A DNA stretch of 64,000 nucleotides from NCBI GenBank assembly GCA_900316675.1, contig ONDR01000005.1, positions 4,321 to 68,320 on the forward strand, in the 5' to 3' direction. The notes beneath the pieces are model-generated. The model made no database searches, was not told the DNA's origin, and worked only from the letters and a program-made list of their open reading frames with translations. Position 1 is the first letter of the stretch, and the number at the start of each line of letters is the position of its first letter. Shown in pieces: positions 1 through 64,000 of this stretch. Both the position numbers and the translations under genes were made by a program. The DNA is from an uncultured Bacteroidales bacterium (GTDB taxonomy: Bacteria; Bacteroidota; Bacteroidia; Bacteroidales; UBA932).

Positions 1-1541
1 GGAAGAACAAAAGGCCGGTAAAAGCCGCCAATCCACTGATTTACGAATGCCATATAGGCATGAGTTCAGAAGAAGAAAAGGTCTCCACCTTTGACGAATT
101 CCGCCGCGACGTACTGCCTCATATTGCCAAACTGGGATATAATACAATCCAGATCATGGCCCTGCAGGAGCACCCGTATTACGGCTCCTTCGGCTATCAG
201 GTATCCAACTTCTACGCCCTTAGCAGCCGCTTTGGCACCCCGGAAGAGTTCAAGGCCCTGGTGGATGAAGCCCATGGCCTGGGCATAGCCGTAATCATGG
301 ACATTGTGCATTCGCACAGCGTGGACAACGAGGCCGAAGGCCTGAGCCTCTTTGACGGCCGTGAAGATATCTACTTCTACAAAGGCCCGCAGGGAAGGCA
401 TCCCGCATGGGGCTCGCGCTGCTTCGACTACGGTAAGAACGAGACTAAGTACTTCCTGCTGAGCAACTGCAAGTTCTGGATGGAAGAATACAAGCTGGAC
501 GGTTTCCGTTTCGATGGCGTAACCAGCATGCTTTACTGGGACCACGGGCTTGGAAAAGACTTCAACGGCTACGCACCCTACTTTGACAAGGGCGTGGACG
601 ACAATGCCGTAACCTACCTTGCCCTGGCCAATATACTGATTCACGAAATCGACCCCGGAGCCATTTCAATTGCAGAGGACGTAAGCGGAATGGCAGGCCT
701 TGCCGCTCCCATCAAGGACGGCGGCGTGGGCTTTGACTATCGTATGGCGATGGGCATCGCAGACCACTGGATCAAGTGGATTAAAGAGAAGTCCGACGAG
801 CAGTGGAGCCCCGGCGAAATGTGGTACGAGCTCACCAACAAGCGTGCGGACGAAAAGACCATCAGCTATGCAGAATGTCACGACCAGGCCCTGGTGGGCG
901 ACAAAACCATAATCTTCCGCCTGATAGACAAAGAGATGTACTTCTCTATGAACAGGGGCTCGCAGTCCCTGATCGTGGACAGGGGAGTGGCTCTTCACAA
1001 AATGATAAGGCTGGTGACGCTGGCCACCTGCGGCGGTGGATACCTCACCTTCATGGGCAACGAGTTCGGCCATCCGGAATGGATTGACTTCCCCCGCGAG
1101 GGCAATGGCTGGTCTTACAAGCATGCCCGCAGACTTTGGTCCCTGAGCAAGCCTGACTATCTCAGGTACAAGTATTTACAAAATTTTGACGGGGCAATGA
1201 TATCTCTTGTCAATCGCAGCGGCCTGCTGGCAAAAGTGCCGGAACTGCTGCGTGCCGACGAGCAGAAGAACGTCCTCATCTTCCGTCGCGGAGACTATAT
1301 CTTCGCCTTCAACTTCAATCCCGGCGGCTCGTGGCTGGACTACGGCTTCCCGGCCCCCGGGGGCACCTGGAAAGTTGTACTTTCCTCCGACGATGTTGTA
1401 TTTGACGGCTTTGCCCGCATACAGGAGGGCGAAACCCACATTGCCATCGACGAAAAGATGCCCGACGCCCACGAGGGTGCCGAATCGACACTGAAGCTTT
1501 ACCTTCCCAGCCGTTGCGCCGTAGTGCTGAAAAAGCAGTAA
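1..1541 (+). CDS. glgB: 1,4-alpha-glucan branching enzyme, 5'-truncated by the window edge
   Basis: GH13 branching enzyme: cuts an alpha-1,4-glucan chain and re-joins it by an alpha-1,6 bond in cytoplasmic glycogen. The frame is open to the left edge (codon phase starts at base 3). Codons before the first ATG at 60 read NPLIYECHIG and run straight into MSSEEEKVSTFDEFR, an internal block of this family, so that ATG is not the start and the N-terminal CBM48 lies outside. Visible landmarks are the nucleophile Asp in DGFRFDGV (near base 513), the acid/base Glu in IAEDVSG, the ECHDQAL block with the third carboxylate, and a C-terminal beta domain. It is the first visible gene of a glycogen operon running to 10.3 kb. 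The family call is very safe; only the true start is unknown. Confidence 0.95.
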   Translation, partial: KNKRPVKAANPLIYECHIGMSSEEEKVSTFDEFRRDVLPHIAKLGYNTIQIMALQEHPYYGSFGYQVSNFYALSSRFGTPEEFKALVDEAHGLGIAVIMDIVHSHSVDNEAEGLSLFDGREDIYFYKGPQGRHPAWGSRCFDYGKNETKYFLLSNCKFWMEEYKLDGFRFDGVTSMLYWDHGLGKDFNGYAPYFDKGVDDNAVTYLALANILIHEIDPGAISIAEDVSGMAGLAAPIKDGGVGFDYRMAMGIADHWIKWIKEKSDEQWSPGEMWYELTNKRADEKTISYAECHDQALVGDKTIIFRLIDKEMYFSMNRGSQSLIVDRGVALHKMIRLVTLATCGGGYLTFMGNEFGHPEWIDFPREGNGWSYKHARRLWSLSKPDYLRYKYLQNFDGAMISLVNRSGLLAKVPELLRADEQKNVLIFRRGDYIFAFNFNPGGSWLDYGFPAPGGTWKVVLSSDDVVFDGFARIQEGETHIAIDEKMPDAHEGAESTLKLYLPSRCAVVLKKQ

Positions 1542-1578
1542 GGCGCTGGCGCAAAATCGTTTAAACGAAAATAATCGC

Positions 1579-1608
1579 TTGTCACACAGGAAATAATTCG
1601 TAAATTTG
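1579..1608 (+). promoter_or_regulatory. Predicted Bacteroidetes promoter for the debranching enzyme gene
   Basis: TTG at 1579-1581 and TAAATTTG at 1601-1608 are 19 bases apart, matching the phylum's -33 TTTG / -7 TAnnTTTG pattern. The debranching gene starts 35 bases downstream, so it can be transcribed apart from glgB. Confidence 0.55.
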
Positions 1609-1643
1609 CAAAGATTGCAAGGAAATTTGAACAGAGTACAGAT

Positions 1644-3581
1644 ATGGCGTTTTTGAAATTTAACAAACACGAACTGGTGAACCTGGAATACTCGTTGCGC
1701 AGAGAGATAATTTCTGCCAACAAGACAGGTGCAGTATGCAACACCACTATCGCCACCTGCAATACCCGTCGCTACCACGGCTTGCTGACTGTGCCGATAG
1801 ACCGCTTTGGCGGTAACAAGTATCTGCTGCTTTCATCCCTGGATGAATCAATCATTGCCGGCGGAAAGCAGTTCAACCTGGGAATCCACTGCTACGGAGA
1901 AGTCTACGACCCCCGTGGCCACAAGTACATCGTGGACTTCGATGCAGACCCTATTCCTGAAATCGTTTACAAGGTAGGAGAGATTGTAATTGCCAAAAGC
2001 ATCTTGCTCTCCCCGGACAAAGATCAGGTTATAATCCGTTATGAGCTGAGGCACGCGCCTTCTGCGATAGAGCTGCAGCTCAAGCCCTTCCTGGCTTTCC
2101 GCCAGCTGCATGCGCTCACGCACAAGAATTCCGTAGCCCGTACCGGTTACAGGGAGATCCGCGGCGGTGCGGCCTTTAATCTGTACGAGGGCTATCCGGA
2201 CCTGAACCTTCAGATCAATTCTACAAAATCGACATTCGTATATAATCCATACTGGTACGAGGGCATTACCTACGTAGATGAGTACCGTCGCGGCTTCGAG
2301 TGCAAGGAAGACCTCTTTGTGCCCGGCTGGTTCACGGTGCCCATGAAGCAGGGCGACAGCATCTTCTTCTCTGCAGGAGTAGAAGAGGTGGCCCCCAGAA
2401 TGCTCAAGACCAACTTTGACAAAGCTGTCCAGAAGATTGGCCCCATCACTGGTTTCCACGACCAGCTGGTGCGTCAGGCAGACCTTCTGAAGCGCACCCG
2501 TGGCGGCCGCAGCCAGATTACCGCTGGTTTCTCATGGCTGTACACCGGCCTGCTGCGCGAGACCTTGGAAGCCCTTCCCGGTCTCACTCTTTACGCCAAC
2601 GGCTCTACTCATGAGTTCGAGGAAATCCTGGACAACCTTATTGCAGACAACCAGGAGCGCCTGCTGCGCCGCACCACTCAGGTTGAGGCTCCGCTGCGCC
2701 TTGCCGTTGTGCTGCAGGAATATATAGACTTTGGCGCCGATGCCAGAAAGGTTTGGCGCAAGTACGGAGAAACCGTCAAGGCGGTTATAGAGAGCTATTC
2801 CCCTGGCGTTCGCAAAGAAGTATCGTTGCAGCCGAACGGCCTTCTCTGGGCCCAGATGGACGGCGTCGCCCTTTCCTGGATGAACGCCTACATAGACGGC
2901 CGCCCTGTAACTGAGCGCGCCGGCTATCAGGTAGAAACCAACGCCTTCTGGTACAACATGCTCTGCTTTGCGATAGACATGGAATGCAGGTACAAGTCGC
3001 TCCGCAGCCCCTTCGTAACCAAGTGGGTTCCGGTCAGGAATGCAGCAGCGGCATCGTTCCAGCCCATGTTCTGGAACGAGCAGGCCGGATATCTGGCAGA
3101 CTACGTAGACAACAACGGCCAGAACCTTGACGTCCGTCCCAACCAGCTGTACGCCATCTGGATGCAGTATTCACCCGTTGACGACGACATCTGGGGCCGC
3201 GTAATGAACGTCATCAAGAACGAGCTTGTAACCCGTCGCGGAATCCGTACCCTGTCGCCGCGCGACATCAAGTACCGCGGCGTATATGAGGGCTCCCAGA
3301 AAGACCGTGACCTGGCCTACCATCAGGGCTGCACCCGTCCGTCCCTGCTCTATCCTTACGTAGCCATGGGTTACCGTATGTACGGCTCTTCCTTTGCCAA
3401 GAGGGCGGAATGGCTGTGCGAAGGCTTCTATGAAGACCTTTCCAACCATGGCGTAGGTGCGTTCAGCGAGCTTTACGACGGAGACCCGCCTCACGAGCCC
3501 CACGGTGCAATTTCATCTGCGCTCAGCACGGCTGCGCTGCTTGGAATCGATTATTTGAATGAGAAATACAAGGAGGAATAG
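1644..3581 (+). CDS. Glycogen debranching enzyme (amylo-alpha-1,6-glucosidase type, GH133-like)
   Basis: Releases alpha-1,6-linked glucose stubs from limit dextrin in the cytoplasm. The 645 residues show the two-part family layout: an N-terminal GDE domain opening with EYSLRREIISANKTG and NTRRYHGLLTV, and a C-terminal (alpha/alpha)6-barrel GDE domain with VETNAFWYNML, PNQLYAIWMQYSP and DLAYHQGCTRPSLLYPY. There is no signal peptide, as expected for an enzyme of internal glycogen. The stop is followed after 3 bases by the GT4 gene, so the two are surely co-transcribed. Family identity is clear from the N-terminal block. The acceptor and chain-length preference cannot be read from sequence. Confidence 0.92.
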   Translation: MAFLKFNKHELVNLEYSLRREIISANKTGAVCNTTIATCNTRRYHGLLTVPIDRFGGNKYLLLSSLDESIIAGGKQFNLGIHCYGEVYDPRGHKYIVDFDADPIPEIVYKVGEIVIAKSILLSPDKDQVIIRYELRHAPSAIELQLKPFLAFRQLHALTHKNSVARTGYREIRGGAAFNLYEGYPDLNLQINSTKSTFVYNPYWYEGITYVDEYRRGFECKEDLFVPGWFTVPMKQGDSIFFSAGVEEVAPRMLKTNFDKAVQKIGPITGFHDQLVRQADLLKRTRGGRSQITAGFSWLYTGLLRETLEALPGLTLYANGSTHEFEEILDNLIADNQERLLRRTTQVEAPLRLAVVLQEYIDFGADARKVWRKYGETVKAVIESYSPGVRKEVSLQPNGLLWAQMDGVALSWMNAYIDGRPVTERAGYQVETNAFWYNMLCFAIDMECRYKSLRSPFVTKWVPVRNAAAASFQPMFWNEQAGYLADYVDNNGQNLDVRPNQLYAIWMQYSPVDDDIWGRVMNVIKNELVTRRGIRTLSPRDIKYRGVYEGSQKDRDLAYHQGCTRPSLLYPYVAMGYRMYGSSFAKRAEWLCEGFYEDLSNHGVGAFSELYDGDPPHEPHGAISSALSTAALLGIDYLNEKYKEE

Positions 3582-3584
3582 ACA

Positions 3585-4877
3585 ATGCGAGTTTTAATGT
3601 TCGGATGGGAGTTTCCTCCCCACATTGCAGGTGGTTTGGGCACGGCTTGCTACGGCATAGTCAAGGGCCTTGCCTACAACGGTGTAGAAACCATCTTTGT
3701 AATGCCGTCCGCCTCTGGCGACGAAGACCAGAGTGCGGCGCGTATAATCAATGCCAGCGATGTTCCCGTTGACATCCGCCAGGATCTGTCACAGGACTTT
3801 GTTGACAAGGTTAAGTTCGTGCATGTAGGCACCAACATGGTGCCCTACTGCGACCCTGACTCTTTCTCTGAACTTGTAGAAGAGGAGCGCAAGCGTCAGG
3901 AAAAATCTTTCCGCATCCAGTACGGCCAGAAGTATAAATTCTCCGGCAAGTACGGTGCGAACCTTATGGAAGAAGTTGCAAGGTACGCCATGGTCGGCGG
4001 TACCATTGCTGTTCATCATAAGGATGAGTTCGATGTCATCCATGCTCACGACTGGCTTACCTACTATGCCGGCATCGCTGCAAAGCAGCTCACCGGCAAG
4101 CCGTTGGTAATTCATGTTCATGCTACATCCTTCGACCGCGGTAGCGCCGACAACATCGACACCCGCGTGTACAAGATAGAGCGTGACGGAATGCTGGCAG
4201 CAGACAGGGTAATCACCGTGAGCGACCTTACCAGAAACATCGTCATAAGCAAATACGGAATTGATCCGGCCAAGGTTGTCACCGTCCACAATGCGGTTGA
4301 CTTCAGCGGCCGTGACGACATTACCGTAGAACGCGGCGTAAAGGATAAGGTTGTTACCTTCCTTGGCCGTATCACCTTCCAGAAAGGCCCCGAATACTTC
4401 ATAGAGGCTGCCGCCAAGGTGCTCAAACGCACCAAGGGCGTACGCTTCGTGATGGCCGGCAGCGGTGACATGATGAACCGCGCCATCCGCCACGTGGCCC
4501 GTCTGGGCATTTCTGACCGCTTCCACTTCACGGGCTTCCTCCGTGGTGCGGACGTCCAGAAAATGTTCGCCCTGTCAGATGTTTACGTGATGCCTTCGGT
4601 ATCTGAGCCTTTCGGTATTTCCCCGCTTGAGGCCATGCGTACCGGTGTGCCTTCAGTAATATCGCACCAGAGCGGAGCTGCAGAAGTTCTTAAGTTCGCC
4701 TTCAAGGTTGACTTCTGGGACGTAGATGCAATGGCAGACAAGATTTACGGCCTGCTTATGTATCCCGCCCTGGCCAAGTTCGCCGCAAGGGAAGGCTACG
4801 ACGAGGTTAATACCCTCAAGTGGAACAACGCCGCAGCAAAGATGAAAAAAGTTTATGAATCAGTTGTAAATAAGTAA
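3585..4877 (+). CDS. GT4 glycosyltransferase, glycogen/starch synthase-like
   Basis: A 430-residue GT-B fold retaining glycosyltransferase. The N-terminal Rossmann domain opens with MRVLMFGWEFPPHIAGGLGT, where the glycine-rich loop is typical of glycogen synthases and GT4 enzymes. HDWLTYYAG lies mid-domain. The C-terminal nucleotide-sugar domain carries LGRITFQKGPEYFIEAA and the E-x7-E motif in SEPFGISPLEAMRTG. No signal peptide or membrane segment is visible. Its place between debranching enzyme and GH57 suggests elongation or priming of an alpha-1,4-glucan, perhaps from ADP- or UDP-glucose. A role in maltose-1-phosphate or other oligosaccharide synthesis cannot be excluded. It is shorter than classical GlgA (about 475 residues), so glgA is not assigned. 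Confidence 0.85.
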   Translation: MRVLMFGWEFPPHIAGGLGTACYGIVKGLAYNGVETIFVMPSASGDEDQSAARIINASDVPVDIRQDLSQDFVDKVKFVHVGTNMVPYCDPDSFSELVEEERKRQEKSFRIQYGQKYKFSGKYGANLMEEVARYAMVGGTIAVHHKDEFDVIHAHDWLTYYAGIAAKQLTGKPLVIHVHATSFDRGSADNIDTRVYKIERDGMLAADRVITVSDLTRNIVISKYGIDPAKVVTVHNAVDFSGRDDITVERGVKDKVVTFLGRITFQKGPEYFIEAAAKVLKRTKGVRFVMAGSGDMMNRAIRHVARLGISDRFHFTGFLRGADVQKMFALSDVYVMPSVSEPFGISPLEAMRTGVPSVISHQSGAAEVLKFAFKVDFWDVDAMADKIYGLLMYPALAKFAAREGYDEVNTLKWNNAAAKMKKVYESVVNK

Positions 4878-4881
4878 AGAT

Positions 4882-6087
4882 ATGGCAAAGAAACAGATAT
4901 GTCTCTATTTTCAGGTGCATCAGCCTGTAAGACTCAGATTGTACAGATTCTTTGATATAGGCAAGGATTCCCATTATTACGATGACTTTGCCAACCGTTC
5001 CATCATTCGCCGCGTGGCACAGAAGTGCTACCTGCCCATGAATGAACTGCTTCTGGAACTTATCAAGAAGCATGGAGACGCCTTCAAGGTAAGCTTCTCT
5101 ATCTCCGGTTCCGCTATCGACCAGTTCGAGCGCTATGCCCCGGAGGTGCTGACAAGCTTCAAGGCCCTTGCAGATACTGGTTGCGTAGAATTCCTCTGCG
5201 AGACTTATTACCATTCCCTGGCCTCCCTTGCCTGCCCGGCAGAATTCCGCCTTCAGGTAGAAAAGCACAAGGCAGCAATCAAGGAGCTTTTTGGTCAGGA
5301 GCCGGTTACTTTCCGCAATACCGAACTTATTTACTCTGATGGCATTGGAGAGCAGGTAAACGACCTTGGCTTCAAGACCATGCTGACAGAAGGTGCCAAA
5401 CACATCCTTGGCTGGCAGAGCCCCAACTTCGTTTATTGTTCTGCTACAAGGCCGAAGCTCAAGCTCCTTCTCAGGAATTATGGACTTAGCGACGATATAG
5501 CCTTCCGCTTCTCTGACAAAAACTGGGACAGATGGCCTCTTACCGCAGAGAAGTATCTCGGCTGGCTTAAGGAAGCCATCAAGGACGGAGGCAATGTTAT
5601 TGGCTTGTTCATGGATTACGAATCCTTTGGTGAGCATCAGAGCGCAGAAAGCGGTATCTTCGACTTTATGAAGGCCCTGCCGGAGCAGGTAATTGCCGAC
5701 GGCACCTTCGAATTCAGCACCCCCGCTTCCATTGCCCGCCGTTTCAAGGCCGATGCCGCCCTGGAGGTTCCGCAGGCCATTTCCTGGGCCGACGAAGAGC
5801 GCGACGTATCTGCATGGCTCGGTAACGAGCTCCAGCAGGACGCATACAATAAACTGTATGGCCTGTACGAGAAACTGGCCATACTGAACCAGCCGTCAAT
5901 GTGGAATGACTTCGGTCACCTGCAAGAGAGCGACCATCTCTACTACATGTGCACCAAGTTCTTCAGCGACGGAGCAGTACACAAATATTTTAACCCTTAT
6001 GATACCCCGTACGAGGCCTTTATCAACTATATGAACGTGCTTAGCGATTTCACTATCCGAGTTGATAACGCCCTTGCTACGAAATAA
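4882..6087 (+). CDS. GH57 family alpha-amylase / glucanotransferase
   Basis: A 401-residue cytoplasmic GH57 glycoside hydrolase with retaining mechanism. Conserved region 1 is YFQVHQPVRLR near the N-terminus. The catalytic Glu is in FRNTELIYSD, and the acid/base Asp in LFMDYESFGEHQ. GH57 members include alpha-amylases, 4-alpha-glucanotransferases and branching enzymes. The short single-domain length and Bacteroidetes glycogen context favour an amylase that trims internal alpha-glucan. The ATG lies 4 bases after the GT4 stop in the frequent AAAGATATG context. It is co-transcribed with the synthase-phosphorylase fusion 6 bases downstream. Confidence 0.88.
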   Translation: MAKKQICLYFQVHQPVRLRLYRFFDIGKDSHYYDDFANRSIIRRVAQKCYLPMNELLLELIKKHGDAFKVSFSISGSAIDQFERYAPEVLTSFKALADTGCVEFLCETYYHSLASLACPAEFRLQVEKHKAAIKELFGQEPVTFRNTELIYSDGIGEQVNDLGFKTMLTEGAKHILGWQSPNFVYCSATRPKLKLLLRNYGLSDDIAFRFSDKNWDRWPLTAEKYLGWLKEAIKDGGNVIGLFMDYESFGEHQSAESGIFDFMKALPEQVIADGTFEFSTPASIARRFKADAALEVPQAISWADEERDVSAWLGNELQQDAYNKLYGLYEKLAILNQPSMWNDFGHLQESDHLYYMCTKFFSDGAVHKYFNPYDTPYEAFINYMNVLSDFTIRVDNALATK

Positions 6088-6093
6088 AGATTT

Positions 6094-9000
6094 ATGACAG
6101 AAAAATTGATCAAGCCTGACTATCTTTTTGAGGTAAGCTGGGAAGTTTGCAACAAGATGGGAGGCATCTATACGGTCATTGCGACCAAGGCTCTGTTCCA
6201 GAAGTCGCAGTATGGTCGTCACCATATACTGATTGGACCTGACGTGTGGATGCATACCGCATCCAATCCGGATTTTACAGAAGACCAGCATTTGTTCCGT
6301 TCCTGGAAGGCTATGGCCGCCCGGGATGGTCTGCTTGTGCGCATAGGCCGCTGGAACATTCCCGGCAAGCCCATTGCAATTCTTGTGGACTTCAAGAAAT
6401 TCATGCCCAAGCAGGATGACGTACTTAAAAGACTCTGGGAAGACTACGAGGTAGACTCCATCACCGGAAACTGGGACTACAAGGAGAGCGTGCTTTTTGG
6501 CTACGTTACCGGTATGGTTATCAAGCACTTCGTAGAGAATAACGTTTCTGCCAACGAGACTGTGGTAGCTCACTTCCACGAGTGGCAGACCGGTTCCGGC
6601 CTCCTTTATCTTAAGTCGATGAAGGTCCCTGTTGCAACGGTATTCACTACCCATGCAACCATGATTGGTCGCTGCATAGCAGGTCATAACCTTCCGCTGT
6701 ACGACAACCTCAAGCATTATGATGGCGACGAAAAGGCCCGTGAGTTTGGTGTGGTATCACGTCATTCAATGGAGCTTAAGTCTGCCCAGAACGCAGATGT
6801 CTTCACAACCGTGAGCGACATTACCGCCGCCGAATGCGAGCAGTTCCTGCACCGCAAACCAGACGTTGTAACGCCCAACGGCTTTGAGAACAGCTTCACC
6901 CCCGCAACGGATGAACTGTACGACGAGGCCCGTGCAAAGGCCCGTGCAAAACTGCTTCAGGTAGCCTCTGTCATGGCGGATGAACCGCTGGAGGACAAGG
7001 CGCTGATCGTTGGCATAGGCGGCAGGTACGAGTACCACAACAAGGGTATCGACGTCTTTATCGACGCCCTGGCCCGCCTTGGCAACGACATCCCCCGTCA
7101 GGTGGTAGCCTTCATCATGGTGCCCGGAGCTCATGACGGCCCGGACCGCACCCTGGCAGCCTGCCTTGCCGGCAAGGGTCCTGAGCACTATAGCACCCAG
7201 ACGTCGCACTACCTTAGCTATCCGGATAACGACCAGATTACCAATCGTTTCCGCGAATGCGGCCTGGACAACAGCGTTGGTGGCAAAGTAAAGATATTCT
7301 TCATTCCGTCATATCTTAACGGCAACGACGGCATTTTCAATACCAAGTATTACGACCTTTTGGTTGGAATGGACCTGGCCCTGTTCCCGTCTTACTACGA
7401 GCCTTGGGGCTATACCCCTCTGGAGGCTCTGGCGTTCAGGGTTCCTACCCTTACCACAAGCCTTTCCGGCTTTGGCAAGTGGGTGGACAGTATCTATGGC
7501 AAAAAGGCCCATCCCGGCATTACCGTAGTTCCCCGTAACGACTCCAACTACGACCAGGTTGTAGATGCCGTCAGGGACCGTATTCTTGAAATGGCTTCGC
7601 TTGATGGTGCCGTAAGACGCAAATACATGGAGAATGCCCGTGAGGTGGCTTCTACGGCCCTTTGGGAGAACCAGATTAAATTCTATGATAAGGCTTACGC
7701 CCTTGCGCTTGATAAATCCGCTTCCAGAAGAGCGGCAGTCGCACCCGTTAAACCTACCACGAATATGAACTACAACAAGATAGAGGTCAACGCTCCCTCA
7801 TGGAAGAGCGTCATGGTAACCCGCCATCTGCCTCAGGAACTGGCAGACCTTGAAAAGCTTTCCAAGAACCTTTGGTGGTGCTGGAACGACAGCTCAAAAC
7901 AGCTCTTTAGGTCCATCGACCCTGAAATCTGGCACACGTCCGGACACAACCCCAAGGCCATCCTTGACAGGGTTAGTATCAAACGCTACTCAGAGCTGGC
8001 AAAGGATAAGGCCTTCCTTGGCCGCATGAAGGCTGTGATGGACGAGTTTAACGCTTACATGGACCAGAAGAAAGACCGTACAGAGCCTTCTGTGGCTTAT
8101 TTCTGCATGGAATACGGTCTTGACACGTCCCTTAAGATTTACTCCGGTGGTCTTGGTATCCTTGCCGGCGACTATCTTAAAGAGACATCGGACATGAACG
8201 TGAACCTGGTGGCAGTGGGCCTGCTTTACAGGTACGGATACTTTACCCAGGTACTGTCATCCCAGGGCTATCAGGAGGCACGCTACGATGCCCAGAACTT
8301 CCTTGACATCCCGGCAGAGCCGGTTTACAAAGAGAACGGCGAATGGCTTACAATCCAGCTCGCCCTGCCCGGCCGCAACCTGTCCGCCCGTTTGTGGAAG
8401 GTGGCAGTAGGCCGTACGGACCTTTATCTGCTTGACACCGACTTCGAGGCCAACAGGCCCGAGGACCGTCAGATTACCCACCAGTTGTACGGCGGCGACT
8501 GGGAGAACCGTCTGAAGCAGGAGATCCTGCTCGGTATCGGTGGTATCAGGGCTCTTCGCGCCCTGGGCATCAGCACCAGCGTTTATCATTGCAACGAGGG
8601 CCATGCCGCTTTCATAGGCCTTGAGAGGCTCCGCGAATATATTGAGAAGAAAGGACTTACCTTCCAGGAGGCCCTGGAGGTTGTAAAGGCATCATCGCTC
8701 TTTACTACCCATACTCCGGTTCCGGCCGGTCATGATGCCTTTGAAGAGGGAATGATCCGCCAGTACCTTGGCCACTATGCACAGCGCCTTGGCATTGACT
8801 GGACCACGATGATGGGCCTTGGCAAGCTTAACGGAGCTGATCCTGCAGAGAAGTTCTCCATGAGCAAGCTGGCCGCAAACATCAGCCAGAACGTGAACGG
8901 AGTATCAATGCTTCACGGCAAGGTAAGCCAGGAAATCTTCTCCAACATGTATCCCGGTTATCTGCCTGAAGAGCTTCACGTAAGCTATGTTACCAACGGC

Positions 9001-10329
9001 GTTCACTATCCTACCTGGGCTGCACGCGAATGGAAGGTGGTTCACTCAGAGGTCTTCGGCCCCGAATTCAAGACTTATCACTACGACAAGAAGTGCTTCG
9101 AGGGTATTTACGGCGTTCCGGACGAGACTATCTGGAACATCCGCAAAGAGCTTAAGAAGATTCTTATCAGGAACGTTAAGGAGCGCCTGAGCGACACCCA
9201 GCTCAGCAGCCATTACTCCCCGAAGGAGATTATGCGCATCAAGGATACCCTCCGCGACGATGTTCTTACCATCGGCTTTGCACGTCGTTTCGCAACCTAT
9301 AAGAGGGCGACCCTGTTGTTCACAGACCTTGACAGGCTTGACAGCATCGTAAACAATCCCAAGATGCCGGTTCAGTTCATCTTTGCCGGAAAGGCTCATC
9401 CTGCAGACAAGGCAGGTCAGGACCTTATCAAGCGCATTGTGGACATTTCCAAAGAGGACCGCTTCATTGGCAAGATTGTCTTTGTTCCCGGTTACGATAT
9501 CACCTTCGCCAAGAGGCTCGTGCAGGGTGTGGATGTTTGGATGAACAACCCTACCCGTCCCCAGGAGGCATCCGGTACTTCCGGCGAGAAGGCTGCCATG
9601 AACGGTGTAATGCACTTCTCCGTCCTTGACGGATGGTGGGTAGAGGGCTATCAGCCCGGATGCGGTTGGGCTTTGCCGCAGGAGCGTACCTACGACGACC
9701 AGCACTTCCAGAATGAGCTCGATTCCGCTACGATCTACACTATCATAGAGAACGAGATCGCTCCTACTTACTACGACATCGACTTCCGCACCAAGCGCAG
9801 CACAAGGTGGATAGAGTACATAAAGAACTGCATCGCCAGGGTTGCATGCAACTTCACCACCAACAGGATGCTTACAGATTACTGCAACCAGTACTATATT
9901 CCTCAGTCAAAGCGTGCCAACGAGCTTGTGGCCAATGATTACGAGCTTGCGCGCCAGATTGCTGCATGGAAGAAGAACGTACAGCGTCATTGGAACGAGG
10001 TCGAGGTTGTTTCTTACACCCAGCCGGATGCTACCTACAACCTGAGTCCTGACAGCAGGCTCAACTGCGAGGTTGTGCTTCAGCTTGGAGAGCTTAAGCC
10101 GGAGGATATCGGCGTAGAGATACTTATCTGTTCTACTGACCGCAAGGGTAACCTTCACATTCAAGAGAAGGCTGAATTTACCCTGGTTTCATGCGAGGAT
10201 GGCATTGCCAAGTATCAGGCTTCCATACTGCCGGAGCGTACCGGCATGTATCAGGTGACTGCAAGGTACTTTGCCAAGAATCCGATGCTTCCTCACAGGC
10301 AGGACTTCGGTCTTGTAAAATGGCTGTAG
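6094..10329 (+). CDS. Glycogen synthase (GT3-like) fused to alpha-glucan phosphorylase (GT35)
   Basis: A 1411-residue fusion. Residues 1 to about 540 form a GT3/glycogen-synthase-type GT-B domain, with SWEVCNKMGGIYTVI at the start, HFHEWQTGSGLLYL, and PSYYEPWGYTPLEALAF in the C-terminal half. A Pro/Thr-rich linker near residue 550 leads to a Thermotoga-type alpha-glucan phosphorylase of about 840 residues, opening with LWWCWNDSSKQLFRSIDPEIW-like sequence. The phosphorylase keeps CNEGHAAF, FTTHTPVPAGHD and the PLP lysine in TSGEKAAMNG (about Lys1166). One half extends glycogen and the other releases glucose-1-phosphate. Such fusions are known in Bacteroidetes. No frameshift at the junction is visible. 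The name of the synthase donor sugar is not assigned. Confidence 0.9.
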   Translation: MTEKLIKPDYLFEVSWEVCNKMGGIYTVIATKALFQKSQYGRHHILIGPDVWMHTASNPDFTEDQHLFRSWKAMAARDGLLVRIGRWNIPGKPIAILVDFKKFMPKQDDVLKRLWEDYEVDSITGNWDYKESVLFGYVTGMVIKHFVENNVSANETVVAHFHEWQTGSGLLYLKSMKVPVATVFTTHATMIGRCIAGHNLPLYDNLKHYDGDEKAREFGVVSRHSMELKSAQNADVFTTVSDITAAECEQFLHRKPDVVTPNGFENSFTPATDELYDEARAKARAKLLQVASVMADEPLEDKALIVGIGGRYEYHNKGIDVFIDALARLGNDIPRQVVAFIMVPGAHDGPDRTLAACLAGKGPEHYSTQTSHYLSYPDNDQITNRFRECGLDNSVGGKVKIFFIPSYLNGNDGIFNTKYYDLLVGMDLALFPSYYEPWGYTPLEALAFRVPTLTTSLSGFGKWVDSIYGKKAHPGITVVPRNDSNYDQVVDAVRDRILEMASLDGAVRRKYMENAREVASTALWENQIKFYDKAYALALDKSASRRAAVAPVKPTTNMNYNKIEVNAPSWKSVMVTRHLPQELADLEKLSKNLWWCWNDSSKQLFRSIDPEIWHTSGHNPKAILDRVSIKRYSELAKDKAFLGRMKAVMDEFNAYMDQKKDRTEPSVAYFCMEYGLDTSLKIYSGGLGILAGDYLKETSDMNVNLVAVGLLYRYGYFTQVLSSQGYQEARYDAQNFLDIPAEPVYKENGEWLTIQLALPGRNLSARLWKVAVGRTDLYLLDTDFEANRPEDRQITHQLYGGDWENRLKQEILLGIGGIRALRALGISTSVYHCNEGHAAFIGLERLREYIEKKGLTFQEALEVVKASSLFTTHTPVPAGHDAFEEGMIRQYLGHYAQRLGIDWTTMMGLGKLNGADPAEKFSMSKLAANISQNVNGVSMLHGKVSQEIFSNMYPGYLPEELHVSYVTNGVHYPTWAAREWKVVHSEVFGPEFKTYHYDKKCFEGIYGVPDETIWNIRKELKKILIRNVKERLSDTQLSSHYSPKEIMRIKDTLRDDVLTIGFARRFATYKRATLLFTDLDRLDSIVNNPKMPVQFIFAGKAHPADKAGQDLIKRIVDISKEDRFIGKIVFVPGYDITFAKRLVQGVDVWMNNPTRPQEASGTSGEKAAMNGVMHFSVLDGWWVEGYQPGCGWALPQERTYDDQHFQNELDSATIYTIIENEIAPTYYDIDFRTKRSTRWIEYIKNCIARVACNFTTNRMLTDYCNQYYIPQSKRANELVANDYELARQIAAWKKNVQRHWNEVEVVSYTQPDATYNLSPDSRLNCEVVLQLGELKPEDIGVEILICSTDRKGNLHIQEKAEFTLVSCEDGIAKYQASILPERTGMYQVTARYFAKNPMLPHRQDFGLVKWL

Positions 10330-10335
10330 TCCAAG

Positions 10336-11274
10336 ATGGCTGTAGTTACAACAGGCTTTTTTGACGGTGTCCATCTTGGGCACCGTTACCTTCTGGATAC
10401 CGTGGTCTCTTCTGCCCGTGAAAGGGGAGAGGAGGCCGTGGTTGTTACGTTCTGGCCGCATCCGCGTACCGTGCTTCAGCAGGATGCGCGTGATTTGCGT
10501 CTTTTGACGTCGTTGCAGGAGAAGAAGGATTTGCTTGCGGCTGCGGGTATAGATCGTGTTGAGGTGATTCCTTTTACGCGTGATTTTGCGGCGATGACGG
10601 CGGCGGATTATCTTAGGATGCTTCGTGAGCGTTTTGGGGCGTCGATGCTTGTTATGGGTTACGATAACCATATCGGTAGTGACAGGAGGACTCTTCGTGA
10701 CATTGAAGAGGAACTGTCCCGAAACCCTTCGGACCTTCGGTCCTCGTCCCTCCCACCGGTCCTTAAGACCGGCGGGCCCCTCCCGTTCACGTGGCCACGG
10801 GCGGCCACGGGTTCCGTGGACAGCCCCTCTTCAATTGCTGTATCGTCCACTAAGATTCGCGAGGCGCTTATCGCTGGGGATATTGATGCTGCCAATGGGA
10901 TGCTGGGGTATAGGTACAGTTTGCTGGGCGTTGTTGTGGCAGGGAACAGGTTGGGTAGGACCATTGGGTTCCCGACTGCGAATATGAAGCTTTACGAGCC
11001 GCTTAAGCTGGTTCCTGCGGTTGGTGTGTATGCTGTGGATGTAGAGGTGCTGGGCCGGAAGTACAGGGGCATGACCAATATTGGCGTGCGTCCGACGGTT
11101 GGTGGCGGCGGTCTTACCATAGAGACCAATATCTTTGATTTTGACGAGGATATCTACGGCCTTGACATTCGCATCACCTTCCTTGCCCGCATCCGCGACG
11201 AGCGCCGCTTCGCCAGCCTGGAGGAGTTGAAGGAGCAGTTAAAACAGGATAAAAATAGGATTTCTTTAAAATAA
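10336..11274 (+). CDS. ribF: Bifunctional riboflavin kinase / FMN adenylyltransferase with a palindromic in-frame insertion
   Basis: Makes FMN and FAD from riboflavin. The N-terminal adenylyltransferase domain shows TTGFFDGVHLGHRYLL (HxGH motif) and GYDNHIGSDRR. VSSTKIREAL closes it. The C-terminal kinase domain shows GRTIGFPTANM and TNIGVRPTVG. Between EEELSR and VSSTKIR the usual short stretch is replaced by about 37 Ser/Pro-rich residues encoded by GC-rich palindromic DNA (10702-10835, separate entry). This lengthens a loop of the adenylyltransferase domain by roughly 20 residues over the usual family. The frame stays open, so the protein may still work. The N-terminus is also shorter than in most RibF. 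The ATG follows a repeated ATGGCTGTAG that ends the upstream gene, 6 bases away. Confidence 0.9.
   Translation: MAVVTTGFFDGVHLGHRYLLDTVVSSARERGEEAVVVTFWPHPRTVLQQDARDLRLLTSLQEKKDLLAAAGIDRVEVIPFTRDFAAMTAADYLRMLRERFGASMLVMGYDNHIGSDRRTLRDIEEELSRNPSDLRSSSLPPVLKTGGPLPFTWPRAATGSVDSPSSIAVSSTKIREALIAGDIDAANGMLGYRYSLLGVVVAGNRLGRTIGFPTANMKLYEPLKLVPAVGVYAVDVEVLGRKYRGMTNIGVRPTVGGGGLTIETNIFDFDEDIYGLDIRITFLARIRDERRFASLEELKEQLKQDKNRISLK
10702..10835 (+). repeat. Palindrome-rich insertion element inside ribF
   Basis: The outer arms are ATTGAAGAGG (10702-10711) plus CTGTCC (10714-10719), mirrored by GGACAG (10818-10823) plus CCTCTTCAAT (10826-10835), 16 of 18 positions paired. Inside lie three smaller hairpins: GGACCTTCGGTCC (10731-10743), CCGGTC/GACCGG (10756-10772) and GTGGCC/GGCCAC (10791-10808). 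GC content is far above the neighbouring coding sequence, and the stretch falls where RibF homologues have ordinary variable sequence. It looks like a small non-autonomous palindromic element or a very structured insertion. No second copy was seen in the window. Confidence 0.65.
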
Positions 11275-11278
11275 TTTT

Positions 11279-11286
11279 TACCTTTG
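11279..11286 (+). promoter_or_regulatory. Predicted -7 element upstream of greA
   Basis: TACCTTTG matches the TAnnTTTG -7 consensus of Bacteroidetes just after the ribF stop. No clear TTTG is present 19-21 bases upstream, so the call rests on one element. Confidence 0.4.
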
Positions 11287-11300
11287 CAATTGGAGGATGG

Positions 11301-11327
11301 GTTCTGCCAAAGGGCAGAACTCCTTTT
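11301..11327 (+). terminator. Hairpin with T-run between ribF and greA
   Basis: GTTCTGCC and GGCAGAAC (11301-11308 and 11313-11320) form a perfect 8-bp stem around an AAAG loop, followed by TCCTTTTT. This has the form of an intrinsic terminator for the glycogen-ribF transcript. It also lies just downstream of a candidate -7 element, so it would sit at the 5' end of a greA transcript and could act as an attenuator or 5' stabiliser. Confidence 0.65.
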
Positions 11328-11363
11328 TAGTTCTTTAAAACAGAAGAAAAAGTAGTAAAACTA

Positions 11364-11837
11364 ATGGCTGAAGTACATTACATGACCCAGGAGGGTCTTG
11401 ACAAACTTAGAAAAGATCTTGCAGAGGCACTTGCACAGCGCCCTGTAATCTCTGCCGCCATAGCAGAGGCTCGTGAGAAAGGAGATCTTTCAGAAAACGC
11501 CGAATACGACGCCGCCCGCGACGCTCAGGGTTTGCTGGAAGTAAAGATAGCAAAGCTTAAAGAGCTTGTAGCCAACGCCAAAGTTATTGACGAATCCATG
11601 GTAGGCACGGATACTGTGCAGATGACCAACAAGGTAAAAGTCCAGAACATGGCAAACAACCAGGTTATGGAATTCACCATAGTAGGGGAGACGGAGGCAG
11701 ACTTCTCCCACGGCAAAATGGCCGCTACTACACCCATCGCCAAGGCTCTTCTGGGCCATGGCAAAGGAGAGGTTGTAGAGGCAAAAGTGCCTCAGGGCGT
11801 TATCAAATTCAAGATTCTTGAGATTTCATTAGGATAA
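11364..11837 (+). CDS. greA: Transcription elongation factor GreA
   Basis: Rescues backtracked RNA polymerase by stimulating cleavage of the 3' end of the transcript. 157 residues, standard GreA length. The N-terminal coiled coil contains the family signature EAREKGDLSENAEYDAARDAQ, whose acidic tip residues (DLSENAEY) reach the polymerase active site. The C-terminal FKBP-like domain has the HGKMAATTPIAKALLGHGKGE segment split by a short loop. The stop codon overlaps the ATG of the HIT gene by one base (TAATG), indicating translational coupling. Identity is secure. Confidence 0.95.
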   Translation: MAEVHYMTQEGLDKLRKDLAEALAQRPVISAAIAEAREKGDLSENAEYDAARDAQGLLEVKIAKLKELVANAKVIDESMVGTDTVQMTNKVKVQNMANNQVMEFTIVGETEADFSHGKMAATTPIAKALLGHGKGEVVEAKVPQGVIKFKILEISLG

Positions 11838-12241
11838 TGGCAACAATTTTCACCCGCATTGCCAAAGGAGAGATTCCCTCTTACAAAGTGGCAGAAAACG
11901 AGGACTACTATGCCTTCCTGGACATTTCTCCGCTGGCAGAAGGTCACACCCTTGTAATCCCCAAAAACGTAGAAGACGACTACATCTTCCATCTTGAGCC
12001 CGCCGTTTACGACGGACTTTGGGCTTTTGCCCGCAAGGTAGCCGTCGCCATCAAGGCCGCCATCCCCTGCAAAAGGGTAGGCGTCGCAGTGCTTGGCATG
12101 GAGGTTCCCCATACACACATCCACCTTGTGCCTCTTAATACAGAGGGTGACCTGGACTTCCGTAAAGAGCACCTGAAGCTTAAAAGTGACAGGTTCGCAG
12201 CCATCGCAGAGTCTATTAGAAAAGAATTCGAAAAACTTTAA
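11837..12241 (+). CDS. HIT family protein (HinT-like purine nucleoside phosphoramidase)
   Basis: A 134-residue histidine-triad hydrolase acting on nucleotide-ribose-phosphate bonds such as AMP-lysine or other AMP-phosphoramidates. It opens with TIFTRIAKGEIPSYKV, typical of Hint branch proteins. The triad HTHIHLVP near residue 94 supplies the nucleophile and binding histidines. Length matches bacterial HinT. It is coupled to greA by a TAATG overlap and followed after 10 bases by a lipoprotein gene. The physiological substrate is unknown for most bacterial members. Confidence 0.92.
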   Translation: MATIFTRIAKGEIPSYKVAENEDYYAFLDISPLAEGHTLVIPKNVEDDYIFHLEPAVYDGLWAFARKVAVAIKAAIPCKRVGVAVLGMEVPHTHIHLVPLNTEGDLDFRKEHLKLKSDRFAAIAESIRKEFEKL

Positions 12242-12251
12242 CAAATTGAAT

Positions 12252-13403
12252 ATGAAGCAGTTGAAATTTGTTGTTTTGGGCGTTGCCGCAATGGCTGCGC
12301 TTTTGTCCTGCGCAAGCAACAGTGCCAAACTCTCCGGTACCCTGGAGGGCGTAAATAATGGCAGCGTTGTGGTTAAGCTTCTGGACGTAAACAAAATGAC
12401 AGTGCTGGATACTCTTGCGGTTAAGAACGGCAGCTATTCTTGCAGCGTTCCCGTAAAGGCCGGAGATCCTGAATTCGTATACGTATATTACGGCCCCACC
12501 AAGGTTGCTTCCCTTATCCTTCAGAAAGGAGAGAACGCAAAGGTAACATCCGACACCCTTGGAAACTATACCGTAACCGGTTCACCTGAAAGTGAGCTTC
12601 TTAGCGGATCGGAGAAGGCCCAGGCAGAGTTTGCCGCTGCAACGGCTCTTTACCGTGCAAAGATTGCCAATCTTAATCCTTCTTCACCGGAGGCTCTCCA
12701 GCTTGGCCGCGAGTTTGGTCAGAACTACGTAAGCTACTATCGCAAGAGAGTGCTTTACGTGATGCAGAACCCCAAGTCCCTGTCCACCCTTCCCGTGCTG
12801 TACGAGGCTATCGGAGACGTTCCTGTATTCTCCCAGACTACTGACGCCATCCACTTCCGCAACGTGTACGATTCCCTTATGACCGTATATCCGGAGTCCC
12901 GTTATGTCAAGGCTCTTGACGCCGAGGCTGCCCGTCGTGAAAACCTTATGCGTCTTGACCACTATGCAAAAGAGGCTCAGGAAATAGGCTTCATCGACAT
13001 TAACATGCCGGACGTAAAGGGTCAGAAGGTAGCCCTGAGCGATGTTGCAAAGGAAAAGAAGGTGGTAATGGTTTACTTCTGGGCTTCTGTAATGGGAGAG
13101 CAGAAGATGTTCAACTTGGACGTTCTGCAGCCTGTTTACAAGCAGTTCGCTCCTAAGGGCTTTGAGATTTATGCCGTATCACTTGATACAGACAAAGCTG
13201 CATGGGCAACCGCAGTTAAGACCCAGAATAGCGGCTGGATTAACGTATGCGACGGTTATGGAGTTTCTTCACCTGTAGTATCTACCTACAATGTGCAGAC
13301 AATACCTTCCCTCTTCTTCATCATTGACGGAGAGGTTGTAAGTTCTACCGGAGTTAAGAATGAAGCTACGCTGCGCGCCTTCCTTTCAAGTAAACTAAAA
13401 TAG
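12252..13403 (+). CDS. DUF4369/thioredoxin-fold lipoprotein lacking the CXXC motif
   Basis: Predicted envelope lipoprotein of 383 residues. The start at 12252 is chosen because MKQLKFVVLGVAAMAALLSC gives a signal peptide and lipobox directly; an in-frame ATG 22 codons upstream would bury them and overlap the HIT gene. Residues 22 to about 120 are a DUF4369-type beta domain. The C-terminal 140 residues are a TlpA/AhpC-like thioredoxin fold: VVMVYFWAS, then GFEIYAVSLDTDKAAW, and the cis-proline segment TIPSLFFI. At the place of the WCxxC active site it reads SVMGEQ, so both catalytic cysteines are missing and a classical disulfide role is unlikely. It may be a binding or scaffold protein. The 3' end overlaps convergent tsaB by 9 bases. 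Confidence 0.85.
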   Translation: MKQLKFVVLGVAAMAALLSCASNSAKLSGTLEGVNNGSVVVKLLDVNKMTVLDTLAVKNGSYSCSVPVKAGDPEFVYVYYGPTKVASLILQKGENAKVTSDTLGNYTVTGSPESELLSGSEKAQAEFAAATALYRAKIANLNPSSPEALQLGREFGQNYVSYYRKRVLYVMQNPKSLSTLPVLYEAIGDVPVFSQTTDAIHFRNVYDSLMTVYPESRYVKALDAEAARRENLMRLDHYAKEAQEIGFIDINMPDVKGQKVALSDVAKEKKVVMVYFWASVMGEQKMFNLDVLQPVYKQFAPKGFEIYAVSLDTDKAAWATAVKTQNSGWINVCDGYGVSSPVVSTYNVQTIPSLFFIIDGEVVSSTGVKNEATLRAFLSSKLK

Positions 13404-14099
13404 TTTCTTGCGGGAAACCGTAGCAACGAAGTCTTTAAGATAGAAAGGTTCGAAGTAGGCCACGTTCTCATACTGACCTGCTTCGAATTTTTTTATGGCC
13501 GGGGCAAGAAGGCCTCGGGCAGTAGGGTTCTGCTGGGCGAATACTGCGGCGGGGGAGGTGATCACCTTGCTGCACTTTTCTGCTGCGTCGCCAATGAAAA
13601 GCACCTTCTGATTGGTAGCGGCCGCATCGGTAAGGATGTCTGCAAAGCTGTTTTCATCTATGATGCTGGGGGCTACCTCTGTGGTGCGGTGACCGTCGGG
13701 TGTGAACACGGCGGTATAAACCTCCATCCGGCGGGCGTCAATCATTGGAACTATGTATTTGCATCCTTCTGCAGCGCCGCTGCCGATGGCTTCCCAGACA
13801 AGGCAGTCAAGGGTGCCTACGGCAATGAGCGGTTTGCCGGCGCCGAAGCAGAGTCCTTTTGCGGACGATACTCCAACGCGCAGGCCGGTATAGGAACCGG
13901 GGCCCATGCTGACGCAGACTGCGTCCAGTTCTTTAGCGGTAATTCCTTGGTAATCAAGTGCTTCCTTTATGAAGGGGGCTGTCAGCGCAGATTGGTTGCG
14001 GGAAGCGTCGTCGTCTTTATAAAACACCACCTTGCCGCCGTCTGCCAATGCTACGGAGGTAAGTGCCGTCGATGTTTCTATCAGTAGTATCTTTGCCAT
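13395..14099 (-). CDS. tsaB: tRNA threonylcarbamoyladenosine biosynthesis protein TsaB
   Basis: TsaB is the non-catalytic partner of TsaD in making the t6A modification at position 37 of ANN-reading tRNAs. The 234 residues show an ASKHA-type fold opening with ILLIETSTALTSVAL and the TsaB signature MGPGSYTGLRVGVSSAKGL. Length is normal. The gene is single, convergent with the lipoprotein gene and divergent from the TPR regulator. Its ATG lies 8 bases from a CAAAGATA (minus-strand TATCTTTG) motif, so the mRNA would have almost no leader if that motif is its promoter. Confidence 0.93.
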   Translation of the reverse strand: MAKILLIETSTALTSVALADGGKVVFYKDDDASRNQSALTAPFIKEALDYQGITAKELDAVCVSMGPGSYTGLRVGVSSAKGLCFGAGKPLIAVGTLDCLVWEAIGSGAAEGCKYIVPMIDARRMEVYTAVFTPDGHRTTEVAPSIIDENSFADILTDAAATNQKVLFIGDAAEKCSKVITSPAAVFAQQNPTARGLLAPAIKKFEAGQYENVAYFEPFYLKDFVATVSRKKLF

Positions 14100-14106
14100 A
14101 ATATAT

Positions 14107-14168
14107 GCAAAGATAATGATAAAATGGTTATCTTTGCTTTAAACCAGGTAATTAATGAGAATAAGGCT
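14107..14168 (+). repeat. 62-bp direct repeat, copy 1 (divergent promoter plus start of the TPR regulator gene)
   Basis: Identical over 62 bases to 18303-18364. It holds a 10-bp inverted repeat (GCAAAGATAA / TTATCTTTGC, 11 bases apart) that gives a TATCTTTG -7 motif on each strand (14129-14136 plus, 14108-14115 minus), and the first 14 bases of the regulator gene (ATGAGAATAAGGCT). This looks like a bidirectional promoter between tsaB and the regulator. Confidence 0.85.
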
Positions 14169-15804
14169 GATAATAACTCTTTTGACGGCAGTATTGCTTG
14201 CCGCCTGCGGAACCAATGAAACCGCAAGACTTCTTGACGATGTTGAGTCCTACATCCGTCAGCACCCTGACAGCGCGCTGAATGCATTACGTCGCATAGA
14301 TGCCAGTCATCTTGGCTCAAAGGCCAATAGGGGACATTATTCCCTCCTCTATGCCATGGCCTTGGATAAGAATTATATTGACACTACAGACATGTCGGTG
14401 ATTCAGCCTGCGTTGGATTATTACGATGCCGATTCGGACCCGGATCATTGCATGCAGGCTTACTATTACCTTGGTCGTATTCAGCAGAATGCCGGAAATA
14501 GTGCCGATGCAATGCAATCATTTACCTCGGCGCTGGATATCTCAAAGAGGAGTGAGGATAACACTTATAAAGGCATGCTTCATAGTATTATAGCTGTTCT
14601 TTATTCTTCTGGTTATAATTCCAAGCAAGCTTTGTATCACGGTCAGCAAGCATATCTATGTTTTCAAAAAACAGGGGATGCGCGTAACCAATGGCTTCAG
14701 CAAGGTGCTCTAATCGTGTATTATGGGAATAATAGGGAAAGAGAAAAAGCAGATAGTGTTTTTCGGTTATATGAAAATAGTCCTGTGTTAGATTCCGCTA
14801 TTTTTGCAAAGAATTTGTATGCTTATGCCAAGACATTATCCGGCAGAAGGCCGTATGAGCCAGAAAAGGGTATCGCTATGTTCAATATGGCACGTCTTCA
14901 GTATAAAGGCAGGCCCTCTGTTGAGGATTATTTCGTTTATGCCAATGCCTTGGATCAGGTTGGAAAAACAAAGGAATCAGATTATATATTAAACAAACTT
15001 TCTTCAGTAAATACGGTGTCTGCTAATTACTGGAGATATCATATTTATAGAAGGAGGGGCCTTCTTGCAGAGGCTTTGCCATATTTGGAGGATGGCGTTC
15101 GTAAACAAGATTCGCTAATTATTAGTAGTCTGAATCAATCATTAGAAGATGTTCAAAGGGCCTTTTTTGAAGAAAAGGCACAAGTTGAAGAAGCAAAAAA
15201 GGATGCAGCGACTGATCGGTTTTGGCTATTAATAATTTTAGCGGGGATAGCTATATCCTTGATTGTAGGTGTTTGGATTAGGGCAAGACAAAGACTTCTT
15301 GAAAAGTTGGAAAAGATAAGTATGTTAAAAGAAGAGGTGGATATGCAGTTAGCGTTGTTGAAAGAATCTGAAGTCAAGGAAACAGACTACAGAAAAAAGT
15401 ATCTTTCCGTTTATAAGAATCAATATCAGCTATTGAATAATCTTTGTGCTTCATATCTTTCTCCTTCTAGAGGAAATCCTAAGGATAAAGTATTCAAGGA
15501 GGTCGAAAATGTTTTAATGGAAATATCCAATGACAACGGTAAACCATCACTTGCAGAAAAATATGTCAATAATGCATGGGATAATATTATGAATAGAATC
15601 CGCAAAGATTATCCTTCATTTTCAGAAAATGATTATAAGTTAATTGCTTTGTCCGTGATGGGCTTTGAAGCAAAAACCATATCCCTTTTAATGAATTATA
15701 CCCCAAAGACGGTTTATGGTAAAAAGGCTCGAATTAAGCAACGGATAGCGGATTCCAGTGTGGCAGCAAAACAAGAATATCTGGCATTTTTAAGCGAAAA
15801 ATAA
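14155..15804 (+). CDS. TPR / transmembrane / HTH one-component regulator with lipobox-like N-terminus
   Basis: A 549-residue protein of a layout common in Bacteroidetes. It has a signal or anchor segment (LLTAVLLAACGTNE, with a lipobox-like LAAC), helical TPR-like repeats over residues about 40-340, one membrane helix (FWLLIILAGIAISLIVGVWI, near 355-375), and a coiled coil. The C-terminal region resembles LuxR-type helix-turn-helix: SENDYKLIALSVMGFEAKT, then PKTVYGKKARIKQR. This topology would sense in the envelope and bind DNA in the cytoplasm. Three beta-barrel genes follow and are plausible targets. From about 14.6 kb the DNA becomes visibly AT-richer with different codon use, suggesting acquisition. 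Exact family not recognised; ligand unknown. Confidence 0.7.
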   Translation: MRIRLIITLLTAVLLAACGTNETARLLDDVESYIRQHPDSALNALRRIDASHLGSKANRGHYSLLYAMALDKNYIDTTDMSVIQPALDYYDADSDPDHCMQAYYYLGRIQQNAGNSADAMQSFTSALDISKRSEDNTYKGMLHSIIAVLYSSGYNSKQALYHGQQAYLCFQKTGDARNQWLQQGALIVYYGNNREREKADSVFRLYENSPVLDSAIFAKNLYAYAKTLSGRRPYEPEKGIAMFNMARLQYKGRPSVEDYFVYANALDQVGKTKESDYILNKLSSVNTVSANYWRYHIYRRRGLLAEALPYLEDGVRKQDSLIISSLNQSLEDVQRAFFEEKAQVEEAKKDAATDRFWLLIILAGIAISLIVGVWIRARQRLLEKLEKISMLKEEVDMQLALLKESEVKETDYRKKYLSVYKNQYQLLNNLCASYLSPSRGNPKDKVFKEVENVLMEISNDNGKPSLAEKYVNNAWDNIMNRIRKDYPSFSENDYKLIALSVMGFEAKTISLLMNYTPKTVYGKKARIKQRIADSSVAAKQEYLAFLSEK

Positions 15805-15898
15805 GCAGTATAATAAATGCCGTGGGAATTGATATTATACCGCTCGTTATAAGTGTTTATAAATCAGATGTTTGTGGCGATGGGGTGTGGGAACACGG

Positions 15899-15933
15899 TT
15901 TGATACATTCTCGCGGCTTTTATTTTAACTTTG
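15899..15933 (+). promoter_or_regulatory. Predicted promoter for the beta-barrel genes
   Basis: TTTG (15899-15902) and TAACTTTG (15926-15933) match the -33/-7 pattern with a slightly long spacer of 23. The rest of the 236-base gap 15805-16040 holds a weak TATAAT/ATTATA dyad just after the regulator stop and a 100-base leader without a clear gene. Confidence 0.5.
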
Positions 15934-16040
15934 TGGTACAAAATTTTACAATTTGATGATGAAGATGAAACATCATATTCTTTTATGGCAGAATGCTCAG
16001 AAACAATTCCCTTTGTTTTGATAAGAAATATTGATATCAT

Positions 16041-16697
16041 ATGAAACGAATATTAGTAATCACCCTATTAGTAATATTGCCGTTCTTTTCTTTTGCCCAG
16101 GAGAAGAATATGGCCAGATTGGGTGCGGGTGTAATAATGGATAAAGCGTGCATTGTTAGAATTGGAACGCCAATAGAATTACGGAATCCTCTTTCTTTTG
16201 GCCCTGCTTTTTCCGTAGGCTATCAAAGGGAGATAAATCCATGGTTTAGCCTTTCTACATCATTCGGATTTAGTCATTCTAGTATGACTTGCAGTAATAT
16301 ATACTTATCATCGGGTGGGGCTAATCAACGAGATGAATACAAATCGTATGAGAAAAAGACTCACTTCTCGCTTAACGTCGAAGGCCTGTTCCGTCCATTT
16401 TATAAGAATCCTTTTTTCAAAAGATTAGAACTGGGTGGGGGATTAACTGGTGAGTATTATAATGAGAAGTATGCGGGTAATACTTTTGGCCGTTATACAA
16501 ATATTGCGAATTACAAAAACCGTAAGGTTTGTCCCGGACTTGTCGGTACTGGCCTTTTCCATTTATTAGAGAATAACGCTTTTGATTTAAGTCTGCGTTA
16601 TACTTTTACAGTATTGAAAGCTAAGTTAAAATATGACAAGGTTTACAATGCTGACTGTTACGGTATTGCTGAAGTTCTCTTTGGCGTAAAGTTTTAG
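16041..16697 (+). CDS. Outer-membrane beta-barrel protein, paralogue 1
   Basis: 218 residues. A type I signal peptide (MKRILVITLLVILPFFSFAQ) is followed by alternating hydrophobic strands. It ends in an aromatic C-terminus (GIAEVLFGVKF) as expected for BAM-inserted barrels. Shared blocks with the next gene include INPWFSLSTSFG, VEGLFRPFYKN, RLELGGGLTGEY and the GVKF end. Small barrels of this type are usually of unknown function. The gene is probably co-transcribed with paralogue 2, which starts 3 bases after its stop. Confidence 0.75.
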   Translation: MKRILVITLLVILPFFSFAQEKNMARLGAGVIMDKACIVRIGTPIELRNPLSFGPAFSVGYQREINPWFSLSTSFGFSHSSMTCSNIYLSSGGANQRDEYKSYEKKTHFSLNVEGLFRPFYKNPFFKRLELGGGLTGEYYNEKYAGNTFGRYTNIANYKNRKVCPGLVGTGLFHLLENNAFDLSLRYTFTVLKAKLKYDKVYNADCYGIAEVLFGVKF

Positions 16698-16700
16698 GAT

Positions 16701-17384
16701 ATGAAAAAGCAGGTAATATTATCGATTCTTATTTTGGCGACAAGTGCAATTATTTCTTTTGCCCAGGAAAAGAAAAATGCTTTGCGCGCAGGTGTTGGGT
16801 TGAGTTTCGATAAAGCAGAGCTGTTTTATGATGATGACGTTTCGGCAAATAGCGGTATCGGAGTTGCCCTATTTGCGGAATACTCGAGAGTAATCAATCC
16901 TTGGTTCAGTGTATCTGGCGGATTATCAACAATGAGTACTCATCTGAGTAAGAAGGTTATAGCATGCAGAGATCCTTATTATCTTGTTGATGCGCCTCAG
17001 AGCTTAAACTCTTTCGCCGTTAATGTCCAAGGCTTATTCCGCCCTTTCCATAAGACTTCTATCCTTGACAGGCTGGAATTAGGTGGCGGCGTTACACTTG
17101 ACTATTTGAGGATTCGGGAGACCAACATGGGTGGAATGATGGGCCTTATAGTAACAAATGGCAATGTTCAAGCTATGACAGAACCCTCGTTCTATATTAC
17201 AAAAGACAGTAAACTCGCCCCGGGTGTATTCTTGACAGGAAGAATACGTATTATTGATAATGATTCTATTGATCTAAGTTTGACTTATACCCATAAGTTC
17301 TTGAAATACAGAATCGTTAGGGATGTAACATACGAGATGTATCATTACGGCTATGCCGGTGTCATCTTTGGTGTAAAATTTTAG
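16701..17384 (+). CDS. Outer-membrane beta-barrel protein, paralogue 2
   Basis: 227 residues with signal peptide (ending ISFAQEKK) and the same blocks as paralogue 1: VINPWFSVSGGLS, VQGLFRPFHK, DRLELGGGVTLDY and the C-terminal GYAGVIFGVKF. Tandem duplication with divergence is evident. It is predicted to insert into the outer membrane; no enzymatic motif is seen. Its stop is followed by a 53-base gap that contains a remnant related to the pseudogene at 17998-18302. Confidence 0.75.
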   Translation: MKKQVILSILILATSAIISFAQEKKNALRAGVGLSFDKAELFYDDDVSANSGIGVALFAEYSRVINPWFSVSGGLSTMSTHLSKKVIACRDPYYLVDAPQSLNSFAVNVQGLFRPFHKTSILDRLELGGGVTLDYLRIRETNMGGMMGLIVTNGNVQAMTEPSFYITKDSKLAPGVFLTGRIRIIDNDSIDLSLTYTHKFLKYRIVRDVTYEMYHYGYAGVIFGVKF

Positions 17385-17404
17385 ATGCGGGCAAAAGCCT
17401 TAGA

Positions 17405-17437
17405 CTATAGTTTTAACGAACATGTCCAGATATTGAT
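17405..17437 (-). pseudogene. 3'-end remnant of a small minus-strand gene
   Basis: Minus-strand sequence here reads QYLDMFVKTIV then stop, and its DNA (TTTTAACGAACATGTCCAG and on) is nearly the same as the segment at 18012-18036, which reads KYLDQFAKIRTI then stop. This suggests a second, almost deleted copy of the same small gene between barrel paralogues 2 and 3. The match covers only about 25 bases, so confidence is limited. Confidence 0.45.
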
Positions 17438-18001
17438 ATGAAAAACAAAAAACTTTTATTCGTAGCTATTATTCTTTTTGCGACAATTCCAGCATTTGGT
17501 CAGAAGGGTCTATTCTACGAGTCCGGAGTCCGGCTTCAGAATGATGCGGATAATAGATTTTCTATTTCGAAAGATTGGCAAGGTGGATTTGGTATATATG
17601 CCGGCATTGGAAAAGAATTCGATCTTCTTTCCTGGCTTTCCTGCAGTCCGATAGCTACGGTTTCTCATATTTGGAGTAAGTCCACGGGTTATCGTGGAGG
17701 TTCTGCCCCGACGAAGTCTGTTGTTGATATCCGTGTGGAATTACCGGTTAACCTAAAGATTCCCCTAAAAAATGAAGGCCGTTATTTCTCCGTAGGTATT
17801 GGTCCTTTTGTAAACTATGCCTTGTGGGATAAGCGCGATGATATAAAGCTTCTTTATGCCGGTGCGGTTGTCCGTCTTTCTGGAGATGTGTCGGATACTA
17901 TGTTCGTCAGTGCAGATATTAACTTCGGCCTGAGAAACAGATATAAGAATCAAGACACGTTCACATCTTCGGTTTCCGTTGGCCTGGGTTGGAAATTCTA
18001 G
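17438..18001 (+). CDS. Outer-membrane beta-barrel protein, divergent paralogue 3
   Basis: 187 residues: signal peptide (MKNKKLLFVAIILFATIPAFGQ), amphipathic strands, and an aromatic C-terminus (SVSVGLGWKF). It shares overall plan rather than exact blocks with the two upstream barrels (for example EFDLLSWLSCSPIATVSH in the place of INPWFS). It is predicted to reside in the outer membrane. Function unknown; the link to the upstream TPR regulator is by context. Confidence 0.7.
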   Translation: MKNKKLLFVAIILFATIPAFGQKGLFYESGVRLQNDADNRFSISKDWQGGFGIYAGIGKEFDLLSWLSCSPIATVSHIWSKSTGYRGGSAPTKSVVDIRVELPVNLKIPLKNEGRYFSVGIGPFVNYALWDKRDDIKLLYAGAVVRLSGDVSDTMFVSADINFGLRNRYKNQDTFTSSVSVGLGWKF

Positions 18002-18302
18002 ATGGTCCTGATTTTAGCGAACTGGTCCAGATATTTGTTGAGAGCGGAAGCGGCATAGCTCTTCAAGCATGGCGCTTCTGCCTGTTTCATCCCCCAGGCG
18101 ACCGTATCGTATAGTAAGGTCAATCAACTCTTGTGCGCGGGCAAAGGCGTTGTCGGCGCGGCTTTGCAAGCCTTTTTCCAATGCTATATAAACGCGATAA
18201 GTCTCACTGCCGATGTTTGCCATCTGCTGTGCAAAGGATAATTCGGCCCATCGACCATTCTCTAAAGACTTATGTATCAGTATTCTTATATCGAATATTT
18301 TC
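17998..18302 (-). pseudogene. Decayed small gene, truncated at a repeat junction
   Basis: An ATG-started reading frame at 18014-18223 gives 69 residues (MANIGSETYRVYIALEKGLQ and on). The frame is open and protein-like further upstream (HKSLENGRWAELSFAQQ) with no in-frame ATG, until it meets the 62-bp repeat at 18303. Downstream the reading seems to change frame: LDLTI-like helices in one frame, then NKYLDQFAKIRTI and stop in another. From memory this resembles a widespread family of about 120-residue helical proteins with ENGRW...LAEQLGNIGSEV...RALELLDLTI and a terminal YF..FA motif. I read it as 5'-truncated and frameshifted. The alternative is a short live gene starting at 18223. Confidence 0.55.
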
Positions 18303-18364
18303 GCAAAGATAATGATAAAATGGTTATCTTTGCTTTAAACCAGGTAATTAATGAGAATAAGGCT
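18303..18364 (+). repeat. 62-bp direct repeat, copy 2
   Basis: Identical to 14107-14168, including the TATCTTTG promoter motif and the first codons (ATGAGAATAAGG) of the TPR regulator gene. No regulator gene follows here: 16 codons later the frame stops. Confidence 0.9.
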
Positions 18365-18409
18365 TATTACTATGATTATTATGGAGTCCTCTTTGGCGTA
18401 AAGTTTTAG
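18365..18409 (+). pseudogene. 3'-end remnant of a beta-barrel gene
   Basis: The 45 bases after the repeat read YYYDYYGVLFGVKF and stop in one frame. The last 20 bases (TCTTTGGCGTAAAGTTTTAG) are identical to the end of barrel paralogue 1 at 16678-16697. Together with the 62-bp repeat this looks like a collapsed duplicate of the regulator-barrel cassette, with all of its middle deleted. Confidence 0.7.
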
Positions 18410-18419
18410 CGATTGGGTT

Positions 18420-18908
18420 TTATGCAAGTAATTCTTTGAAGTAGGGGAAGATGACGTATGCGGCGTCCTTGATGGGTGTGTACAGAGCAGACCCGTCAAG
18501 GACGCTCTGGTCTATCCAGTGATACTTCAAGTTCATGGGATGGAAAAGCAGGATAAGGATTCCAAGAACCAGGAATACCTTTACCGCGCCCATGACTGCA
18601 CCCAGGATTTTATCCAGCCAGCCCAGCAAGGCAAACTTAACGATTCTTTCTATAGCCCTTCCAATAAGATTGAACACCAGGACGGCAGCCAGAAGAATAA
18701 TCACAAAAGCCACAATATGCAAGGTCATCTCTGAAACCTCCCAGACGCGCCCTATCCACTGCGCAAGAAGACCGGAAAAACGGAAGGCAATCCAAGTGCC
18801 TGCAACAATGGCAATTATGGCAGCGGCCTGAACGACGAAACCCAGCTTAATTCCCCTGATGATAAAAGGAACAAGAAGAACTAGAAATAGTACATCAATA
18901 CCGTTCAT
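18420..18908 (-). CDS. cvpA: CvpA family membrane protein
   Basis: 162 residues with four hydrophobic helices (IDVLFLVLLVPFIIRGIKLG; FVVQAAAIIAIVAGTWIAF; LHIVAFVIILLAAVLVFNLI; AVMGAVKVFLVLGILILLF). The arginine/glycine pattern IRGIKLGF and the LGWLDKILGAVMG loop are typical of CvpA, first named for colicin V production and linked elsewhere to envelope homeostasis and stress survival. It is transcribed away from ileS. Confidence 0.88.
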   Translation of the reverse strand: MNGIDVLFLVLLVPFIIRGIKLGFVVQAAAIIAIVAGTWIAFRFSGLLAQWIGRVWEVSEMTLHIVAFVIILLAAVLVFNLIGRAIERIVKFALLGWLDKILGAVMGAVKVFLVLGILILLFHPMNLKYHWIDQSVLDGSALYTPIKDAAYVIFPYFKELLA

Positions 18909-18915
18909 TTTCCTA

Positions 18916-18946
18916 TTTGAATAGATGTCAAAAATGATTACCTTTG
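18916..18946 (+). promoter_or_regulatory. Predicted ileS promoter, with leader hairpin
   Basis: TTTG (18916-18919), 19 bases, then TACCTTTG (18939-18946): an exact -33/-7 match. The predicted leader carries a 6-bp hairpin GTCTTC/GAAGAC at 18961-18976. On the minus strand CAAAGATA at 18981-18988 gives a TATCTTTG element that could serve cvpA, so the two promoters overlap head to head. Confidence 0.65.
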
Positions 18947-19007
18947 CAAATTAAAAAATTGTCTTCTTTTGAAGACTGTGCAAAGATAATAAAATAAACG
19001 ACAAAAT

Positions 19008-22000
19008 ATGTTCAAAGAGTATAAAGGTCTTGATTTGGTAGCCACAGGAGCAGAGGTTTTGGAGCAGTGGAAGAAGGAAGACGCTTTTGGCCAGTCCCTG
19101 AAAATCAGGGAAGGTGCGCCGGAGTTCATCTTCTTTGAAGGCCCGCCGTCCGCAAACGGCATGCCCGGCATTCATCATGTCATGGCTCGCTCAATCAAGG
19201 ACGCCATCTGCCGCTACAAGACCCAGACCGGTCACAAAGTAGCCAGAAGGGCAGGTTGGGACACTCACGGCCTGCCGGTAGAGATCGGTGTAGAAAAGAA
19301 GCTGGGTATCCACAAAGAGGATATCGGTAAGACAATATCCGTAGAAGAGTATAACGACACCTGCCGCAAAGAGGTCATGAAATACACCAAGGAATGGGTG
19401 AACATGACAGAGCGCATAGGTTATTGGGTTGATATGAACGACCCTTACATCACCTATGACAACAGGTATATAGAGACCCTGTGGTACCTTCTGCGCAAGA
19501 TTTATGACAAGGGTCTCCTTTACAAGGGCTTCTCTATCCAGCCTTATTCCCCGTCTGACGGTACCGGTCTCAGCTCCCATGAGCTGAACCAGCCCGGCTG
19601 CTACAAGGACGTTACGGATACTACCGTTACCTGCCAGTTCGAGGTTATTAAAGACGAGCGTTCCCAGATCCTTTACGGAACTGAGACCCTTCCCGTTTAC
19701 TTCCTGGCATGGACAACCACACCCTGGACCCTTCCTTCAAACACCGCGCTTTGCGTCGGTCCGGAAATAGACTACGTGCGTGTGCGTTCCGCAAATCCCT
19801 ACACCGGTGCAGAGGCAATTTATGTGATGGCAGAAAAGCTGGTTCCTACCATGTTCGGTTCAAAGGTTCCCTTCACCGTTCTGGAAGGCAGTTTCAAGGG
19901 TAAGGACCTTCTGGGCATCCGTTACCATCAGCTGATTCCCTGGTTCAAGCCGCTCGAGGGCGACGCATTCAGGGTGATTCTGGGCGACTATGTGACCATA
20001 GAAGACGGTACCGGCGTAGTTCATATCGCACCTACCTTCGGTGCTGACGATAAGAAGGTTGCCGCCAACTACGACATCCCTCCGATGATGGTTCTGGACC
20101 GCGACGGCAAGCCGCAGGCACAGGTAGACCGCAGCGGCCGCTTCTATCGCCTTGAAGACCTTGATGCAGAATATGTTAAGAGCAATGTAGATCCTTCATA
20201 TGCAGAGTTCGCCGGCCGTTATGTCAAAAATGCTTTTGACGACAGCCTGCCCGCAGATGCTCCTACCCTGGACATCGACCTTTGCATGATGATGAAGATG
20301 GATGGCCGCGCCTTCAAGATCCAGAAGCACGTGCACAGCTATCCTCACAGCTGGCGTACAGACAAGCCGGTTCTTTACTTCCCCTTGGATGCATGGTTCA
20401 TCAAGGCCACCGCAGTCAAGGACCAGATGGTAGAGCTTAACAAGCAGATTACCTGGAAGCCCGCTTCTACAGGTACCGGCCGTTTTGGCCAGTGGCTGGA
20501 GAATATTCAGGACTGGAACCTTAGCCGCAGCCGCTACTGGGGCACTCCGCTGCCCATCTGGCGCACTGAGGACGGCAAGGAAGAAAAGTGCATCGGCAGC
20601 GTGAAAGAGCTTTACTCAGAGATAGAGAAGGCCGTTGCCGCCGGCATAATGAAAGAGAATCCTTTCAAGGCCAAGGGCTTCAACCCGGACGACATGAGCC
20701 TTGAAAACTACAATAAGATAGACCTTCACCGTCCGTACGTGGACAATATCTTCCTGGTATCAGATTCCGGTAAGAAGATGACCCGCGAGACCGACCTTAT
20801 TGATGTTTGGTTCGATTCCGGCGCCATGCCTTACGCACAGGAAGGTCTTCGCAACCTTGGCGGCAAGGGCTTCGGCGCAACTGCTGACTTTATCGCAGAG
20901 GGCGTTGACCAGACCCGCGGATGGTTCTATACCCTTCACGCCATCCACACCATGATTAGCGGAACTCCCGCCTTCAAGCGTGTGATTTCCAATGGTTTGG
21001 TTCTTGATAAAGACGGCAACAAGATGAGTAAGCGCCTTGGCAATGCTGTAGATCCTTTCTACGCACTTGACAAGTACGGCGCAGACGCACTTCGCTGGTA
21101 CATGCTTACTAACGCCCAGCCTTGGGACAACCTTCGCTTTGACGAGGCCGGTGTGGACGAGGTTCGCCGTAAGTTCTTCGGCACCCTGTTCAACACCTAC
21201 AAACTTTTTGCACAGTACGCTAACATCGACGGCTTCAAGCCTTCTGATTCTGCCGTTCCGGCAGCAGAGCGCCCGGAGATCGACCGCTGGGTACTGTCAA
21301 AGCTTAACAGCCTTGTGAAGGATGTACGTGCTGCCTACGAAGACTACGACATCACTACTGCAGGCCGCTTGATTCAGGATTTCGTTTGCGACGAGCTCAG
21401 TAACTGGTACGTCCGTCTGAACCGCAAACGTTTCTGGGGCAGCGAGAAAACTGCAGACAAGAATGCCGCTTACAATACTTTGTACGAGGTTCTGGTGAAG
21501 GTATCAGTACTTTCTTCACCTATCGCCCCGTTCTACATGGACCAGCTTTTCCGCGACCTCACAGGCAACGGACAGTCTGTCCACCTCACCCTTATGCCGG
21601 AGGCCAACGAGGCCCTGATCGACAAGGATCTTGAAGAGAGGATGGCCGCTGCCCAGAAGGCATGCTCGCTTATTCACTCACTTCGTAAGCTGAACAAACT
21701 TAATGTTCGTCAGCCTCTTGCAAAGGTTGTGATTCCCGTAATCTCTGAGAAGGTTCGTGAGCAGCTGGACGGCGCCCGCAACCTTATCCTTACAGAGGTT
21801 AATGTTAAGGAGATGGAGTTCATTGCAGATACTGCAGGCATCATCACCCTTAAGATTAAGCCTAACTTCAAGACTTTGGGCAAGGTCTACGGCAAGCAGA
21901 TGAAAGAGATTGCCGCTGCCTTCGGAGGCTTCAGTCAGGCAGAGATTGCCGCCCTGCAGAAGGCGGATGTTGCCGGCGAAGAGTACAAGGTAAGCCTGCC

Positions 22001-22394
22001 CGGCGGAGAGGTTATACTGAAGCCCGGAGACTACGAGATTAGTTCTGAAGATATGCCCGGATGGGCAGTGGCTACGGAAGGCCAGCTTACCGTGGCTCTT
22101 GATATAACCCTTACGGACGACCTTCGCGCAGAGGGTCTGGCCCGTGAGCTTGTGAACCGTATCCAGAATGTCCGCAAAGACAGCGGGTTCGAGGTTACGG
22201 ATCGTGTTCAGGTTACCGTTTATGCATCGGGAGACGACTTCTTCCAGATTGCATCGGCTGTAGATCTGTTCTATGACTATATAACGTCACAGACTCTGTC
22301 ACAGATAGATTCTGTATCGCCGGACGCTGCTCCGGCAGAGGCTGCTCAGGTAGAGTGGGGTGACGGAACCATCGCAATTCAAATAACCAAATAA
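19008..22394 (+). CDS. ileS: Isoleucyl-tRNA synthetase
   Basis: Class I aminoacyl-tRNA synthetase charging tRNA-Ile. 1128 residues, the length usual for Bacteroidetes. The HIGH-type signature is PPSANGMPGIHHVMAR (about residues 45-60) and the KMSKR loop is GNKMSKRLGN. The CP1 editing domain with the TTTPWTLPSN segment lies between. The C-terminal anticodon-binding domain follows, and its tail is of the long (type 2, mupirocin-tolerant) kind rather than the short zinc-ended bacterial kind. It is followed by a DksA-like gene and lspA in the same direction. Confidence 0.96.
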   Translation: MFKEYKGLDLVATGAEVLEQWKKEDAFGQSLKIREGAPEFIFFEGPPSANGMPGIHHVMARSIKDAICRYKTQTGHKVARRAGWDTHGLPVEIGVEKKLGIHKEDIGKTISVEEYNDTCRKEVMKYTKEWVNMTERIGYWVDMNDPYITYDNRYIETLWYLLRKIYDKGLLYKGFSIQPYSPSDGTGLSSHELNQPGCYKDVTDTTVTCQFEVIKDERSQILYGTETLPVYFLAWTTTPWTLPSNTALCVGPEIDYVRVRSANPYTGAEAIYVMAEKLVPTMFGSKVPFTVLEGSFKGKDLLGIRYHQLIPWFKPLEGDAFRVILGDYVTIEDGTGVVHIAPTFGADDKKVAANYDIPPMMVLDRDGKPQAQVDRSGRFYRLEDLDAEYVKSNVDPSYAEFAGRYVKNAFDDSLPADAPTLDIDLCMMMKMDGRAFKIQKHVHSYPHSWRTDKPVLYFPLDAWFIKATAVKDQMVELNKQITWKPASTGTGRFGQWLENIQDWNLSRSRYWGTPLPIWRTEDGKEEKCIGSVKELYSEIEKAVAAGIMKENPFKAKGFNPDDMSLENYNKIDLHRPYVDNIFLVSDSGKKMTRETDLIDVWFDSGAMPYAQEGLRNLGGKGFGATADFIAEGVDQTRGWFYTLHAIHTMISGTPAFKRVISNGLVLDKDGNKMSKRLGNAVDPFYALDKYGADALRWYMLTNAQPWDNLRFDEAGVDEVRRKFFGTLFNTYKLFAQYANIDGFKPSDSAVPAAERPEIDRWVLSKLNSLVKDVRAAYEDYDITTAGRLIQDFVCDELSNWYVRLNRKRFWGSEKTADKNAAYNTLYEVLVKVSVLSSPIAPFYMDQLFRDLTGNGQSVHLTLMPEANEALIDKDLEERMAAAQKACSLIHSLRKLNKLNVRQPLAKVVIPVISEKVREQLDGARNLILTEVNVKEMEFIADTAGIITLKIKPNFKTLGKVYGKQMKEIAAAFGGFSQAEIAALQKADVAGEEYKVSLPGGEVILKPGDYEISSEDMPGWAVATEGQLTVALDITLTDDLRAEGLARELVNRIQNVRKDSGFEVTDRVQVTVYASGDDFFQIASAVDLFYDYITSQTLSQIDSVSPDAAPAEAAQVEWGDGTIAIQITK

Positions 22395-22422
22395 AGATTA
22401 TTAACATTCTAATCATAACACT

Positions 22423-22827
22423 ATGGCAAACGAAGAAGTAAAGGCTCGTTACAGCGACGAGGAGTTGGCCGAATTCAAGGAGATTATCATTGAGAAGCTT
22501 ACAAAGGCCAAGAGCGAATATGAAATGCTTCGCAAGATTGTAATGCACAACGGAACCAACGACATTGAAGATACCACTCCTTCATTCAAGACCGTTGAGG
22601 ACGACGGTGCTCTTCAGCTTTCTAAGGAAGAGGCCAGCCAGCTGGCTCAGCGTCAGTACAAGTTCATCCAGAACCTTGAGGCTGCCCTTGTCCGCATCGA
22701 AAACAAGACATACGGTATCTGCCGTGAAACAGGCAAGCTCATCCCTAAGGAGCGTCTCCGCCTTGTTCCGCACGCAACCCTTACTGTAGAGGCCAAAGAG
22801 AAGCTAGCCCAAAGTGGAAGGCGTTAA
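22423..22827 (+). CDS. DksA/TraR-like protein with degenerate zinc finger
   Basis: 134 residues. An N-terminal coiled coil (YSDEELAEFKEIIIEKLTKA) and a C-terminal TYGICRETGKLIPKERLRLVP segment correspond to the DksA/TraR finger region. Only one cysteine (in GICRETG) remains of the four-cysteine finger, as in many Bacteroidetes homologues, so it probably folds without zinc. DksA proteins bind the RNA polymerase secondary channel and tune transcription with ppGpp; whether this short form does so is not shown. Its 3' end overlaps lspA by 14 bases. Confidence 0.85.
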   Translation: MANEEVKARYSDEELAEFKEIIIEKLTKAKSEYEMLRKIVMHNGTNDIEDTTPSFKTVEDDGALQLSKEEASQLAQRQYKFIQNLEAALVRIENKTYGICRETGKLIPKERLRLVPHATLTVEAKEKLAQSGRR

Positions 22828-23398
22828 TAGCGTTGCAATACGCAGAGGCAAGATCCTGCTCATCGCGGGTATCTTGCTTGTGCTCATTGATCAGGTCATA
22901 AAGATTCTGGTCAAGTCTTATATCCCGATAGGGGAGCAGATAGATGTTTTCAGCTGGTTTAAGCTTTGCCATGTAGAGAACATGGGTATGGCTTACGGCG
23001 TCAAGTTTGGCGGCATGGTGGGAAAGGTCTTCCTGTCTGTTTTAAGGATAGTGCTGGTGGCAATTTTGGTGCGTTGGATGTGGAAGCTTTTGAAGCGTGG
23101 TACGCCTGCAAATCCTGATGCGGAGCCTGTGTCGATGGGTGTTCTTGTGGGGCTTATGCTTATTACTGCGGGCGCCGTTGGAAACATTGTTGACAGCCTT
23201 TACAATGGTACTTTCTTGCTTGGCAGTGTTGTGGATATGTTCCAGTTCCCGCTTTTCAACTGGCCGGATTGGGTGCCTCTTTTGGGCGGTCGTCTTTTCT
23301 TTGAACCGGTATTTAATTTTGCCGATTCCTGCGTTACCGTCGGCGCCTTCTACCTAATCATCTTTCATTTCCGATTCTTCTCTAAAGAGAGTAAATAA
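22814..23398 (+). CDS. lspA: Lipoprotein signal peptidase (signal peptidase II)
   Basis: Aspartic protease that cleaves prolipoproteins below the lipidated cysteine in the inner membrane. 194 residues, four transmembrane helices. It has the conserved ENMGMAYG block and both catalytic Asp regions: GAVGNIVDSLYNG and FNFADSCVTVG. The ATG overlaps the DksA-like gene by 14 bases, which implies coupled translation. The longer C-terminal half with an extra loop (PLFNWPDWVPLLGG) is usual for Bacteroidetes LspA. Many lipoproteins encoded in this window would be its substrates. Confidence 0.94.
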   Translation: MEGVNSVAIRRGKILLIAGILLVLIDQVIKILVKSYIPIGEQIDVFSWFKLCHVENMGMAYGVKFGGMVGKVFLSVLRIVLVAILVRWMWKLLKRGTPANPDAEPVSMGVLVGLMLITAGAVGNIVDSLYNGTFLLGSVVDMFQFPLFNWPDWVPLLGGRLFFEPVFNFADSCVTVGAFYLIIFHFRFFSKESK

Positions 23399-23402
23399 AA
23401 TG

Positions 23403-23430
23403 AGTGACCCAATGTTGGGTCACTTTTTTT
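23403..23430 (+). terminator. Intrinsic terminator after lspA
   Basis: AGTGACCC (23403-23410) pairs with GGGTCACT (23417-23424) around AATGTT and is followed by a run of T. It ends the ileS-lspA transcript. Confidence 0.9.
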
Positions 23431-23441
23431 ATCGATAGTTG

Positions 23442-23470
23442 GATGGCGGAAGGGCATTCCTTCCGCCATC
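23442..23470. repeat. Perfect 12-bp hairpin without T-run
   Basis: GATGGCGGAAGG and CCTTCCGCCATC are perfectly paired around GCATT. No T-run follows, so it is not a standard terminator. It lies between the lspA terminator and the tandem repeats. Confidence 0.75.
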
Positions 23471-23500
23471 GGCCACTACCCGGTAACCAAATCACATCGT

Positions 23501-23618
23501 AAAAAGTAGGGAGAAAACTTTTACTTTTCACCAAAAAGTAGGAAGAAAACATTTACTTTTTGCCAAAAAGTAGGGAGAAAACGCTTATTTTTCATCAAAA
23601 AGTAGGGAGAAAACTTGG
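23501..23618. repeat. 32-bp tandem repeat, 3.7 units
   Basis: Units begin exactly at 23501, 23533, 23565 and 23597, each with AAAAAGTAGGGAGAAAAC (one G to A change in unit 2). The following bases vary but keep TTACTTTT-like sequence. Within each unit AAAAGTA and TACTTTT are complementary, so every unit can fold. There are no unique spacers, so it is not a CRISPR array. No gene was seen in 23431-23640. Confidence 0.85.
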
Positions 23619-23640
23619 CAACGAAATATAACCTATTATT

Positions 23641-23681
23641 AAATAAAAAGATGTCCGGCGAAAACCGGACATCTTTTATTT
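23641..23681. terminator. Bidirectional terminator after the SusD gene
   Basis: AAAGATGTCCGG and CCGGACATCTTT pair around CGAAAA, with A-rich and T-rich flanks that extend the stem. It is placed to end the minus-strand SusC/SusD transcript, and could act on plus-strand read-through. Confidence 0.9.
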
Positions 23682-23701
23682 AGAGTTAAATCAGTTCTGA
23701 T

Positions 23702-25330
23702 TTATTTGAGGGACTTAGCCCAGAAGAGGGTGAAGTTTGCATCGTCGCCGCCTACGTTGCTCTTGTTAGCCTCGTAGTTAGCGGTGTTGTTGGTAGCCTC
23801 GATGTTAGGATACTTAACACGGTTAACGATGTTGGCAACCTTTACACCTGAACCGGTATCGGTAGGATAGGTGAGTGCAGGATAGCCAGTTCTACGGATA
23901 TCAGTCCAAGCCTGGGTAGGCTGGGTGATACCGAAGTGAGCCCATTTCTGAGTCATGATACCTTCCAGCTTATTGCCATAAGCAGCCCATACGTTGCCTG
24001 CGAATGCAAGAGCGTCTGCGCTTGAAGGAACGTCATCAGCAGTGAACTTCTTGAAGTACTCGTTGCCTGAACCGGGGCCGCCCTTTTCCTGGCTGCTGTT
24101 TACGTTCTCTGCATAGTACTGCTCGATAGAAGCTGCAATGGCTTTCTTGAATGCATCCTCTGCGCTGCCGCTTGCATAACCCTGGCTGTATGCTTCTGCA
24201 AGGAGGAAGTATGCCTCAGCTGCAGAGAATACAGGGCTTACAAACAGGTTATTATATGTAAAGGTAGCACGGTTGAGAGCTGCATAGTAGCGGTTTGCAT
24301 AACCATCGTAGGTATTGTGGTCGCTCTGCTCCTTAGAAGTCTCGTGATAACCCTCACCATAGTACTCGCCAGCCTCGTTGGGGATGTAAACAACTGCAAG
24401 ACGAGGATCGTCTGCACCACTTACGCGGAATGCATCAATCACACCCTGAGAAGCGGTAGCGTTGATATCCTTCCAGCTGTCGCGGAAGTTCTCCCAATAG
24501 TTGAAGCCGTCAAAGTCAGAATTAACCTTGATAGAGCTCTCCCAATCGGTAGGAAGCTTGCGGCCGGCAGCCTTAGCAACAGCGGCTTTGCCTTCTGCGG
24601 TAAGGGAACCCTGAGCAGCTACGTGAACACCAAGACGGAGGAGGAGGGCATTTGCATAGCTCTGCCATTTTTCCAGGTCACCGCCATTGATGAAGTCCTG
24701 CTTGGGAAGTGCGCTTGCTGCCTCGGGAACAAGATTGGTTGCCAGTGTGCCGATCTCTGTGTAGAGAGCGTCAAGGTTGGTAAGCATCATCTTGTAAAGC
24801 TCAACATCGCTGTCATATGAAGCATATGAGCCGGCCATGTTGCCGGTGATAGGCAGATAGCAAGCATTGGTGAAAGGAACAGGTCCGAAGATATCTACGA
24901 GCTGTGAAAGGTGATCGTAGATGAAAACTTCTGTAAGAGCAAGGAAGATACGGTCTCTTGTCTGCTCTGCCTCGGTTTCTTTATCGTAAGTCTCCTGCAT
25001 GATGCGGTAGTTACGGAGAACCTTGTAGAAGTTGTTCCAACGGTCGGTGGCATAACCGTCATTGATGAAGTACATAGAACCGCTGTCGGTTCCGGTACCA
25101 ATGTTCTGACAAAGTTTGCCAAAGTAGTTATCCCAGGTGTACATTCTCCAGTAGGCATTGAAAGTATAATCCCTACCGAACATGAATGTACCGGTCATGA
25201 GTTTGTCGCAAGAAACGGCAGTGGTCTTGGAAGGATCCACGTACTTGTCTTTGAAATCGTCCTTTTTGCAAGAAGCGACGATGGCTACCACTGCAACTAC
25301 TGCCAGAATCAGTGAATATAATTTTTTCAT
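23702..25330 (-). CDS. SusD/RagB family outer-membrane lipoprotein (SusD-like 2 type)
   Basis: Surface glycan- or nutrient-binding lid for the adjacent SusC porin. 542 residues. Start taken at MKKLYSLILAVVAVVAIVASC (25330), preceded by the common GATATG context, with an alternative ATG four codons upstream. The lipobox IVASC gives a lipoprotein. Helical TPR-like segments with DHLSQLVDIFGPVPFTNA and a C-terminal AEAYFLLAEAYSQGY fit the SusD-like family. Located 31 bases downstream of its SusC. No enzyme, sensor or regulator gene is beside the pair, so the ligand cannot be guessed. Confidence 0.9.
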   Translation of the reverse strand: MKKLYSLILAVVAVVAIVASCKKDDFKDKYVDPSKTTAVSCDKLMTGTFMFGRDYTFNAYWRMYTWDNYFGKLCQNIGTGTDSGSMYFINDGYATDRWNNFYKVLRNYRIMQETYDKETEAEQTRDRIFLALTEVFIYDHLSQLVDIFGPVPFTNACYLPITGNMAGSYASYDSDVELYKMMLTNLDALYTEIGTLATNLVPEAASALPKQDFINGGDLEKWQSYANALLLRLGVHVAAQGSLTAEGKAAVAKAAGRKLPTDWESSIKVNSDFDGFNYWENFRDSWKDINATASQGVIDAFRVSGADDPRLAVVYIPNEAGEYYGEGYHETSKEQSDHNTYDGYANRYYAALNRATFTYNNLFVSPVFSAAEAYFLLAEAYSQGYASGSAEDAFKKAIAASIEQYYAENVNSSQEKGGPGSGNEYFKKFTADDVPSSADALAFAGNVWAAYGNKLEGIMTQKWAHFGITQPTQAWTDIRRTGYPALTYPTDTGSGVKVANIVNRVKYPNIEATNNTANYEANKSNVGGDDANFTLFWAKSLK

Positions 25331-25361
25331 ATCTATTTTCATTTAAATTATACAGACTGTA

Positions 25362-28300
25362 TTAGAAGTTGGCACGAAGTGAAACACCAAAGGTCCTTGA
25401 TGATGAAGTGGAACCACCAATCTGTACCTGGTCGGTCCAGCGGGTACCGTCAGTTGCCTCTGCATCGAAGATAGGCAGGTTCTTGTAGATGAAGAACGGG
25501 TTACGAGCGAATACAGAAACTCTGAGGTTGTTGCACTTAAACTTCTTGGTGAAGCTATCAGGGATATTGTAAGTAAGGGTAAGCTCACGGCACTTCAGGT
25601 AAGTGTTCTTGAAGATAGAGTGAGAGTAGTAGATAGGACCGCCGGTACCCCAAGAGTAGGTCTCTTCAAGGAGGTAGTCGGTAGGAACGATGATGTCGTT
25701 AGGAGTACCATCTTCCTTAACGCCCTTCAGGATCTGTCCGTCGTGGTGGATGAATTCGCCGTTGGGGCCTTTTGCCATACCTGCAGCAGCAACGGTGCTG
25801 CCGTTTGCATCATAGTAGTAAGCAAGACCGCCGTGAGCCTCGTCACGATAAGGCATGGTATCTTCAAGAGCACCAAGACCCATCATGTACTGGTAAGGCT
25901 GGTTCCAAACATCACCACCAATCTGGAAGTTGAAGTTTGCATCAAGGGTGAGTCTCTTCCAGGTCAGGCTGATTGCGAAACCTCCGATGAGGTCAGGCAT
26001 TGCGTTACCAACCTTGATAGGCTCGTCGGTTACCTTGTAAAGACCTTCGCTGTCGACAATCTTGTTGCCTTTCTCGTCGGTCTTAGGTGCGAATGCATAG
26101 ATGTCACCCATCTTCTGGCCTACGAATGAATAGAGGTAGGCTGCACCGTTGTCCCAGCGTGCGTGCTGCAGTTTGTCAAGGCCTTCCATGAGTTTAACAA
26201 CCTTGTTGCGGTTCCAAGCGATGTTACCGGAGAGGTCGAGTCTCCAGTCACCGGACTCGATAGGAGTACCGTAAGCGCTGAACTCGAAGCCCTGGTTGGT
26301 AAGCTCACCAACGTTTGCAAGGATTGAAGAACCACCGGAAGAGTAAGGAGTAGTAGCGTTAAGGATCTGGTCCTTAATTCTCTTATGATAGTAAGAAGCC
26401 TCGAAACCTAAGCGGTTGTTGAATGCCTTACCCTCGATACCGAACTCCCATTCATGTGTCTTTTCAGGCTTGATGGTGTTGTTGCCAAGACCATCTTCAA
26501 GCTGCTGATAAGTATAACCGGAAGCTGTATCCTGCTTGTAGGAAATAGCTGCATTGTAGATTTCAGGTGCAAGACCTACAACACCGTAAGAAACACGTGC
26601 CTTAGCGTAGTCAACCCACTTAGGCATGTTGATAAGGTCTGACAGAATTACAGATGCGTTTACTGAAGGATACCAGAAGCTCTGACCGTTAAGGGTAGAG
26701 GTGGTTTCCTGACGGATAGTACCCTCCAAGTAAGCCCAGTTCTGATAAGAAAGGGATGCAGTTGCAAAGAATGCAGTCTTAAGGAAGTCTGTTGTGCTCT
26801 CGCTTGAACGAGCGGGATCGGTAGAATACTTAAGATGGAAGTGGTTAAGGTCGGTAAGACCGTTAACAGTGTAAGCTTCTGTACCAAGATAGGTCTCCCT
26901 GCGTGCAGAGTAACCTACGTTTGCCTGAAGTGCAAGATCTTCTGTGAGCTTCTTGTCAAGGTTCAGGAGAACGTCGCCGTAGAAGGTCTGATATTTTCTC
27001 TTGGTGATTCTGTAGTAGCCCTGGTTGCTGCCTGCAAGGATAGGAGAGGTAGCAGCGTACTCTTTAAGCTCGATGTTGTTGTCAGTCCAGTCAGTTGCGA
27101 GATTTGCCTTAAGGGTGAGGCCCTTGATGATCTCCCATGAAGGAGTTACGCTGGCAATGAGTCGCTGGTTCTTCTCGTACTGCTCGCGGCCGATGATGTT
27201 CCATGCGTATTCCTCAAGGAAGCCGCCAAGGTTGTTGCCGAAGTACCAACCCTCTGAAGGATTCTCATGGCTGGAAGAGGTCCAAGCCCTGTTCATGAAA
27301 CCGGCCTGGGTCTTGATGTGCTTACGATAGTACTCTACATCATCCCATGCACCGAACATACCGGAGTAGTTGGCAACCATACGGGAAATACGGTAAGGAC
27401 GGTTCTTAACGTTCTGATACATGTAGTTCACAGAGTAACCGAGTTTTACGCCAGGAACAATGTCCTGTGAACCGCTAACCTGGAAGTTGTGCTTGCCAAG
27501 GTGAGAGTTGTACTGGTTAGGGGTGTTGTCCATGAAGGTGTAAGAGAAACGGGTGTTGCCGTGCTCGTTACCGCTGGTTACAGCAAGGTTGTACTGCTGT
27601 GTGAAACCAGTGCGGAAGAGGTTTTTCCAAGGGTTGCTTGTGATAGCCTTGAAAGGACGGTATCCGGTAGGAGTGTAAACCATACGGCCGTCATACTTGG
27701 GACCCCAGTAGTAGTAAGCGTTGAAGGGTGAAGGAACGTCAATTACCTTGCCGTTCTTGTCGGTCTGACCCATACGACGGATATCGAAACCGAAGTACTC
27801 GCTTTCGGGATCGTCAACAAGGCCGCCGTAACCCCACCATGCGAAAGGATATGCAGGACCGAAGGTGGTCTGATACTTAGGCATGTAAGCTACCATATCT
27901 GCCTGGGCTGATGCGTTGAAGTCAACATGGGTGCCGCTGTTCTTTTTACCGGCTTTCATGGTAATGAGCACAACGCCGTTGGCACCTTCTGAACCGTAAA
28001 GAGAGGTTGCAGATGCGCCCTTGAGGACGGTCAGGTTCTCGATATCCTCTACGTTGATATCGGTAAGACCGTTACTCTCCATACGCTGAACGCTCCAGTA
28101 GTCACCGCGGTTTGCCTCACCGTTACGTACGGGAACACCGTCAACGATGATGAGCGGCTGGCTGGTACCGGTAATTGAAGACAGACCACGTACGTTAATA
28201 GAGATAGCGCCGGTAGCACCACCGGGGGCTGTCATAATACGTACGCCTGATGCTTTTCCGTAGAGGGCTGAACCCAGTGAAGGAGAAGCAGTCGCATTCA

Positions 28301-28691
28301 ACTTGCTTGCGTCAACTGAAGAAACGGCATAACCTACTCTCTTTTCATCCTTACGGATACCGAGAGCGGTTACAACGGTTCCTTCCAGCATCTCTGAGTC
28401 CTCTGCGAGAACTACGTTAAGAGGCTGTCCGTTGAAAACAAGCACCTGTGATGTGTAACCGATGCAAGAGAATTCGATCTTGTCGCCGGGCTTCACATTG
28501 TTAAGGGCATAAGTACCGTCCATGTTAACGACAGTACCGTTGTGGGTACCCTGAACAAATACAGAAGCGCCGATGACAGGCTCACCTGCTGCATCTTTTA
28601 CTGATCCTTTAACAGTGTTCTGGGCATAAGCGATAACGCCTGCTGCCAAGAGAGCGACTGTCAAAGCAACTCTGGTAAACAGATTTTTCAT
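25362..28691 (-). CDS. SusC/RagA family TonB-dependent outer-membrane transporter
   Basis: A 1109-residue TonB-dependent porin. Start chosen at MKNLFTRVALTVALLAAGV (28691; an ATG two codons upstream is possible). After the signal peptide comes a carboxypeptidase-regulatory-like domain (VKGSVKDAAGEPVIGASV), then the SusC signature TVVTALGIRKDEKRVGYAV, the plug domain (ISINVRGLSS, QPLIIVDGVPV), and a 22-strand barrel with aromatic C-terminus (FGVSLRANF). It has no STN domain, unlike the second SusC in this window, so it is not expected to signal to an anti-sigma factor. It forms a pair with the SusD gene. Confidence 0.95.
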   Translation of the reverse strand: MKNLFTRVALTVALLAAGVIAYAQNTVKGSVKDAAGEPVIGASVFVQGTHNGTVVNMDGTYALNNVKPGDKIEFSCIGYTSQVLVFNGQPLNVVLAEDSEMLEGTVVTALGIRKDEKRVGYAVSSVDASKLNATASPSLGSALYGKASGVRIMTAPGGATGAISINVRGLSSITGTSQPLIIVDGVPVRNGEANRGDYWSVQRMESNGLTDINVEDIENLTVLKGASATSLYGSEGANGVVLITMKAGKKNSGTHVDFNASAQADMVAYMPKYQTTFGPAYPFAWWGYGGLVDDPESEYFGFDIRRMGQTDKNGKVIDVPSPFNAYYYWGPKYDGRMVYTPTGYRPFKAITSNPWKNLFRTGFTQQYNLAVTSGNEHGNTRFSYTFMDNTPNQYNSHLGKHNFQVSGSQDIVPGVKLGYSVNYMYQNVKNRPYRISRMVANYSGMFGAWDDVEYYRKHIKTQAGFMNRAWTSSSHENPSEGWYFGNNLGGFLEEYAWNIIGREQYEKNQRLIASVTPSWEIIKGLTLKANLATDWTDNNIELKEYAATSPILAGSNQGYYRITKRKYQTFYGDVLLNLDKKLTEDLALQANVGYSARRETYLGTEAYTVNGLTDLNHFHLKYSTDPARSSESTTDFLKTAFFATASLSYQNWAYLEGTIRQETTSTLNGQSFWYPSVNASVILSDLINMPKWVDYAKARVSYGVVGLAPEIYNAAISYKQDTASGYTYQQLEDGLGNNTIKPEKTHEWEFGIEGKAFNNRLGFEASYYHKRIKDQILNATTPYSSGGSSILANVGELTNQGFEFSAYGTPIESGDWRLDLSGNIAWNRNKVVKLMEGLDKLQHARWDNGAAYLYSFVGQKMGDIYAFAPKTDEKGNKIVDSEGLYKVTDEPIKVGNAMPDLIGGFAISLTWKRLTLDANFNFQIGGDVWNQPYQYMMGLGALEDTMPYRDEAHGGLAYYYDANGSTVAAAGMAKGPNGEFIHHDGQILKGVKEDGTPNDIIVPTDYLLEETYSWGTGGPIYYSHSIFKNTYLKCRELTLTYNIPDSFTKKFKCNNLRVSVFARNPFFIYKNLPIFDAEATDGTRWTDQVQIGGSTSSSRTFGVSLRANF

Positions 28692-28773
28692 GTGCATTTG
28701 TGTTAGTTAATAAATATTGTTAGTGTTGGTTTAGGTCAGCTTTTAGCTAATATATATTTTATATATATCGGGG

Positions 28774-28804
28774 CAAAGGTATGAATAATTATCCGAACCC
28801 ACAA
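28774..28804 (-). promoter_or_regulatory. Predicted promoter for the SusC/SusD pair
   Basis: Reading the minus strand, TTG (28804-28802), 20 bases, then TACCTTTG (28781-28774). The leader to the SusC start is about 75 bases and AT-rich. A weak stem (AAAGTCTT/AAGACTTT near 28851-28873) lies upstream, after the DUF2490 gene. Otherwise nothing is seen in 28698-28893. Confidence 0.65.
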
Positions 28805-28893
28805 GGAAAATTCGGAACATTTTTAAAACGTTTTTAAACACTTTTCGGCAAAGTCTTGATAATAAAGACTTTAGTGAAAAAGAAAAAATGGCT

Positions 28894-29748
28894 TTAAAAA
28901 GTAAAAATATACTCCAAACGGCCGTGGAGCATGTTTCGCCGGTCGTCGACAAGCGATTTTATGACCGTTCCCTTGCGGTTTGCATCGATGTCCAGTTCGC
29001 GCTCCAAATCATAGATTGCGGTAAGTCTGATCTTGTGGTGCCGATTGATTTTGAAGTCTGCTCCGAAGGCGTTGCGAACACGGTTCAGTTTCACCTTGCT
29101 GAAGCCGTCCAGGAACCAGCCGGACTCGCCGACGGGAGAGCCTGTGGCGTCGGTGAACAGCATCTGTTCCGGGTCATAGTAAACATCGCCCAGTCGCGGT
29201 TCGCTGAAGGTGATTCGCAACTGGTTGTAAAAGAAGATGTTCCACTTTTTGTTGGGGGAGATGGTGAACTTTACCCTTAGTTTGGTGGCAAGGTCGTTCT
29301 GCGGCGTCTGGTACTTGTTCCTTTTGCTTGCGCGGTGGGTCCAGAGCAGCTTTTCGCTGAAGGTTATTTTGAATGCCTTGCTTATTTTTATGGTCTCGTT
29401 GAGGCCGGCCTCGATGCGATGCCGGTATATCGTGCGGTCTCCGTCCTTATGGCGGCGAATCATGGTGTAGGCACCCTCGACGCTGATTCTTTTTGCAAGC
29501 TTATATTCTGCACCGGCAAAAAAGCGCAGCTGTTTGTCGTAAAAGAAGTCTCCCCGGAAGCGGGCCTCCACTCCGGCGTTCAGCTCAAGGTCCCGGCTCA
29601 GCTCTTTCCTTACCTCTATGGCTGTCTGGATGCCGTACTTTAAACCGGGATCGTTCACCGGGATATCGCCGCTTGCGGGCACCAGCTGAGCGCCTGCGCC
29701 CCACGCGGTACCAAGTATGATTAGTATTGTGGTAAACAGGTGTCTCAT
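28894..29748 (-). CDS. DUF2490 outer-membrane beta-barrel protein
   Basis: 284 residues: signal peptide ending WGAGAQ, then alternating strands with a single-file pattern of aromatic residues (FFAGAEYKLAKRISVEGAY, KLLWTHRASKRNK, FFYNQLRITFSEP) and the C-terminal LEYIFTF. This matches DUF2490 barrels. Function of the family is unknown. The start ATG overlaps the CotH stop by 4 bases, so the two are coupled and may form one surface system. Confidence 0.85.
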   Translation of the reverse strand: MRHLFTTILIILGTAWGAGAQLVPASGDIPVNDPGLKYGIQTAIEVRKELSRDLELNAGVEARFRGDFFYDKQLRFFAGAEYKLAKRISVEGAYTMIRRHKDGDRTIYRHRIEAGLNETIKISKAFKITFSEKLLWTHRASKRNKYQTPQNDLATKLRVKFTISPNKKWNIFFYNQLRITFSEPRLGDVYYDPEQMLFTDATGSPVGESGWFLDGFSKVKLNRVRNAFGADFKINRHHKIRLTAIYDLERELDIDANRKGTVIKSLVDDRRNMLHGRLEYIFTF

Positions 29749-30986
29749 AGCTTGTTACAATAATTGTCCAGTACGGCCATCTTCTCTGAAAAGCCCTGCT
29801 TCAGGCGCTGTACGGCGTCGTAGAAGGTAAGCGATTCGTCCCCGTTGGTCTTGATTTTCTTGTATGGCCAAAGCTGATGGTCGATGGTGATGGATTCAAG
29901 TAGTTCCTTGTACAGGCTGTCTATATAAGAGGGGATGTAGTCCTCTAAAAGAGGTTTGATAACTCCCCAGCGTTGTTTAAGCATGGCCTTGAACTCTGCC
30001 TTCTTAAGAAGTGCGTCAAACCAGAACGCGTTAGGATTGGTCAGTCCGGTAGAGCCGGGGCGGAAGGTGTGGTAGTCAAAGTCCCAGCACGGGCCGGCGT
30101 GAAGGACGCCGTCCCCGCGGCAGTAGGTATAAATGCCTTTGGGGTCTGATGGCTCGTCCGTGCCTGTGAGCTCATGAATCAGGAACCAGTCGCAGAAGCT
30201 TTGGATGTCGATGTACTCATTCCAGTTGCCTACGCCATAGTAAAGGGAGGCTTCTATCTGGTCAAAAAAGTCGCGAATCTGTTTGAAGGTGGCGGCGTCA
30301 AGGCTCACATCGTCCGCTATTAAAATATTGACGGGCAGGTCTTTAAACTTGCTGCGGAAGCGGTAGGTTTTGTCGTAATGGTCGTCGATAAAAAGCATGA
30401 AGCCCTGCTTGCCCAGGTTCAGTTTTTCCGGTTCTACCTTTTCTGTAAGATAGTAGTTGCCGTGCCAGTCGTCGTCCAGGACAAGGTCTACGAAGCGGCC
30501 CTGTGGCGTCCATTCCATTGACGTGCGGCGGGCGATTTCCAGTGCTACTGCATTGCGTATTCTGGTGCGGTCCCTCCAGTTGGCCAGCATGCAGAATATT
30601 TCTGCCTCCGGCAGGCCCAGCAGGCTCTTTTGGTGTGAGTCTTCCAGTGATATATTAAATGGCTTTTTGGGGAAGGACCAGGTGCTGTTTCCACGGCCCT
30701 TGATTTCTACGTCGATGTCGTCGGTCTTGCCCTCCGGAGTGTAGATCTCTATTTCTGCCTCTTTCCAGTAGTCCTTGTTGTTAATGCCATGGTGGCCTTC
30801 TGTCTCCAGGAACATTACCGGCAGCGTGCGCGACCCGTCCGCAAATTCTGCGGCGATGTCGTCTTTGTCTATATCTTTATACTTATTGTTTTTCTTTTCA
30901 AGCAGATACATGCAGCTGTTCAGAAGACAGAGCGTCAGTACAGTCGCAAGCAGGCGTGTTACAATGTGATTTTTATTAATCATCAT
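29745..30986 (-). CDS. CotH kinase family lipoprotein
   Basis: 413 residues with lipobox (LCLLNSC). The CotH domain is an atypical protein kinase fold first known from spore coat. Visible features are DVEIKGRGNSTWSFPKKP (basic and Trp-rich N-lobe motif), ANWRDRTRIRNAVALEIAR, LTEKVEPEKLNLG and HAGPCWDFDYH (metal-binding Asp region). Many Bacteroidetes CotH lipoproteins sit at the cell surface and have unknown substrates. It is the first gene of a two-gene unit with the DUF2490 barrel. A weak TAAATTTG -7 motif lies on the minus strand at 30995-30988, right before the ATG. Confidence 0.88.
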   Translation of the reverse strand: MMINKNHIVTRLLATVLTLCLLNSCMYLLEKKNNKYKDIDKDDIAAEFADGSRTLPVMFLETEGHHGINNKDYWKEAEIEIYTPEGKTDDIDVEIKGRGNSTWSFPKKPFNISLEDSHQKSLLGLPEAEIFCMLANWRDRTRIRNAVALEIARRTSMEWTPQGRFVDLVLDDDWHGNYYLTEKVEPEKLNLGKQGFMLFIDDHYDKTYRFRSKFKDLPVNILIADDVSLDAATFKQIRDFFDQIEASLYYGVGNWNEYIDIQSFCDWFLIHELTGTDEPSDPKGIYTYCRGDGVLHAGPCWDFDYHTFRPGSTGLTNPNAFWFDALLKKAEFKAMLKQRWGVIKPLLEDYIPSYIDSLYKELLESITIDHQLWPYKKIKTNGDESLTFYDAVQRLKQGFSEKMAVLDNYCNKL

Positions 30987-31021
30987 GCAAATTTACAAAA
31001 TAATTCTTATTATCTTTTTAT

Positions 31022-31029
31022 TATCTTTG
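31022..31029 (+). promoter_or_regulatory. Predicted -7 element for the GH125 gene
   Basis: TATCTTTG fits TAnnTTTG; no clear -33 box. Transcription from here gives a leader of about 120 bases that contains the repeats and hairpin described next. Confidence 0.45.
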
Positions 31030-31071
31030 CATAGGCTCTATTACATAGGTGCTATCCCATAGGCACTATCA
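31030..31071 (+). repeat. Three tandem 14-bp repeats in the GH125 leader
   Basis: Units at 31030, 31044 and 31058 share CATAGG-NN-CTAT (CATAGGCTCTAT, CATAGGTGCTAT, CATAGGCACTAT), exactly 14 bases apart. The third unit is also the left arm of the hairpin below. Confidence 0.8.
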
Positions 31072-31131
31072 CCCACCGGGCTCCTGAAAAATTTGGGGTT
31101 AAGTCGCCCCGGCGGGCAATAGTGCCTATGG
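31057..31131 (+). promoter_or_regulatory. Long leader hairpin upstream of the GH125 gene
   Basis: CCATAGGCACTAT (31057-31069) is the perfect reverse complement of ATAGTGCCTATGG (31119-31131). Inside, CCC-CCGGG and CCCGG-GGG extend the stem to about 22 pairs with small bulges, leaving a loop near 26 bases. It ends 24 bases before the ATG. There is no T-run, so a regulatory or protein-binding role is more likely than termination. Confidence 0.7.
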
Positions 31132-31155
31132 AAGAATTTGAAAAATGTTTAGATT

Positions 31156-32565
31156 ATGATAAGAAAGATTACATTAACGCTGGCAGCGGCGGTTATGGCC
31201 GCGGCGGCATGGGCACAGGACTACAGCAAGGACCTTAGGCCGGCACCACAGGACAGGCTTTTTACAAGCCCTGCAATCGAAAACGAAATCACCCGCGTGG
31301 CAGACCTGCTGCAGAATCCCAAGTTACGCTGGATGTTCATAAACTGCTTCCCCAACACACTGGACACCACCGTACACTTCAGGGAAGGGGAGGACGGCAC
31401 CCCCGAAACCTTCGTTTACACCGGCGACATCCATGCAATGTGGCTGCGGGACTCCGGCGCCCAGGTCTGGCCCTACGTAGCCTTCGCCAATCAGGACCCG
31501 AACCTTAAGAAAATGCTGGCCGGCGTCATCAACACCCAGTTCCGCCTGCTTTGCATCGACCCTTACGCCAACGCCTTTAACGATGGCCCCACCGGCGAAG
31601 GTGCCAACGACGATACCGGCGCTCCACGCAACCCCAACGTCTTTGAACGTAAGTGGGAGGTCGATTCCCACTGCTATCCCGTACGTCTGGCATACCAGTA
31701 TTGGAAGGTCACCGGCGACACATCCATCTTCGGCCCGCAGTGGATAGAGGCCATTGAAACCATACTCAAGACCTTCAAGGAGCAGCAACGCAAAAACGGT
31801 GACGGCCCGTACTACTTCCTGCGCGTGACAGACCGCCAGCTGGACACCAAGGACCGCGTGGGACTTGGCAATCCGGTTAACCCCGTAGGCCTGATTGCAT
31901 CGGCCTTCAGACCGTCGGACGACGCAACCCAGTTTGAATTCCTTGTGCCGTCTAACTTCTTTGCTTACAATATTTTATGCAAAGCGGCAGAGATTCTGCT
32001 GAAAGTTAATGACCGCCCGGATCTGGCCAGCCAGTGCACTTCCCTTGCAATGGAAGTTTACAAGGCCCTTATGATTCATGCCGTCTATGACCATCCGGTT
32101 TACGGCCCCATCTATGCCTTCGAGGTGGATGGCTTCGGCAACAAATACATAATGGACGATGCCAACGTGCCCAGCCTCCTGGCTCTGGCTTACCTTGACC
32201 CGCAGTTGGCCCAGGACCCCATTTACCAGAACACCCGCCGCTTTGTGTGGAGCACTGATAACCCTTACTTCTGGCGCGGAGCGGCAGGAGAGGGCATCGG
32301 CGGACCGCACATCGGCAAGGAGGTCATCTGGCCTATGAGCATAATGATGAAGGCCTTTACATCCGACGACGATGACGAAATCCGCGCCTGCATGCGGCAG
32401 CTACTGAACACCGACGCCGGCCGCGGCTTCATCCACGAATCCTTCCACAAGGACGATGCCTCTAACTTTACCCGCGAGTGGTTCGCATGGCAGAATACTC
32501 TGTTTGGCGAGCTGGTGCTTAAAATTATTGCAGACGGCCGTCTTTCCGTGTTAAATTCCCTTTGA
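31156..32565 (+). CDS. GH125 exo-alpha-1,6-mannosidase, secreted
   Basis: Glycoside hydrolase family 125 (metal-independent, inverting), which removes terminal non-reducing alpha-1,6-mannose from N-glycans and mannan. 469 residues. Signal peptide MIRKITLTLAAAVMAAAAWA; the mature chain opens RPAPQDRLFTSPAIENEI. Family blocks are YTGDIHAMWLRDSGAQVWPY with its acidic residue, KWEVDSHCYPVRLAYQYW, DDANVPSLLALAYL and FIHESFHKDD. It is monocistronic, 8 kb upstream of the phosphodiester-glycosidase locus; a shared substrate is possible but not shown. Confidence 0.93.
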   Translation: MIRKITLTLAAAVMAAAAWAQDYSKDLRPAPQDRLFTSPAIENEITRVADLLQNPKLRWMFINCFPNTLDTTVHFREGEDGTPETFVYTGDIHAMWLRDSGAQVWPYVAFANQDPNLKKMLAGVINTQFRLLCIDPYANAFNDGPTGEGANDDTGAPRNPNVFERKWEVDSHCYPVRLAYQYWKVTGDTSIFGPQWIEAIETILKTFKEQQRKNGDGPYYFLRVTDRQLDTKDRVGLGNPVNPVGLIASAFRPSDDATQFEFLVPSNFFAYNILCKAAEILLKVNDRPDLASQCTSLAMEVYKALMIHAVYDHPVYGPIYAFEVDGFGNKYIMDDANVPSLLALAYLDPQLAQDPIYQNTRRFVWSTDNPYFWRGAAGEGIGGPHIGKEVIWPMSIMMKAFTSDDDDEIRACMRQLLNTDAGRGFIHESFHKDDASNFTREWFAWQNTLFGELVLKIIADGRLSVLNSL

Positions 32566-32583
32566 TTTTAACGATTTAAATAG

Positions 32584-32591
32584 TACATTTG
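32584..32591 (+). promoter_or_regulatory. Predicted -7 element for the BACON lipoprotein gene
   Basis: TACATTTG, 38 bases upstream of the ATG at 32630. No good -33 box at the normal distance. Confidence 0.4.
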
Positions 32592-32629
32592 CAGAATACG
32601 GAAATAATAAACACAAAATAATAACAGAT

Positions 32630-35290
32630 ATGAAAAAATTCCTTTTGATGTTCCTTCCTCTGGCCGTTTTGGTCACCAGTTGCCGTTACGACGACTCCGA
32701 GGTTTGGAAAGAACTGAACAACCATGAGAACAGGCTCCTGGCCCTGGAAAAAACCATCAACACAGACCTTGTAAACCTTCAGGGCATCGTTGCAGAGCTG
32801 CAGGCCAAGGTTTACGTTAACAGTGTGACTCCTACCGCAGACGGTAAAGGCATCGTGCTGGCATTCTCTGACGGCAAGACCTACACCGTTTCTAACGGTA
32901 CCGACGGCAATACTCCTGTCATCGGTGTAAAGAAAGACACGGACGGCAATTACTATTGGACCCTTAACGGCGAATGGCTGACAGATGGCAGCGGCAATAA
33001 GATCCGCACCACCGGCGACCAGGGAGAGCCGGGCGAGGCAGGTATCACTCCGCAGGTTAAGATTCAGGACAAGAAGTGGTATGTTTCCGTAGACGGCGGC
33101 ACAACCTGGACAGAGGCCGGTGACGCTACCGTTGTGGGCGATTCCCTTTTCAAGAACGTCAAACTTGACGACGAAGGCAAGAATGTAATCTTCACCTTCC
33201 AGGATGACAGCACCATCACCATCCCCGTCGTTCCGGTTGTAAAGAAGCTTCAGCTTCTGTTCGATGAGACTATGATCCAGTCCATCATGTCCGGCGCTAC
33301 CGCAACCGTAGATTATACCATCTCCGGTCCGGATGACGAGACCGTTGAGTTCGATACCTTCGAGAACAATGGCTACAAGGTAGTTGTTACTCCTACCAAC
33401 GAGACCAGCGGTACCATTGCCGTAACTGCACCTGATCCGGCTGTAAAGGGCAAGGTTCTCTTCATCCTTACCGGAAGCAAGGGAAGCTCATTCGTAAAGA
33501 CCGTAACCATCAACGCAAATCCTTCTCTTAAGCCCGAAAAGACCGAATACAGCGTAGATGCAAAGGCTGGTGAAATCACCATCAACGTGGCTGCTAACGT
33601 AGCTTATACTTCAGAGATTGTAGCTACCAAGCTTTCTGCCATCGACTGGATTACCAAGGGTTCTGCAGAGAACAAGTTCAACGTAGTTGAAAATACTTCC
33701 AACGAGGACCGTGCCGTTGATATCATCTTCAAGGCAGAAGGTCTGGAGGATGTTACCGTAAGGCTTACTCAGGCCGGTAAGGACGACATCGTTCTGGTTA
33801 CCACAGATCCTACCGTAGAGGCTACAGAGGGCACTCTGGACGTTGTTATTACTACCAATGTTGAGGTTACCGCAACTCCCGACGTAGACTGGATCACCGC
33901 TGTTCCCGAGACTAAGGCAATGGCGAACAAGACCTTCAGTTTTAACGTAGCTGCCAATACCGGCGTTACCCGTACAGGTCATATCGACTTCACTGCGGGC
34001 GAGCTTAAACAGACCATTACCGTTACCCAGAAGAAGGGTCTTGACTTCGAGACCATAGCAGAGCTGAATGCTTTGGCTACCGCTACTTCAGCTGAGGTTA
34101 AGGGCTACTTCAATAATGCTGTAGTTTCATTCGTTCCTGCAGCCAATACCGCCATCATTACCGATGGAACAGCTTCTATCATGTATTACAAGAGCAGCCA
34201 CGGCCTGAAGCAGGGCCAGACATTCACCGGCGAGGTTAATGTTAAGGTTGTGCTTTACAACAGCTTGTATTCAGAGCTTACGGCTATGGATGCAACCTTT
34301 ACCGGCGATGGGGCCGAGGTTAAACCCGAGGTTGTTACCATCGCTGATCTTACCGCAGATTATGCCAAGTATCAGAATGCTTATGTTAAGGCTGTAGATC
34401 TGCTTGTTACCGGTGTAAGCGGCAAGAATATTACTGTTAAGGAAGGTGAGAAGACATACGTTGTTTACAACAATGCAGGCAATGCCACCAACAATGTTGG
34501 CGACGTTATCACCGCTGTTGGTACTGTTACCAAGTATAGCACAACAGAGGAAATCAAGGTTTGGAAGAACGAAGACATCACTGTAACTACCCCTGGTCCT
34601 GCTATTACCGCCACTGATATTACCGATGTTGCCGCTGCCGGCGTTACCAATGCAACCACAACAGTAACCCTTACCAATAACACTGGTTGGACTGCTTCTG
34701 TAACACCTGACGGTACCGTTGTTACCGCAGCTTCTATCGACGGTTCAACCATCATCTACACAGTTGCTGCCAATACCGGTTCTGCCCGTAACGGTAAGAT
34801 CACCGTTAAGCTTGCCAAGGACGGCCTCGAGGCCAGCAAAGACATTAAGGTCAGCCAGCTGGGTGCCGGCGGCGGTGGTGGAACCGACTATTCAAAGGTA
34901 GAAACCAGCAATGTTACCTTAACTAAGGGTACTAATGGTTATGATGCAATGGTTAATAGCAATGATGCAATTAAGGTTGGAACCAGTAAGCTTGGCGGAG
35001 ATATGAAGGTGACTGTTCCTGCCGGAACGAAAAAGCTTCATGTTCATGCGGCTGCATGGTCTGGTGTAACCGGTCTGGTTTTGAACATTACAGGTGCTTC
35101 GTCGACTCCCACTTCGATTACCTTGAGCCCGGATACCGGCATAAGCGGCAATTCACCGTTCACTCTTAATGGTAAAGCCGAGGATTTCTATTTTGCTATC
35201 ACTTTGACTGATATTACTGCGGAAACAGTAATAACATTTACTTCAGCAACCGCTAAACGTTTTGTTGTTTGGGGATGTAATGCAGAGTAG
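32630..35290 (+). CDS. Multi-domain surface lipoprotein with DUF4988-like, BACON and DUF5689 domains
   Basis: 886 residues. Lipobox VLVTSC, then a short coiled coil (LNNHENRLLALEKTINTD) and the DUF4988/PL29 N-terminal-type domain (SDGKTYTVSNGTDG and a collagen-like GDQGEPGEAG). Two or three BACON beta-sandwiches follow, recognisable by the INVAANVAYT, VDWITAVPET and RTGHIDFTAGELKQTITVTQ patterns. Next comes a DUF5689-like pair (GYFNNAVVSFVPAANTAI, VTIADLTADYAKYQNAYV), then a third BACON with VTNATTTVTLTNNTGWTASV. A glycine linker leads to a unique C-terminal beta domain. BACON domains are held to bind glycan or mucin. No catalytic motif seen, so this is a surface binding protein. Very rich in Thr and Val. 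Confidence 0.82.
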   Translation: MKKFLLMFLPLAVLVTSCRYDDSEVWKELNNHENRLLALEKTINTDLVNLQGIVAELQAKVYVNSVTPTADGKGIVLAFSDGKTYTVSNGTDGNTPVIGVKKDTDGNYYWTLNGEWLTDGSGNKIRTTGDQGEPGEAGITPQVKIQDKKWYVSVDGGTTWTEAGDATVVGDSLFKNVKLDDEGKNVIFTFQDDSTITIPVVPVVKKLQLLFDETMIQSIMSGATATVDYTISGPDDETVEFDTFENNGYKVVVTPTNETSGTIAVTAPDPAVKGKVLFILTGSKGSSFVKTVTINANPSLKPEKTEYSVDAKAGEITINVAANVAYTSEIVATKLSAIDWITKGSAENKFNVVENTSNEDRAVDIIFKAEGLEDVTVRLTQAGKDDIVLVTTDPTVEATEGTLDVVITTNVEVTATPDVDWITAVPETKAMANKTFSFNVAANTGVTRTGHIDFTAGELKQTITVTQKKGLDFETIAELNALATATSAEVKGYFNNAVVSFVPAANTAIITDGTASIMYYKSSHGLKQGQTFTGEVNVKVVLYNSLYSELTAMDATFTGDGAEVKPEVVTIADLTADYAKYQNAYVKAVDLLVTGVSGKNITVKEGEKTYVVYNNAGNATNNVGDVITAVGTVTKYSTTEEIKVWKNEDITVTTPGPAITATDITDVAAAGVTNATTTVTLTNNTGWTASVTPDGTVVTAASIDGSTIIYTVAANTGSARNGKITVKLAKDGLEASKDIKVSQLGAGGGGGTDYSKVETSNVTLTKGTNGYDAMVNSNDAIKVGTSKLGGDMKVTVPAGTKKLHVHAAAWSGVTGLVLNITGASSTPTSITLSPDTGISGNSPFTLNGKAEDFYFAITLTDITAETVITFTSATAKRFVVWGCNAE

Positions 35291-35321
35291 TATATAGTCC
35301 GTTTTGCACAAAGGGTTAATT

Positions 35322-35358
35322 AAGTCGCCTGCCGGTCTTCGGTAGGCGACTTTTTTGT
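35322..35358 (+). terminator. Intrinsic terminator after the BACON lipoprotein gene
   Basis: AAGTCGCCTGCCG pairs with CGGTAGGCGACTT around GTCTT, and is followed by TTTTTTG. Very strong stem. Confidence 0.9.
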
Positions 35359-35449
35359 GTATATACTGCAAATAACTGCCTGGTGGCTTGCAGTTTTGGG
35401 GGATTTTTCTTTACTTCGTGGGTTAAATCGCTTTAAAATATTTAGTAGT

Positions 35450-35602
35450 ATGCAATTGCAGCAATACCAGGCGCCCGAGGCAGAGCTTGTCATGCTTTAC
35501 CTGCGCCAGAATGTACTTGTTTTAAGCAACTTCGGGAATCCCGGTCAGGCCGGCGACGGTTTCGGCGACGACACAATCATAGATATTACTACAGACTTCT
35601 AA
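35450..35602 (+). CDS. Small protein of 50 residues, Bacteroidetes 'YxxPE' type
   Basis: The start at 35450 gives MQLQQYQAPEAELVMLYLRQ and ends with GDDTIIDITTDF; the longer reading from 35357 would begin inside the upstream terminator. There is no signal peptide. The layout (YxAPEAEL near the N-terminus, a Leu/Ser hinge, then a NPGQAGDGFGDD Gly/Asp-rich tail) resembles the very common but uncharacterised short genes next to surface lipoprotein genes in Bacteroidales. It is 11 bases upstream of the nuclease lipoprotein gene, so the two are likely translated from one mRNA. Function unknown; a leader-peptide-like or export-linked role can only be guessed. Confidence 0.65.
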   Translation: MQLQQYQAPEAELVMLYLRQNVLVLSNFGNPGQAGDGFGDDTIIDITTDF

Positions 35603-35613
35603 ACTGCGGCCTT

Positions 35614-38136
35614 ATGAAAAAGAACTTATTCAGAATAATAGGCCTGGGCATAGCTGCAGTTGCGATGCTGGCCTCCTGCTCCAAGAGCGAGGAAGACATC
35701 AATCCCATTAACGAAGATGCATTTCAGATGGTGGTTTCTACCGGAGACCCCTCTACAAAAACAATAATCGACGACATTGGCGGTGGAAAATACGGTGTTT
35801 TGTGGCAGGCCGGGGACAAACTGGCTGTTTACGAAGTTGGCAACGGAACTGTCCAGGGCAGGACGGAATCCACTTCTCTTGCATCCGGAGGCGCAACGGC
35901 CCAGTTCCAGTTCGCCTTCAGCGGCAGCCCTTCCGCTCCGTACGATTACACTTTTGTGTATCCGGCAGCGGCCCTTTCTCTGGAGAGTACCAAGTATTTG
36001 GTTAGCCTGCCTGCAACCCAGACCTTTGTTGCAAACAGCTTTGATCCGGCAGCCGATGTATTGATTTCTGAACATATACATTCAGAGAGCACTCGTCCTG
36101 ATAACATCAATGCACGTTTTGTCCGCCTTGGCGGCACGGCCCGAATGACCATAAAGGCCCCAACGACAACCGAAACCATCCAGAAGATTATCTTTTCTAC
36201 GACGGATGTCGATATTGCCGGTAAGTTTGAGCTGAATCCTGCTACCGGCGAGCTTTCCGATGCCACGGCAGAGGGCTTCAAGTCAATTACCCTTACTCCG
36301 GCAACCGCCACTGCCTTCACCGGCGAGGTCGTCGTTTGGTTCCGCCTGGCAGAGGTGACCCTTACCAATAACTTCACTGTTAGCGTCACCACGGACAAGA
36401 AAACCTATACCAAGACTCTTTACCTGAACACCCTTGGCCGCCAGCTTCCGTTCCAGAACAGCAAGCTCACCAACTTTGGAATTGACCTTCGCGAAACCGG
36501 CGGAGTTTCGGTTTTAAATGAAGATGTTATTAATGCTGAGTTTACCGGTGTGACCAGCTATTCCTATGCAACATGGAGTGGTAAAAAAGGAACTGCTACA
36601 AATGCTGTATATGCGGGAAATTCCAATACTCAGACTACAGGATACATTGGTCTTAGAAAGAATCACAGCAATTCAGGTATTGTCTCTACGTCTTCTGGCG
36701 GTATGCTAAAAACGGTAACTTTAAGCGTGTTCAGTGACAGTGATACATATTCCCGCACAATAGATGTATACGCAAAGACTAGTCCTTATAACAGTGCAGA
36801 GGATCTTTTTAATTCTGAAACAGCCGGAACTTTAATTGGTTCTGTGACTACACCGGCTAATCAGGTAAATACCGAGACAGTTGTAATCCCGGCAGGCTAT
36901 ACTTATGTTGGTATTCGCTCAAATGATTATACATCTTATCTTGTAGAGGCGCGTATTGTTTGGGAAGGACTGGCGTCGCCTGAAGTAACTACAGGTGCGT
37001 CTTCCGGCATTACGTGTTCTTCTGCTGTGCTTGAGGGCTCGGTTGTAAATGCGGCCGGCGGTATATATGAGGCCGGTTTCTACTGGGATACCGACGAGGC
37101 TTCATTGGCTGCCATGCAGCATCCTGACCAGGTTGTGACAACTGACGGTTTCGCTAATCCCAGCGGCTCCTTCAATGCAACCCTGGGAAGCCTTAACGAG
37201 CTTACTACATACTACTATCGGGCATATGTCCTTTGGCTGAATACAGAGACAAATACATACGAGGAGTTTAAAGGCTCCATCCAGTCTTTCCAGACAATAA
37301 CACGTGATTACAGTGTTGCGGGTTGGTTGGAGCTTCCGTCTTATACTACAGCCGGAATGGCCGGAACTACTACGTCATCATTGTCTGACTTGTATTGGAT
37401 AACCCATAAGGCCGAAATGGGCGGTCGCGAGCAACGTAATTATACCATGCTTTATGACCCCGAGCTGTATACTTCCTATTGGGTAGCATACCCTTTGTGC
37501 AGCGATCATATGACTTCTGGCCGAGTTGATTCTTGGGGCATTTTTGACCCTAAAGTTCCTAAAGGCAAACAGTTTAATCTTTCTTCTGGTTATGGAGTAG
37601 ATGAAGGAAGTAACTATTATGCAAGAGGTCATCAGATTCCAAATGCAGACCGTAATAATGTGTCCACAATGCAGGAACAGACCTATTATCCCACAAATAT
37701 GACTCCTCAGTTGCAGAATGGTTTCAATGGTGGTATTTGGGTGGATCTTGAATCTGCTGTGCGTTCCGCTGTCCATGCTGGTGATACCGTTTATGTTGTA
37801 ACGGGTGCGGCATTCCTCAAGAAAGGAGAGTCGAAAGAGATCAAAACCATCTATCCTACAGGTGGAAGACCAAGTCTTCAGGTTCCTAACTATTATTGGA
37901 AAGTTCTCCTTAAGGTTAAATGGAATGGTAGCAGCATCAACAATGCTAAAGCTGTGGGTTTCTGGCTTGAGCATAGGGATGACTTAAGATCAAGCACTTC
38001 GGCTTACCAGAATTACACCACCACCGTGGACCAGATTGAGGCGTGGACGGGATTTAACTTCTTTGCGAACTTGCCGGAGGCGCTGCAGAATGCCTGCGAG
38101 AATAGTTCGGACTGGACAGCATTCAAGAACTTTTAA
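35614..38136 (+). CDS. Surface lipoprotein with C-terminal DNA/RNA non-specific endonuclease domain
   Basis: 840 residues: lipobox MLASC, fimbrillin-like beta domain (about 35-290, LWQAGDKLAVYEVG, VYPAAALSL), a second beta domain (about 295-450), and an Fn3-like domain (VTTGASSGITCSSAVLEGSV). The C-terminal NUC1/EndA-type His-Me finger nuclease has YARGHQIPNADR with the DRGH-like core (His near 673), followed by YYPTNMTPQLQNGFN containing the metal-site Asn region. It probably cuts extracellular DNA or RNA for nucleotide scavenging or biofilm remodelling. ARGH instead of DRGH is a known variant but weakens the certainty of activity. The stop overlaps the MFS start (TAATG). Confidence 0.85.
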   Translation: MKKNLFRIIGLGIAAVAMLASCSKSEEDINPINEDAFQMVVSTGDPSTKTIIDDIGGGKYGVLWQAGDKLAVYEVGNGTVQGRTESTSLASGGATAQFQFAFSGSPSAPYDYTFVYPAAALSLESTKYLVSLPATQTFVANSFDPAADVLISEHIHSESTRPDNINARFVRLGGTARMTIKAPTTTETIQKIIFSTTDVDIAGKFELNPATGELSDATAEGFKSITLTPATATAFTGEVVVWFRLAEVTLTNNFTVSVTTDKKTYTKTLYLNTLGRQLPFQNSKLTNFGIDLRETGGVSVLNEDVINAEFTGVTSYSYATWSGKKGTATNAVYAGNSNTQTTGYIGLRKNHSNSGIVSTSSGGMLKTVTLSVFSDSDTYSRTIDVYAKTSPYNSAEDLFNSETAGTLIGSVTTPANQVNTETVVIPAGYTYVGIRSNDYTSYLVEARIVWEGLASPEVTTGASSGITCSSAVLEGSVVNAAGGIYEAGFYWDTDEASLAAMQHPDQVVTTDGFANPSGSFNATLGSLNELTTYYYRAYVLWLNTETNTYEEFKGSIQSFQTITRDYSVAGWLELPSYTTAGMAGTTTSSLSDLYWITHKAEMGGREQRNYTMLYDPELYTSYWVAYPLCSDHMTSGRVDSWGIFDPKVPKGKQFNLSSGYGVDEGSNYYARGHQIPNADRNNVSTMQEQTYYPTNMTPQLQNGFNGGIWVDLESAVRSAVHAGDTVYVVTGAAFLKKGESKEIKTIYPTGGRPSLQVPNYYWKVLLKVKWNGSSINNAKAVGFWLEHRDDLRSSTSAYQNYTTTVDQIEAWTGFNFFANLPEALQNACENSSDWTAFKNF

Positions 38137-39335
38137 TGGAGCAGACAGGACAGGACAAGCTTTGGAATTCCAATTACTGGAAGGTGATGACGGCGAACTT
38201 CAGCATGAGCTTCGCCTTCTACCTTCTGGCACCGCTGCTGCCGCTTTACCTTAGCGAGCACTTTGGCGCCGGTAAGGAACTCATAGGCCTGGTACTGTCC
38301 GGCTATGCCATTACGGCCCTGCTTGTACGCCCCTTCAGCGGCTTCCTGGCGGACAGTTTCCCCCGCAAAAGGGTGCTGCTGATAAGCCTTTGCCTGTATT
38401 TTGTCTTCTTTGGCGGCTATCTGGTTGCCGGAAGCATCGTCCTTTTTGCAATTGTCCGAACCCTGCACGGAGGCCCCTTTGGGGCGGCATCGGTAGCAAA
38501 CAGCACCATGGCGATAGACGTACTGCCATCGTCCCGAAGGACGGAAGGAATTGGCTATTACGGACTTAGCAACAATGTAGCGACGGCAATCGCTCCCTCT
38601 GTCGGCCTGCTGGTATATCAGTGGACCGGCAATTTTGACATATTGTTCATTATTGCCTTCGCGGTTGCAGGCCTGGGCTTTTGGGCCGACAGCACCATTA
38701 AGGTTAAGAGCCGCCAGCTTATCAATAACAAAAAGGCCCTGTCGTTGGACCGATTCTTCCTGTTGAAGGGCTGGGCGATAGGAGTGAACATTTCCATCTT
38801 TGGCATTTGCTACGGCGTTCTTAGCAACTATCTTGCAATTTACAGCAAGGAAGAGATGGGCATGACCGGCGGAACAGGTGTATTCTTCCTGCTTCTGGCC
38901 CTGGGCCTGATTATGTCCCGCCTTACTGGCGTAAGGTCGCTAAGGCAAGGGAAAATAGTGGCCAATGTTGGCCAGGGCGTGGTTTTTTCTACCATCGGCT
39001 ACCTGCTATTTGTGGCCTGCCCCAATGAAATTGGCTATTACGGGGCGCCGCTGCTCATCGGTTGGGGTAACGGCCATTTCTGGCCCGCCTTCCAGAATAT
39101 GATTATCAATGTAGCTAACAAAGACGAGCGTGGCACTGCCAACTCAACCCTCCTGACGGCATGGGACCTGGGGGTCGGAGTAGGCATTGTGCTTGGAGGC
39201 TCGCTTGCAGAAAATATCAATTTCAGTTTTGCCTTCTGGGCAGTGGCAGCCATCCACATTGTGGGCGCCCTGTTCTTTATAATTACGCGACGCGACTACC
39301 TGAAACGAACAATTTTGAACTATGGAACCAACTAA
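38136..39335 (+). CDS. MFS transporter
   Basis: 399 residues, about 12 hydrophobic helices. The loop motif GFLADSFPRKRVLL between helices 2 and 3 is the conserved major-facilitator signature. LVLSGYAITALLVRPFSG precedes it. Substrate unknown; the family includes drug, sugar and nucleoside exporters and importers. Start ATG overlaps the nuclease stop (TAATG) and its 3' end overlaps serB by 14 bases, so nuclease, transporter and serB appear to be one transcription unit. Coupling to the nuclease may point to nucleoside or nucleotide-product transport, which is inference. Confidence 0.88.
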   Translation: MEQTGQDKLWNSNYWKVMTANFSMSFAFYLLAPLLPLYLSEHFGAGKELIGLVLSGYAITALLVRPFSGFLADSFPRKRVLLISLCLYFVFFGGYLVAGSIVLFAIVRTLHGGPFGAASVANSTMAIDVLPSSRRTEGIGYYGLSNNVATAIAPSVGLLVYQWTGNFDILFIIAFAVAGLGFWADSTIKVKSRQLINNKKALSLDRFFLLKGWAIGVNISIFGICYGVLSNYLAIYSKEEMGMTGGTGVFFLLLALGLIMSRLTGVRSLRQGKIVANVGQGVVFSTIGYLLFVACPNEIGYYGAPLLIGWGNGHFWPAFQNMIINVANKDERGTANSTLLTAWDLGVGVGIVLGGSLAENINFSFAFWAVAAIHIVGALFFIITRRDYLKRTILNYGTN

Positions 39336-40557
39336 GGAACAAATACTTATAAGAATTGCCGGCAAGGATAGGATAGGTCTTACGGCAGAAGTAATGGCCA
39401 TTCTTGCAAAGTACGATGCCCAGATTCTGGACATCGGTCAGGCCGACATTCACAGCACCCTGTCCCTGGGCATACTGATCCGTATCGATGACAACCTTTC
39501 AGGACAGGTAATGAAAGAGTTGCTGTTCAAGACCACGGAACTTGGGGTAAACATCGGCTTCGAACCCATTTCAGACGACGATTATGAAGGTTGGGCAGGC
39601 CGTCAGGGCAAGAACCGCTACATCCTTACCGCCATCGGAAGAAGCCTGAGTGCCAAGCAGATAGAGGCTGCAACGGAGATAATTTCCCGCCATCAGTTGA
39701 ATATCGATGCCATCAAACGACTGACAGGCCGAATGAGCATCAAGCACCCGGAGCGCAATGTGCGCGCGTGTGTGGAGTTTTCTATCCGCGGAACGCTGGA
39801 AAATAAGGCCGCTTTCCAAAAGGAACTGATGACGCTGTCGGCCGATTCGGGCATGGACTTCTCTTTCCAGAAGGACGATATGTACCGCCGCATGCGCAGG
39901 CTGATCTGCTTTGATATGGATTCTACCCTTATTCAGGCCGAATGCATTGACGAACTGGCCCGCCGCCACGGGGTTTACGACAAGGTGGCTGCCATTACCG
40001 AGCGCGCTATGCGCGGAGAAATCGACTTCCGCGAAAGCTTTACCCAGCGTGTTGCTCTGCTTAAGGGACTGGATGTGTCCGTAATGAGGGAAATAGCTGA
40101 GAATCTGCCAATTACGGAGGGTACGGACCGCCTTATGAGCGTGCTTAAGACCTGCGGCTACAAGATTGCAATACTTAGCGGTGGTTTCACTTTCTTTGGA
40201 GAGTATCTGCAGCGCAAGTACGGAATAGATTACGTTTATGCCAACGAACTTGAGGTAGGGGAGGATGGCAAACTTACCGGCCGCTATGTGGGCGAAATCG
40301 TCGACGGCCGCCGTAAAGCCGACCTCCTGAAGCTTATTGCAATGACAGAGAAGGTCAATCTGGCCCAGACAATTGCGGTAGGCGACGGTGCCAACGACCT
40401 GCCGATGCTTATGGAGGCCGGCCTTGGAATTGCCTTCCACGCCAAGCCGCGAGTTAAAGAAAGTGCACGTCAGAGCCTTAGTACTATAGGTCTGGACGGA
40501 GTGCTATACTTCCTGGGTTTCAAAGATTCACATTTGGGAGAGCAAGGAAAACTGTAA
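39322..40557 (+). CDS. serB: Phosphoserine phosphatase with N-terminal ACT domains
   Basis: Last step of serine synthesis (O-phospho-L-serine to serine) in the cytoplasm. 411 residues. The N-terminal half holds two ACT-like regulatory domains (ILIRIAGKDRIGLTAEVMAI; RYILTAIGRSLSAKQIE). The C-terminal HAD domain starts with the nucleophile motif FDMDSTLIQAECIDELA (near 196) and has ILSGGFTFFGEYL and AVGDGANDLPMLMEAG. Overlaps the MFS gene by 14 bases and stops directly against the ATG of the ECF sigma factor (TAAATG). Identity secure. Confidence 0.95.
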   Translation: MEPTKEQILIRIAGKDRIGLTAEVMAILAKYDAQILDIGQADIHSTLSLGILIRIDDNLSGQVMKELLFKTTELGVNIGFEPISDDDYEGWAGRQGKNRYILTAIGRSLSAKQIEAATEIISRHQLNIDAIKRLTGRMSIKHPERNVRACVEFSIRGTLENKAAFQKELMTLSADSGMDFSFQKDDMYRRMRRLICFDMDSTLIQAECIDELARRHGVYDKVAAITERAMRGEIDFRESFTQRVALLKGLDVSVMREIAENLPITEGTDRLMSVLKTCGYKIAILSGGFTFFGEYLQRKYGIDYVYANELEVGEDGKLTGRYVGEIVDGRRKADLLKLIAMTEKVNLAQTIAVGDGANDLPMLMEAGLGIAFHAKPRVKESARQSLSTIGLDGVLYFLGFKDSHLGEQGKL

Positions 40558-41127
40558 ATGACACGGGAAGACGAGAAAATATGTCTTAGGGAACTCTCCA
40601 ACGGTAGCAGGCAGGCGTTTGAATGGCTGTTTCTGGAGTGGCATCCGCGTCTTGTGGACTTCTTCAACCGCATTTTAGGCGGGGACGAAGAAACCGCATA
40701 CGACTACGCGCAGGATGTGTTCTTTGATATATGGATGTCCCGTAAGAAGTTTTCCGAGGTCAATTCTTTCTCTGCCTACATCTTCCAGATGGCCAGGTTC
40801 AAGGCCTACAATCATTTTGACAAGAACGCTGTAAAAACCAAATTCACCCGCGACGCCGAGGTGACCGGCAGCGAAAGCACCCCCTCCGGCGAGGCTGTCA
40901 TAGAAGCATCTGAAACTGAAACCATTATACGCAAAACCCTAGAGCGAATGCCGCAGAAACGCCGCAAAGTGTTCATCCTGAGCCGCTTTAAAGGGAAGTC
41001 CAATGACGAGATCGCCCAGGAACTGGGAATTAACAAGAGAACAGTAGAAAACCACATAACAAACGTCCTTGACACACTAAGGAAACTGGTTAAGTTTATA
41101 GTCATTTTGTGTGTTACAGGCCTTTAG
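40558..41127 (+). CDS. ECF-type RNA polymerase sigma factor (SigW/RpoE-like)
   Basis: 189 residues. Sigma region 2: DYAQDVFFDIWMSRKKF and AYIFQMARFKAYNHF. Region 4: RMPQKRRKVFILSRFKGKSN and the helix-turn-helix GINKRTVENHITNVL. It would direct RNA polymerase to the downstream SusC promoter when released by the FecR anti-sigma. It begins with no spacer after the serB stop, so a basal supply from the serB transcript is likely. Such sigma/FecR/SusC triads in Bacteroidetes act as trans-envelope switches for glycan loci. Confidence 0.93.
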   Translation: MTREDEKICLRELSNGSRQAFEWLFLEWHPRLVDFFNRILGGDEETAYDYAQDVFFDIWMSRKKFSEVNSFSAYIFQMARFKAYNHFDKNAVKTKFTRDAEVTGSESTPSGEAVIEASETETIIRKTLERMPQKRRKVFILSRFKGKSNDEIAQELGINKRTVENHITNVLDTLRKLVKFIVILCVTGL

Positions 41128-41145
41128 AATTACATTACGATAAAG

Positions 41146-42027
41146 ATGGATAAAAAAACTAACATAGAGGAAGTATGGAATGAGAGTGGCGGAGAGGTCA
41201 ATTCTCGCACTTTCATGGAACTTCTGCGTCTTGGAAAGAGGATAGAGGTCGCTGAGGCCCGAAGCCGGCGCAGGAGGACCTTTGCCTATGCCGTAGCCAT
41301 TGCCGCATCGCTGGTTGCAGTTGTATCTGCGACCTTCCTGCTTACGCGCAACGAGTATGCCGTCTCTCCTTTGGACAGCACCCGCAACCTTGTGGCAGCC
41401 TATGGCCAGATGTCGTCCATCAAACTGGAAGACGGAACGATGGTTCATCTGAATTCCGGTTCCACTCTTTTATATCCGGCCTCTTTCAAAAACGGCAGCC
41501 GTATTGTCTATCTGACCGGCGAGGGTAACTTCGACGTTGCCAAAGACCCTGACAGGCCTTTCATCGTCAAGACCTCTTATATGGATGTCCAGGCACTTGG
41601 AACATCGTTCTGCGTACAGTCCTTTGTTGGGGATCGTGATGTACGTACAACCCTGAAGGAGGGAAAGGTGAAGGTGGATGTCCATTCAGGGGAAGGGAAG
41701 TCATACATTCTTGATCCCGGCATGCAGTTGGTTTATACTCCATCCCGCAAGAATGTCTTCCTTGCGATGGTTGATGCAGAAAGGGTAATGAGCTGGCAGA
41801 ACGGCTATCTTACCTTCAACAATGCATCCTTCCCCGAGGTCGCATCCGCACTTGAAAGGCGCTTCAACGTATCTATCAGCTACAATTCAGAAAACCTGAA
41901 GAAGAATGCCCTGAACGTGCGTTTTGTGCCGGACGAGACCCTTGAAGACGCCCTTGGCGTCCTGACCCTTCTGTTGCCTGGTTCAAGATATAGGATAGAG
42001 GGAGAAAGGGTTTACTTCCATTTCTAG
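41146..42027 (+). CDS. FecR family anti-sigma factor
   Basis: 293 residues. A cytoplasmic N-terminus (TNIEEVWNESGGEVNSRTF) would hold the sigma factor, one membrane helix follows (FAYAVAIAASLVAVVSATFLL, near 45-66), then a periplasmic FecR domain (GQMSSIKLEDGTMVHLNSGS; FDVAKDPDRPFIVKTSYMDV) and a C-terminal DUF4974-like STN-binding region (LERRFNVSISYNSENLKK). It lies 18 bases downstream of the sigma gene and upstream of a SusC with an STN domain, so a complete signalling relay is present. Confidence 0.93.
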   Translation: MDKKTNIEEVWNESGGEVNSRTFMELLRLGKRIEVAEARSRRRRTFAYAVAIAASLVAVVSATFLLTRNEYAVSPLDSTRNLVAAYGQMSSIKLEDGTMVHLNSGSTLLYPASFKNGSRIVYLTGEGNFDVAKDPDRPFIVKTSYMDVQALGTSFCVQSFVGDRDVRTTLKEGKVKVDVHSGEGKSYILDPGMQLVYTPSRKNVFLAMVDAERVMSWQNGYLTFNNASFPEVASALERRFNVSISYNSENLKKNALNVRFVPDETLEDALGVLTLLLPGSRYRIEGERVYFHF

Positions 42028-42037
42028 AAAAATCGCC

Positions 42038-42051
42038 TTTGACGCGTCAAA
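42038..42051. promoter_or_regulatory. Perfect 14-bp palindrome upstream of SusC
   Basis: TTTGACGCGTCAAA lies 84 bases before the SusC ATG. It may be a regulator site or part of the ECF promoter region. A second dyad (ATTGTGT 42099-42105, ACACAAT 42119-42125) sits just upstream of the start. No other gene is seen in 42028-42134. Confidence 0.5.
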
Positions 42052-42134
42052 AAATTTTATCGTTTTATTTGTGTGTCCTTTGGGGGCGCGCTTACTTTAT
42101 TGTGTAACCCAAAGTTTAACACAATTACTTAGGT

Positions 42135-45100
42135 ATGAAGAAAATCATTTTTGCAACGTTGTTCTGCCTTTTCTTGTGCGGATCCTTGTATGCTCAGACG
42201 CAGCAAGTGACCATGCAGGGAGGGGAGTCAGCATTGGGACAGGTTTTCAAAGAAATCGAGTCCCAGGCTGGGTTGTCAGTAGATTATGACGCCCAGGAAG
42301 TAGATGTAACCCAGAAGGTGACAGTCCCTGCAGGGAAGGTTACCGTAAAGGCTTTGCTTGACGCCGTTCTGGATAGGCTTGGTTATACCAGCACCATCCG
42401 CGGCACACATGTCATAGTAAAGACCAAACAAGCACCGCAGAAGCCGACTGTTACCGTAAGCGGTACGGTTGTGGACACCAAAGGTGATCCGGCTATCGGT
42501 GTGGGAGTATTACTGAAAGGGACCTCTCAGGGAACCGTAACAGGAGCTGATGGCCGCTATACCATCACCGTTCCCGGTAATGCTGTTCTGGTATTCTCTT
42601 CCATGGGATACAAGACCGTAGAAGTAGCAGTAGAAAACCGTCGCGTCATTAACCTGGAAATAGAGGAAGACGCTCTTTTTCTTGAAGATGCGGTGGTTGT
42701 GGGATACGGTGTTCAGAAGAAGGAAAACCTGACTGGCGCCGTTTCTGTCGTATCTTCAAAATCTATCCAGAACCGTACTCAGGCCAACCTTGGTAACATC
42801 CTTCAGGGTACAGTGCCCGGCCTTACCGTTACCAGTCCTTCCGGACGTCCCGGCGAAAGCGTATCTATCAACATCCGTGGTTGGAACTCTATCAACTCAG
42901 GTTCCCCGCTTGTTCTTGTCGACGGTGTGGTTGGTTCCCTTGAAAGGGTGAACCCCAACGATGTAGAAAGCATATCAGTACTTAAGGACGCCTCTTCCGC
43001 AGCAGTTTACGGAGCAAAGGCCGCATTCGGAGTTGTGTTGGTTACCACAAAATCCGGCGGCGACAGCGACGGCCATGCAAAAGTACGTTACAGCAGCCGC
43101 TTCGGCTTCTCATCTCCCACCACTTCAACAGATTGGGAGACACGCGGATACTATTCAGTATATCTTGCCAACCTTTTCATGAAGGCTTACAACGGCAACC
43201 AGCAGATATACTACAACGAGGACGACATGGAGGAGCTCTGGCTTCGTCGCAACGACAAGAAAGAGAACCCCGACAGACCCTGGGTCATCATCGACCAGAG
43301 CCAGGGCCGCAACACTTATAAATATTATGCAAATACCGACTGGTGGCATTACTTCTTCAACGACCGTAAGCCTATCCAGAATCACGATATCTCCTTCAGT
43401 GGCAGCACTAAAGGTGTAAAATATTTCCTCTCAGGTAATTACAACAAAGAGCAGGGCCTTTTCCGCATCAATCCCGATGTCTATAATAAATACAACCTTC
43501 GCGCCCGTTTCTCTTTTGATGTAAATCCTGTGCTGAATATCAGCAACAATACAGCATACTATTCATCAACTTACACATATCCCGGCCTTGCAGACCAGAA
43601 CGATACGTTCTACAAACTCACTGCCGGCTTCTTCCCCTTCCTGGTTCCCCAGACCCCGGACGGCAACTATCTGTATCAGACCGATTCCGGTGGCGGCGGC
43701 CAGTCAATCTCCGGCAACATCGCCAACAAGAACTTCAAGAATAAGGAAAGGGTAAGCAACTTTACCAATACGACAGAACTGACCCTCAAGCCTATCAAAC
43801 AACTTGAGATCAAGGGAAACTATACTTATTCCCAGAACAATGGTTCAACAATGAACCGTAGAGTGAACGGCGTCTTCGCATCCAAGATTCCTATGCAGAC
43901 TGAACTCCTTACTACCGGTGACAATGAGGACAAACTGTCCGAATCTACCCAGAGCATCGAGCTTCATTCATTGAACCTGTATGCAACATATACCGACACC
44001 TTCAACGAGTCTCACAACATTAAGGTGATGGCCGGTACCAACTACGAGACTTATTATCACAAGAAACTTACCGCAGCTGGCTATGACCTTCTCTCACAGG
44101 AACTTAACGACCAGAACCTGGTGAGCGGCGACGAGAACGGCGTTAAACGCACCGAGACCGGTGGCGGTCAGTCAGAATACGCACTGCTCGGCTTCTTCGG
44201 CCGTATCAACTACGACTATCAGGGCAAATATCTGGTAGAGATCAGCGGTCGTTACGACGGTACTTCACGTTTCAAGACCGGTCAGCGTTATGGCTTCTTC
44301 CCTTCAGCATCTATAGGTTGGAGAGTTTCACAGGAAGAGTTCTTCCGTCCTTTGAAGGATTGGTGGAACGACCTTAAGATCCGTTTCTCTTATGGTAGCC
44401 TTGGTAACCAGCAGGTTGGTTATTATGACTATATCCGTTCCATTACCCTTGGAACCCAGAGCTATCTGTTCGGCGCCAACAAGTCTTCTATCGCAACTTA
44501 CGGCAACCCTGTAGCATCAGACCTTACTTGGGAGACCGTTCAGCAGAAGAACCTTGGTCTTGACCTCTCCTTCCTGGACGGCAAGATTATGTTCACCGGC
44601 GAGGCTTACATCCGTGATACCAAGAACATGCTTACCACCGGTAAGGCTCTTCCTTCAGTTTACGGCGCATCCGCTCCTAAGACTAACAATGCAGACCTCC
44701 GTACCAAAGGTTATGAGCTCTCCCTTACTTACAGGAACAACTTCAACCTCTTTGGCCGTCCGTTCGAGTACAGCGCAACCGCTACCTTCAACGACTATAT
44801 TGGCCACATCACCAAGTTCGATAACCCTACCAACGACCTCTCTACCTATTATGAGGGCATGCGTTACGGCGAGATTTGGGGATACACCACCGGCGGTCTG
44901 TTCCGTACTGACGAAGAAGCTAAGACCTATCCTGTAGACCAGTCTTCAGTTTGCTCTATCATCTATTCTTCAGCAGGTGACGAGCACGGCCTCAGGGCTG
45001 GTGACCTCAAATACCTTGACCTTGATGGTGACGGTGTGATTGGAAAGGGCAGCAATACTCTTGACAACCCCGGCGACCGCAAGGTGATCGGTAACTCTCA

Positions 45101-45620
45101 GCCTCGTTACCAGTACGGCTTTACCTTCGCCTTCAACTGGAACGGCTTGGACTTCTCTGTATTCTTCCAGGGCGTTGGCCGTCAGGACTGGTACCCTAGC
45201 AGCGATGCACGCTATTTCTGGGGCCTTTATGCCCGTCCGTTCTCTTCATGGATCCAGAAGGACTTCCACAAGAAGTACTGGACAGAGGACAATCCTGACG
45301 CATACTTCCCGCGTCCCCGTGCATACGTAGCCATGAAGGATGGACGTGAGCTTGGTACAGTCAACGACAGATACCTCCAGAACCTTGGTTACTGCCGTCT
45401 TAAGAACCTGACTGTAGGTTATACTATTCCGCAGAATCTTACCAGAAAACTCTGCATAGATTCCGTACGCCTCTACTTCTCCGGTGAAAACCTCGCATAC
45501 TGGGCTCCCGGCCTGCACTGCGACTACATCGATCCGGAAGCAGCCGCCAAGACTAAGGACAAATATCCTATCTATCCTTGGCAGAAGACGTTCATGTTCG
45601 GCGTTGATATAAACTTCTAA
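42135..45620 (+). CDS. SusC/RagA family TonB-dependent transporter with STN signalling domain
   Basis: 1161 residues, outer membrane. Signal peptide (MKKIIFATLFCLFLCGSLYA), then an STN secretin/TonB short N-terminal domain at about 25-100 (FKEIESQAGLSVDYDAQEVD), which contacts FecR, then a carboxypeptidase-regulatory-like domain (VSGTVVDTKGDPAIGVGV), the SusC signature VVVGYGVQKKENLTGAV near 187, plug (NIRGWNSINSGSPLVLVDGV), and barrel ending FMFGVDINF. It pairs with the SusD gene starting right after the stop. It is expected to import a glycan or small oligosaccharide and to report its presence to the sigma switch. Confidence 0.95.
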   Translation: MKKIIFATLFCLFLCGSLYAQTQQVTMQGGESALGQVFKEIESQAGLSVDYDAQEVDVTQKVTVPAGKVTVKALLDAVLDRLGYTSTIRGTHVIVKTKQAPQKPTVTVSGTVVDTKGDPAIGVGVLLKGTSQGTVTGADGRYTITVPGNAVLVFSSMGYKTVEVAVENRRVINLEIEEDALFLEDAVVVGYGVQKKENLTGAVSVVSSKSIQNRTQANLGNILQGTVPGLTVTSPSGRPGESVSINIRGWNSINSGSPLVLVDGVVGSLERVNPNDVESISVLKDASSAAVYGAKAAFGVVLVTTKSGGDSDGHAKVRYSSRFGFSSPTTSTDWETRGYYSVYLANLFMKAYNGNQQIYYNEDDMEELWLRRNDKKENPDRPWVIIDQSQGRNTYKYYANTDWWHYFFNDRKPIQNHDISFSGSTKGVKYFLSGNYNKEQGLFRINPDVYNKYNLRARFSFDVNPVLNISNNTAYYSSTYTYPGLADQNDTFYKLTAGFFPFLVPQTPDGNYLYQTDSGGGGQSISGNIANKNFKNKERVSNFTNTTELTLKPIKQLEIKGNYTYSQNNGSTMNRRVNGVFASKIPMQTELLTTGDNEDKLSESTQSIELHSLNLYATYTDTFNESHNIKVMAGTNYETYYHKKLTAAGYDLLSQELNDQNLVSGDENGVKRTETGGGQSEYALLGFFGRINYDYQGKYLVEISGRYDGTSRFKTGQRYGFFPSASIGWRVSQEEFFRPLKDWWNDLKIRFSYGSLGNQQVGYYDYIRSITLGTQSYLFGANKSSIATYGNPVASDLTWETVQQKNLGLDLSFLDGKIMFTGEAYIRDTKNMLTTGKALPSVYGASAPKTNNADLRTKGYELSLTYRNNFNLFGRPFEYSATATFNDYIGHITKFDNPTNDLSTYYEGMRYGEIWGYTTGGLFRTDEEAKTYPVDQSSVCSIIYSSAGDEHGLRAGDLKYLDLDGDGVIGKGSNTLDNPGDRKVIGNSQPRYQYGFTFAFNWNGLDFSVFFQGVGRQDWYPSSDARYFWGLYARPFSSWIQKDFHKKYWTEDNPDAYFPRPRAYVAMKDGRELGTVNDRYLQNLGYCRLKNLTVGYTIPQNLTRKLCIDSVRLYFSGENLAYWAPGLHCDYIDPEAAAKTKDKYPIYPWQKTFMFGVDINF

Positions 45621-45631
45621 TGACTAAAGAT

Positions 45632-47452
45632 ATGAAAACCAGCATAAAGTATATTGGCGTCCTGCTTAGCGCTTCACTTCTTCTCGCTTCCTGTGAGAAG
45701 ACTCTGGACAAGTTCCCGCTGGATAAGCTGTCACCGGAGACCTTCCTGTCTACGGAGACCGAGATGCAGACTTACACCAATTCATTCTATACCATGTTCC
45801 CCGGTGCCAGCGACCTGTACTCAGAGAGCAGCGATGCTGTTATCGGTACAGATCTTCACCAGGCTCTCTGGGGCGGCAGAACCATCAATTCCGGCGACAG
45901 CGGCTGGTCTTGGGGCAACCTGCGCAAGATCAACACCTTCCTTGAGTATTCCGACAACTGCAAAGACGAGAAACTCAGGAACCAGTACAACGGCCTTGCC
46001 CGCTTCTTCCGTGCATATTTCTACTTCGAGAAAGTAAAAATGTTCGGCGACGTTCCGTGGTACGACCATACCCTTGGCTCTGACGATGCAGACCTTTACA
46101 AGCCTCGCGACAGCCGTGATTATGTAATGCAGAACATGATTGAGGATATCGACTTCGCTATCGCCAACCTGCCTGCAGAGCATTCCGATTACCGTGTTAC
46201 AAAATGGACTGCACTTGCCCTTAAGGCTCGTTTCTGCCTGTTCGAGGGTACCTATCGTAAGTACCATGCCGGTGACGTTACTCTTCAGAATCTTCCTGCC
46301 GATGCAAAAGATTACAAATTCTATCTTGAGCAGGCTGCAGCTGCTGCAGATGAGTTCATCACTTCAAGCGGATATTCAATCTATGCATCAGAGAGTACTG
46401 CTAAAAGCTATATCGGCCTCTTTACCAAGTACAGAGTATCTGAGGGTACCAACAAGGAGATCATTCTTGCCAGGAACTACAGCATCGAGTTTGGCGTTAC
46501 CCACAGTGCAAATGCTGCTTATGTAAGCTCTACCCTTGGCCGCGTTGGTCTTACCCGTAAGATTGTGGCCAGCTATCTGATGAAGGACGGCTCCCGCTTT
46601 ACCGACAAAGCCGGCTGGGAGACCATGCAGTTCGTAGAAGAGACCAAAAACCGCGATCCCCGTCTTGCCCAGAGCATCAGGACTCCCGGTTACTGCAGGC
46701 TCGGAACTGACATCCAGACAGCTCCCAATATCAATAATTCAGTGACCGGATACGCTCCTATCAAGTACTTCATGGGCCCTGAGGACGATACCTATCAGCA
46801 GTCATACTGCGACCTCGTACTCTTCCGTGCAGCAGAGGTTTATCTGGCTTACGCCGAGGCTAAGGCCGAGCTTGGAACCATTACCCAGACCGACATCGAC
46901 AGGTCAATCAAGCCGCTCCGCGACCGCGTGGGCATGCCTAACCTTGACCTTGCAGAGGCAAATGCCAACCCTGACCCCTATCTGCTTAACCAGTTGACCG
47001 GTTATCCCAAGGTTGCAGAGAAGAACTCTTCCAACGTTGGTGTAATCCTTGAGATCCGCCGTGAAAGGACAATCGAGCTCATTCAGGAAGGCTATCGTTA
47101 TTATGACGTAATCCGTTGGGCAGAAGGTCACACCTTCGAGAGCCAGCTTCTGGGAATGTATTTCCCCGGTGACGGCAATTATGACCTGAACGCCGACGGC
47201 ATTGCCGATGTTACCCTGTACAGCGGTGCTTCAGCCCCGGCCGGAAGTGCTTCACTTGCACTTAAGATTGGTTCTGACGTGACCCTTTCCGACGGTAATT
47301 CCGGTTGCCTCGAATTCCATAAGACCACCCGTCAGGGCTGGACATGGAACGACGGCAAGGACTACCTGTATCCTATTCCCGTAGAGGACAGAAGCCTTAC
47401 CCAGGGTGCTCTTACCCAGAACCCCGGCTGGAATGACGGTCTCTCGTTCTAA
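45632..47452 (+). CDS. SusD/RagB family outer-membrane lipoprotein
   Basis: 606 residues. Start taken at 45632 because GATATG precedes a good lipoprotein signal (MKTSIKYIGVLLSASLLLAS then C); another ATG at 45620 overlaps the SusC stop. RagB/SusD landmarks are LRKINTFLEYSDNCKD, ARFFRAYFYFEKVKMFGDVP, VTKWTALALKARFCLFEGT, LFRAAEVYLAYAEAKAELG and ERTIELIQEGYRYYDVIRW. It binds the ligand above the SusC pore. Downstream are two lipoproteins and the phosphatase/NAGPA fusion, probably in one operon. Confidence 0.95.
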   Translation: MKTSIKYIGVLLSASLLLASCEKTLDKFPLDKLSPETFLSTETEMQTYTNSFYTMFPGASDLYSESSDAVIGTDLHQALWGGRTINSGDSGWSWGNLRKINTFLEYSDNCKDEKLRNQYNGLARFFRAYFYFEKVKMFGDVPWYDHTLGSDDADLYKPRDSRDYVMQNMIEDIDFAIANLPAEHSDYRVTKWTALALKARFCLFEGTYRKYHAGDVTLQNLPADAKDYKFYLEQAAAAADEFITSSGYSIYASESTAKSYIGLFTKYRVSEGTNKEIILARNYSIEFGVTHSANAAYVSSTLGRVGLTRKIVASYLMKDGSRFTDKAGWETMQFVEETKNRDPRLAQSIRTPGYCRLGTDIQTAPNINNSVTGYAPIKYFMGPEDDTYQQSYCDLVLFRAAEVYLAYAEAKAELGTITQTDIDRSIKPLRDRVGMPNLDLAEANANPDPYLLNQLTGYPKVAEKNSSNVGVILEIRRERTIELIQEGYRYYDVIRWAEGHTFESQLLGMYFPGDGNYDLNADGIADVTLYSGASAPAGSASLALKIGSDVTLSDGNSGCLEFHKTTRQGWTWNDGKDYLYPIPVEDRSLTQGALTQNPGWNDGLSF

Positions 47453-47475
47453 TTGATTAAAAAAGTACAATAGAT

Positions 47476-49212
47476 ATGAAAAGAATAGTTTGTTCAATTC
47501 TATCCACACTGACATTATTCATTGCCTTGTCTTGTAACAAGAGCGATGATAAGACCTCTGTGATTGCATCGCTTGGGGTTTCAGTGAAAGGCACTGAGGA
47601 CGTAATAGAGATCCCCAAGCGCCAGTCAAAGAGCTTTGAGGTTAACCTTACTTCGGACCCCGGTCCGGAGGAGGCCCTCATCGTCACCCTGGGAGCGAAT
47701 GCAGAGCTTGTGGCAAAGTACAATGCCGCTCATGGTACTGACTACCAGCTGCTTCCGGCCGAGGCCTATGACCTTCCCGCAACTCCCTTCCTTCTTCCCA
47801 GGTACAACAAGGTTTCATCCCTTGAATCCATCACCCTTAAGGGTGCCGGCTGTATCCCCGGAGAGATTTATCTTCTCCCCTTGGTCGCAAACAAGGTTGA
47901 GGGTATGGCAGCATACGAAACCCCCGAGGACAAAGCCGCTTACATCCTATTCAAGATGCTTCTTCCTGACCAGGAGGGCGAGGGCACCCAGGACGATCCT
48001 TACATCCTCAATAACGTCAATGCTTTCATGAAGATCAGCGCCATGCTGCGTGAAGGCGAGACCGTTTACTTCAAGCTGGCAGGTGACATCGACCTTACCG
48101 GCATCGAGTGGGAATCCATCAACGGCGAGGGTAAGAAAGCTGCCCTTGACGGCGACGGACATACAATCCGCAACCTTACCGCTCCTCTGTTTGCTAAGCT
48201 GGAGGGTAGTGTTCAGAACCTTACCATCGACGGTGCGACCATTTCTGCTACAACCGCTGACTGCGGCGTACTTGCCGGAGCAGCCGGTATCGCAGAGCAG
48301 CCCAATGCCCTTGTTGCAAAGAACGTAACTGTTAAGAATGCTTCAATAGAGAATACCAACAACCGTGTGGGCGGTCTGATCGGCTACCTGTATGGCGGTG
48401 TTATTGAGAACGTAGATGTTGAATGTACCGTCAGCGGCGGTCAGCAGGTTGGTGGTTTCATCGGCCGTATGGACGCCGGTACGCTCATCAACTGCTCTGC
48501 AGAGGCTAATGTTACAGCAAGCAACTATTATGCAGGTGGTCTTGTTGCCTACATTGGTACCGCAACCGTAAAGGGTTGCCATTCAAGCGGTAAGTGCAGC
48601 AACGCAAGCACCGGCTATTCACGCGTGGGCGGTCTTATCGGCCAGATGCATGGCGGCTCCGTAGAGAACAGCTACTCAACTGTTGCTGTTGACGGTCTTG
48701 GTCACTTCGGCGGCGGCCTCATCGGTGTTGTCGATACCCAGGAATCAGTTGCAATCAGCAAGAGCTATGCTACCGGTAGCGTAACCCTGCCTCAGACCAA
48801 CAACAAGGCCGGCGCAGGCGCACTGCTCGGTTACATCGAAAAGGGTACCGTATCTATCGAAAACTGCTATGCTACCGGTGCTATCCAGGCCCGTCGTTGG
48901 AGCTCTGGTTTCGTAGGCCGTAACAATACCGGTATACTTACCATTGTCAATGGTTACACTACTTCCGACGTCAGCGCCATCGCACTGCCCGGAGCTTCCG
49001 GTATCGTGCTTGGTAACAATGGCGGAGCTGTAAGCTGCAGCGGCTTCATCGCATGGAATGTATCCAACTGGGCATTCTGCTACCCGGCTGACGCCGTTCC
49101 TACTGCTGGCAACTACTACGGCACCGAAGGCACTGTTTCTTCACAGGCTGTTACCCTTGGCTGGAGTACCGATATTTGGGATCTCAGCGGAGATGAACCT
49201 AAGTTGAAATAA
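47476..49212 (+). CDS. DUF1735 plus GLUG-repeat surface lipoprotein
   Basis: 578 residues with lipobox FIALSC. Residues about 35-150 form a DUF1735/BT_3987-like N-terminal domain (NAELVAKYNAAHGTDYQLLP). After EGTQDDPYILNN comes a right-handed parallel beta-helix with at least six GLUG units (VGGLIGYLYGGVIENV, VGGFIGRMDAGTLINC, VGGLIGQMHGGSVENS, GALLGYIEKGTVSIENC). GLUG repeats occur in adhesins and surface proteins. No catalytic motif is seen. Being third after SusCD it may be the SusE-like glycan-binding member of this locus. Confidence 0.85.
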   Translation: MKRIVCSILSTLTLFIALSCNKSDDKTSVIASLGVSVKGTEDVIEIPKRQSKSFEVNLTSDPGPEEALIVTLGANAELVAKYNAAHGTDYQLLPAEAYDLPATPFLLPRYNKVSSLESITLKGAGCIPGEIYLLPLVANKVEGMAAYETPEDKAAYILFKMLLPDQEGEGTQDDPYILNNVNAFMKISAMLREGETVYFKLAGDIDLTGIEWESINGEGKKAALDGDGHTIRNLTAPLFAKLEGSVQNLTIDGATISATTADCGVLAGAAGIAEQPNALVAKNVTVKNASIENTNNRVGGLIGYLYGGVIENVDVECTVSGGQQVGGFIGRMDAGTLINCSAEANVTASNYYAGGLVAYIGTATVKGCHSSGKCSNASTGYSRVGGLIGQMHGGSVENSYSTVAVDGLGHFGGGLIGVVDTQESVAISKSYATGSVTLPQTNNKAGAGALLGYIEKGTVSIENCYATGAIQARRWSSGFVGRNNTGILTIVNGYTTSDVSAIALPGASGIVLGNNGGAVSCSGFIAWNVSNWAFCYPADAVPTAGNYYGTEGTVSSQAVTLGWSTDIWDLSGDEPKLK

Positions 49213-49221
49213 TAGTTTGAT

Positions 49222-50409
49222 ATGAAAAAAGCTTTATTACTTATTATACTGCCCGTACTTACGATTGCTGCAATCTCTTGCAGTAAGAAAAGTGGCTCCG
49301 ACAACCTGCCGGAGCCAGTTATCACGGGCATCACAACCGACTATGGCGGCAAGGCCATCGCAGGTAAACCCGTACAGCTGAACGGAACCAACTTCAGCTC
49401 CAAGATTACTGACGTAGAGGTCCTGATGGGCGTTGGTCTTGACTCCAAGGCTCTTGAGGTGACAGAGGCTACCGAGACCAAGATCGTCTTCATCGCTCCT
49501 ACCATTGAAAGGAATCAGGTCAAGATCAGGGTATCCATCAAGGGTAAGGAGTCCCGGTCCGTTATGCTGGAGTTCACAGAAGAGGAAAAGCCCTGGGACG
49601 ATACTCCTACCATCGTTCTGGAAGGTGCTAAAACCGTTACCATCCGCGAGGGTGTCGAGTGGACTACTTTCCACGGTATGTGGGAGGGCCAGATCCGCAA
49701 CATCAACATTCTGCGCACCACTCTTAACGAGCACAACCGCATTGGCATCTACTACAACTATAGTGACGAGAACCTTATGGATCTGGACCAGAAATGCGAG
49801 TATCTGGATGCATTGGTTGGTACCAACGGTCCTATGGCTTGCTGCCATTATGTTCGTGTGGACGGTCAGACTATGAGAATTGCCAGGGAGAACGATCCTT
49901 CAGAGTACTTTGTTTACAACTGCGCCCTTACCATCGACGATAATGTTCCGGCCATTGTAAAGGTTAAGGATAACTTTGATGCGGCATCACTGCCTAACAA
50001 GACCATTGGTGTAGGTGGCCCGCTGCTGGTTTACGAAGGTGAGATTCAGTCTTATCCTGAGGAGAACACCGCAGACTTCCTTAAAGAGACTCATCCCCGC
50101 ACTGCAATTGGTATTTCCAAGGACGGTAAGACTGTCACTCAGGTTGCCATTGATGGCCGCTGGGACCGCAGCACGGCTGATGAGAGGGCTATCGGTATGC
50201 AGTCTGCTCTTCTGGCTAAGTTCATGAGGGGAATGGGCTGCTACAGCGCCATGAACATGGATGGTGGCGGCGGAACCGCAATGTGGGTTTACGGCCAGGG
50301 TAACTCCAGGAACATCGTAAACCACGTTAGTGAGAACCGCTGGGACTGGAACGGAACCAAGCTTCGCGCTACCGGCAATACTATTTACATCAGAAGTGAT
50401 TTGAAATAG
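49222..50409 (+). CDS. TIG-domain lipoprotein with NAGPA (DUF2233) phosphodiester glycosidase domain
   Basis: 395 residues, lipobox IAAISC at residue 20. An IPT/TIG immunoglobulin-like domain spans about 30-120 (VITGITTDYGGKAIAGKPVQ, NGTNFSSKITDVEV). The remainder is a DUF2233/NAGPA domain, the fold of human 'uncovering enzyme' that hydrolyses GlcNAc-1-phospho-6-mannose diesters. Visible motifs are WTTFHGMWEG, GVGGPLLVYEG, HPRTAIGISKDG and NMDGGGGTAMW near the end. Bacterial members act on sugar phosphodiesters in general. The first conserved segment is more divergent than in the next gene. Translated right after the GLUG protein (9-base gap). Confidence 0.83.
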   Translation: MKKALLLIILPVLTIAAISCSKKSGSDNLPEPVITGITTDYGGKAIAGKPVQLNGTNFSSKITDVEVLMGVGLDSKALEVTEATETKIVFIAPTIERNQVKIRVSIKGKESRSVMLEFTEEEKPWDDTPTIVLEGAKTVTIREGVEWTTFHGMWEGQIRNINILRTTLNEHNRIGIYYNYSDENLMDLDQKCEYLDALVGTNGPMACCHYVRVDGQTMRIARENDPSEYFVYNCALTIDDNVPAIVKVKDNFDAASLPNKTIGVGGPLLVYEGEIQSYPEENTADFLKETHPRTAIGISKDGKTVTQVAIDGRWDRSTADERAIGMQSALLAKFMRGMGCYSAMNMDGGGGTAMWVYGQGNSRNIVNHVSENRWDWNGTKLRATGNTIYIRSDLK

Positions 50410-50416
50410 TGGATTA

Positions 50417-52510
50417 ATGAAGAAAGTATCAGTATCTTGCTTTCTGACTCTAATGGCTATGGGACTCTGCTTTGCGCAGAGCCCCATTGATGCTATAAGT
50501 CAGGACCCCGACAAAGCCGCAGGCTCCTTCTACGTTTATGACTACAAGGATGCGCCTGCACTCACCCCATCCCCCGAAGGTTATAAACCCTTCTATATCA
50601 GCCATTTCGGCAGACATGGCGCACGTTATTGCACCAGCGAGTACGATGCTCTTCACGGCTGGCTGACCAAGGCTGCCGAGGCCGGCTGTCTGACAGAAGA
50701 GGGTAGGGCACTATACTCCCGATTTGAAAAATACTATCAGAAAGTAAGGTATTGCCGGGGCAACCTGACCGGTATCGGCAAGGACCAGCACAGAAGTATC
50801 GGCATGCACATGTATCAAAGGTTTCCGCAGGTTTTTGACGGGCCTACCCATGTAGAAGCGGTGTCTACCGAATCGCCAAGGGTGATAATGAGCATGTGGT
50901 CCTGCCTCTCAAGCCTGCAGGCCCTGGACAAGGATATTGATTTTTCTGCAGATGCATCTGCGAAGTACGCTCCGTGGCTGCAGCCCAGCCTTTCTACCAA
51001 CCCGTACCTGATTAAAGACGGGTTCAAAGCGGGTAGGGAAGCAGAGGAAAAGCTCAAAGAATACTTTGAGCAGACCGTTCCCTGGAAGGAAATCACGGAG
51101 AGGTTCTTCACTTCTGCTGACGTACTGAACGATGTCCTTAAGACCAGCCCGGAGAAGTTTATCGAATACCTTCATGGCGTGGTTACCTGCACCCGTTGCA
51201 TAGACAACGACCAGGCGTACTTCGACAACGTTTTCTCTAAAGAGGAACTGCTTCAGATTTGGAAGGGGACATCGGCCGGATACTTCCTTGCCGTGGCAAG
51301 ATACGAGGGCTCGCAGAGCCTGGTGCTGGATTACGCGGCTTTCACCCTTGACCAGATTATAGAGGCCGCCGATGCGGACATTGCATCCGGCAGCACCCAG
51401 CTTAGGCTGCGCTTCGGGCACGATTCCGGCATCGCTCCGCTTATGGCCGTGTTGGACGTAAACGGTTACGGCCGCTCCACGGCTTCCTTTGAAGAGGCCC
51501 TGGAAATTTACCCCAGCTATAATATCCCCATGGGTGCATCCCTGCAGCTTGTTTTCTACAGGAATGATGCCGGAGATGTACTTGTAAAGGTTCTTGTAAA
51601 TGAGAAGGAAGCCACTCTGCCGCTCACATCCGTCAGCGGGCCCTATTACAGGTGGTCAGACTTCAAAGCCCACTATCAGCCGATTGTAGATGATTCAAAG
51701 CGAAAGGTTATAACCACCGAGCCTCTTGCAATCCTTAGGAACACAGACTGGGGCTGGCAGACAATTGCCGGCACCAAGGCGGAATACGGGGCAGCATCGG
51801 TAAAGGTCTTTGGCAGCACACAGAGCATATCCATCGCCCGCATTCCCATTTGGGAGCATTCCGTTTCAGTGGTAGAATCCGATGGCCCGTCGGCTATGAT
51901 AACCAGTGACTTCGGAGAGAAAAACCAGGCCCTGGCCGCCATCAACGGCAGTTATTTTAGCAAACAGCTAATGCCCGTGACCTATGTGAAGGACGAGGGC
52001 AAGGTCGTCAGCACCAGTAACGCAGACGGGGTGGACCGTTGCAATGCCATGTTCAGGATCAAGGACAAAAAGGGCAGGAAAATAGATATCGTCTCCGTTG
52101 ATGCCAATACCAATGCGGCTGCCGCAAAAGGCTGGCGGGAGGCCATCGTTTCCGGGCCGATACTGCTGGAAGACGGCAAGCCGGTTCTTTATAAGGACGA
52201 TGGTTCCAAATCCTATCGCGGTTTTTATGCCCGCAGGCATCCCCGCAGCATTCTTGGCTATACAGAGGATGGCTGGCTTTATTTCATAGTGGTTGACGGC
52301 CGTTTCCCTTCACTGGCCGATGGTATGAGCATTTCAGAGCTTACGATTCTTTGCGAAGCCCTTGGCTTGTACGAGGCTCTAAACCTTGACGGCGGAGGTT
52401 CATCTACCCTTTGGACACGTGGTCAGGGCGTTTTGAACCATCCCTACGACAATAAGGTCTTTGACCACTCCGGCCAGCGGATAGTTCCAAATGCTATTAT
52501 CGTGAAGTAA
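50417..52510 (+). CDS. Histidine acid phosphatase (MINPP-like) fused to NAGPA phosphodiester glycosidase
   Basis: 697 residues, exported (MKKVSVSCFLTLMAMGLCFA). Residues 40 to about 425 are a branch-2 histidine phosphatase with the RHGARY catalytic motif (His67) and the GHD acid motif (FGHDSG, Asp336), closest in style to multiple inositol polyphosphate phosphatases of Bacteroidetes. Residues 440-697 are a NAGPA/DUF2233 domain: LAAINGSYF, IVSGPILLEDG, RHPRSILGYTEDG and LNLDGGGSSTLW. A phosphodiester glycosidase would expose a phosphomonoester that the phosphatase half could remove. The frame runs through without shift. It is the last gene before a bidirectional terminator; 7 bases separate it from the TIG-NAGPA gene. 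Confidence 0.9.
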   Translation: MKKVSVSCFLTLMAMGLCFAQSPIDAISQDPDKAAGSFYVYDYKDAPALTPSPEGYKPFYISHFGRHGARYCTSEYDALHGWLTKAAEAGCLTEEGRALYSRFEKYYQKVRYCRGNLTGIGKDQHRSIGMHMYQRFPQVFDGPTHVEAVSTESPRVIMSMWSCLSSLQALDKDIDFSADASAKYAPWLQPSLSTNPYLIKDGFKAGREAEEKLKEYFEQTVPWKEITERFFTSADVLNDVLKTSPEKFIEYLHGVVTCTRCIDNDQAYFDNVFSKEELLQIWKGTSAGYFLAVARYEGSQSLVLDYAAFTLDQIIEAADADIASGSTQLRLRFGHDSGIAPLMAVLDVNGYGRSTASFEEALEIYPSYNIPMGASLQLVFYRNDAGDVLVKVLVNEKEATLPLTSVSGPYYRWSDFKAHYQPIVDDSKRKVITTEPLAILRNTDWGWQTIAGTKAEYGAASVKVFGSTQSISIARIPIWEHSVSVVESDGPSAMITSDFGEKNQALAAINGSYFSKQLMPVTYVKDEGKVVSTSNADGVDRCNAMFRIKDKKGRKIDIVSVDANTNAAAAKGWREAIVSGPILLEDGKPVLYKDDGSKSYRGFYARRHPRSILGYTEDGWLYFIVVDGRFPSLADGMSISELTILCEALGLYEALNLDGGGSSTLWTRGQGVLNHPYDNKVFDHSGQRIVPNAIIVK

Positions 52511-52515
52511 TAAAA

Positions 52516-52541
52516 AATCGCAGTCCTACAGGGCTGCGATT
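52516..52541. terminator. Bidirectional terminator between the NAGPA locus and argH
   Basis: AATCGCAG and CTGCGATT (52516-52523, 52534-52541) form a stem with inner CCT/AGG pairing. A-run before and T-rich sequence after suit both convergent transcripts. The argH stop codon lies within it. Confidence 0.8.
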
Positions 52542-53871
52542 AATCTTTTGTCAGTATAGATATAAGAAAGGCTTCCAGAGTTTTATTGAAGCGGGCGGCA
52601 ATCTGCGCGGTGCAAAGGTTGCCTATGGAGCCTGCGTGAGTGTGACCAAGGGCGGCTGCGCTTTCCGGGGCCTTTGCCTGGAAAGTACCGGCGGCCACTT
52701 CCAGGCCAATCTGTTTGTAGGCATCCCTGAAGGGTACGCCCTGCGCTGCAAGCGCATTCACTTTCTCTACGCTAAGGGAGGGCAGGTACAGCGGATTGCT
52801 GTAGATATCCTCGTTAATCTTAAGGTTGGCAACTGCAAAGGCTGTAATGCCAAGGATGTCGTCCATACGGCCGAACATTGGCAGGAAGTCTTCCTTAAGT
52901 ATCTGTGTATCACGGAAATATCCTGAAGGAAGGTTGCCCATAATTGCGCCAATTACGTCCGGAGTGTTGGCAACTTTGTTGCAACCGGCCCTTACAAGCT
53001 CGAATACGTCCGGATTCTTTTTGTGCGGCATAATGCTGGAACCGGTGGTGAGCTCTGCCGGCAGGGAGATAAAGCCGAAGTTGGGGCTCATATAAAGGCA
53101 GCAGTCGGCGGCAAAACGGCCGATGGTGTTGGCCAGTGAGGCATAGGCCCAGGCAACGGTCTTTTCAAACTTGCCTCTGCCCAGAAGTGCGTAAACGCTG
53201 TTGTAGTCAAGGTCTTCGAAGCCAAGCAGTTTGGTGGTCTCCTCCCTGTCGATGGGGATGGAAGAACCGTATCCTGCGGCGGCGCCAAGCGGGTTGCGGT
53301 TGGCCATGTCGAAGGCGGTTTTAAGCATTGCAAGGTCGTCGGCAAGGGCCTCGGCGTAAGCTCCAAGCCACAGGCCGAAGCTTGACGGCATAGCCACCTG
53401 AAGGTGGGTATAGCCAGGCAGAAGTACGTTTTTCCATTTCTCCGAAGCCTCCTGCAGTTCATTGAAGAGCTCTGCCACAAGGCCGGCGGTTTTCTTTATG
53501 GACGCGCGGGTGAACAGTTTGATATCTACCATTACCTGGTCGTTGCGTGAGCGGCCGATGTGCACTTTTTTGCCAATATCGCCAAGCTGGCGGGTAAGCA
53601 TCAATTCCACCTGCGAATGGATGTCCTCGATGTCGGGTTCGATGACCAGTTTTCCGTCCTGTGCCAGGGTGTGAAGCTTCTCAAGGGCTGGCAGAAGAAC
53701 GTTAAGCTCGTCCTTCGAAATATATCCAATATGGGACAGCATGGTTACGTGGGCCATAGTGCCCTGAATGTCGTACGGGGCAAGCAGAAGGTCCAGTTCC
53801 CTGTCTTTTCCTACGGTAAATCTTTCTATGGCAGAGTTCAGTTCCCAGCCTTTTTCCCAGAGTTTGCTCAT
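52540..53871 (-). CDS. argH: Argininosuccinate lyase
   Basis: Splits argininosuccinate into arginine and fumarate, last step of arginine synthesis. 443 residues. Signature loop of the fumarase/aspartase superfamily: TGSSIMPHKKNPD. Also HIGRSRNDQVMVDIKL and GYTHLQVAMPSSFGLW, which contain substrate-binding residues. Last gene of a four-gene operon in which each start overlaps the preceding stop by 4 bases. Confidence 0.96.
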   Translation of the reverse strand: MSKLWEKGWELNSAIERFTVGKDRELDLLLAPYDIQGTMAHVTMLSHIGYISKDELNVLLPALEKLHTLAQDGKLVIEPDIEDIHSQVELMLTRQLGDIGKKVHIGRSRNDQVMVDIKLFTRASIKKTAGLVAELFNELQEASEKWKNVLLPGYTHLQVAMPSSFGLWLGAYAEALADDLAMLKTAFDMANRNPLGAAAGYGSSIPIDREETTKLLGFEDLDYNSVYALLGRGKFEKTVAWAYASLANTIGRFAADCCLYMSPNFGFISLPAELTTGSSIMPHKKNPDVFELVRAGCNKVANTPDVIGAIMGNLPSGYFRDTQILKEDFLPMFGRMDDILGITAFAVANLKINEDIYSNPLYLPSLSVEKVNALAAQGVPFRDAYKQIGLEVAAGTFQAKAPESAAALGHTHAGSIGNLCTAQIAARFNKTLEAFLISILTKD

Positions 53872-54890
53872 GGTGTGAGTAGTTTAATGTAAATGTCGAT
53901 GGCCGCCGATATCTCTGACAGAAGTATGTATTCGTCTGCTTTGTGCGAGCGGCAGGTGTTTCCCGGTCCTATTTTGACGGCGGGGAAGGGGCAGATGGCG
54001 CAGTTGCTAAGGGTTGCGGATCCGAATGTCTCCAGTCCCAGCGCCTTGCCTTTCTGCACCAGCGGGTGTTCGGGGGCGATGTTGGAAGATTCAAGCCTGG
54101 TAGAGCGGGCCTTGACTTCGCAACTTACGGCGCCACTTATGGCCTCCAGCAGCTCTTTGTTAGAGTAAAGTCCGTTGCTGCGGACATCCACAACAAAGGA
54201 GCATTCGGCCGGAATTACGTTATGCGCCGATCCGGCGTTGATTTGTGTGACGTTTATACCAACGGGGCCCAGAAGGGGAGAGACTTTGTCGAACTTGATG
54301 CTGCGTATTATCTCTATGTCTTCCAGTGCTTTATAGATGGCGTTGACTGCGCAGTCCGGGTGGGCGGCATGTCCGCCGATGCCTTTTGCGGTGCAGTCCA
54401 GAACCATCAGCCCGCGTTCTGCAATGCCCATTTGCATGCCTGTCGGCTCGCCGATTATTGCATAGTCGATGGGGCCGATTTCCGGGAACAGCTGTTCCAG
54501 TCCGCCGGTGCCGGAAACTTCTTCCTCCGCGGTAGCGGAAAATACAAGCCGGTAGGGGAGTTGCTTTTGCGAAAGTGCCTTGAAGGCCTCCAGAAGGGCG
54601 ATCAGCGAGCCGCCATCGTCATTGGAACCAAGACCGAAGAGCTTGTCGCCTTCCAATACGGGTTCGAAGGGGTTAAGCGTCCAGCCGCCGCATGGTTTAA
54701 CTGTATCTATGTGGGCGTTCAGAAGCACTGTGCTGCTGCCGCTGCCGCATTCGCACCAGATGTTGTTGCCTTTGCGGTGAGGGTTCAGGCTCTCGCCCCA
54801 CAGGCGGCTGTACAGATAGTCAGCCGCTGCAGCCTCTTCCCGGCTGAAGGACGGGATAGATATCAGTTTTTCCAGCAGCTGGGTTGTCAT
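53868..54890 (-). CDS. M20 family deacylase, ArgE-like
   Basis: 340 residues, zinc-dependent amidohydrolase. Metal ligands: His and Asp of LNAHIDTVKP, Asp of GLGSNDDGG, Glu of the ATAEEEVSGTGG block (with adjacent general-base Glu), and the C-terminal His in CRSHKADEY. Between argG and argH it most likely removes the acyl group (acetyl, or succinyl as in Bacteroides fragilis-type transcarbamylase pathways) from ornithine or citrulline. The choice between acetyl and succinyl, and between ornithine and citrulline, cannot be decided here. Overlaps argG and argH by 4 bases each. Confidence 0.88.
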   Translation of the reverse strand: MTTQLLEKLISIPSFSREEAAAADYLYSRLWGESLNPHRKGNNIWCECGSGSSTVLLNAHIDTVKPCGGWTLNPFEPVLEGDKLFGLGSNDDGGSLIALLEAFKALSQKQLPYRLVFSATAEEEVSGTGGLEQLFPEIGPIDYAIIGEPTGMQMGIAERGLMVLDCTAKGIGGHAAHPDCAVNAIYKALEDIEIIRSIKFDKVSPLLGPVGINVTQINAGSAHNVIPAECSFVVDVRSNGLYSNKELLEAISGAVSCEVKARSTRLESSNIAPEHPLVQKGKALGLETFGSATLSNCAICPFPAVKIGPGNTCRSHKADEYILLSEISAAIDIYIKLLTP

Positions 54891-56128
54891 GCCTTCTCTT
54901 CCGGGTGAACGGAATAATATATTTTCAGAGGGTTGGAAAGCATTGTGATAAAGCCTTTGGCGTCTTCTGCCGTCCAGCCTTTGGTGCCTTCGCCATATTC
55001 TGCAAGTTTGTTGTGTACAAGGTCGTTCTTGGACTCAATGCCAATCATCTCGAAGCCCTTGTTGTAGAGTTTTACCTTTACGGTTCCGCTTACGGCCCGC
55101 TGGCTGGTAGAGAGCATGGCCTCCATGTCGCGCATTACGGGGTCAAGATACTGGCTTTCGTGAAGGAACATGCCGTACCACTGGCCAATCTGCTCTTTCC
55201 AGTACTGCTGCCACTTGGACAGGGTGTATTTTTCCAGATGCTTGTGGGCTGCAATGATAAGTACGGCTGCTGCGGCCTCGAATCCAACACGGCCCTTTAT
55301 GCCGATGATAGTGTCTCCTACATGCACGTCGCGTCCTATTCCATACGGGGCGGCAAGTGCTTCTACGGCCTTGATAGCCTGTACTTTATCTTTGAACGGC
55401 TTGCCGCAGACGGTGGCAATTTCGCCATTCTCGAAGCCGATGGTAATGTCTTTGGGAACGGTCTCGACTGCCTTGTTCAGATAGGCTTCTTCCGGCAGTC
55501 CGTCGCCGCTGGAGTTGAGCTCTCCGCCGCAGATGGATGTGCCCCAGATACCTACGTTGTAAGAGTATTTCATCTTGGCAAAATCGGCCTCGAAGCCGTT
55601 CTGCTTAAGATATTCGATTTCCTGATTACGGCTAAGACCCATGTCTCTTGTTATGGTGATGATGTCTGCCTGCGGAGCCAGGATCTTGAAGGTCATGTCG
55701 AACCTAACCTGGTCGTTGCCGGCGCCGGTAGAGCCGTGGGCTATTGCCGCTGCGCCCTGGGCATCGGCATACCTTGCTATTGCAATGGCCTGGAAAAGCC
55801 TTTCCGACGATACTGAAATAGGGTAGGTGCCGCCACGCATTACGTTGCCGAAGACCATGTATTTCAGGCTCTTTTCATAATACTCCTGGCTTACGTCAAG
55901 GGTGACGTATTCCTTTGCGCCAAGGGTCAGTGCGCGCTCTTTGTTTGCTTTGAGCTGCTCGGGGCTGAAGCCGCCGGTGTCTGCGCAGGCTGCAAGTACT
56001 TCGCAGCCGATTTCCTTTGCAAGGAACATTACGGTAAAGGAGGTGTCTAGGCCGCCGCTGTATGCTACGACTACTTTTTTGCCTTTATATTTGCCAAGCA
56101 GGGTATTTAATTCTTCAATCTGGTTCAT
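54887..56128 (-). CDS. argG: Argininosuccinate synthase
   Basis: Joins citrulline and aspartate with ATP. 413 residues. ATP-pyrophosphatase P-loop AYSGGLDTSFTVMFLAKE at the N-terminus; conserved AIAHGSTGAGNDQVRFDM and the Asp/Asn segment GIWGTSICGGE. ArgG of this long type is usual in Bacteroidetes. It is co-transcribed with the CoA-transferase gene (4-base overlap) and the M20 deacylase. Confidence 0.96.
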   Translation of the reverse strand: MNQIEELNTLLGKYKGKKVVVAYSGGLDTSFTVMFLAKEIGCEVLAACADTGGFSPEQLKANKERALTLGAKEYVTLDVSQEYYEKSLKYMVFGNVMRGGTYPISVSSERLFQAIAIARYADAQGAAAIAHGSTGAGNDQVRFDMTFKILAPQADIITITRDMGLSRNQEIEYLKQNGFEADFAKMKYSYNVGIWGTSICGGELNSSGDGLPEEAYLNKAVETVPKDITIGFENGEIATVCGKPFKDKVQAIKAVEALAAPYGIGRDVHVGDTIIGIKGRVGFEAAAAVLIIAAHKHLEKYTLSKWQQYWKEQIGQWYGMFLHESQYLDPVMRDMEAMLSTSQRAVSGTVKVKLYNKGFEMIGIESKNDLVHNKLAEYGEGTKGWTAEDAKGFITMLSNPLKIYYSVHPEEKA

Positions 56129-57471
56129 TTCAGTACGTAAACGGGTTCTTTTTCTTGATTTGCATTAAGTGAGTGGAAGGCCTTGAAGTGAGGTCCGAAG
56201 CGCTTGAAGGCTTCGCGGTCCAGAGCTTCGCGGTCGTCCGGGTGGGCGATGCCTATCAGCAGCTGTGCCCTTTCCTGAAGCGATTTGCCGTACAGGTTGA
56301 CTGCTCCGTATTCTGTAACTATCCACTGGGCGTCGGCTCTTGGAGTAACGACTCCTGCGCCGGGGGTAAGAACAGATACAAGTTTTGATTTGCCTTTGCT
56401 GGTGCGGGACGGCATAGCAATGATGGATTTTCCGCCTGCAGAGCGTCTTGCGCCCTTTACGAAGTCCAGCTGGCCGCCGGTACCGGAGTAAAGCCTGGTG
56501 CCGATGGAGTCGGCGCAGATCTGTCCGGTAAGGTCAATTTCGGTTGCAAAGTTTATGGATACGGTGTAAGGGTTGCGACATATCATCCAGGGGTCGTTGG
56601 TGTAGCTGATGTCCCTCATCTGTACTTCCGGATTATGGTCGATGAAGTTGTACAGTTTCTGGCTGCCCAGAAGGAAGGATGCTACTATCTTGCCGCGGTC
56701 AATCGCCTTCATGCTGCCGTTCACTACGCCTTTTTCTACAAGGTCGACAATGCCGTCGCAGAAAAGTTCGCTGTGGATGCCAAGGTTCTTGTGGTCTTCC
56801 AGTTGCTTTGCGATTGCTCCGGGCAGGGAGCCGATACCCATCTGCAGGCATGCTCCGTCCGGGACGAGTTCTGCGCATCTGCGGCCGATGGCGTAGTCCA
56901 GTGCGCTAGGTGCGGGGAACTCTATGGATATGAGGGGACGTGCGTCCTGTACAAAGTAGTCGATGTCTTCTATGTTGATGAGATCTCCGTAAGCAAATGG
57001 TACATAGGGGTTTACAACTGCGATTACGCAGCCGGCGCATTCTACGGCGGCCTTGGTGCAGTCTACTGATGTGCCAAGTGATACGTGGCCTTTGTTGTCA
57101 GGGAGGGATACCTGGATAAGGGCAACGTCGCAGGGGAGTGCTCCGCTGCGGTACATTGCCGGGGTCTCTTCAAGGTGTACGGGAATGTAGTCTGCGTAGC
57201 CTGCATTCACGCTTGCACGTACGTTTGCGCCTACAAAGAAGCCTTGGTCTGTGAAGATTCCTTCGTATTCGGGGGCGCCGTAGGGGGCGGGGCCTTCGGT
57301 GTGAATGTGATGGAAGTGGAGGTCTTCTACCAGTCCATGGTCTGCTCTTTGGGTGAGGGCTTCGATAAGGATATGGGGTACGTTTGCTACTCCACTGATG
57401 TGCACATGCTGGTGAGACTTAATGTGGCTCACTGCTTCCGCTGCGCTTACGTATGAGATGTTCTTTTTCAT
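56125..57471 (-). CDS. Acetyl-CoA hydrolase / CoA-transferase family protein (4-hydroxybutyrate or butyrate CoA-transferase like)
   Basis: 448 residues, class I family of CoA-transferases/hydrolases. The N-terminal half has HISGVANVPHILIEAL and HTEGPAPY. The C-terminal half has LGIHSELFCDGIVDLVEKG with the catalytic Glu that forms the CoA thioester, and GTGGQLDFVKGARRSAGGKS. It probably moves CoA between acetate and a butyrate-type acid; 4-hydroxybutyrate and succinate-type reactions are alternatives. It leads the arginine operon with a 4-base overlap to argG, a position with no obvious biochemical reason unless succinyl-CoA supply matters. Confidence 0.88.
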   Translation of the reverse strand: MKKNISYVSAAEAVSHIKSHQHVHISGVANVPHILIEALTQRADHGLVEDLHFHHIHTEGPAPYGAPEYEGIFTDQGFFVGANVRASVNAGYADYIPVHLEETPAMYRSGALPCDVALIQVSLPDNKGHVSLGTSVDCTKAAVECAGCVIAVVNPYVPFAYGDLINIEDIDYFVQDARPLISIEFPAPSALDYAIGRRCAELVPDGACLQMGIGSLPGAIAKQLEDHKNLGIHSELFCDGIVDLVEKGVVNGSMKAIDRGKIVASFLLGSQKLYNFIDHNPEVQMRDISYTNDPWMICRNPYTVSINFATEIDLTGQICADSIGTRLYSGTGGQLDFVKGARRSAGGKSIIAMPSRTSKGKSKLVSVLTPGAGVVTPRADAQWIVTEYGAVNLYGKSLQERAQLLIGIAHPDDREALDREAFKRFGPHFKAFHSLNANQEKEPVYVLK

Positions 57472-57480
57472 ATCCGGCAG

Positions 57481-57512
57481 CGAATATACAGTATTTTTGA
57501 TTAAATATGCAA
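57481..57512 (-). promoter_or_regulatory. Predicted promoter of the CoA-transferase/arginine operon
   Basis: On the minus strand TTG (57512-57510), 21 bases, TATATTCG (57488-57481): a fair match (one base off in the -7 box). It lies 10 bases before the ATG in very AT-rich sequence. Confidence 0.45.
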
Positions 57513-57602
57513 GAAAACCTTAAAAATTTGCAAAAAATATATAAAATATTCATTATTCCGAATATTTATGCATGATTTTAGCCCTTTCCTTGCTCTTCTT
57601 AC

Positions 57603-57651
57603 CCCCACTGCGGTAGGTGTCCGTTAGAAGTGGACACCTACAGCGGTGGGG
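57603..57651. repeat. 20-bp stem hairpin
   Basis: CCCCACTGCGGTAGGTGTCC (57603-57622) and GGACACCTACAGCGGTGGGG (57632-57651) pair along all 20 positions except one G-A mismatch and one G-T pair, with a 9-base loop. No T-run. Confidence 0.85.
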
Positions 57652-57699
57652 CTAGGTTGGGGGGTGTTTTCTGCGTGGGTTGTGGATTTTTGCGGTAGG

Positions 57700-58060
57700 G
57701 GCTTTATGTGGCGGTGGCGTCGCCTCGCGTGACGAGGCTCGGCGGCTACGGCTCGCCGCTCGCCTGGGCTCCGGGAAAGGGCCCCACTCGCGGCGGCCGT
57801 CACCCAGCGGCGTGGGGAAGGTGGAATTCTACACGGGAGACCTTCCCCGCAGAATATGGTTGGAGAGAAATTTTTGGGGAAGGTCCCAAGACTATTTTTC
57901 CACCTTCCCCACTGTTGCAACCGGCGGACCCAGAAAACTGAAGGCCACCGGAGTCGCACAGATACCCCAATGCAATCTGGGTGCGCAGGGCTTGCGAAGC
58001 CAGAGGGTGATGTGCCCGGGAGCGTGAGTTTCCCGGACACTTTGCCCTCTGGCGTGGGAG
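57700..58060. repeat. GC-rich cluster of nested palindromes, no gene
   Basis: The 650-base gap 57472-58127 has no convincing gene, only frames opened by high GC. It includes four arms of one sequence: GTGGGGAAGGTGG (57812-57824), ACCTTCCCC (57840-57848), GGGGAAGGT (57876-57884) and CCACCTTCCCCAC (57900-57912), which can pair either as two side-by-side hairpins or as one nested structure. A strong hairpin CCAGAGGG...CCCTCTGG spans 58000-58052, with inner GTG-CCGGGA/TCCCGG-CAC. Smaller ones are GCCTC/GAGGC and CGGCG/CGCCG near 57720-57765. The nature is unknown: palindromic repeat element, decayed mobile DNA or structured RNA. Confidence 0.65.
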
Positions 58061-58127
58061 CCGACCGGTAGCCAACGAGCCCCGTTCCGCGAGTCGGCGG
58101 TGCTTGCCCACGAACGAGGAAAGGACT

Positions 58128-58811
58128 TTACTTGAGGTAGGCGCGAAGGATGCGGATGTCGGTTTGGGGACGGTCGTTGGTGTCTGTGGGCTCCTGCTGG
58201 ATGGCATCAACCACGTCAAGACCGGAAACAACTTCCCCGAAGACGGTGTACTGACCGTCGAGATGAGGCGTACCGCCCACGGTCTTATAGACCTCGCGCA
58301 TTTCAGGACTTATCTTTATGCGGCCATCCGTGTACTTATCCAGACGGGCCTGAATCCTATCCAGACTTTCATCGTCAAACACCCTGCCCCAAACAATATA
58401 GAACTGCATTGCGGAACTACGCTGCTCCGGATTCACATCGTCGCCCTCGCGAGCGGCAGCCAGAACTCCACGGCGATGGAAGATGCCATCTTGAAGGCGG
58501 AACTCGGCGGGAACGGTATAGGGCTTATCTCCCTCGCCAAGCAGCGCCCCGGGCTGGGCATTCTTGGAATCAGGATCTCCGCCCTGAATCATAAAGTCGC
58601 GTATGACGCGGTGGAAAAGCAGGGAATCGTATGCGCCTTCTGCCACAAGACTCTTGAAGTTGTCTCTATGCTGAGGCGTGGCGTCGTAAAGCTTAAACTC
58701 TATGTTTCCTTTGGTAGTTTCAAATACAACGTGGGTTTCTTTCTGCTTGCAGGAAGTCATGATACTTGCCAGAACAAGAAACAGTATGGAGGGAAGAATA
58801 AACTTTTTCAT
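58128..58811 (-). CDS. Cyclophilin-type peptidyl-prolyl isomerase, lipoprotein
   Basis: 227 residues. Lipobox ASIMTSC near residue 21, then a cyclophilin domain: FHRVIRDFMIQGGDPDS (catalytic Arg region), SSAMQFYIVWG and LDGQYTVFGEVVSGLDVVD. A roughly 40-residue charged insertion (RVFDDESLDRIQARLDKYTD) sits between the last two, as in Bacteroidetes homologues. It would assist folding of envelope proteins. It is 7 bases downstream of the threonine aldolase gene and probably shares its transcript. Confidence 0.92.
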   Translation of the reverse strand: MKKFILPSILFLVLASIMTSCKQKETHVVFETTKGNIEFKLYDATPQHRDNFKSLVAEGAYDSLLFHRVIRDFMIQGGDPDSKNAQPGALLGEGDKPYTVPAEFRLQDGIFHRRGVLAAAREGDDVNPEQRSSAMQFYIVWGRVFDDESLDRIQARLDKYTDGRIKISPEMREVYKTVGGTPHLDGQYTVFGEVVSGLDVVDAIQQEPTDTNDRPQTDIRILRAYLK

Positions 58812-58818
58812 TTCTAAG

Positions 58819-59856
58819 TTATTGGTTTATAATTTCTTTCAAAGCATCTACCTGCTCCTGGGTAGTGCACCAGCTGGTAGCAAAGCGGGTAACAAAGCGG
58901 CCGTCCGGCAGGGGCTCCCAGACTTCGAAAAGTACCTTGCCCTCCAGAGCATCCATCTGGGCTTTGGTAAGTATGGGGAACTGCTGGTTGGTGGGGGAAT
59001 CAATATGGAACGGGATGCCTTTTCCGGCAAAGATTGCCTTGACCTGCATGGCCTTGTCTATGGCGTTGCGGCTGATATCAAAGTACAGGTTGTCTGTAAA
59101 GAGAACATCGAACTGAACCCCCAGAAGGCGGCCTTTGGCCAGAAGGGCACCGTGCTGCTTAACAGTGGTAAAGAAGTGCGCGGGGGCATTGCCGGAAGGG
59201 AAAACCACGGCCTCGCCGCAAAGCGCGCCCACTTTGGTGCCGCCAAAGTAGAAAGCATCGCAAAGCTTTGCCAGCTCCTGAATTGTAAGGTCGCAGGCAG
59301 GGCTCATAAGGCCGTAACCCAGGCGTGCACCGTCAATAAACAGAGGAATATCGTACTTCTGGCAGGTGGTGTGAATCTTTGTGAGCTCTTCCTTAGAATA
59401 TATTGTACCGTACTCAGTCGGAAAAGAGATGTAAACCATACCGGGCCATACCATGTGCGGCCAGGTGGGATCTGAGTGGAAGGCGGCCAGATAAGCCTCC
59501 AGCTCCTGCGGGCAGATCTTGCCCTGGTGCTGGGGCAGAGTCAGAACCTTATGCCCGCTGAATTCTACGGCACCGGACTCGTGCACGGCGATGTGGCCGG
59601 TTTGGGCAGCTACTACTCCGGCGTAGCCGGGCAGCATGGCGTCAATTACGGTGGAATTCGTCTGCGTTCCGCCTACCAGGAAGAAGATATCGGCCTGCGG
59701 GCAGCCAATCACCTTGCGGATGCGATCCTTCGCGCTAAAGCTGAAGGAATCGAAGCCGTAGCCGGGCTCCTGCTGCATGTTGGTCTTGGCAAGCGCCTCA
59801 AGAATCAGGGGATGCGCGCCCTCGTTATAGTCGCAGGTAAAAGAAATGATACTCAT
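58819..59856 (-). CDS. Low-specificity threonine aldolase / beta-eliminating lyase family
   Basis: 345-residue PLP enzyme, cleaving threonine to glycine and acetaldehyde. Start chosen at MSIISFTCDYNEGAHP (59856); an ATG 27 bases upstream falls inside the predicted promoter element and cannot be used from it. Signature: FFLVGGTQTNSTVI, HIAVHESGAVE, LFIDGARLGYG and the Schiff-base lysine in FYFGGTKVGALCGEA. Fold-type I. Substrate could also be another beta-hydroxy amino acid. Confidence 0.88.
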   Translation of the reverse strand: MSIISFTCDYNEGAHPLILEALAKTNMQQEPGYGFDSFSFSAKDRIRKVIGCPQADIFFLVGGTQTNSTVIDAMLPGYAGVVAAQTGHIAVHESGAVEFSGHKVLTLPQHQGKICPQELEAYLAAFHSDPTWPHMVWPGMVYISFPTEYGTIYSKEELTKIHTTCQKYDIPLFIDGARLGYGLMSPACDLTIQELAKLCDAFYFGGTKVGALCGEAVVFPSGNAPAHFFTTVKQHGALLAKGRLLGVQFDVLFTDNLYFDISRNAIDKAMQVKAIFAGKGIPFHIDSPTNQQFPILTKAQMDALEGKVLFEVWEPLPDGRFVTRFATSWCTTQEQVDALKEIINQ

Positions 59857-59880
59857 TTTGCGTTTGTGTTTACATCTTTG

Positions 59881-59921
59881 CAAAGATAGTGTTTCTTATT
59901 TATTTAAAATGACTAACTTTG
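59881..59921. promoter_or_regulatory. Divergent promoter between the aldolase and secreted-protein genes
   Basis: Minus strand: TATCTTTG at 59888-59881 serving the aldolase. Plus strand: TAACTTTG at 59914-59921, 26 bases before the ATG of the secreted protein gene. -33 boxes are weak. Confidence 0.55.
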
Positions 59922-59946
59922 TGATAATAGGAAGAATATAAAAGAA

Positions 59947-61047
59947 ATGAAAACTTTAAGAAACATCATCCTTTCCGTAGCTGCAATGCTTATTGCCTTG
60001 CCGGCAATCGCGCAGCAGAAAACATCCGTCCAGGAAATCTGGACAGTTTATCTGAACGAGGGCATCCCCGTAGAATACTATGACGCTGTGCCCAACATCA
60101 CAGACTTTGTTTACAGTTTCTGCAAAGCTCACCGCGGCATGCGTCTTACTGACGAGATGGAGAACTACCTTAGTGTGGACGGTTACAGGAATGCTGATGT
60201 CCAGGAGCACATCTGCGACCTTAAGGCCGGTTACGTCCGCCTGCTTTTCAAGAGCGGCGCAGACTTCCAGGCCTGCTACTGGAACCTTCCGGGCGGCAAG
60301 AAAAGAGTAGCCGTCATGCTGTATGATGAGAACGATCCTGCACCCTATGCGTTCCTTCGCTTCTATGACTACAAAGCCAAAGATAAGGATATGTTTGCTC
60401 TTGCCCCGCTGCCCGTTACAGAGGAGTGCGATCCCACCCTTGTGTTCTACAACCTTCCGCGAAAGGGTAAGGATATCGATATTATTGTAAGGTCTTCCGG
60501 CTCGACAGGCAAGTATATTTTCAATGGCGAGGAAGGCTTCACCTTTGACGGCAGTCCTGAATGCCTTGGCGTAGAGGACGGTGACGGTGATCTTGAGGGA
60601 GATGGCAACCTGCTTTACTGCATCCTCTCTTCAGAAGAAGAGACTCCGATTATCACAGAAGAAGGACAAATCATTTACAATATCCCTGCAGGCGTGTACA
60701 ATATCAGGCTTAGAGAGCCGGAAGAGGGAATGTGGCGCATCGTAGGCTACGCCCTTGACACTGCAGAAGAAGAGTATGTAATTGATACAGCATATGATGG
60801 CGGCCTTTACATTACTTCCGACCATCTTTGCCTGTACACCGCCAACTATGGAAACACTCCCCTTAAGCTGTACTCTATGCCTGATGATGACTCTCCCGTA
60901 GTAACCATTATTGTAGAAGGGGACTCCGTGGTTCATCCTATTGGCGCAACAGAAGATTATTATTGGATTCACGTCGTTTTCGGAGATTATGATGGCTGGA
61001 TCCAGATTACCAACCTTTGCAGCAATCCTTACACATCCTGCAGCTAA
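59947..61047 (+). CDS. Secreted protein with C-terminal SH3-like domain, family not recognised
   Basis: 366 residues with a signal peptide (MKTLRNIILSVAAMLIALPAIA). No family recognised for residues 25-295; the region contains an acidic low-complexity stretch (EDGDGDLEGDGN) and blocks such as AGVYNIRLREPEEGMWRIVG. Residues about 300-360 (LKLYSMPDDDSPVVTI, then WIHVVFGDYDGWIQ) have the spacing of a bacterial SH3 domain, which often binds cell-wall peptides. Probably periplasmic. It is followed after 13 bases by ridA. Confidence 0.65.
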   Translation: MKTLRNIILSVAAMLIALPAIAQQKTSVQEIWTVYLNEGIPVEYYDAVPNITDFVYSFCKAHRGMRLTDEMENYLSVDGYRNADVQEHICDLKAGYVRLLFKSGADFQACYWNLPGGKKRVAVMLYDENDPAPYAFLRFYDYKAKDKDMFALAPLPVTEECDPTLVFYNLPRKGKDIDIIVRSSGSTGKYIFNGEEGFTFDGSPECLGVEDGDGDLEGDGNLLYCILSSEEETPIITEEGQIIYNIPAGVYNIRLREPEEGMWRIVGYALDTAEEEYVIDTAYDGGLYITSDHLCLYTANYGNTPLKLYSMPDDDSPVVTIIVEGDSVVHPIGATEDYYWIHVVFGDYDGWIQITNLCSNPYTSCS

Positions 61048-61060
61048 ATCAGATTATATA

Positions 61061-61438
61061 ATGAAACCTATCAGCACAAATAACGCTCCCGCAGCAATTG
61101 GTCCGTACAGCCAGGCCATAGACAGCGGCGCCGGCCTTGTTTTCGTATCAGGCCAGCTTCCTATCAACCCTGAGACCGGATCCTTCCCCTCTGGAGACGT
61201 CCAGACTCAGACCCGTCAGTCTCTCCTTAATGCCCAGGCCATTCTTAAAGAGGCAGGACTGGATCTTTCAAATGTAGTAAAGACCACCGTTTTTCTGGCA
61301 GACATGAATGACTTTGCTGCCATGAACGAGGTTTACAGCCAGTTCTTCCAGGCGCCCTTCCCGGCCCGCAGTGCGATTGCAGTAAAGGCCCTTCCCAAAG
61401 GTGCCATGGTAGAGATTGAGTGCATAGCTGCAAAGTAA
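61061..61438 (+). CDS. ridA: RidA family reactive intermediate/imine deaminase
   Basis: 125 residues; deaminates reactive 2-aminoacrylate-type enamines made by PLP enzymes. Start at 61061 (MKPISTNNAPAAIGPYSQAI); longer readings would overlap the upstream gene in another frame. RidA signature: PYSQAIDSGAGLVFVSGQLP, NVVKTTVFLADMNDFAAMNE, and the conserved Arg in PARSAIAVKALPKGAMVEIE. Its closeness to a threonine aldolase gene fits a shared PLP-chemistry theme, but they are on opposite strands. Confidence 0.95.
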   Translation: MKPISTNNAPAAIGPYSQAIDSGAGLVFVSGQLPINPETGSFPSGDVQTQTRQSLLNAQAILKEAGLDLSNVVKTTVFLADMNDFAAMNEVYSQFFQAPFPARSAIAVKALPKGAMVEIECIAAK

Positions 61439-62188
61439 GTGAAGGCGGTAATAATTGGAGCGACGTCCGGGATCGGGCGTGAGGTGGCAATCAGGCTGTT
61501 AGAGGAAGGCTGGACCGTGGGTATCACGGGCCGCCGTACGGCAGAACTGGAAGCCATCAAGCAAAAGTACGGGGCCGGCAAAGTCTTTACGGCCACCATG
61601 GATATCACCCGGGATGACGCAACCGCGGCGCTGGACGGCCTTCTGGCCGCCCTGGGTGCGCCTGACCTTTACCTTCACGTTTCCGGCGTAGGCTACCAGA
61701 GCGGTCCGCTGGACGAGGAAAAAGAACTGCTAACGGCCCAGACAAACGCCTGTGGCCTTGTGCGCCTTACCAGCCACTTCCTTAATTACATCAAGGACTC
61801 CGGCGCTTACAGCCGCACCCACAGGGCCAGGATAGCCGTAATTTCTTCTATCGCCGGCACGGCTGGCCTTGGCGCTGCCCCGGCTTACTCTGCCACTAAA
61901 CGCATGCAGAGCCATTATGTTTCCGCCCTGGCCCAATACGCCAGGATGGAGAAGCTTCCGGTAAGATTCACGGACATTCGTCCGGGCTTTGTGGCAACAG
62001 CCCTGTTGGCATCGGACAAAAAATATCCCATGCTCATTACGCCCCAAAAGGCGGCAAAGATTATTACAAAAGGGCTAAAACGCGGAAGGCGCGTTATTAT
62101 AGTGGACTGGCGCTATCGCGTACTGGTCTTCTTATGGAGGCTGATTCCAAGGCCGGTCTGGGAAAGACTCACAATGATAAGCAATTAA
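61439..62188 (+). CDS. Short-chain dehydrogenase/reductase
   Basis: 249 residues, GTG start directly after the ridA stop. NAD(P)-binding GATSGIGREVA at the N-terminus, the NNAG position occupied by HVSGVG, catalytic Ser (VISSIAG) and the YSATK motif of the YxxxK pair. The C-terminal tail (VIIVDWRYRVLVFLWRLIPR) is hydrophobic and basic, as in some membrane-associated SDRs acting on lipids. Substrate unknown. Convergent overlap of 4 bases with the nuclease gene. Confidence 0.9.
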   Translation: MKAVIIGATSGIGREVAIRLLEEGWTVGITGRRTAELEAIKQKYGAGKVFTATMDITRDDATAALDGLLAALGAPDLYLHVSGVGYQSGPLDEEKELLTAQTNACGLVRLTSHFLNYIKDSGAYSRTHRARIAVISSIAGTAGLGAAPAYSATKRMQSHYVSALAQYARMEKLPVRFTDIRPGFVATALLASDKKYPMLITPQKAAKIITKGLKRGRRVIIVDWRYRVLVFLWRLIPRPVWERLTMISN

Positions 62189-63129
62189 TTCCGGTCAGTA
62201 ATTTTGAATACTGCGGTCAGAGGGTAGTGGTCTCCAAGAGGTTTGCCGCTGTCTGACCGTTTGTATCCGCTCTTGTCCTTGCTGATAGAAGAGGGAACAA
62301 GCCGTTTTGCCGCCCCAGCCGGATTGATATACAGAATCTTGTCCAGGGACTCTCCGGACTTACCATGGAGCATAATCCATACGTCACCAACCTCGGCCCC
62401 GGCGTCCTGCAGCGGCTGGATGAATTCCCCGCTTACATTATCCCTGGAATAATAGCTGTTGGTGTCTCCGGCAATTATAATTGGAACCGTTCCCAGGTTT
62501 TCAAGAAGATAGTCCCGTAATTGCTGCCACTGCGTCAGCCTGGCCTCGCGGTCCGGTGCATCGGCCCCGGATTTTTCATCATCGCTGTCGCTGGCGTCCA
62601 TGTGCAAGTTAATGATTACAAGCTGGTTACCTGCCGCTGTGGTGACCTGATAGCGGCGGAAGCCTTTGGTTACCATTTCGTCCCAGGCGTGATCGAACTT
62701 GCCATAGCTCTTCTTCCACTTAGTGCGCCCAAGATAATTGCAGCCCACGCCATCCTTCTTCCAGAAAGCCCCCAGCCCGTCGCATTTAAAACTAAGGTCG
62801 AGGATATCCGTAATGCTGGTGAATATGCCTCCACTCCATGTATCGTGGTTGTATGAGGCATCAAGGCTGCTTTTAAGCTCGTCGTTATAGTTGAAGTTCT
62901 CCTGCACGGCGATAAAATCGCTTCCCTTGGCAGAGAGGAACTGGCTTATTTCTTTTGTGTACTTTTCTCCCGGCCCGTCCGGATTGACGGATATGGTAAC
63001 GATCTTCTTTGGAAGACCGTCTACGTTAACAGTTGTGATACGGAACTTTTCTGCATTGCTGTCTGTACTTTCTTTTGAACAGGCAAAGGCAATGCACGCA
63101 AGAAGCAATATTACCGCATACTTTCTCAC
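62185..63129 (-). CDS. Endonuclease/exonuclease/phosphatase family lipoprotein
   Basis: 314 residues with lipobox IAFAC. EEP/DNase I-like fold: AVQENFNYND (metal-binding Glu), VIINLHMDASDSDDE, IIAGDTNSYYSRD (GDxN) and LGDHYPLTAVF (catalytic His). It may act on nucleic acids, inositol phosphates or sphingolipids; the start overlaps the upstream nuclease stop by 4 bases, which favours nucleic acid breakdown at the cell surface. Specificity is not certain. Confidence 0.87.
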   Translation of the reverse strand: MRKYAVILLLACIAFACSKESTDSNAEKFRITTVNVDGLPKKIVTISVNPDGPGEKYTKEISQFLSAKGSDFIAVQENFNYNDELKSSLDASYNHDTWSGGIFTSITDILDLSFKCDGLGAFWKKDGVGCNYLGRTKWKKSYGKFDHAWDEMVTKGFRRYQVTTAAGNQLVIINLHMDASDSDDEKSGADAPDREARLTQWQQLRDYLLENLGTVPIIIAGDTNSYYSRDNVSGEFIQPLQDAGAEVGDVWIMLHGKSGESLDKILYINPAGAAKRLVPSSISKDKSGYKRSDSGKPLGDHYPLTAVFKITDRN

Positions 63130-64000
63130 AGTCCCCAGTCGCTTGCGCTGAAGGTAGTCTTAGGTGCGTTGGGAACGTTGGGGAAGTAGCTGAAGCCAGT
63201 AATCCTCTCCAAATCTGCGACGCTCATAAGTTCCTGGCTTGAAGGCCTCTGGCCCTTAAGATCGTTGGAATGAGCGCGAACGAAGGCGACGCACTGAATC
63301 TCAGATGCAGAGCAGTCCTTTAGCGCTTTGCCGCTGTTGCCGCTCTTTGTGCGCATCAAAAGATAATAGAACATGGTAGGGCAGGAAACATCTGTCCTTC
63401 CGCCAAAACTGATGGTCTTCTTGGTGGCTGATTTGCCGTAGGCGTCGGTGTAGTTTTCAAAGTAGCAACCAATCACTACGTACAGGGTGTCAGAGCATAC
63501 CTGCGTATCTACATAATCTTCCAGCAGGTTCCATCCGCCGCCACCGGTATTAAAGCCGCCTGACAGCTGCGGGGCGATGTTGCTGTAATAGAATACCTGC
63601 TCGTTTGTGGTGCGGGAAGCCGTGCGCTCTGCGCTGCCAAGCATATGACCTTTGTTGCAGCCGCCGCCGATGTCCTTGCTGTTATACTGTATGTCTCCCG
63701 GAATATCCGGATCCTTCTTGTAAGCATCTGAACGGCCTGAGCTGCCAACGTACATGCTATGGCGGGGTGCAGCTACCCAAACGGGGCAGTGGTGCTGTGC
63801 GCTGAAGCAAACGGTATAGTTGCGGGCATTCTTTCCGCTGACCTTAAGGTCTGTGTAGTGATATGCGTAGTACAAATCCTCATTGTTGGGATTGTACATA
63901 TAGTTGCCGCTGGTGGCGATTGTCATTACCGGAAGCTCATACCAGCCCTTTTGGTTGCCGGACGGGTTGACGGTGCCGCCAAGTGTGGCGAAGCTGATCG
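63126..64000 (-). CDS. DNA/RNA non-specific endonuclease, 5'-truncated by the window edge
   Basis: The frame is open past the ATG at 63926 to the right edge (residues ISFATLGGTVNPSG read in frame before it), so the N-terminal part is outside. NUC1/EndA-type His-Me finger: KDIGGGCNKGHMLGSAER (NKGH in place of DRGH) and YYSNIAPQLSGGFNTGGGG with the metal-site Asn. Short C-terminal ...FSASDWGL. Similar in the catalytic part to the nuclease domain of the 840-residue lipoprotein at 35.6-38.1 kb. It forms a coupled pair with the EEP nuclease. Confidence 0.88.
   Translation of the reverse strand, partial: ISFATLGGTVNPSGNQKGWYELPVMTIATSGNYMYNPNNEDLYYAYHYTDLKVSGKNARNYTVCFSAQHHCPVWVAAPRHSMYVGSSGRSDAYKKDPDIPGDIQYNSKDIGGGCNKGHMLGSAERTASRTTNEQVFYYSNIAPQLSGGFNTGGGGWNLLEDYVDTQVCSDTLYVVIGCYFENYTDAYGKSATKKTISFGGRTDVSCPTMFYYLLMRTKSGNSGKALKDCSASEIQCVAFVRAHSNDLKGQRPSSQELMSVADLERITGFSYFPNVPNAPKTTFSASDWGL

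Follow-up and report, generated by a model that had tools for sequence, protein, structure and literature searches.

A putative SusCD utilisation locus with phosphodiester glycosidase and phosphatase domains in an uncultured Bacteroidales bacterium

The enzymes encoded in a seven-gene SusCD locus of an uncultured gut bacterium, probably of rumen origin, belong to the NAGPA family of sugar-1-phosphodiester glycosidases and to the histidine phosphatases (HAP). The locus was analyzed within its window, the whole stretch of 64,000 nucleotides, by comparison with related genomes and by fold modelling.

Layout of the locus

Open reading frames and profile matches placed the seven genes on the + strand at 40558-52510, with the set, order and single direction given in the original prediction, as well as the hairpin described at their end.

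40558..41127, + strand: ECF sigma-70 factor of the TIGR02985 Bacteroidetes subfamily (profile match; an 82% identical orthologue heads the seven-gene unit in the related locus L058)
41146..42027, + strand: FecR anti-sigma factor (profile match; kept in L058, L060 and L040)
42066..42096, + strand: conserved non-coding block 5' of SusC, candidate ECF-sigma promoter (three-species alignment)
42135..45620, + strand: SusC/RagA TonB-linked transporter with N-terminal STN (TIGR04056, 873 bits)
45620..47452, + strand: SusD lipoprotein (PF07980, 151 bits; lipobox LASC)
47476..49212, + strand: BT_3987-like_N (formerly DUF1735) and GLUG repeat lipoprotein (profile matches; lipobox ALSC, then NKSDD)
49222..50409, + strand: TIG and NAGPA lipoprotein, NAG1 (profile matches; lipobox AISC)
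50417..52510, + strand: fusion of His_Phos_2 (histidine phosphatase, branch 2) and NAGPA (profiles, motifs and fold model; signal peptide without lipobox)
52516..52541, no strand: terminator-like hairpin of 11 pairs between convergent genes, with argH on the other side

From SusC onward adjacent genes either overlap or are separated by no more than 23 nt, and 107 nt lie between FecR and SusC. All three members of the ECF sigma/FecR/STN-SusC signalling set are present; the STN domain scored 22.8 bits against a curated cut-off of 28.4 and lies at the N-terminus, as expected. The block at 42066-42096 matched a single site both in the window and in the whole genome, and the genome search for further targets returned just its own site. 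Cell locations of the proteins were predicted from signal peptides only; on these predictions the BT_3987-like_N/GLUG lipoprotein is likely a surface glycan binder and NAG1 likely a surface phosphodiester glycosidase.

Pfam detected no glycoside hydrolase or lyase among the seven genes. The earlier statement that no classical glycoside hydrolase occurs holds for the window, yet a double-GH92 protein is encoded 317 nt downstream of one orthologous locus.

Conservation of the unit and of its catalytic residues

The two NAGPA (PF09992) domains returned 125.2 and 85.5 bits (cut-off 25), with the N, HxR, DGR and NxDGGG residues conserved. In the fusion, N510, H608xR610, R629 and N656xDGGGS are invariant in all 60-61 aligned rows with letters at these positions, and the same holds for the phosphatase motifs RHGxR (R66-R70), R155 and H335-D336 in all 27-28 such rows. 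The protein thus carries the RHGxR, the second Arg and the H-D variant (H-D or H-A-E) of a branch 2 histidine phosphatase. NAG1 reads NGPMACC in the place where the fusion reads NGSYF, and its catalytic competence is therefore uncertain.

A fold model of the fusion built from a 66-row alignment reached a pLDDT of 94.6, an earlier model from six sequences having been poor (pLDDT 51.6). Residues 21-433 of the model match solved MINPPs, the closest being Prevotella MINPP 7r5y, crystallised with an InsP6 analogue (30% identity, Z 48.6), and residues 433-697 match B. ovatus 3ohg (Z 28.8) and mammalian NAGPA (Z 25.8). The fusion is likely a bifunctional periplasmic enzyme. Residues 335-337 read HDS, not HAE, and a Gln stands at the Arg183 position, so that the phosphatase domain lacks the sequence marks of a MINPP in the sense of BT_4744.

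Gene order is kept in other rumen-type genomes, at four related loci. L058 holds all seven genes in the same order at 75-91% identity between different flanks, while L060, L061 and L077 retain the run from SusC and SusD through the GLUG lipoprotein and NAGPA to the HAP-NAGPA fusion, with one or two additional genes ahead of the fusion in L060 and L077. Several relatives encode an extra lipoprotein of 250 residues between NAG1 and the fusion, with only a weak GH2_N-like match, and a sister locus carries up to four NAGPA genes; a phosphoglycerate mutase in a sister locus was rejected as a locus member, being a housekeeping enzyme. Since the order persists in these four loci and the catalytic motifs are invariant among homologues, the seven genes are, on comparative grounds, a genuine unit above chance. 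The NAGPA genes beside this SusCD, on whose presence in relatives the original prediction had staked itself, proved to be conserved there.

The coupling of NAGPA to phosphatases extends beyond this locus. In linkage tests that counted related genomes as independent, a HAP gene lay within 5 kb of NAGPA in 10 of 35 genus loci against 0.72 expected (reached in 0 of 200,000 simulations), and a GlpT/UhpT-family antiporter in three genus loci against 0.28 expected (P about 0.003); the antiporter, with one gene at L007:10318-11697, occurs in sister loci and is absent from the window locus. HAP-NAGPA fusions arose in separate lineages, with at least three origins and both domain orders. Elsewhere NAGPA is fused to or adjoins four unrelated phosphohydrolase types: cultured Bacteroides (congonensis, xylanisolvens, finegoldii, gallinarum and Bacteroides sp. 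GM023) pair it with an alkaline phosphatase in loci of the sigma/FecR-SusCD-NAGPA type, NAGPA-tyrosine-phosphatase fusions with an intact HCx5R occur in four genomes, and calcineurin-type neighbours and an exo/endo-phosphatase accompany NAGPA in other loci.

Proposed function and alternatives

We favour, with moderate confidence, the reading that this SusCD locus serves to utilise a small phosphoglycan, acting by import, uncapping by NAGPA, dephosphorylation and possibly uptake of sugar phosphate. Ligand sensing through SusC/STN, FecR and the ECF sigma factor would switch on the SusC promoter, and SusD with the GLUG lipoprotein would capture the glycan. The TIG-NAGPA lipoprotein, likely at the surface, would hydrolyse glycosyl-1-phosphodiester bonds and the product would enter through SusC. 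In the periplasm the HAP-NAGPA fusion might remove leftover sugar caps, in the manner of the mammalian mannose-6-phosphate uncovering enzyme, and then strip the exposed phosphomonoester to release free sugar and phosphate; in sister loci the organophosphate:phosphate antiporter could instead take up the sugar phosphate. Capture, cleavage of sugar phosphodiesters and phosphate removal, the core of the original prediction, gain support from the conserved NAGPA-SusCD pairing and from the non-homologous phosphohydrolases coupled to NAGPA elsewhere.

The original prediction had further proposed that phosphate removal may be the main purpose of the locus. On that reading the operon would be induced by Pi shortage and would serve to free Pi from a range of organic mono- and diesters of phosphate, with the sugar as a by-product; we regard this as a serious rival, though a rather unlikely one. 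A precedent is given by the Flavobacterium PUS loci, in which SusCD-like/TonB transporters are paired with phosphodiesterases or phosphatases, ECF sigma or FecR genes occur, and induction follows Pi depletion only (PMC8115612), so that the regulator type found here is compatible with scavenging. The window locus has no CAZyme, and the genus has an expanded set of HAP genes, with 8 His_Phos_2 matches in the organism's own genome. However, the partner enzyme is NAGPA and not a general phosphodiesterase, GH92 domains are joined to some NAGPA members, and the GlpT/UhpT-type antiporters of sister loci exchange Pi for incoming organophosphate, which fits pure scavenging poorly. As these antiporters suit sugar-phosphate uptake equally well, scavenging is only a candidate for the main purpose. 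A poly(glycosyl-1-phosphate) or teichoic-acid-like polymer from bacterial or protist envelopes is a similarly doubtful substrate. With NAGPA as the depolymerase the missing glycoside hydrolase would be accounted for: the window locus encodes no other depolymerase, the two NAGPAs, one with a lipobox and one without, would suit cutting outside and then inside, and the NAGPA genes multiply in the sister locus; the GH92 links in relatives point instead, weakly, to mannosides.

Two other readings are considerably less probable. Use of phytate or inositol phosphates, with a phytase-like HAP and NAGPA domains that are minor or unrelated, would agree with the structural proximity of 7r5y, and the HD motif is no obstacle because 7r5y has it too; nevertheless HD replaces HAE, the Arg183 that is conserved in MINPPs is replaced, and a phytate substrate would leave two conserved NAGPA domains, with their invariant residues, without a function. 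More improbable still, the NAGPA domains might act on the bacterium's own envelope material rather than on food. Outside such loci NAGPA (DUF2233) is indeed found in a wide range of bacteria, among them the control genomes of E. coli and B. subtilis, but here it lies in an operon of the sigma/FecR-SusCD type that relatives keep as a unit, and it recurs in another SusCD operon of cultured Bacteroides.

Within the favoured phosphoglycan reading, the evidence leans slightly towards mannose-phosphate glycans as the substrate. Mannose, among the sugars originally proposed, is only suggested, by a GH92-NAGPA fusion in relatives and by GH92 genes adjoining some NAGPA loci; against it, the genus-wide test within 5 kb found GH92 near NAGPA in 2 of 35 loci with 0.8 expected, which is not significant. 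GH43 and GH130 were likewise not significant in this test. Mannosidase linkage was thus rejected as a general rule and keeps only the status of a lead, provided by individual loci and fusions. In rumen Bacteroidaceae (L099, L102, L104 and others) NAGPA also neighbours TamB and a convergent GH92; this arrangement was dropped as evidence, because TamB is a housekeeping gene.

A wider reading, which we advance tentatively and think less likely than the utilisation locus itself, is that of a new, Bacteroidota-wide class of phosphoglycan loci combining SusCD, NAGPA, one of several unrelated phosphatases and an optional GlpT/UhpT antiporter, with bifunctional NAGPA-phosphatases evolved repeatedly and sugars perhaps of the mannose-6-phosphate type from fungi, protists or the host. 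We know of no bacterial NAGPA of this clade with an assayed substrate, and no NAGPA-based SusCD locus was described in the literature searched. If correct, the favoured phosphoglycan reading would assign a function to NAGPA/DUF2233, a widespread bacterial family with mostly unassayed roles. The known diet of gut Bacteroidota would then include phosphodiester-linked sugars, and SusCD systems would reach further than glycan use based on CAZymes. Counterpart loci in cultured human-gut Bacteroides make the question directly testable, and bifunctional NAGPA-phosphatases might serve as tools to remove or trim mannose-phosphate on glycoproteins.

Comparison with known systems

The adjoining, overlapping genes for a SusC-family transporter and a SusD-family lipoprotein (42135-47452) define a SusCD locus, and Pfam found no GH or PL CAZyme in its seven genes. 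Since its enzymes are NAGPA and HAP, without a CAZyme, it is a SusCD utilisation locus variant and not a classical polysaccharide locus. Bacteroides polysaccharide utilisation loci under ECF sigma/FecR control share the order sigma, FecR, SusC (STN), SusD and surface lipoprotein, whereas phosphodiester glycosidases and a phosphatase here take the place of glycoside hydrolases or lyases.

In gene content the locus resembles PUSI-PUSIV of Flavobacterium johnsoniae, with SusCD beside phosphodiesterases/phosphomonoesterases and no CAZyme; ECF sigma or FecR genes occur in two of the four, and induction by Pi depletion was demonstrated in F. johnsoniae (PMC8115612). The enzymes differ, being calcineurin-type phosphodiesterases and a PhoA-type phosphatase there. 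GH92 enzymes are a known bacterial route to uncap mannose-1-P-6-mannose, one of them hydrolysing Man-1-P-6-Man according to Tiels et al. 2012, as cited in PMC9522356 and PMC12024695, and are fused to NAGPA in relatives; the window locus, unlike these, has no GH92.

The phosphatase domain shares its fold, RHGxR and second Arg with the MINPP-type phosphatases of B. thetaiotaomicron (BT_4744) and Prevotella CAG:617 (7r5y), and HD with the latter, while BT_4744 has HAE and Arg183 and is not fused to NAGPA. The C-terminal domain shares Pfam family, fold and conserved residues with the mammalian mannose-6-phosphate uncovering enzyme (NAGPA; PDB 6pkg, 6pku) and with B. ovatus BACOVA_00430 (3ohg), a single-domain protein, whereas here NAGPA is fused to a histidine phosphatase within a nutrient-uptake operon.

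Organisation and conservation of the operon

The seven genes that the original prediction had assigned to an ECF sigma/FecR-controlled SusCD locus for sugar-phosphodiester cleavage were all found at the coordinates given there, together with the elements listed here.

40558-52510, + strand: operon coding for sigma factor, FecR, SusC, SusD, a BT_3987-like_N (DUF1735)/GLUG lipoprotein, NAG1 and the fusion
42066-42096: non-coding block 5' of SusC
49222-50409, + strand: NAG1, lipoprotein with TIG and NAGPA domains
50417-52510, + strand: fusion of a branch 2 histidine phosphatase (HAP) with NAGPA
52516-52541: terminator-like hairpin between the operon and the convergent argH
39322-40558: serB (two ACT domains and HAD), ending one base ahead of the sigma start codon
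35614-38136: 840-residue protein with a C-terminal DNA/RNA non-specific endonuclease domain (PF01223)
14001-18000: stretch with G+C of 0.39-0.40 against about 0.51 in the surroundings, possibly foreign DNA

From SusC onward, neighbouring genes overlap or are separated by no more than 23 nt, and the 107 nt between FecR and SusC form the sole longer gap of the operon. The SusC STN domain is correctly positioned and scored below its curated cut-off. As had been predicted, the operon ends at a terminator, here a terminator-like hairpin, and no glycoside hydrolase or lyase occurs among its genes. The block at 42066-42096 is conserved between three genomes and is a candidate SusC promoter; its single occurrence in its own genome would suit a sigma factor that controls one target.

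The source genome is a draft of 2.05 Mb in 28 contigs. The close relatives identified by name are metagenome genomes that derive for the most part from rumen and other ruminant gut samples, and the host is on this basis probably a rumen-type uncultured Bacteroidales. The gene-order check in other genomes confirmed that the window locus is a real and conserved unit. Locus L058, from a different genome, keeps the order sigma, FecR, SusC, SusD, GLUG lipoprotein, NAGPA and HAP-NAGPA with 75-91% identity, while its flanks are unrelated to those of the window and therefore mark the ends of the unit; a gene other than serB precedes the L058 sigma gene. The order from SusC to the fusion is also kept in L060, L061 and L077. 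L060 and L077 have one or two additional genes ahead of the fusion, and in L061 the SusC is devoid of the N-terminal STN part and of a preceding sigma/FecR pair. Relatives (L060 9189-9962, L059 2758-3531, L077 6975-7715) carry, after NAG1 and before the fusion, a lipoprotein of about 250 residues that is absent from the window and for which no clear family was found.

Features of the two enzymes

Motif conservation was read from an alignment of 66 homologues, counting the rows covering each site. The HAP motifs RHGxR, R155 and H335-D336 were present in all 27-28 covering rows and the NAGPA residues N510, H608xR610, R629 and N656xDGGGS in all 60-61, D627 being Asp in 58 of 62. A model of the fusion built from these rows (mean pLDDT 94.6, pTM 0.88) was compared with solved structures, Foldseek being one of the methods used. 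Residues 21-433 resembled Prevotella MINPP 7r5y (Z 48.6, 2.5 A over 402 residues), and the C-terminal part matched B. ovatus BACOVA_00430 (3ohg; residues 433-697, Z 28.8) and mammalian NAGPA (6pku; residues 453-697, Z 25.8). The HAP domain carries HD in place of the HAE found in B. thetaiotaomicron MINPP, and Gln replaces the Arg183 of MINPPs; however, HD is shared with the deposited Prevotella MINPP, so that the sequence is also compatible with phytate as substrate. NAG1 retains HPRT, DGR and DGGG, with NGPMACC in place of NGSYF. On these motifs, both domains of the fusion look intact, and NAG1 is a putative enzyme. Lipoboxes occur in SusD, the GLUG protein and NAG1, while the signal peptide of the fusion lacks one; the former three proteins are therefore predicted at the surface and the fusion in the periplasm.

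Association of NAGPA with phosphatases

Linkage was evaluated in 18 genus genomes, whose 44 NAGPA genes were grouped as 35 loci, using a distance of 5 kb and including five phosphatase positions added separately. HAP genes lay within this distance at 10 of the 35 loci against at most 0.72 expected, and 0 of 200,000 simulations reached the observed count, although the resulting P value is too small because related genomes are not independent. GH92, GH43 and GH130 stood at chance level near the same loci.

Trees of both domains, with modest support at some forks, assigned the window-type, L070/L072/L075 and L149/L150 fusions each to a phosphatase clade of its own; the window-type and L149/L150 fusions adjoin stand-alone phosphatases. 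A fourth clade contains both domain orders, NAGPA-HAP (own genome, L061, L068, L147, L151) and HAP-NAGPA (L043-L045). Its own-genome member belongs to a second SusCD locus, the sister locus (contig C9, 80-119 kb; L006, L007), with BT_3987N and GLUG lipoproteins and three further NAGPA genes, one of them fused to a histidine phosphatase in reversed order with respect to the window. The next gene encodes an MFS protein nearest to GlpT (1pw4, E 2.8e-49) and glucose-6-phosphate exchangers, which matches the GlpT, PgtP, UhpC and UhpT family models, all below curated cut-offs. At three genus loci, against 0.28 expected (P ~0.003), an orthologue of this gene is found no more than 5 kb from NAGPA, and orthologues also adjoin NAGPA in L084 and L090; the window locus has no such gene. 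The predicted organophosphate:phosphate antiporter fits a pathway yielding sugar phosphates.

Branch 2 histidine phosphatases are expanded genus-wide, with eight profile matches in the 2 Mb own genome (contigs C7, C8, C9, C11, C12, C13). Genome G013 encodes one fused to a calcineurin-type phosphoesterase (L054 7797-10739), and at L055 (6609-16020), possibly another phosphorylated-glycan locus, SusCD adjoins a histidine phosphatase and two GH123 genes.

As for the sugar, three observations point to mannose: one clade has GH92-NAGPA fusions in three genomes (L049-L051; L049 domains assigned by Pfam), a double-GH92 protein lies 317 nt downstream of the L060 fusion, and GH130 and two GH92 genes lie beyond the sister locus, past a housekeeping phosphoglycerate mutase. 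Since GH92 and GH130 lack genus-wide enrichment, mannose is a lead and not a finding. Upstream of the L049-L051 fusions lies the gene of an unusual outer-membrane barrel protein (OMP_b-brl_4).

Comparison with other systems and proposed mechanism

Outside the genus, Bacteroides congonensis and relatives show sigma-FecR-SusC-SusD-NAGPA-BACON/LRR-NAGPA followed by an alkaline phosphatase. This layout or close variants occur in cultured Bacteroides (L113, L118, L124, L132, L123), and the B. gallinarum locus includes a DUF4434 protein. In four genomes (L116, L119, L125, L134) proteins of about 1400 residues combine NAGPA, LRR_5 and a tyrosine-phosphatase domain whose HCAIGRDRT motif is intact. Calcineurin-type enzymes lie downstream of NAGPA in L095 and L128, and L148 includes an exo/endo-phosphatase. 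Fusions of NAGPA with calcineurin-like domains in other bacteria have already been remarked upon (PMC11188070). That NAGPA is coupled time and again to unrelated phosphatases argues most strongly for a reaction in two steps, uncapping followed by dephosphorylation. The recurrence of this coupling inside SusCD loci would surprise a specialist, and the equivalents in cultured Bacteroides make the question testable.

Gene content, conservation and coupling suggest uptake and relay as the most likely mechanism of the window locus. SusC/STN would bind the ligand and, via FecR, signal to the sigma factor. The glycan would be bound by SusD and the GLUG protein, and NAG1 would trim or cut glycosyl-1-phosphodiesters outside the cell; after import through SusC, the periplasmic fusion would remove the caps and then the phosphate. 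The chief rival explanation is that phosphate scavenging is the purpose of the locus, for which Flavobacterium offers a direct precedent, with loci containing SusCD-like transporters, phosphodiesterases and an ECF sigma factor that are induced by Pi depletion (PMC8115612).
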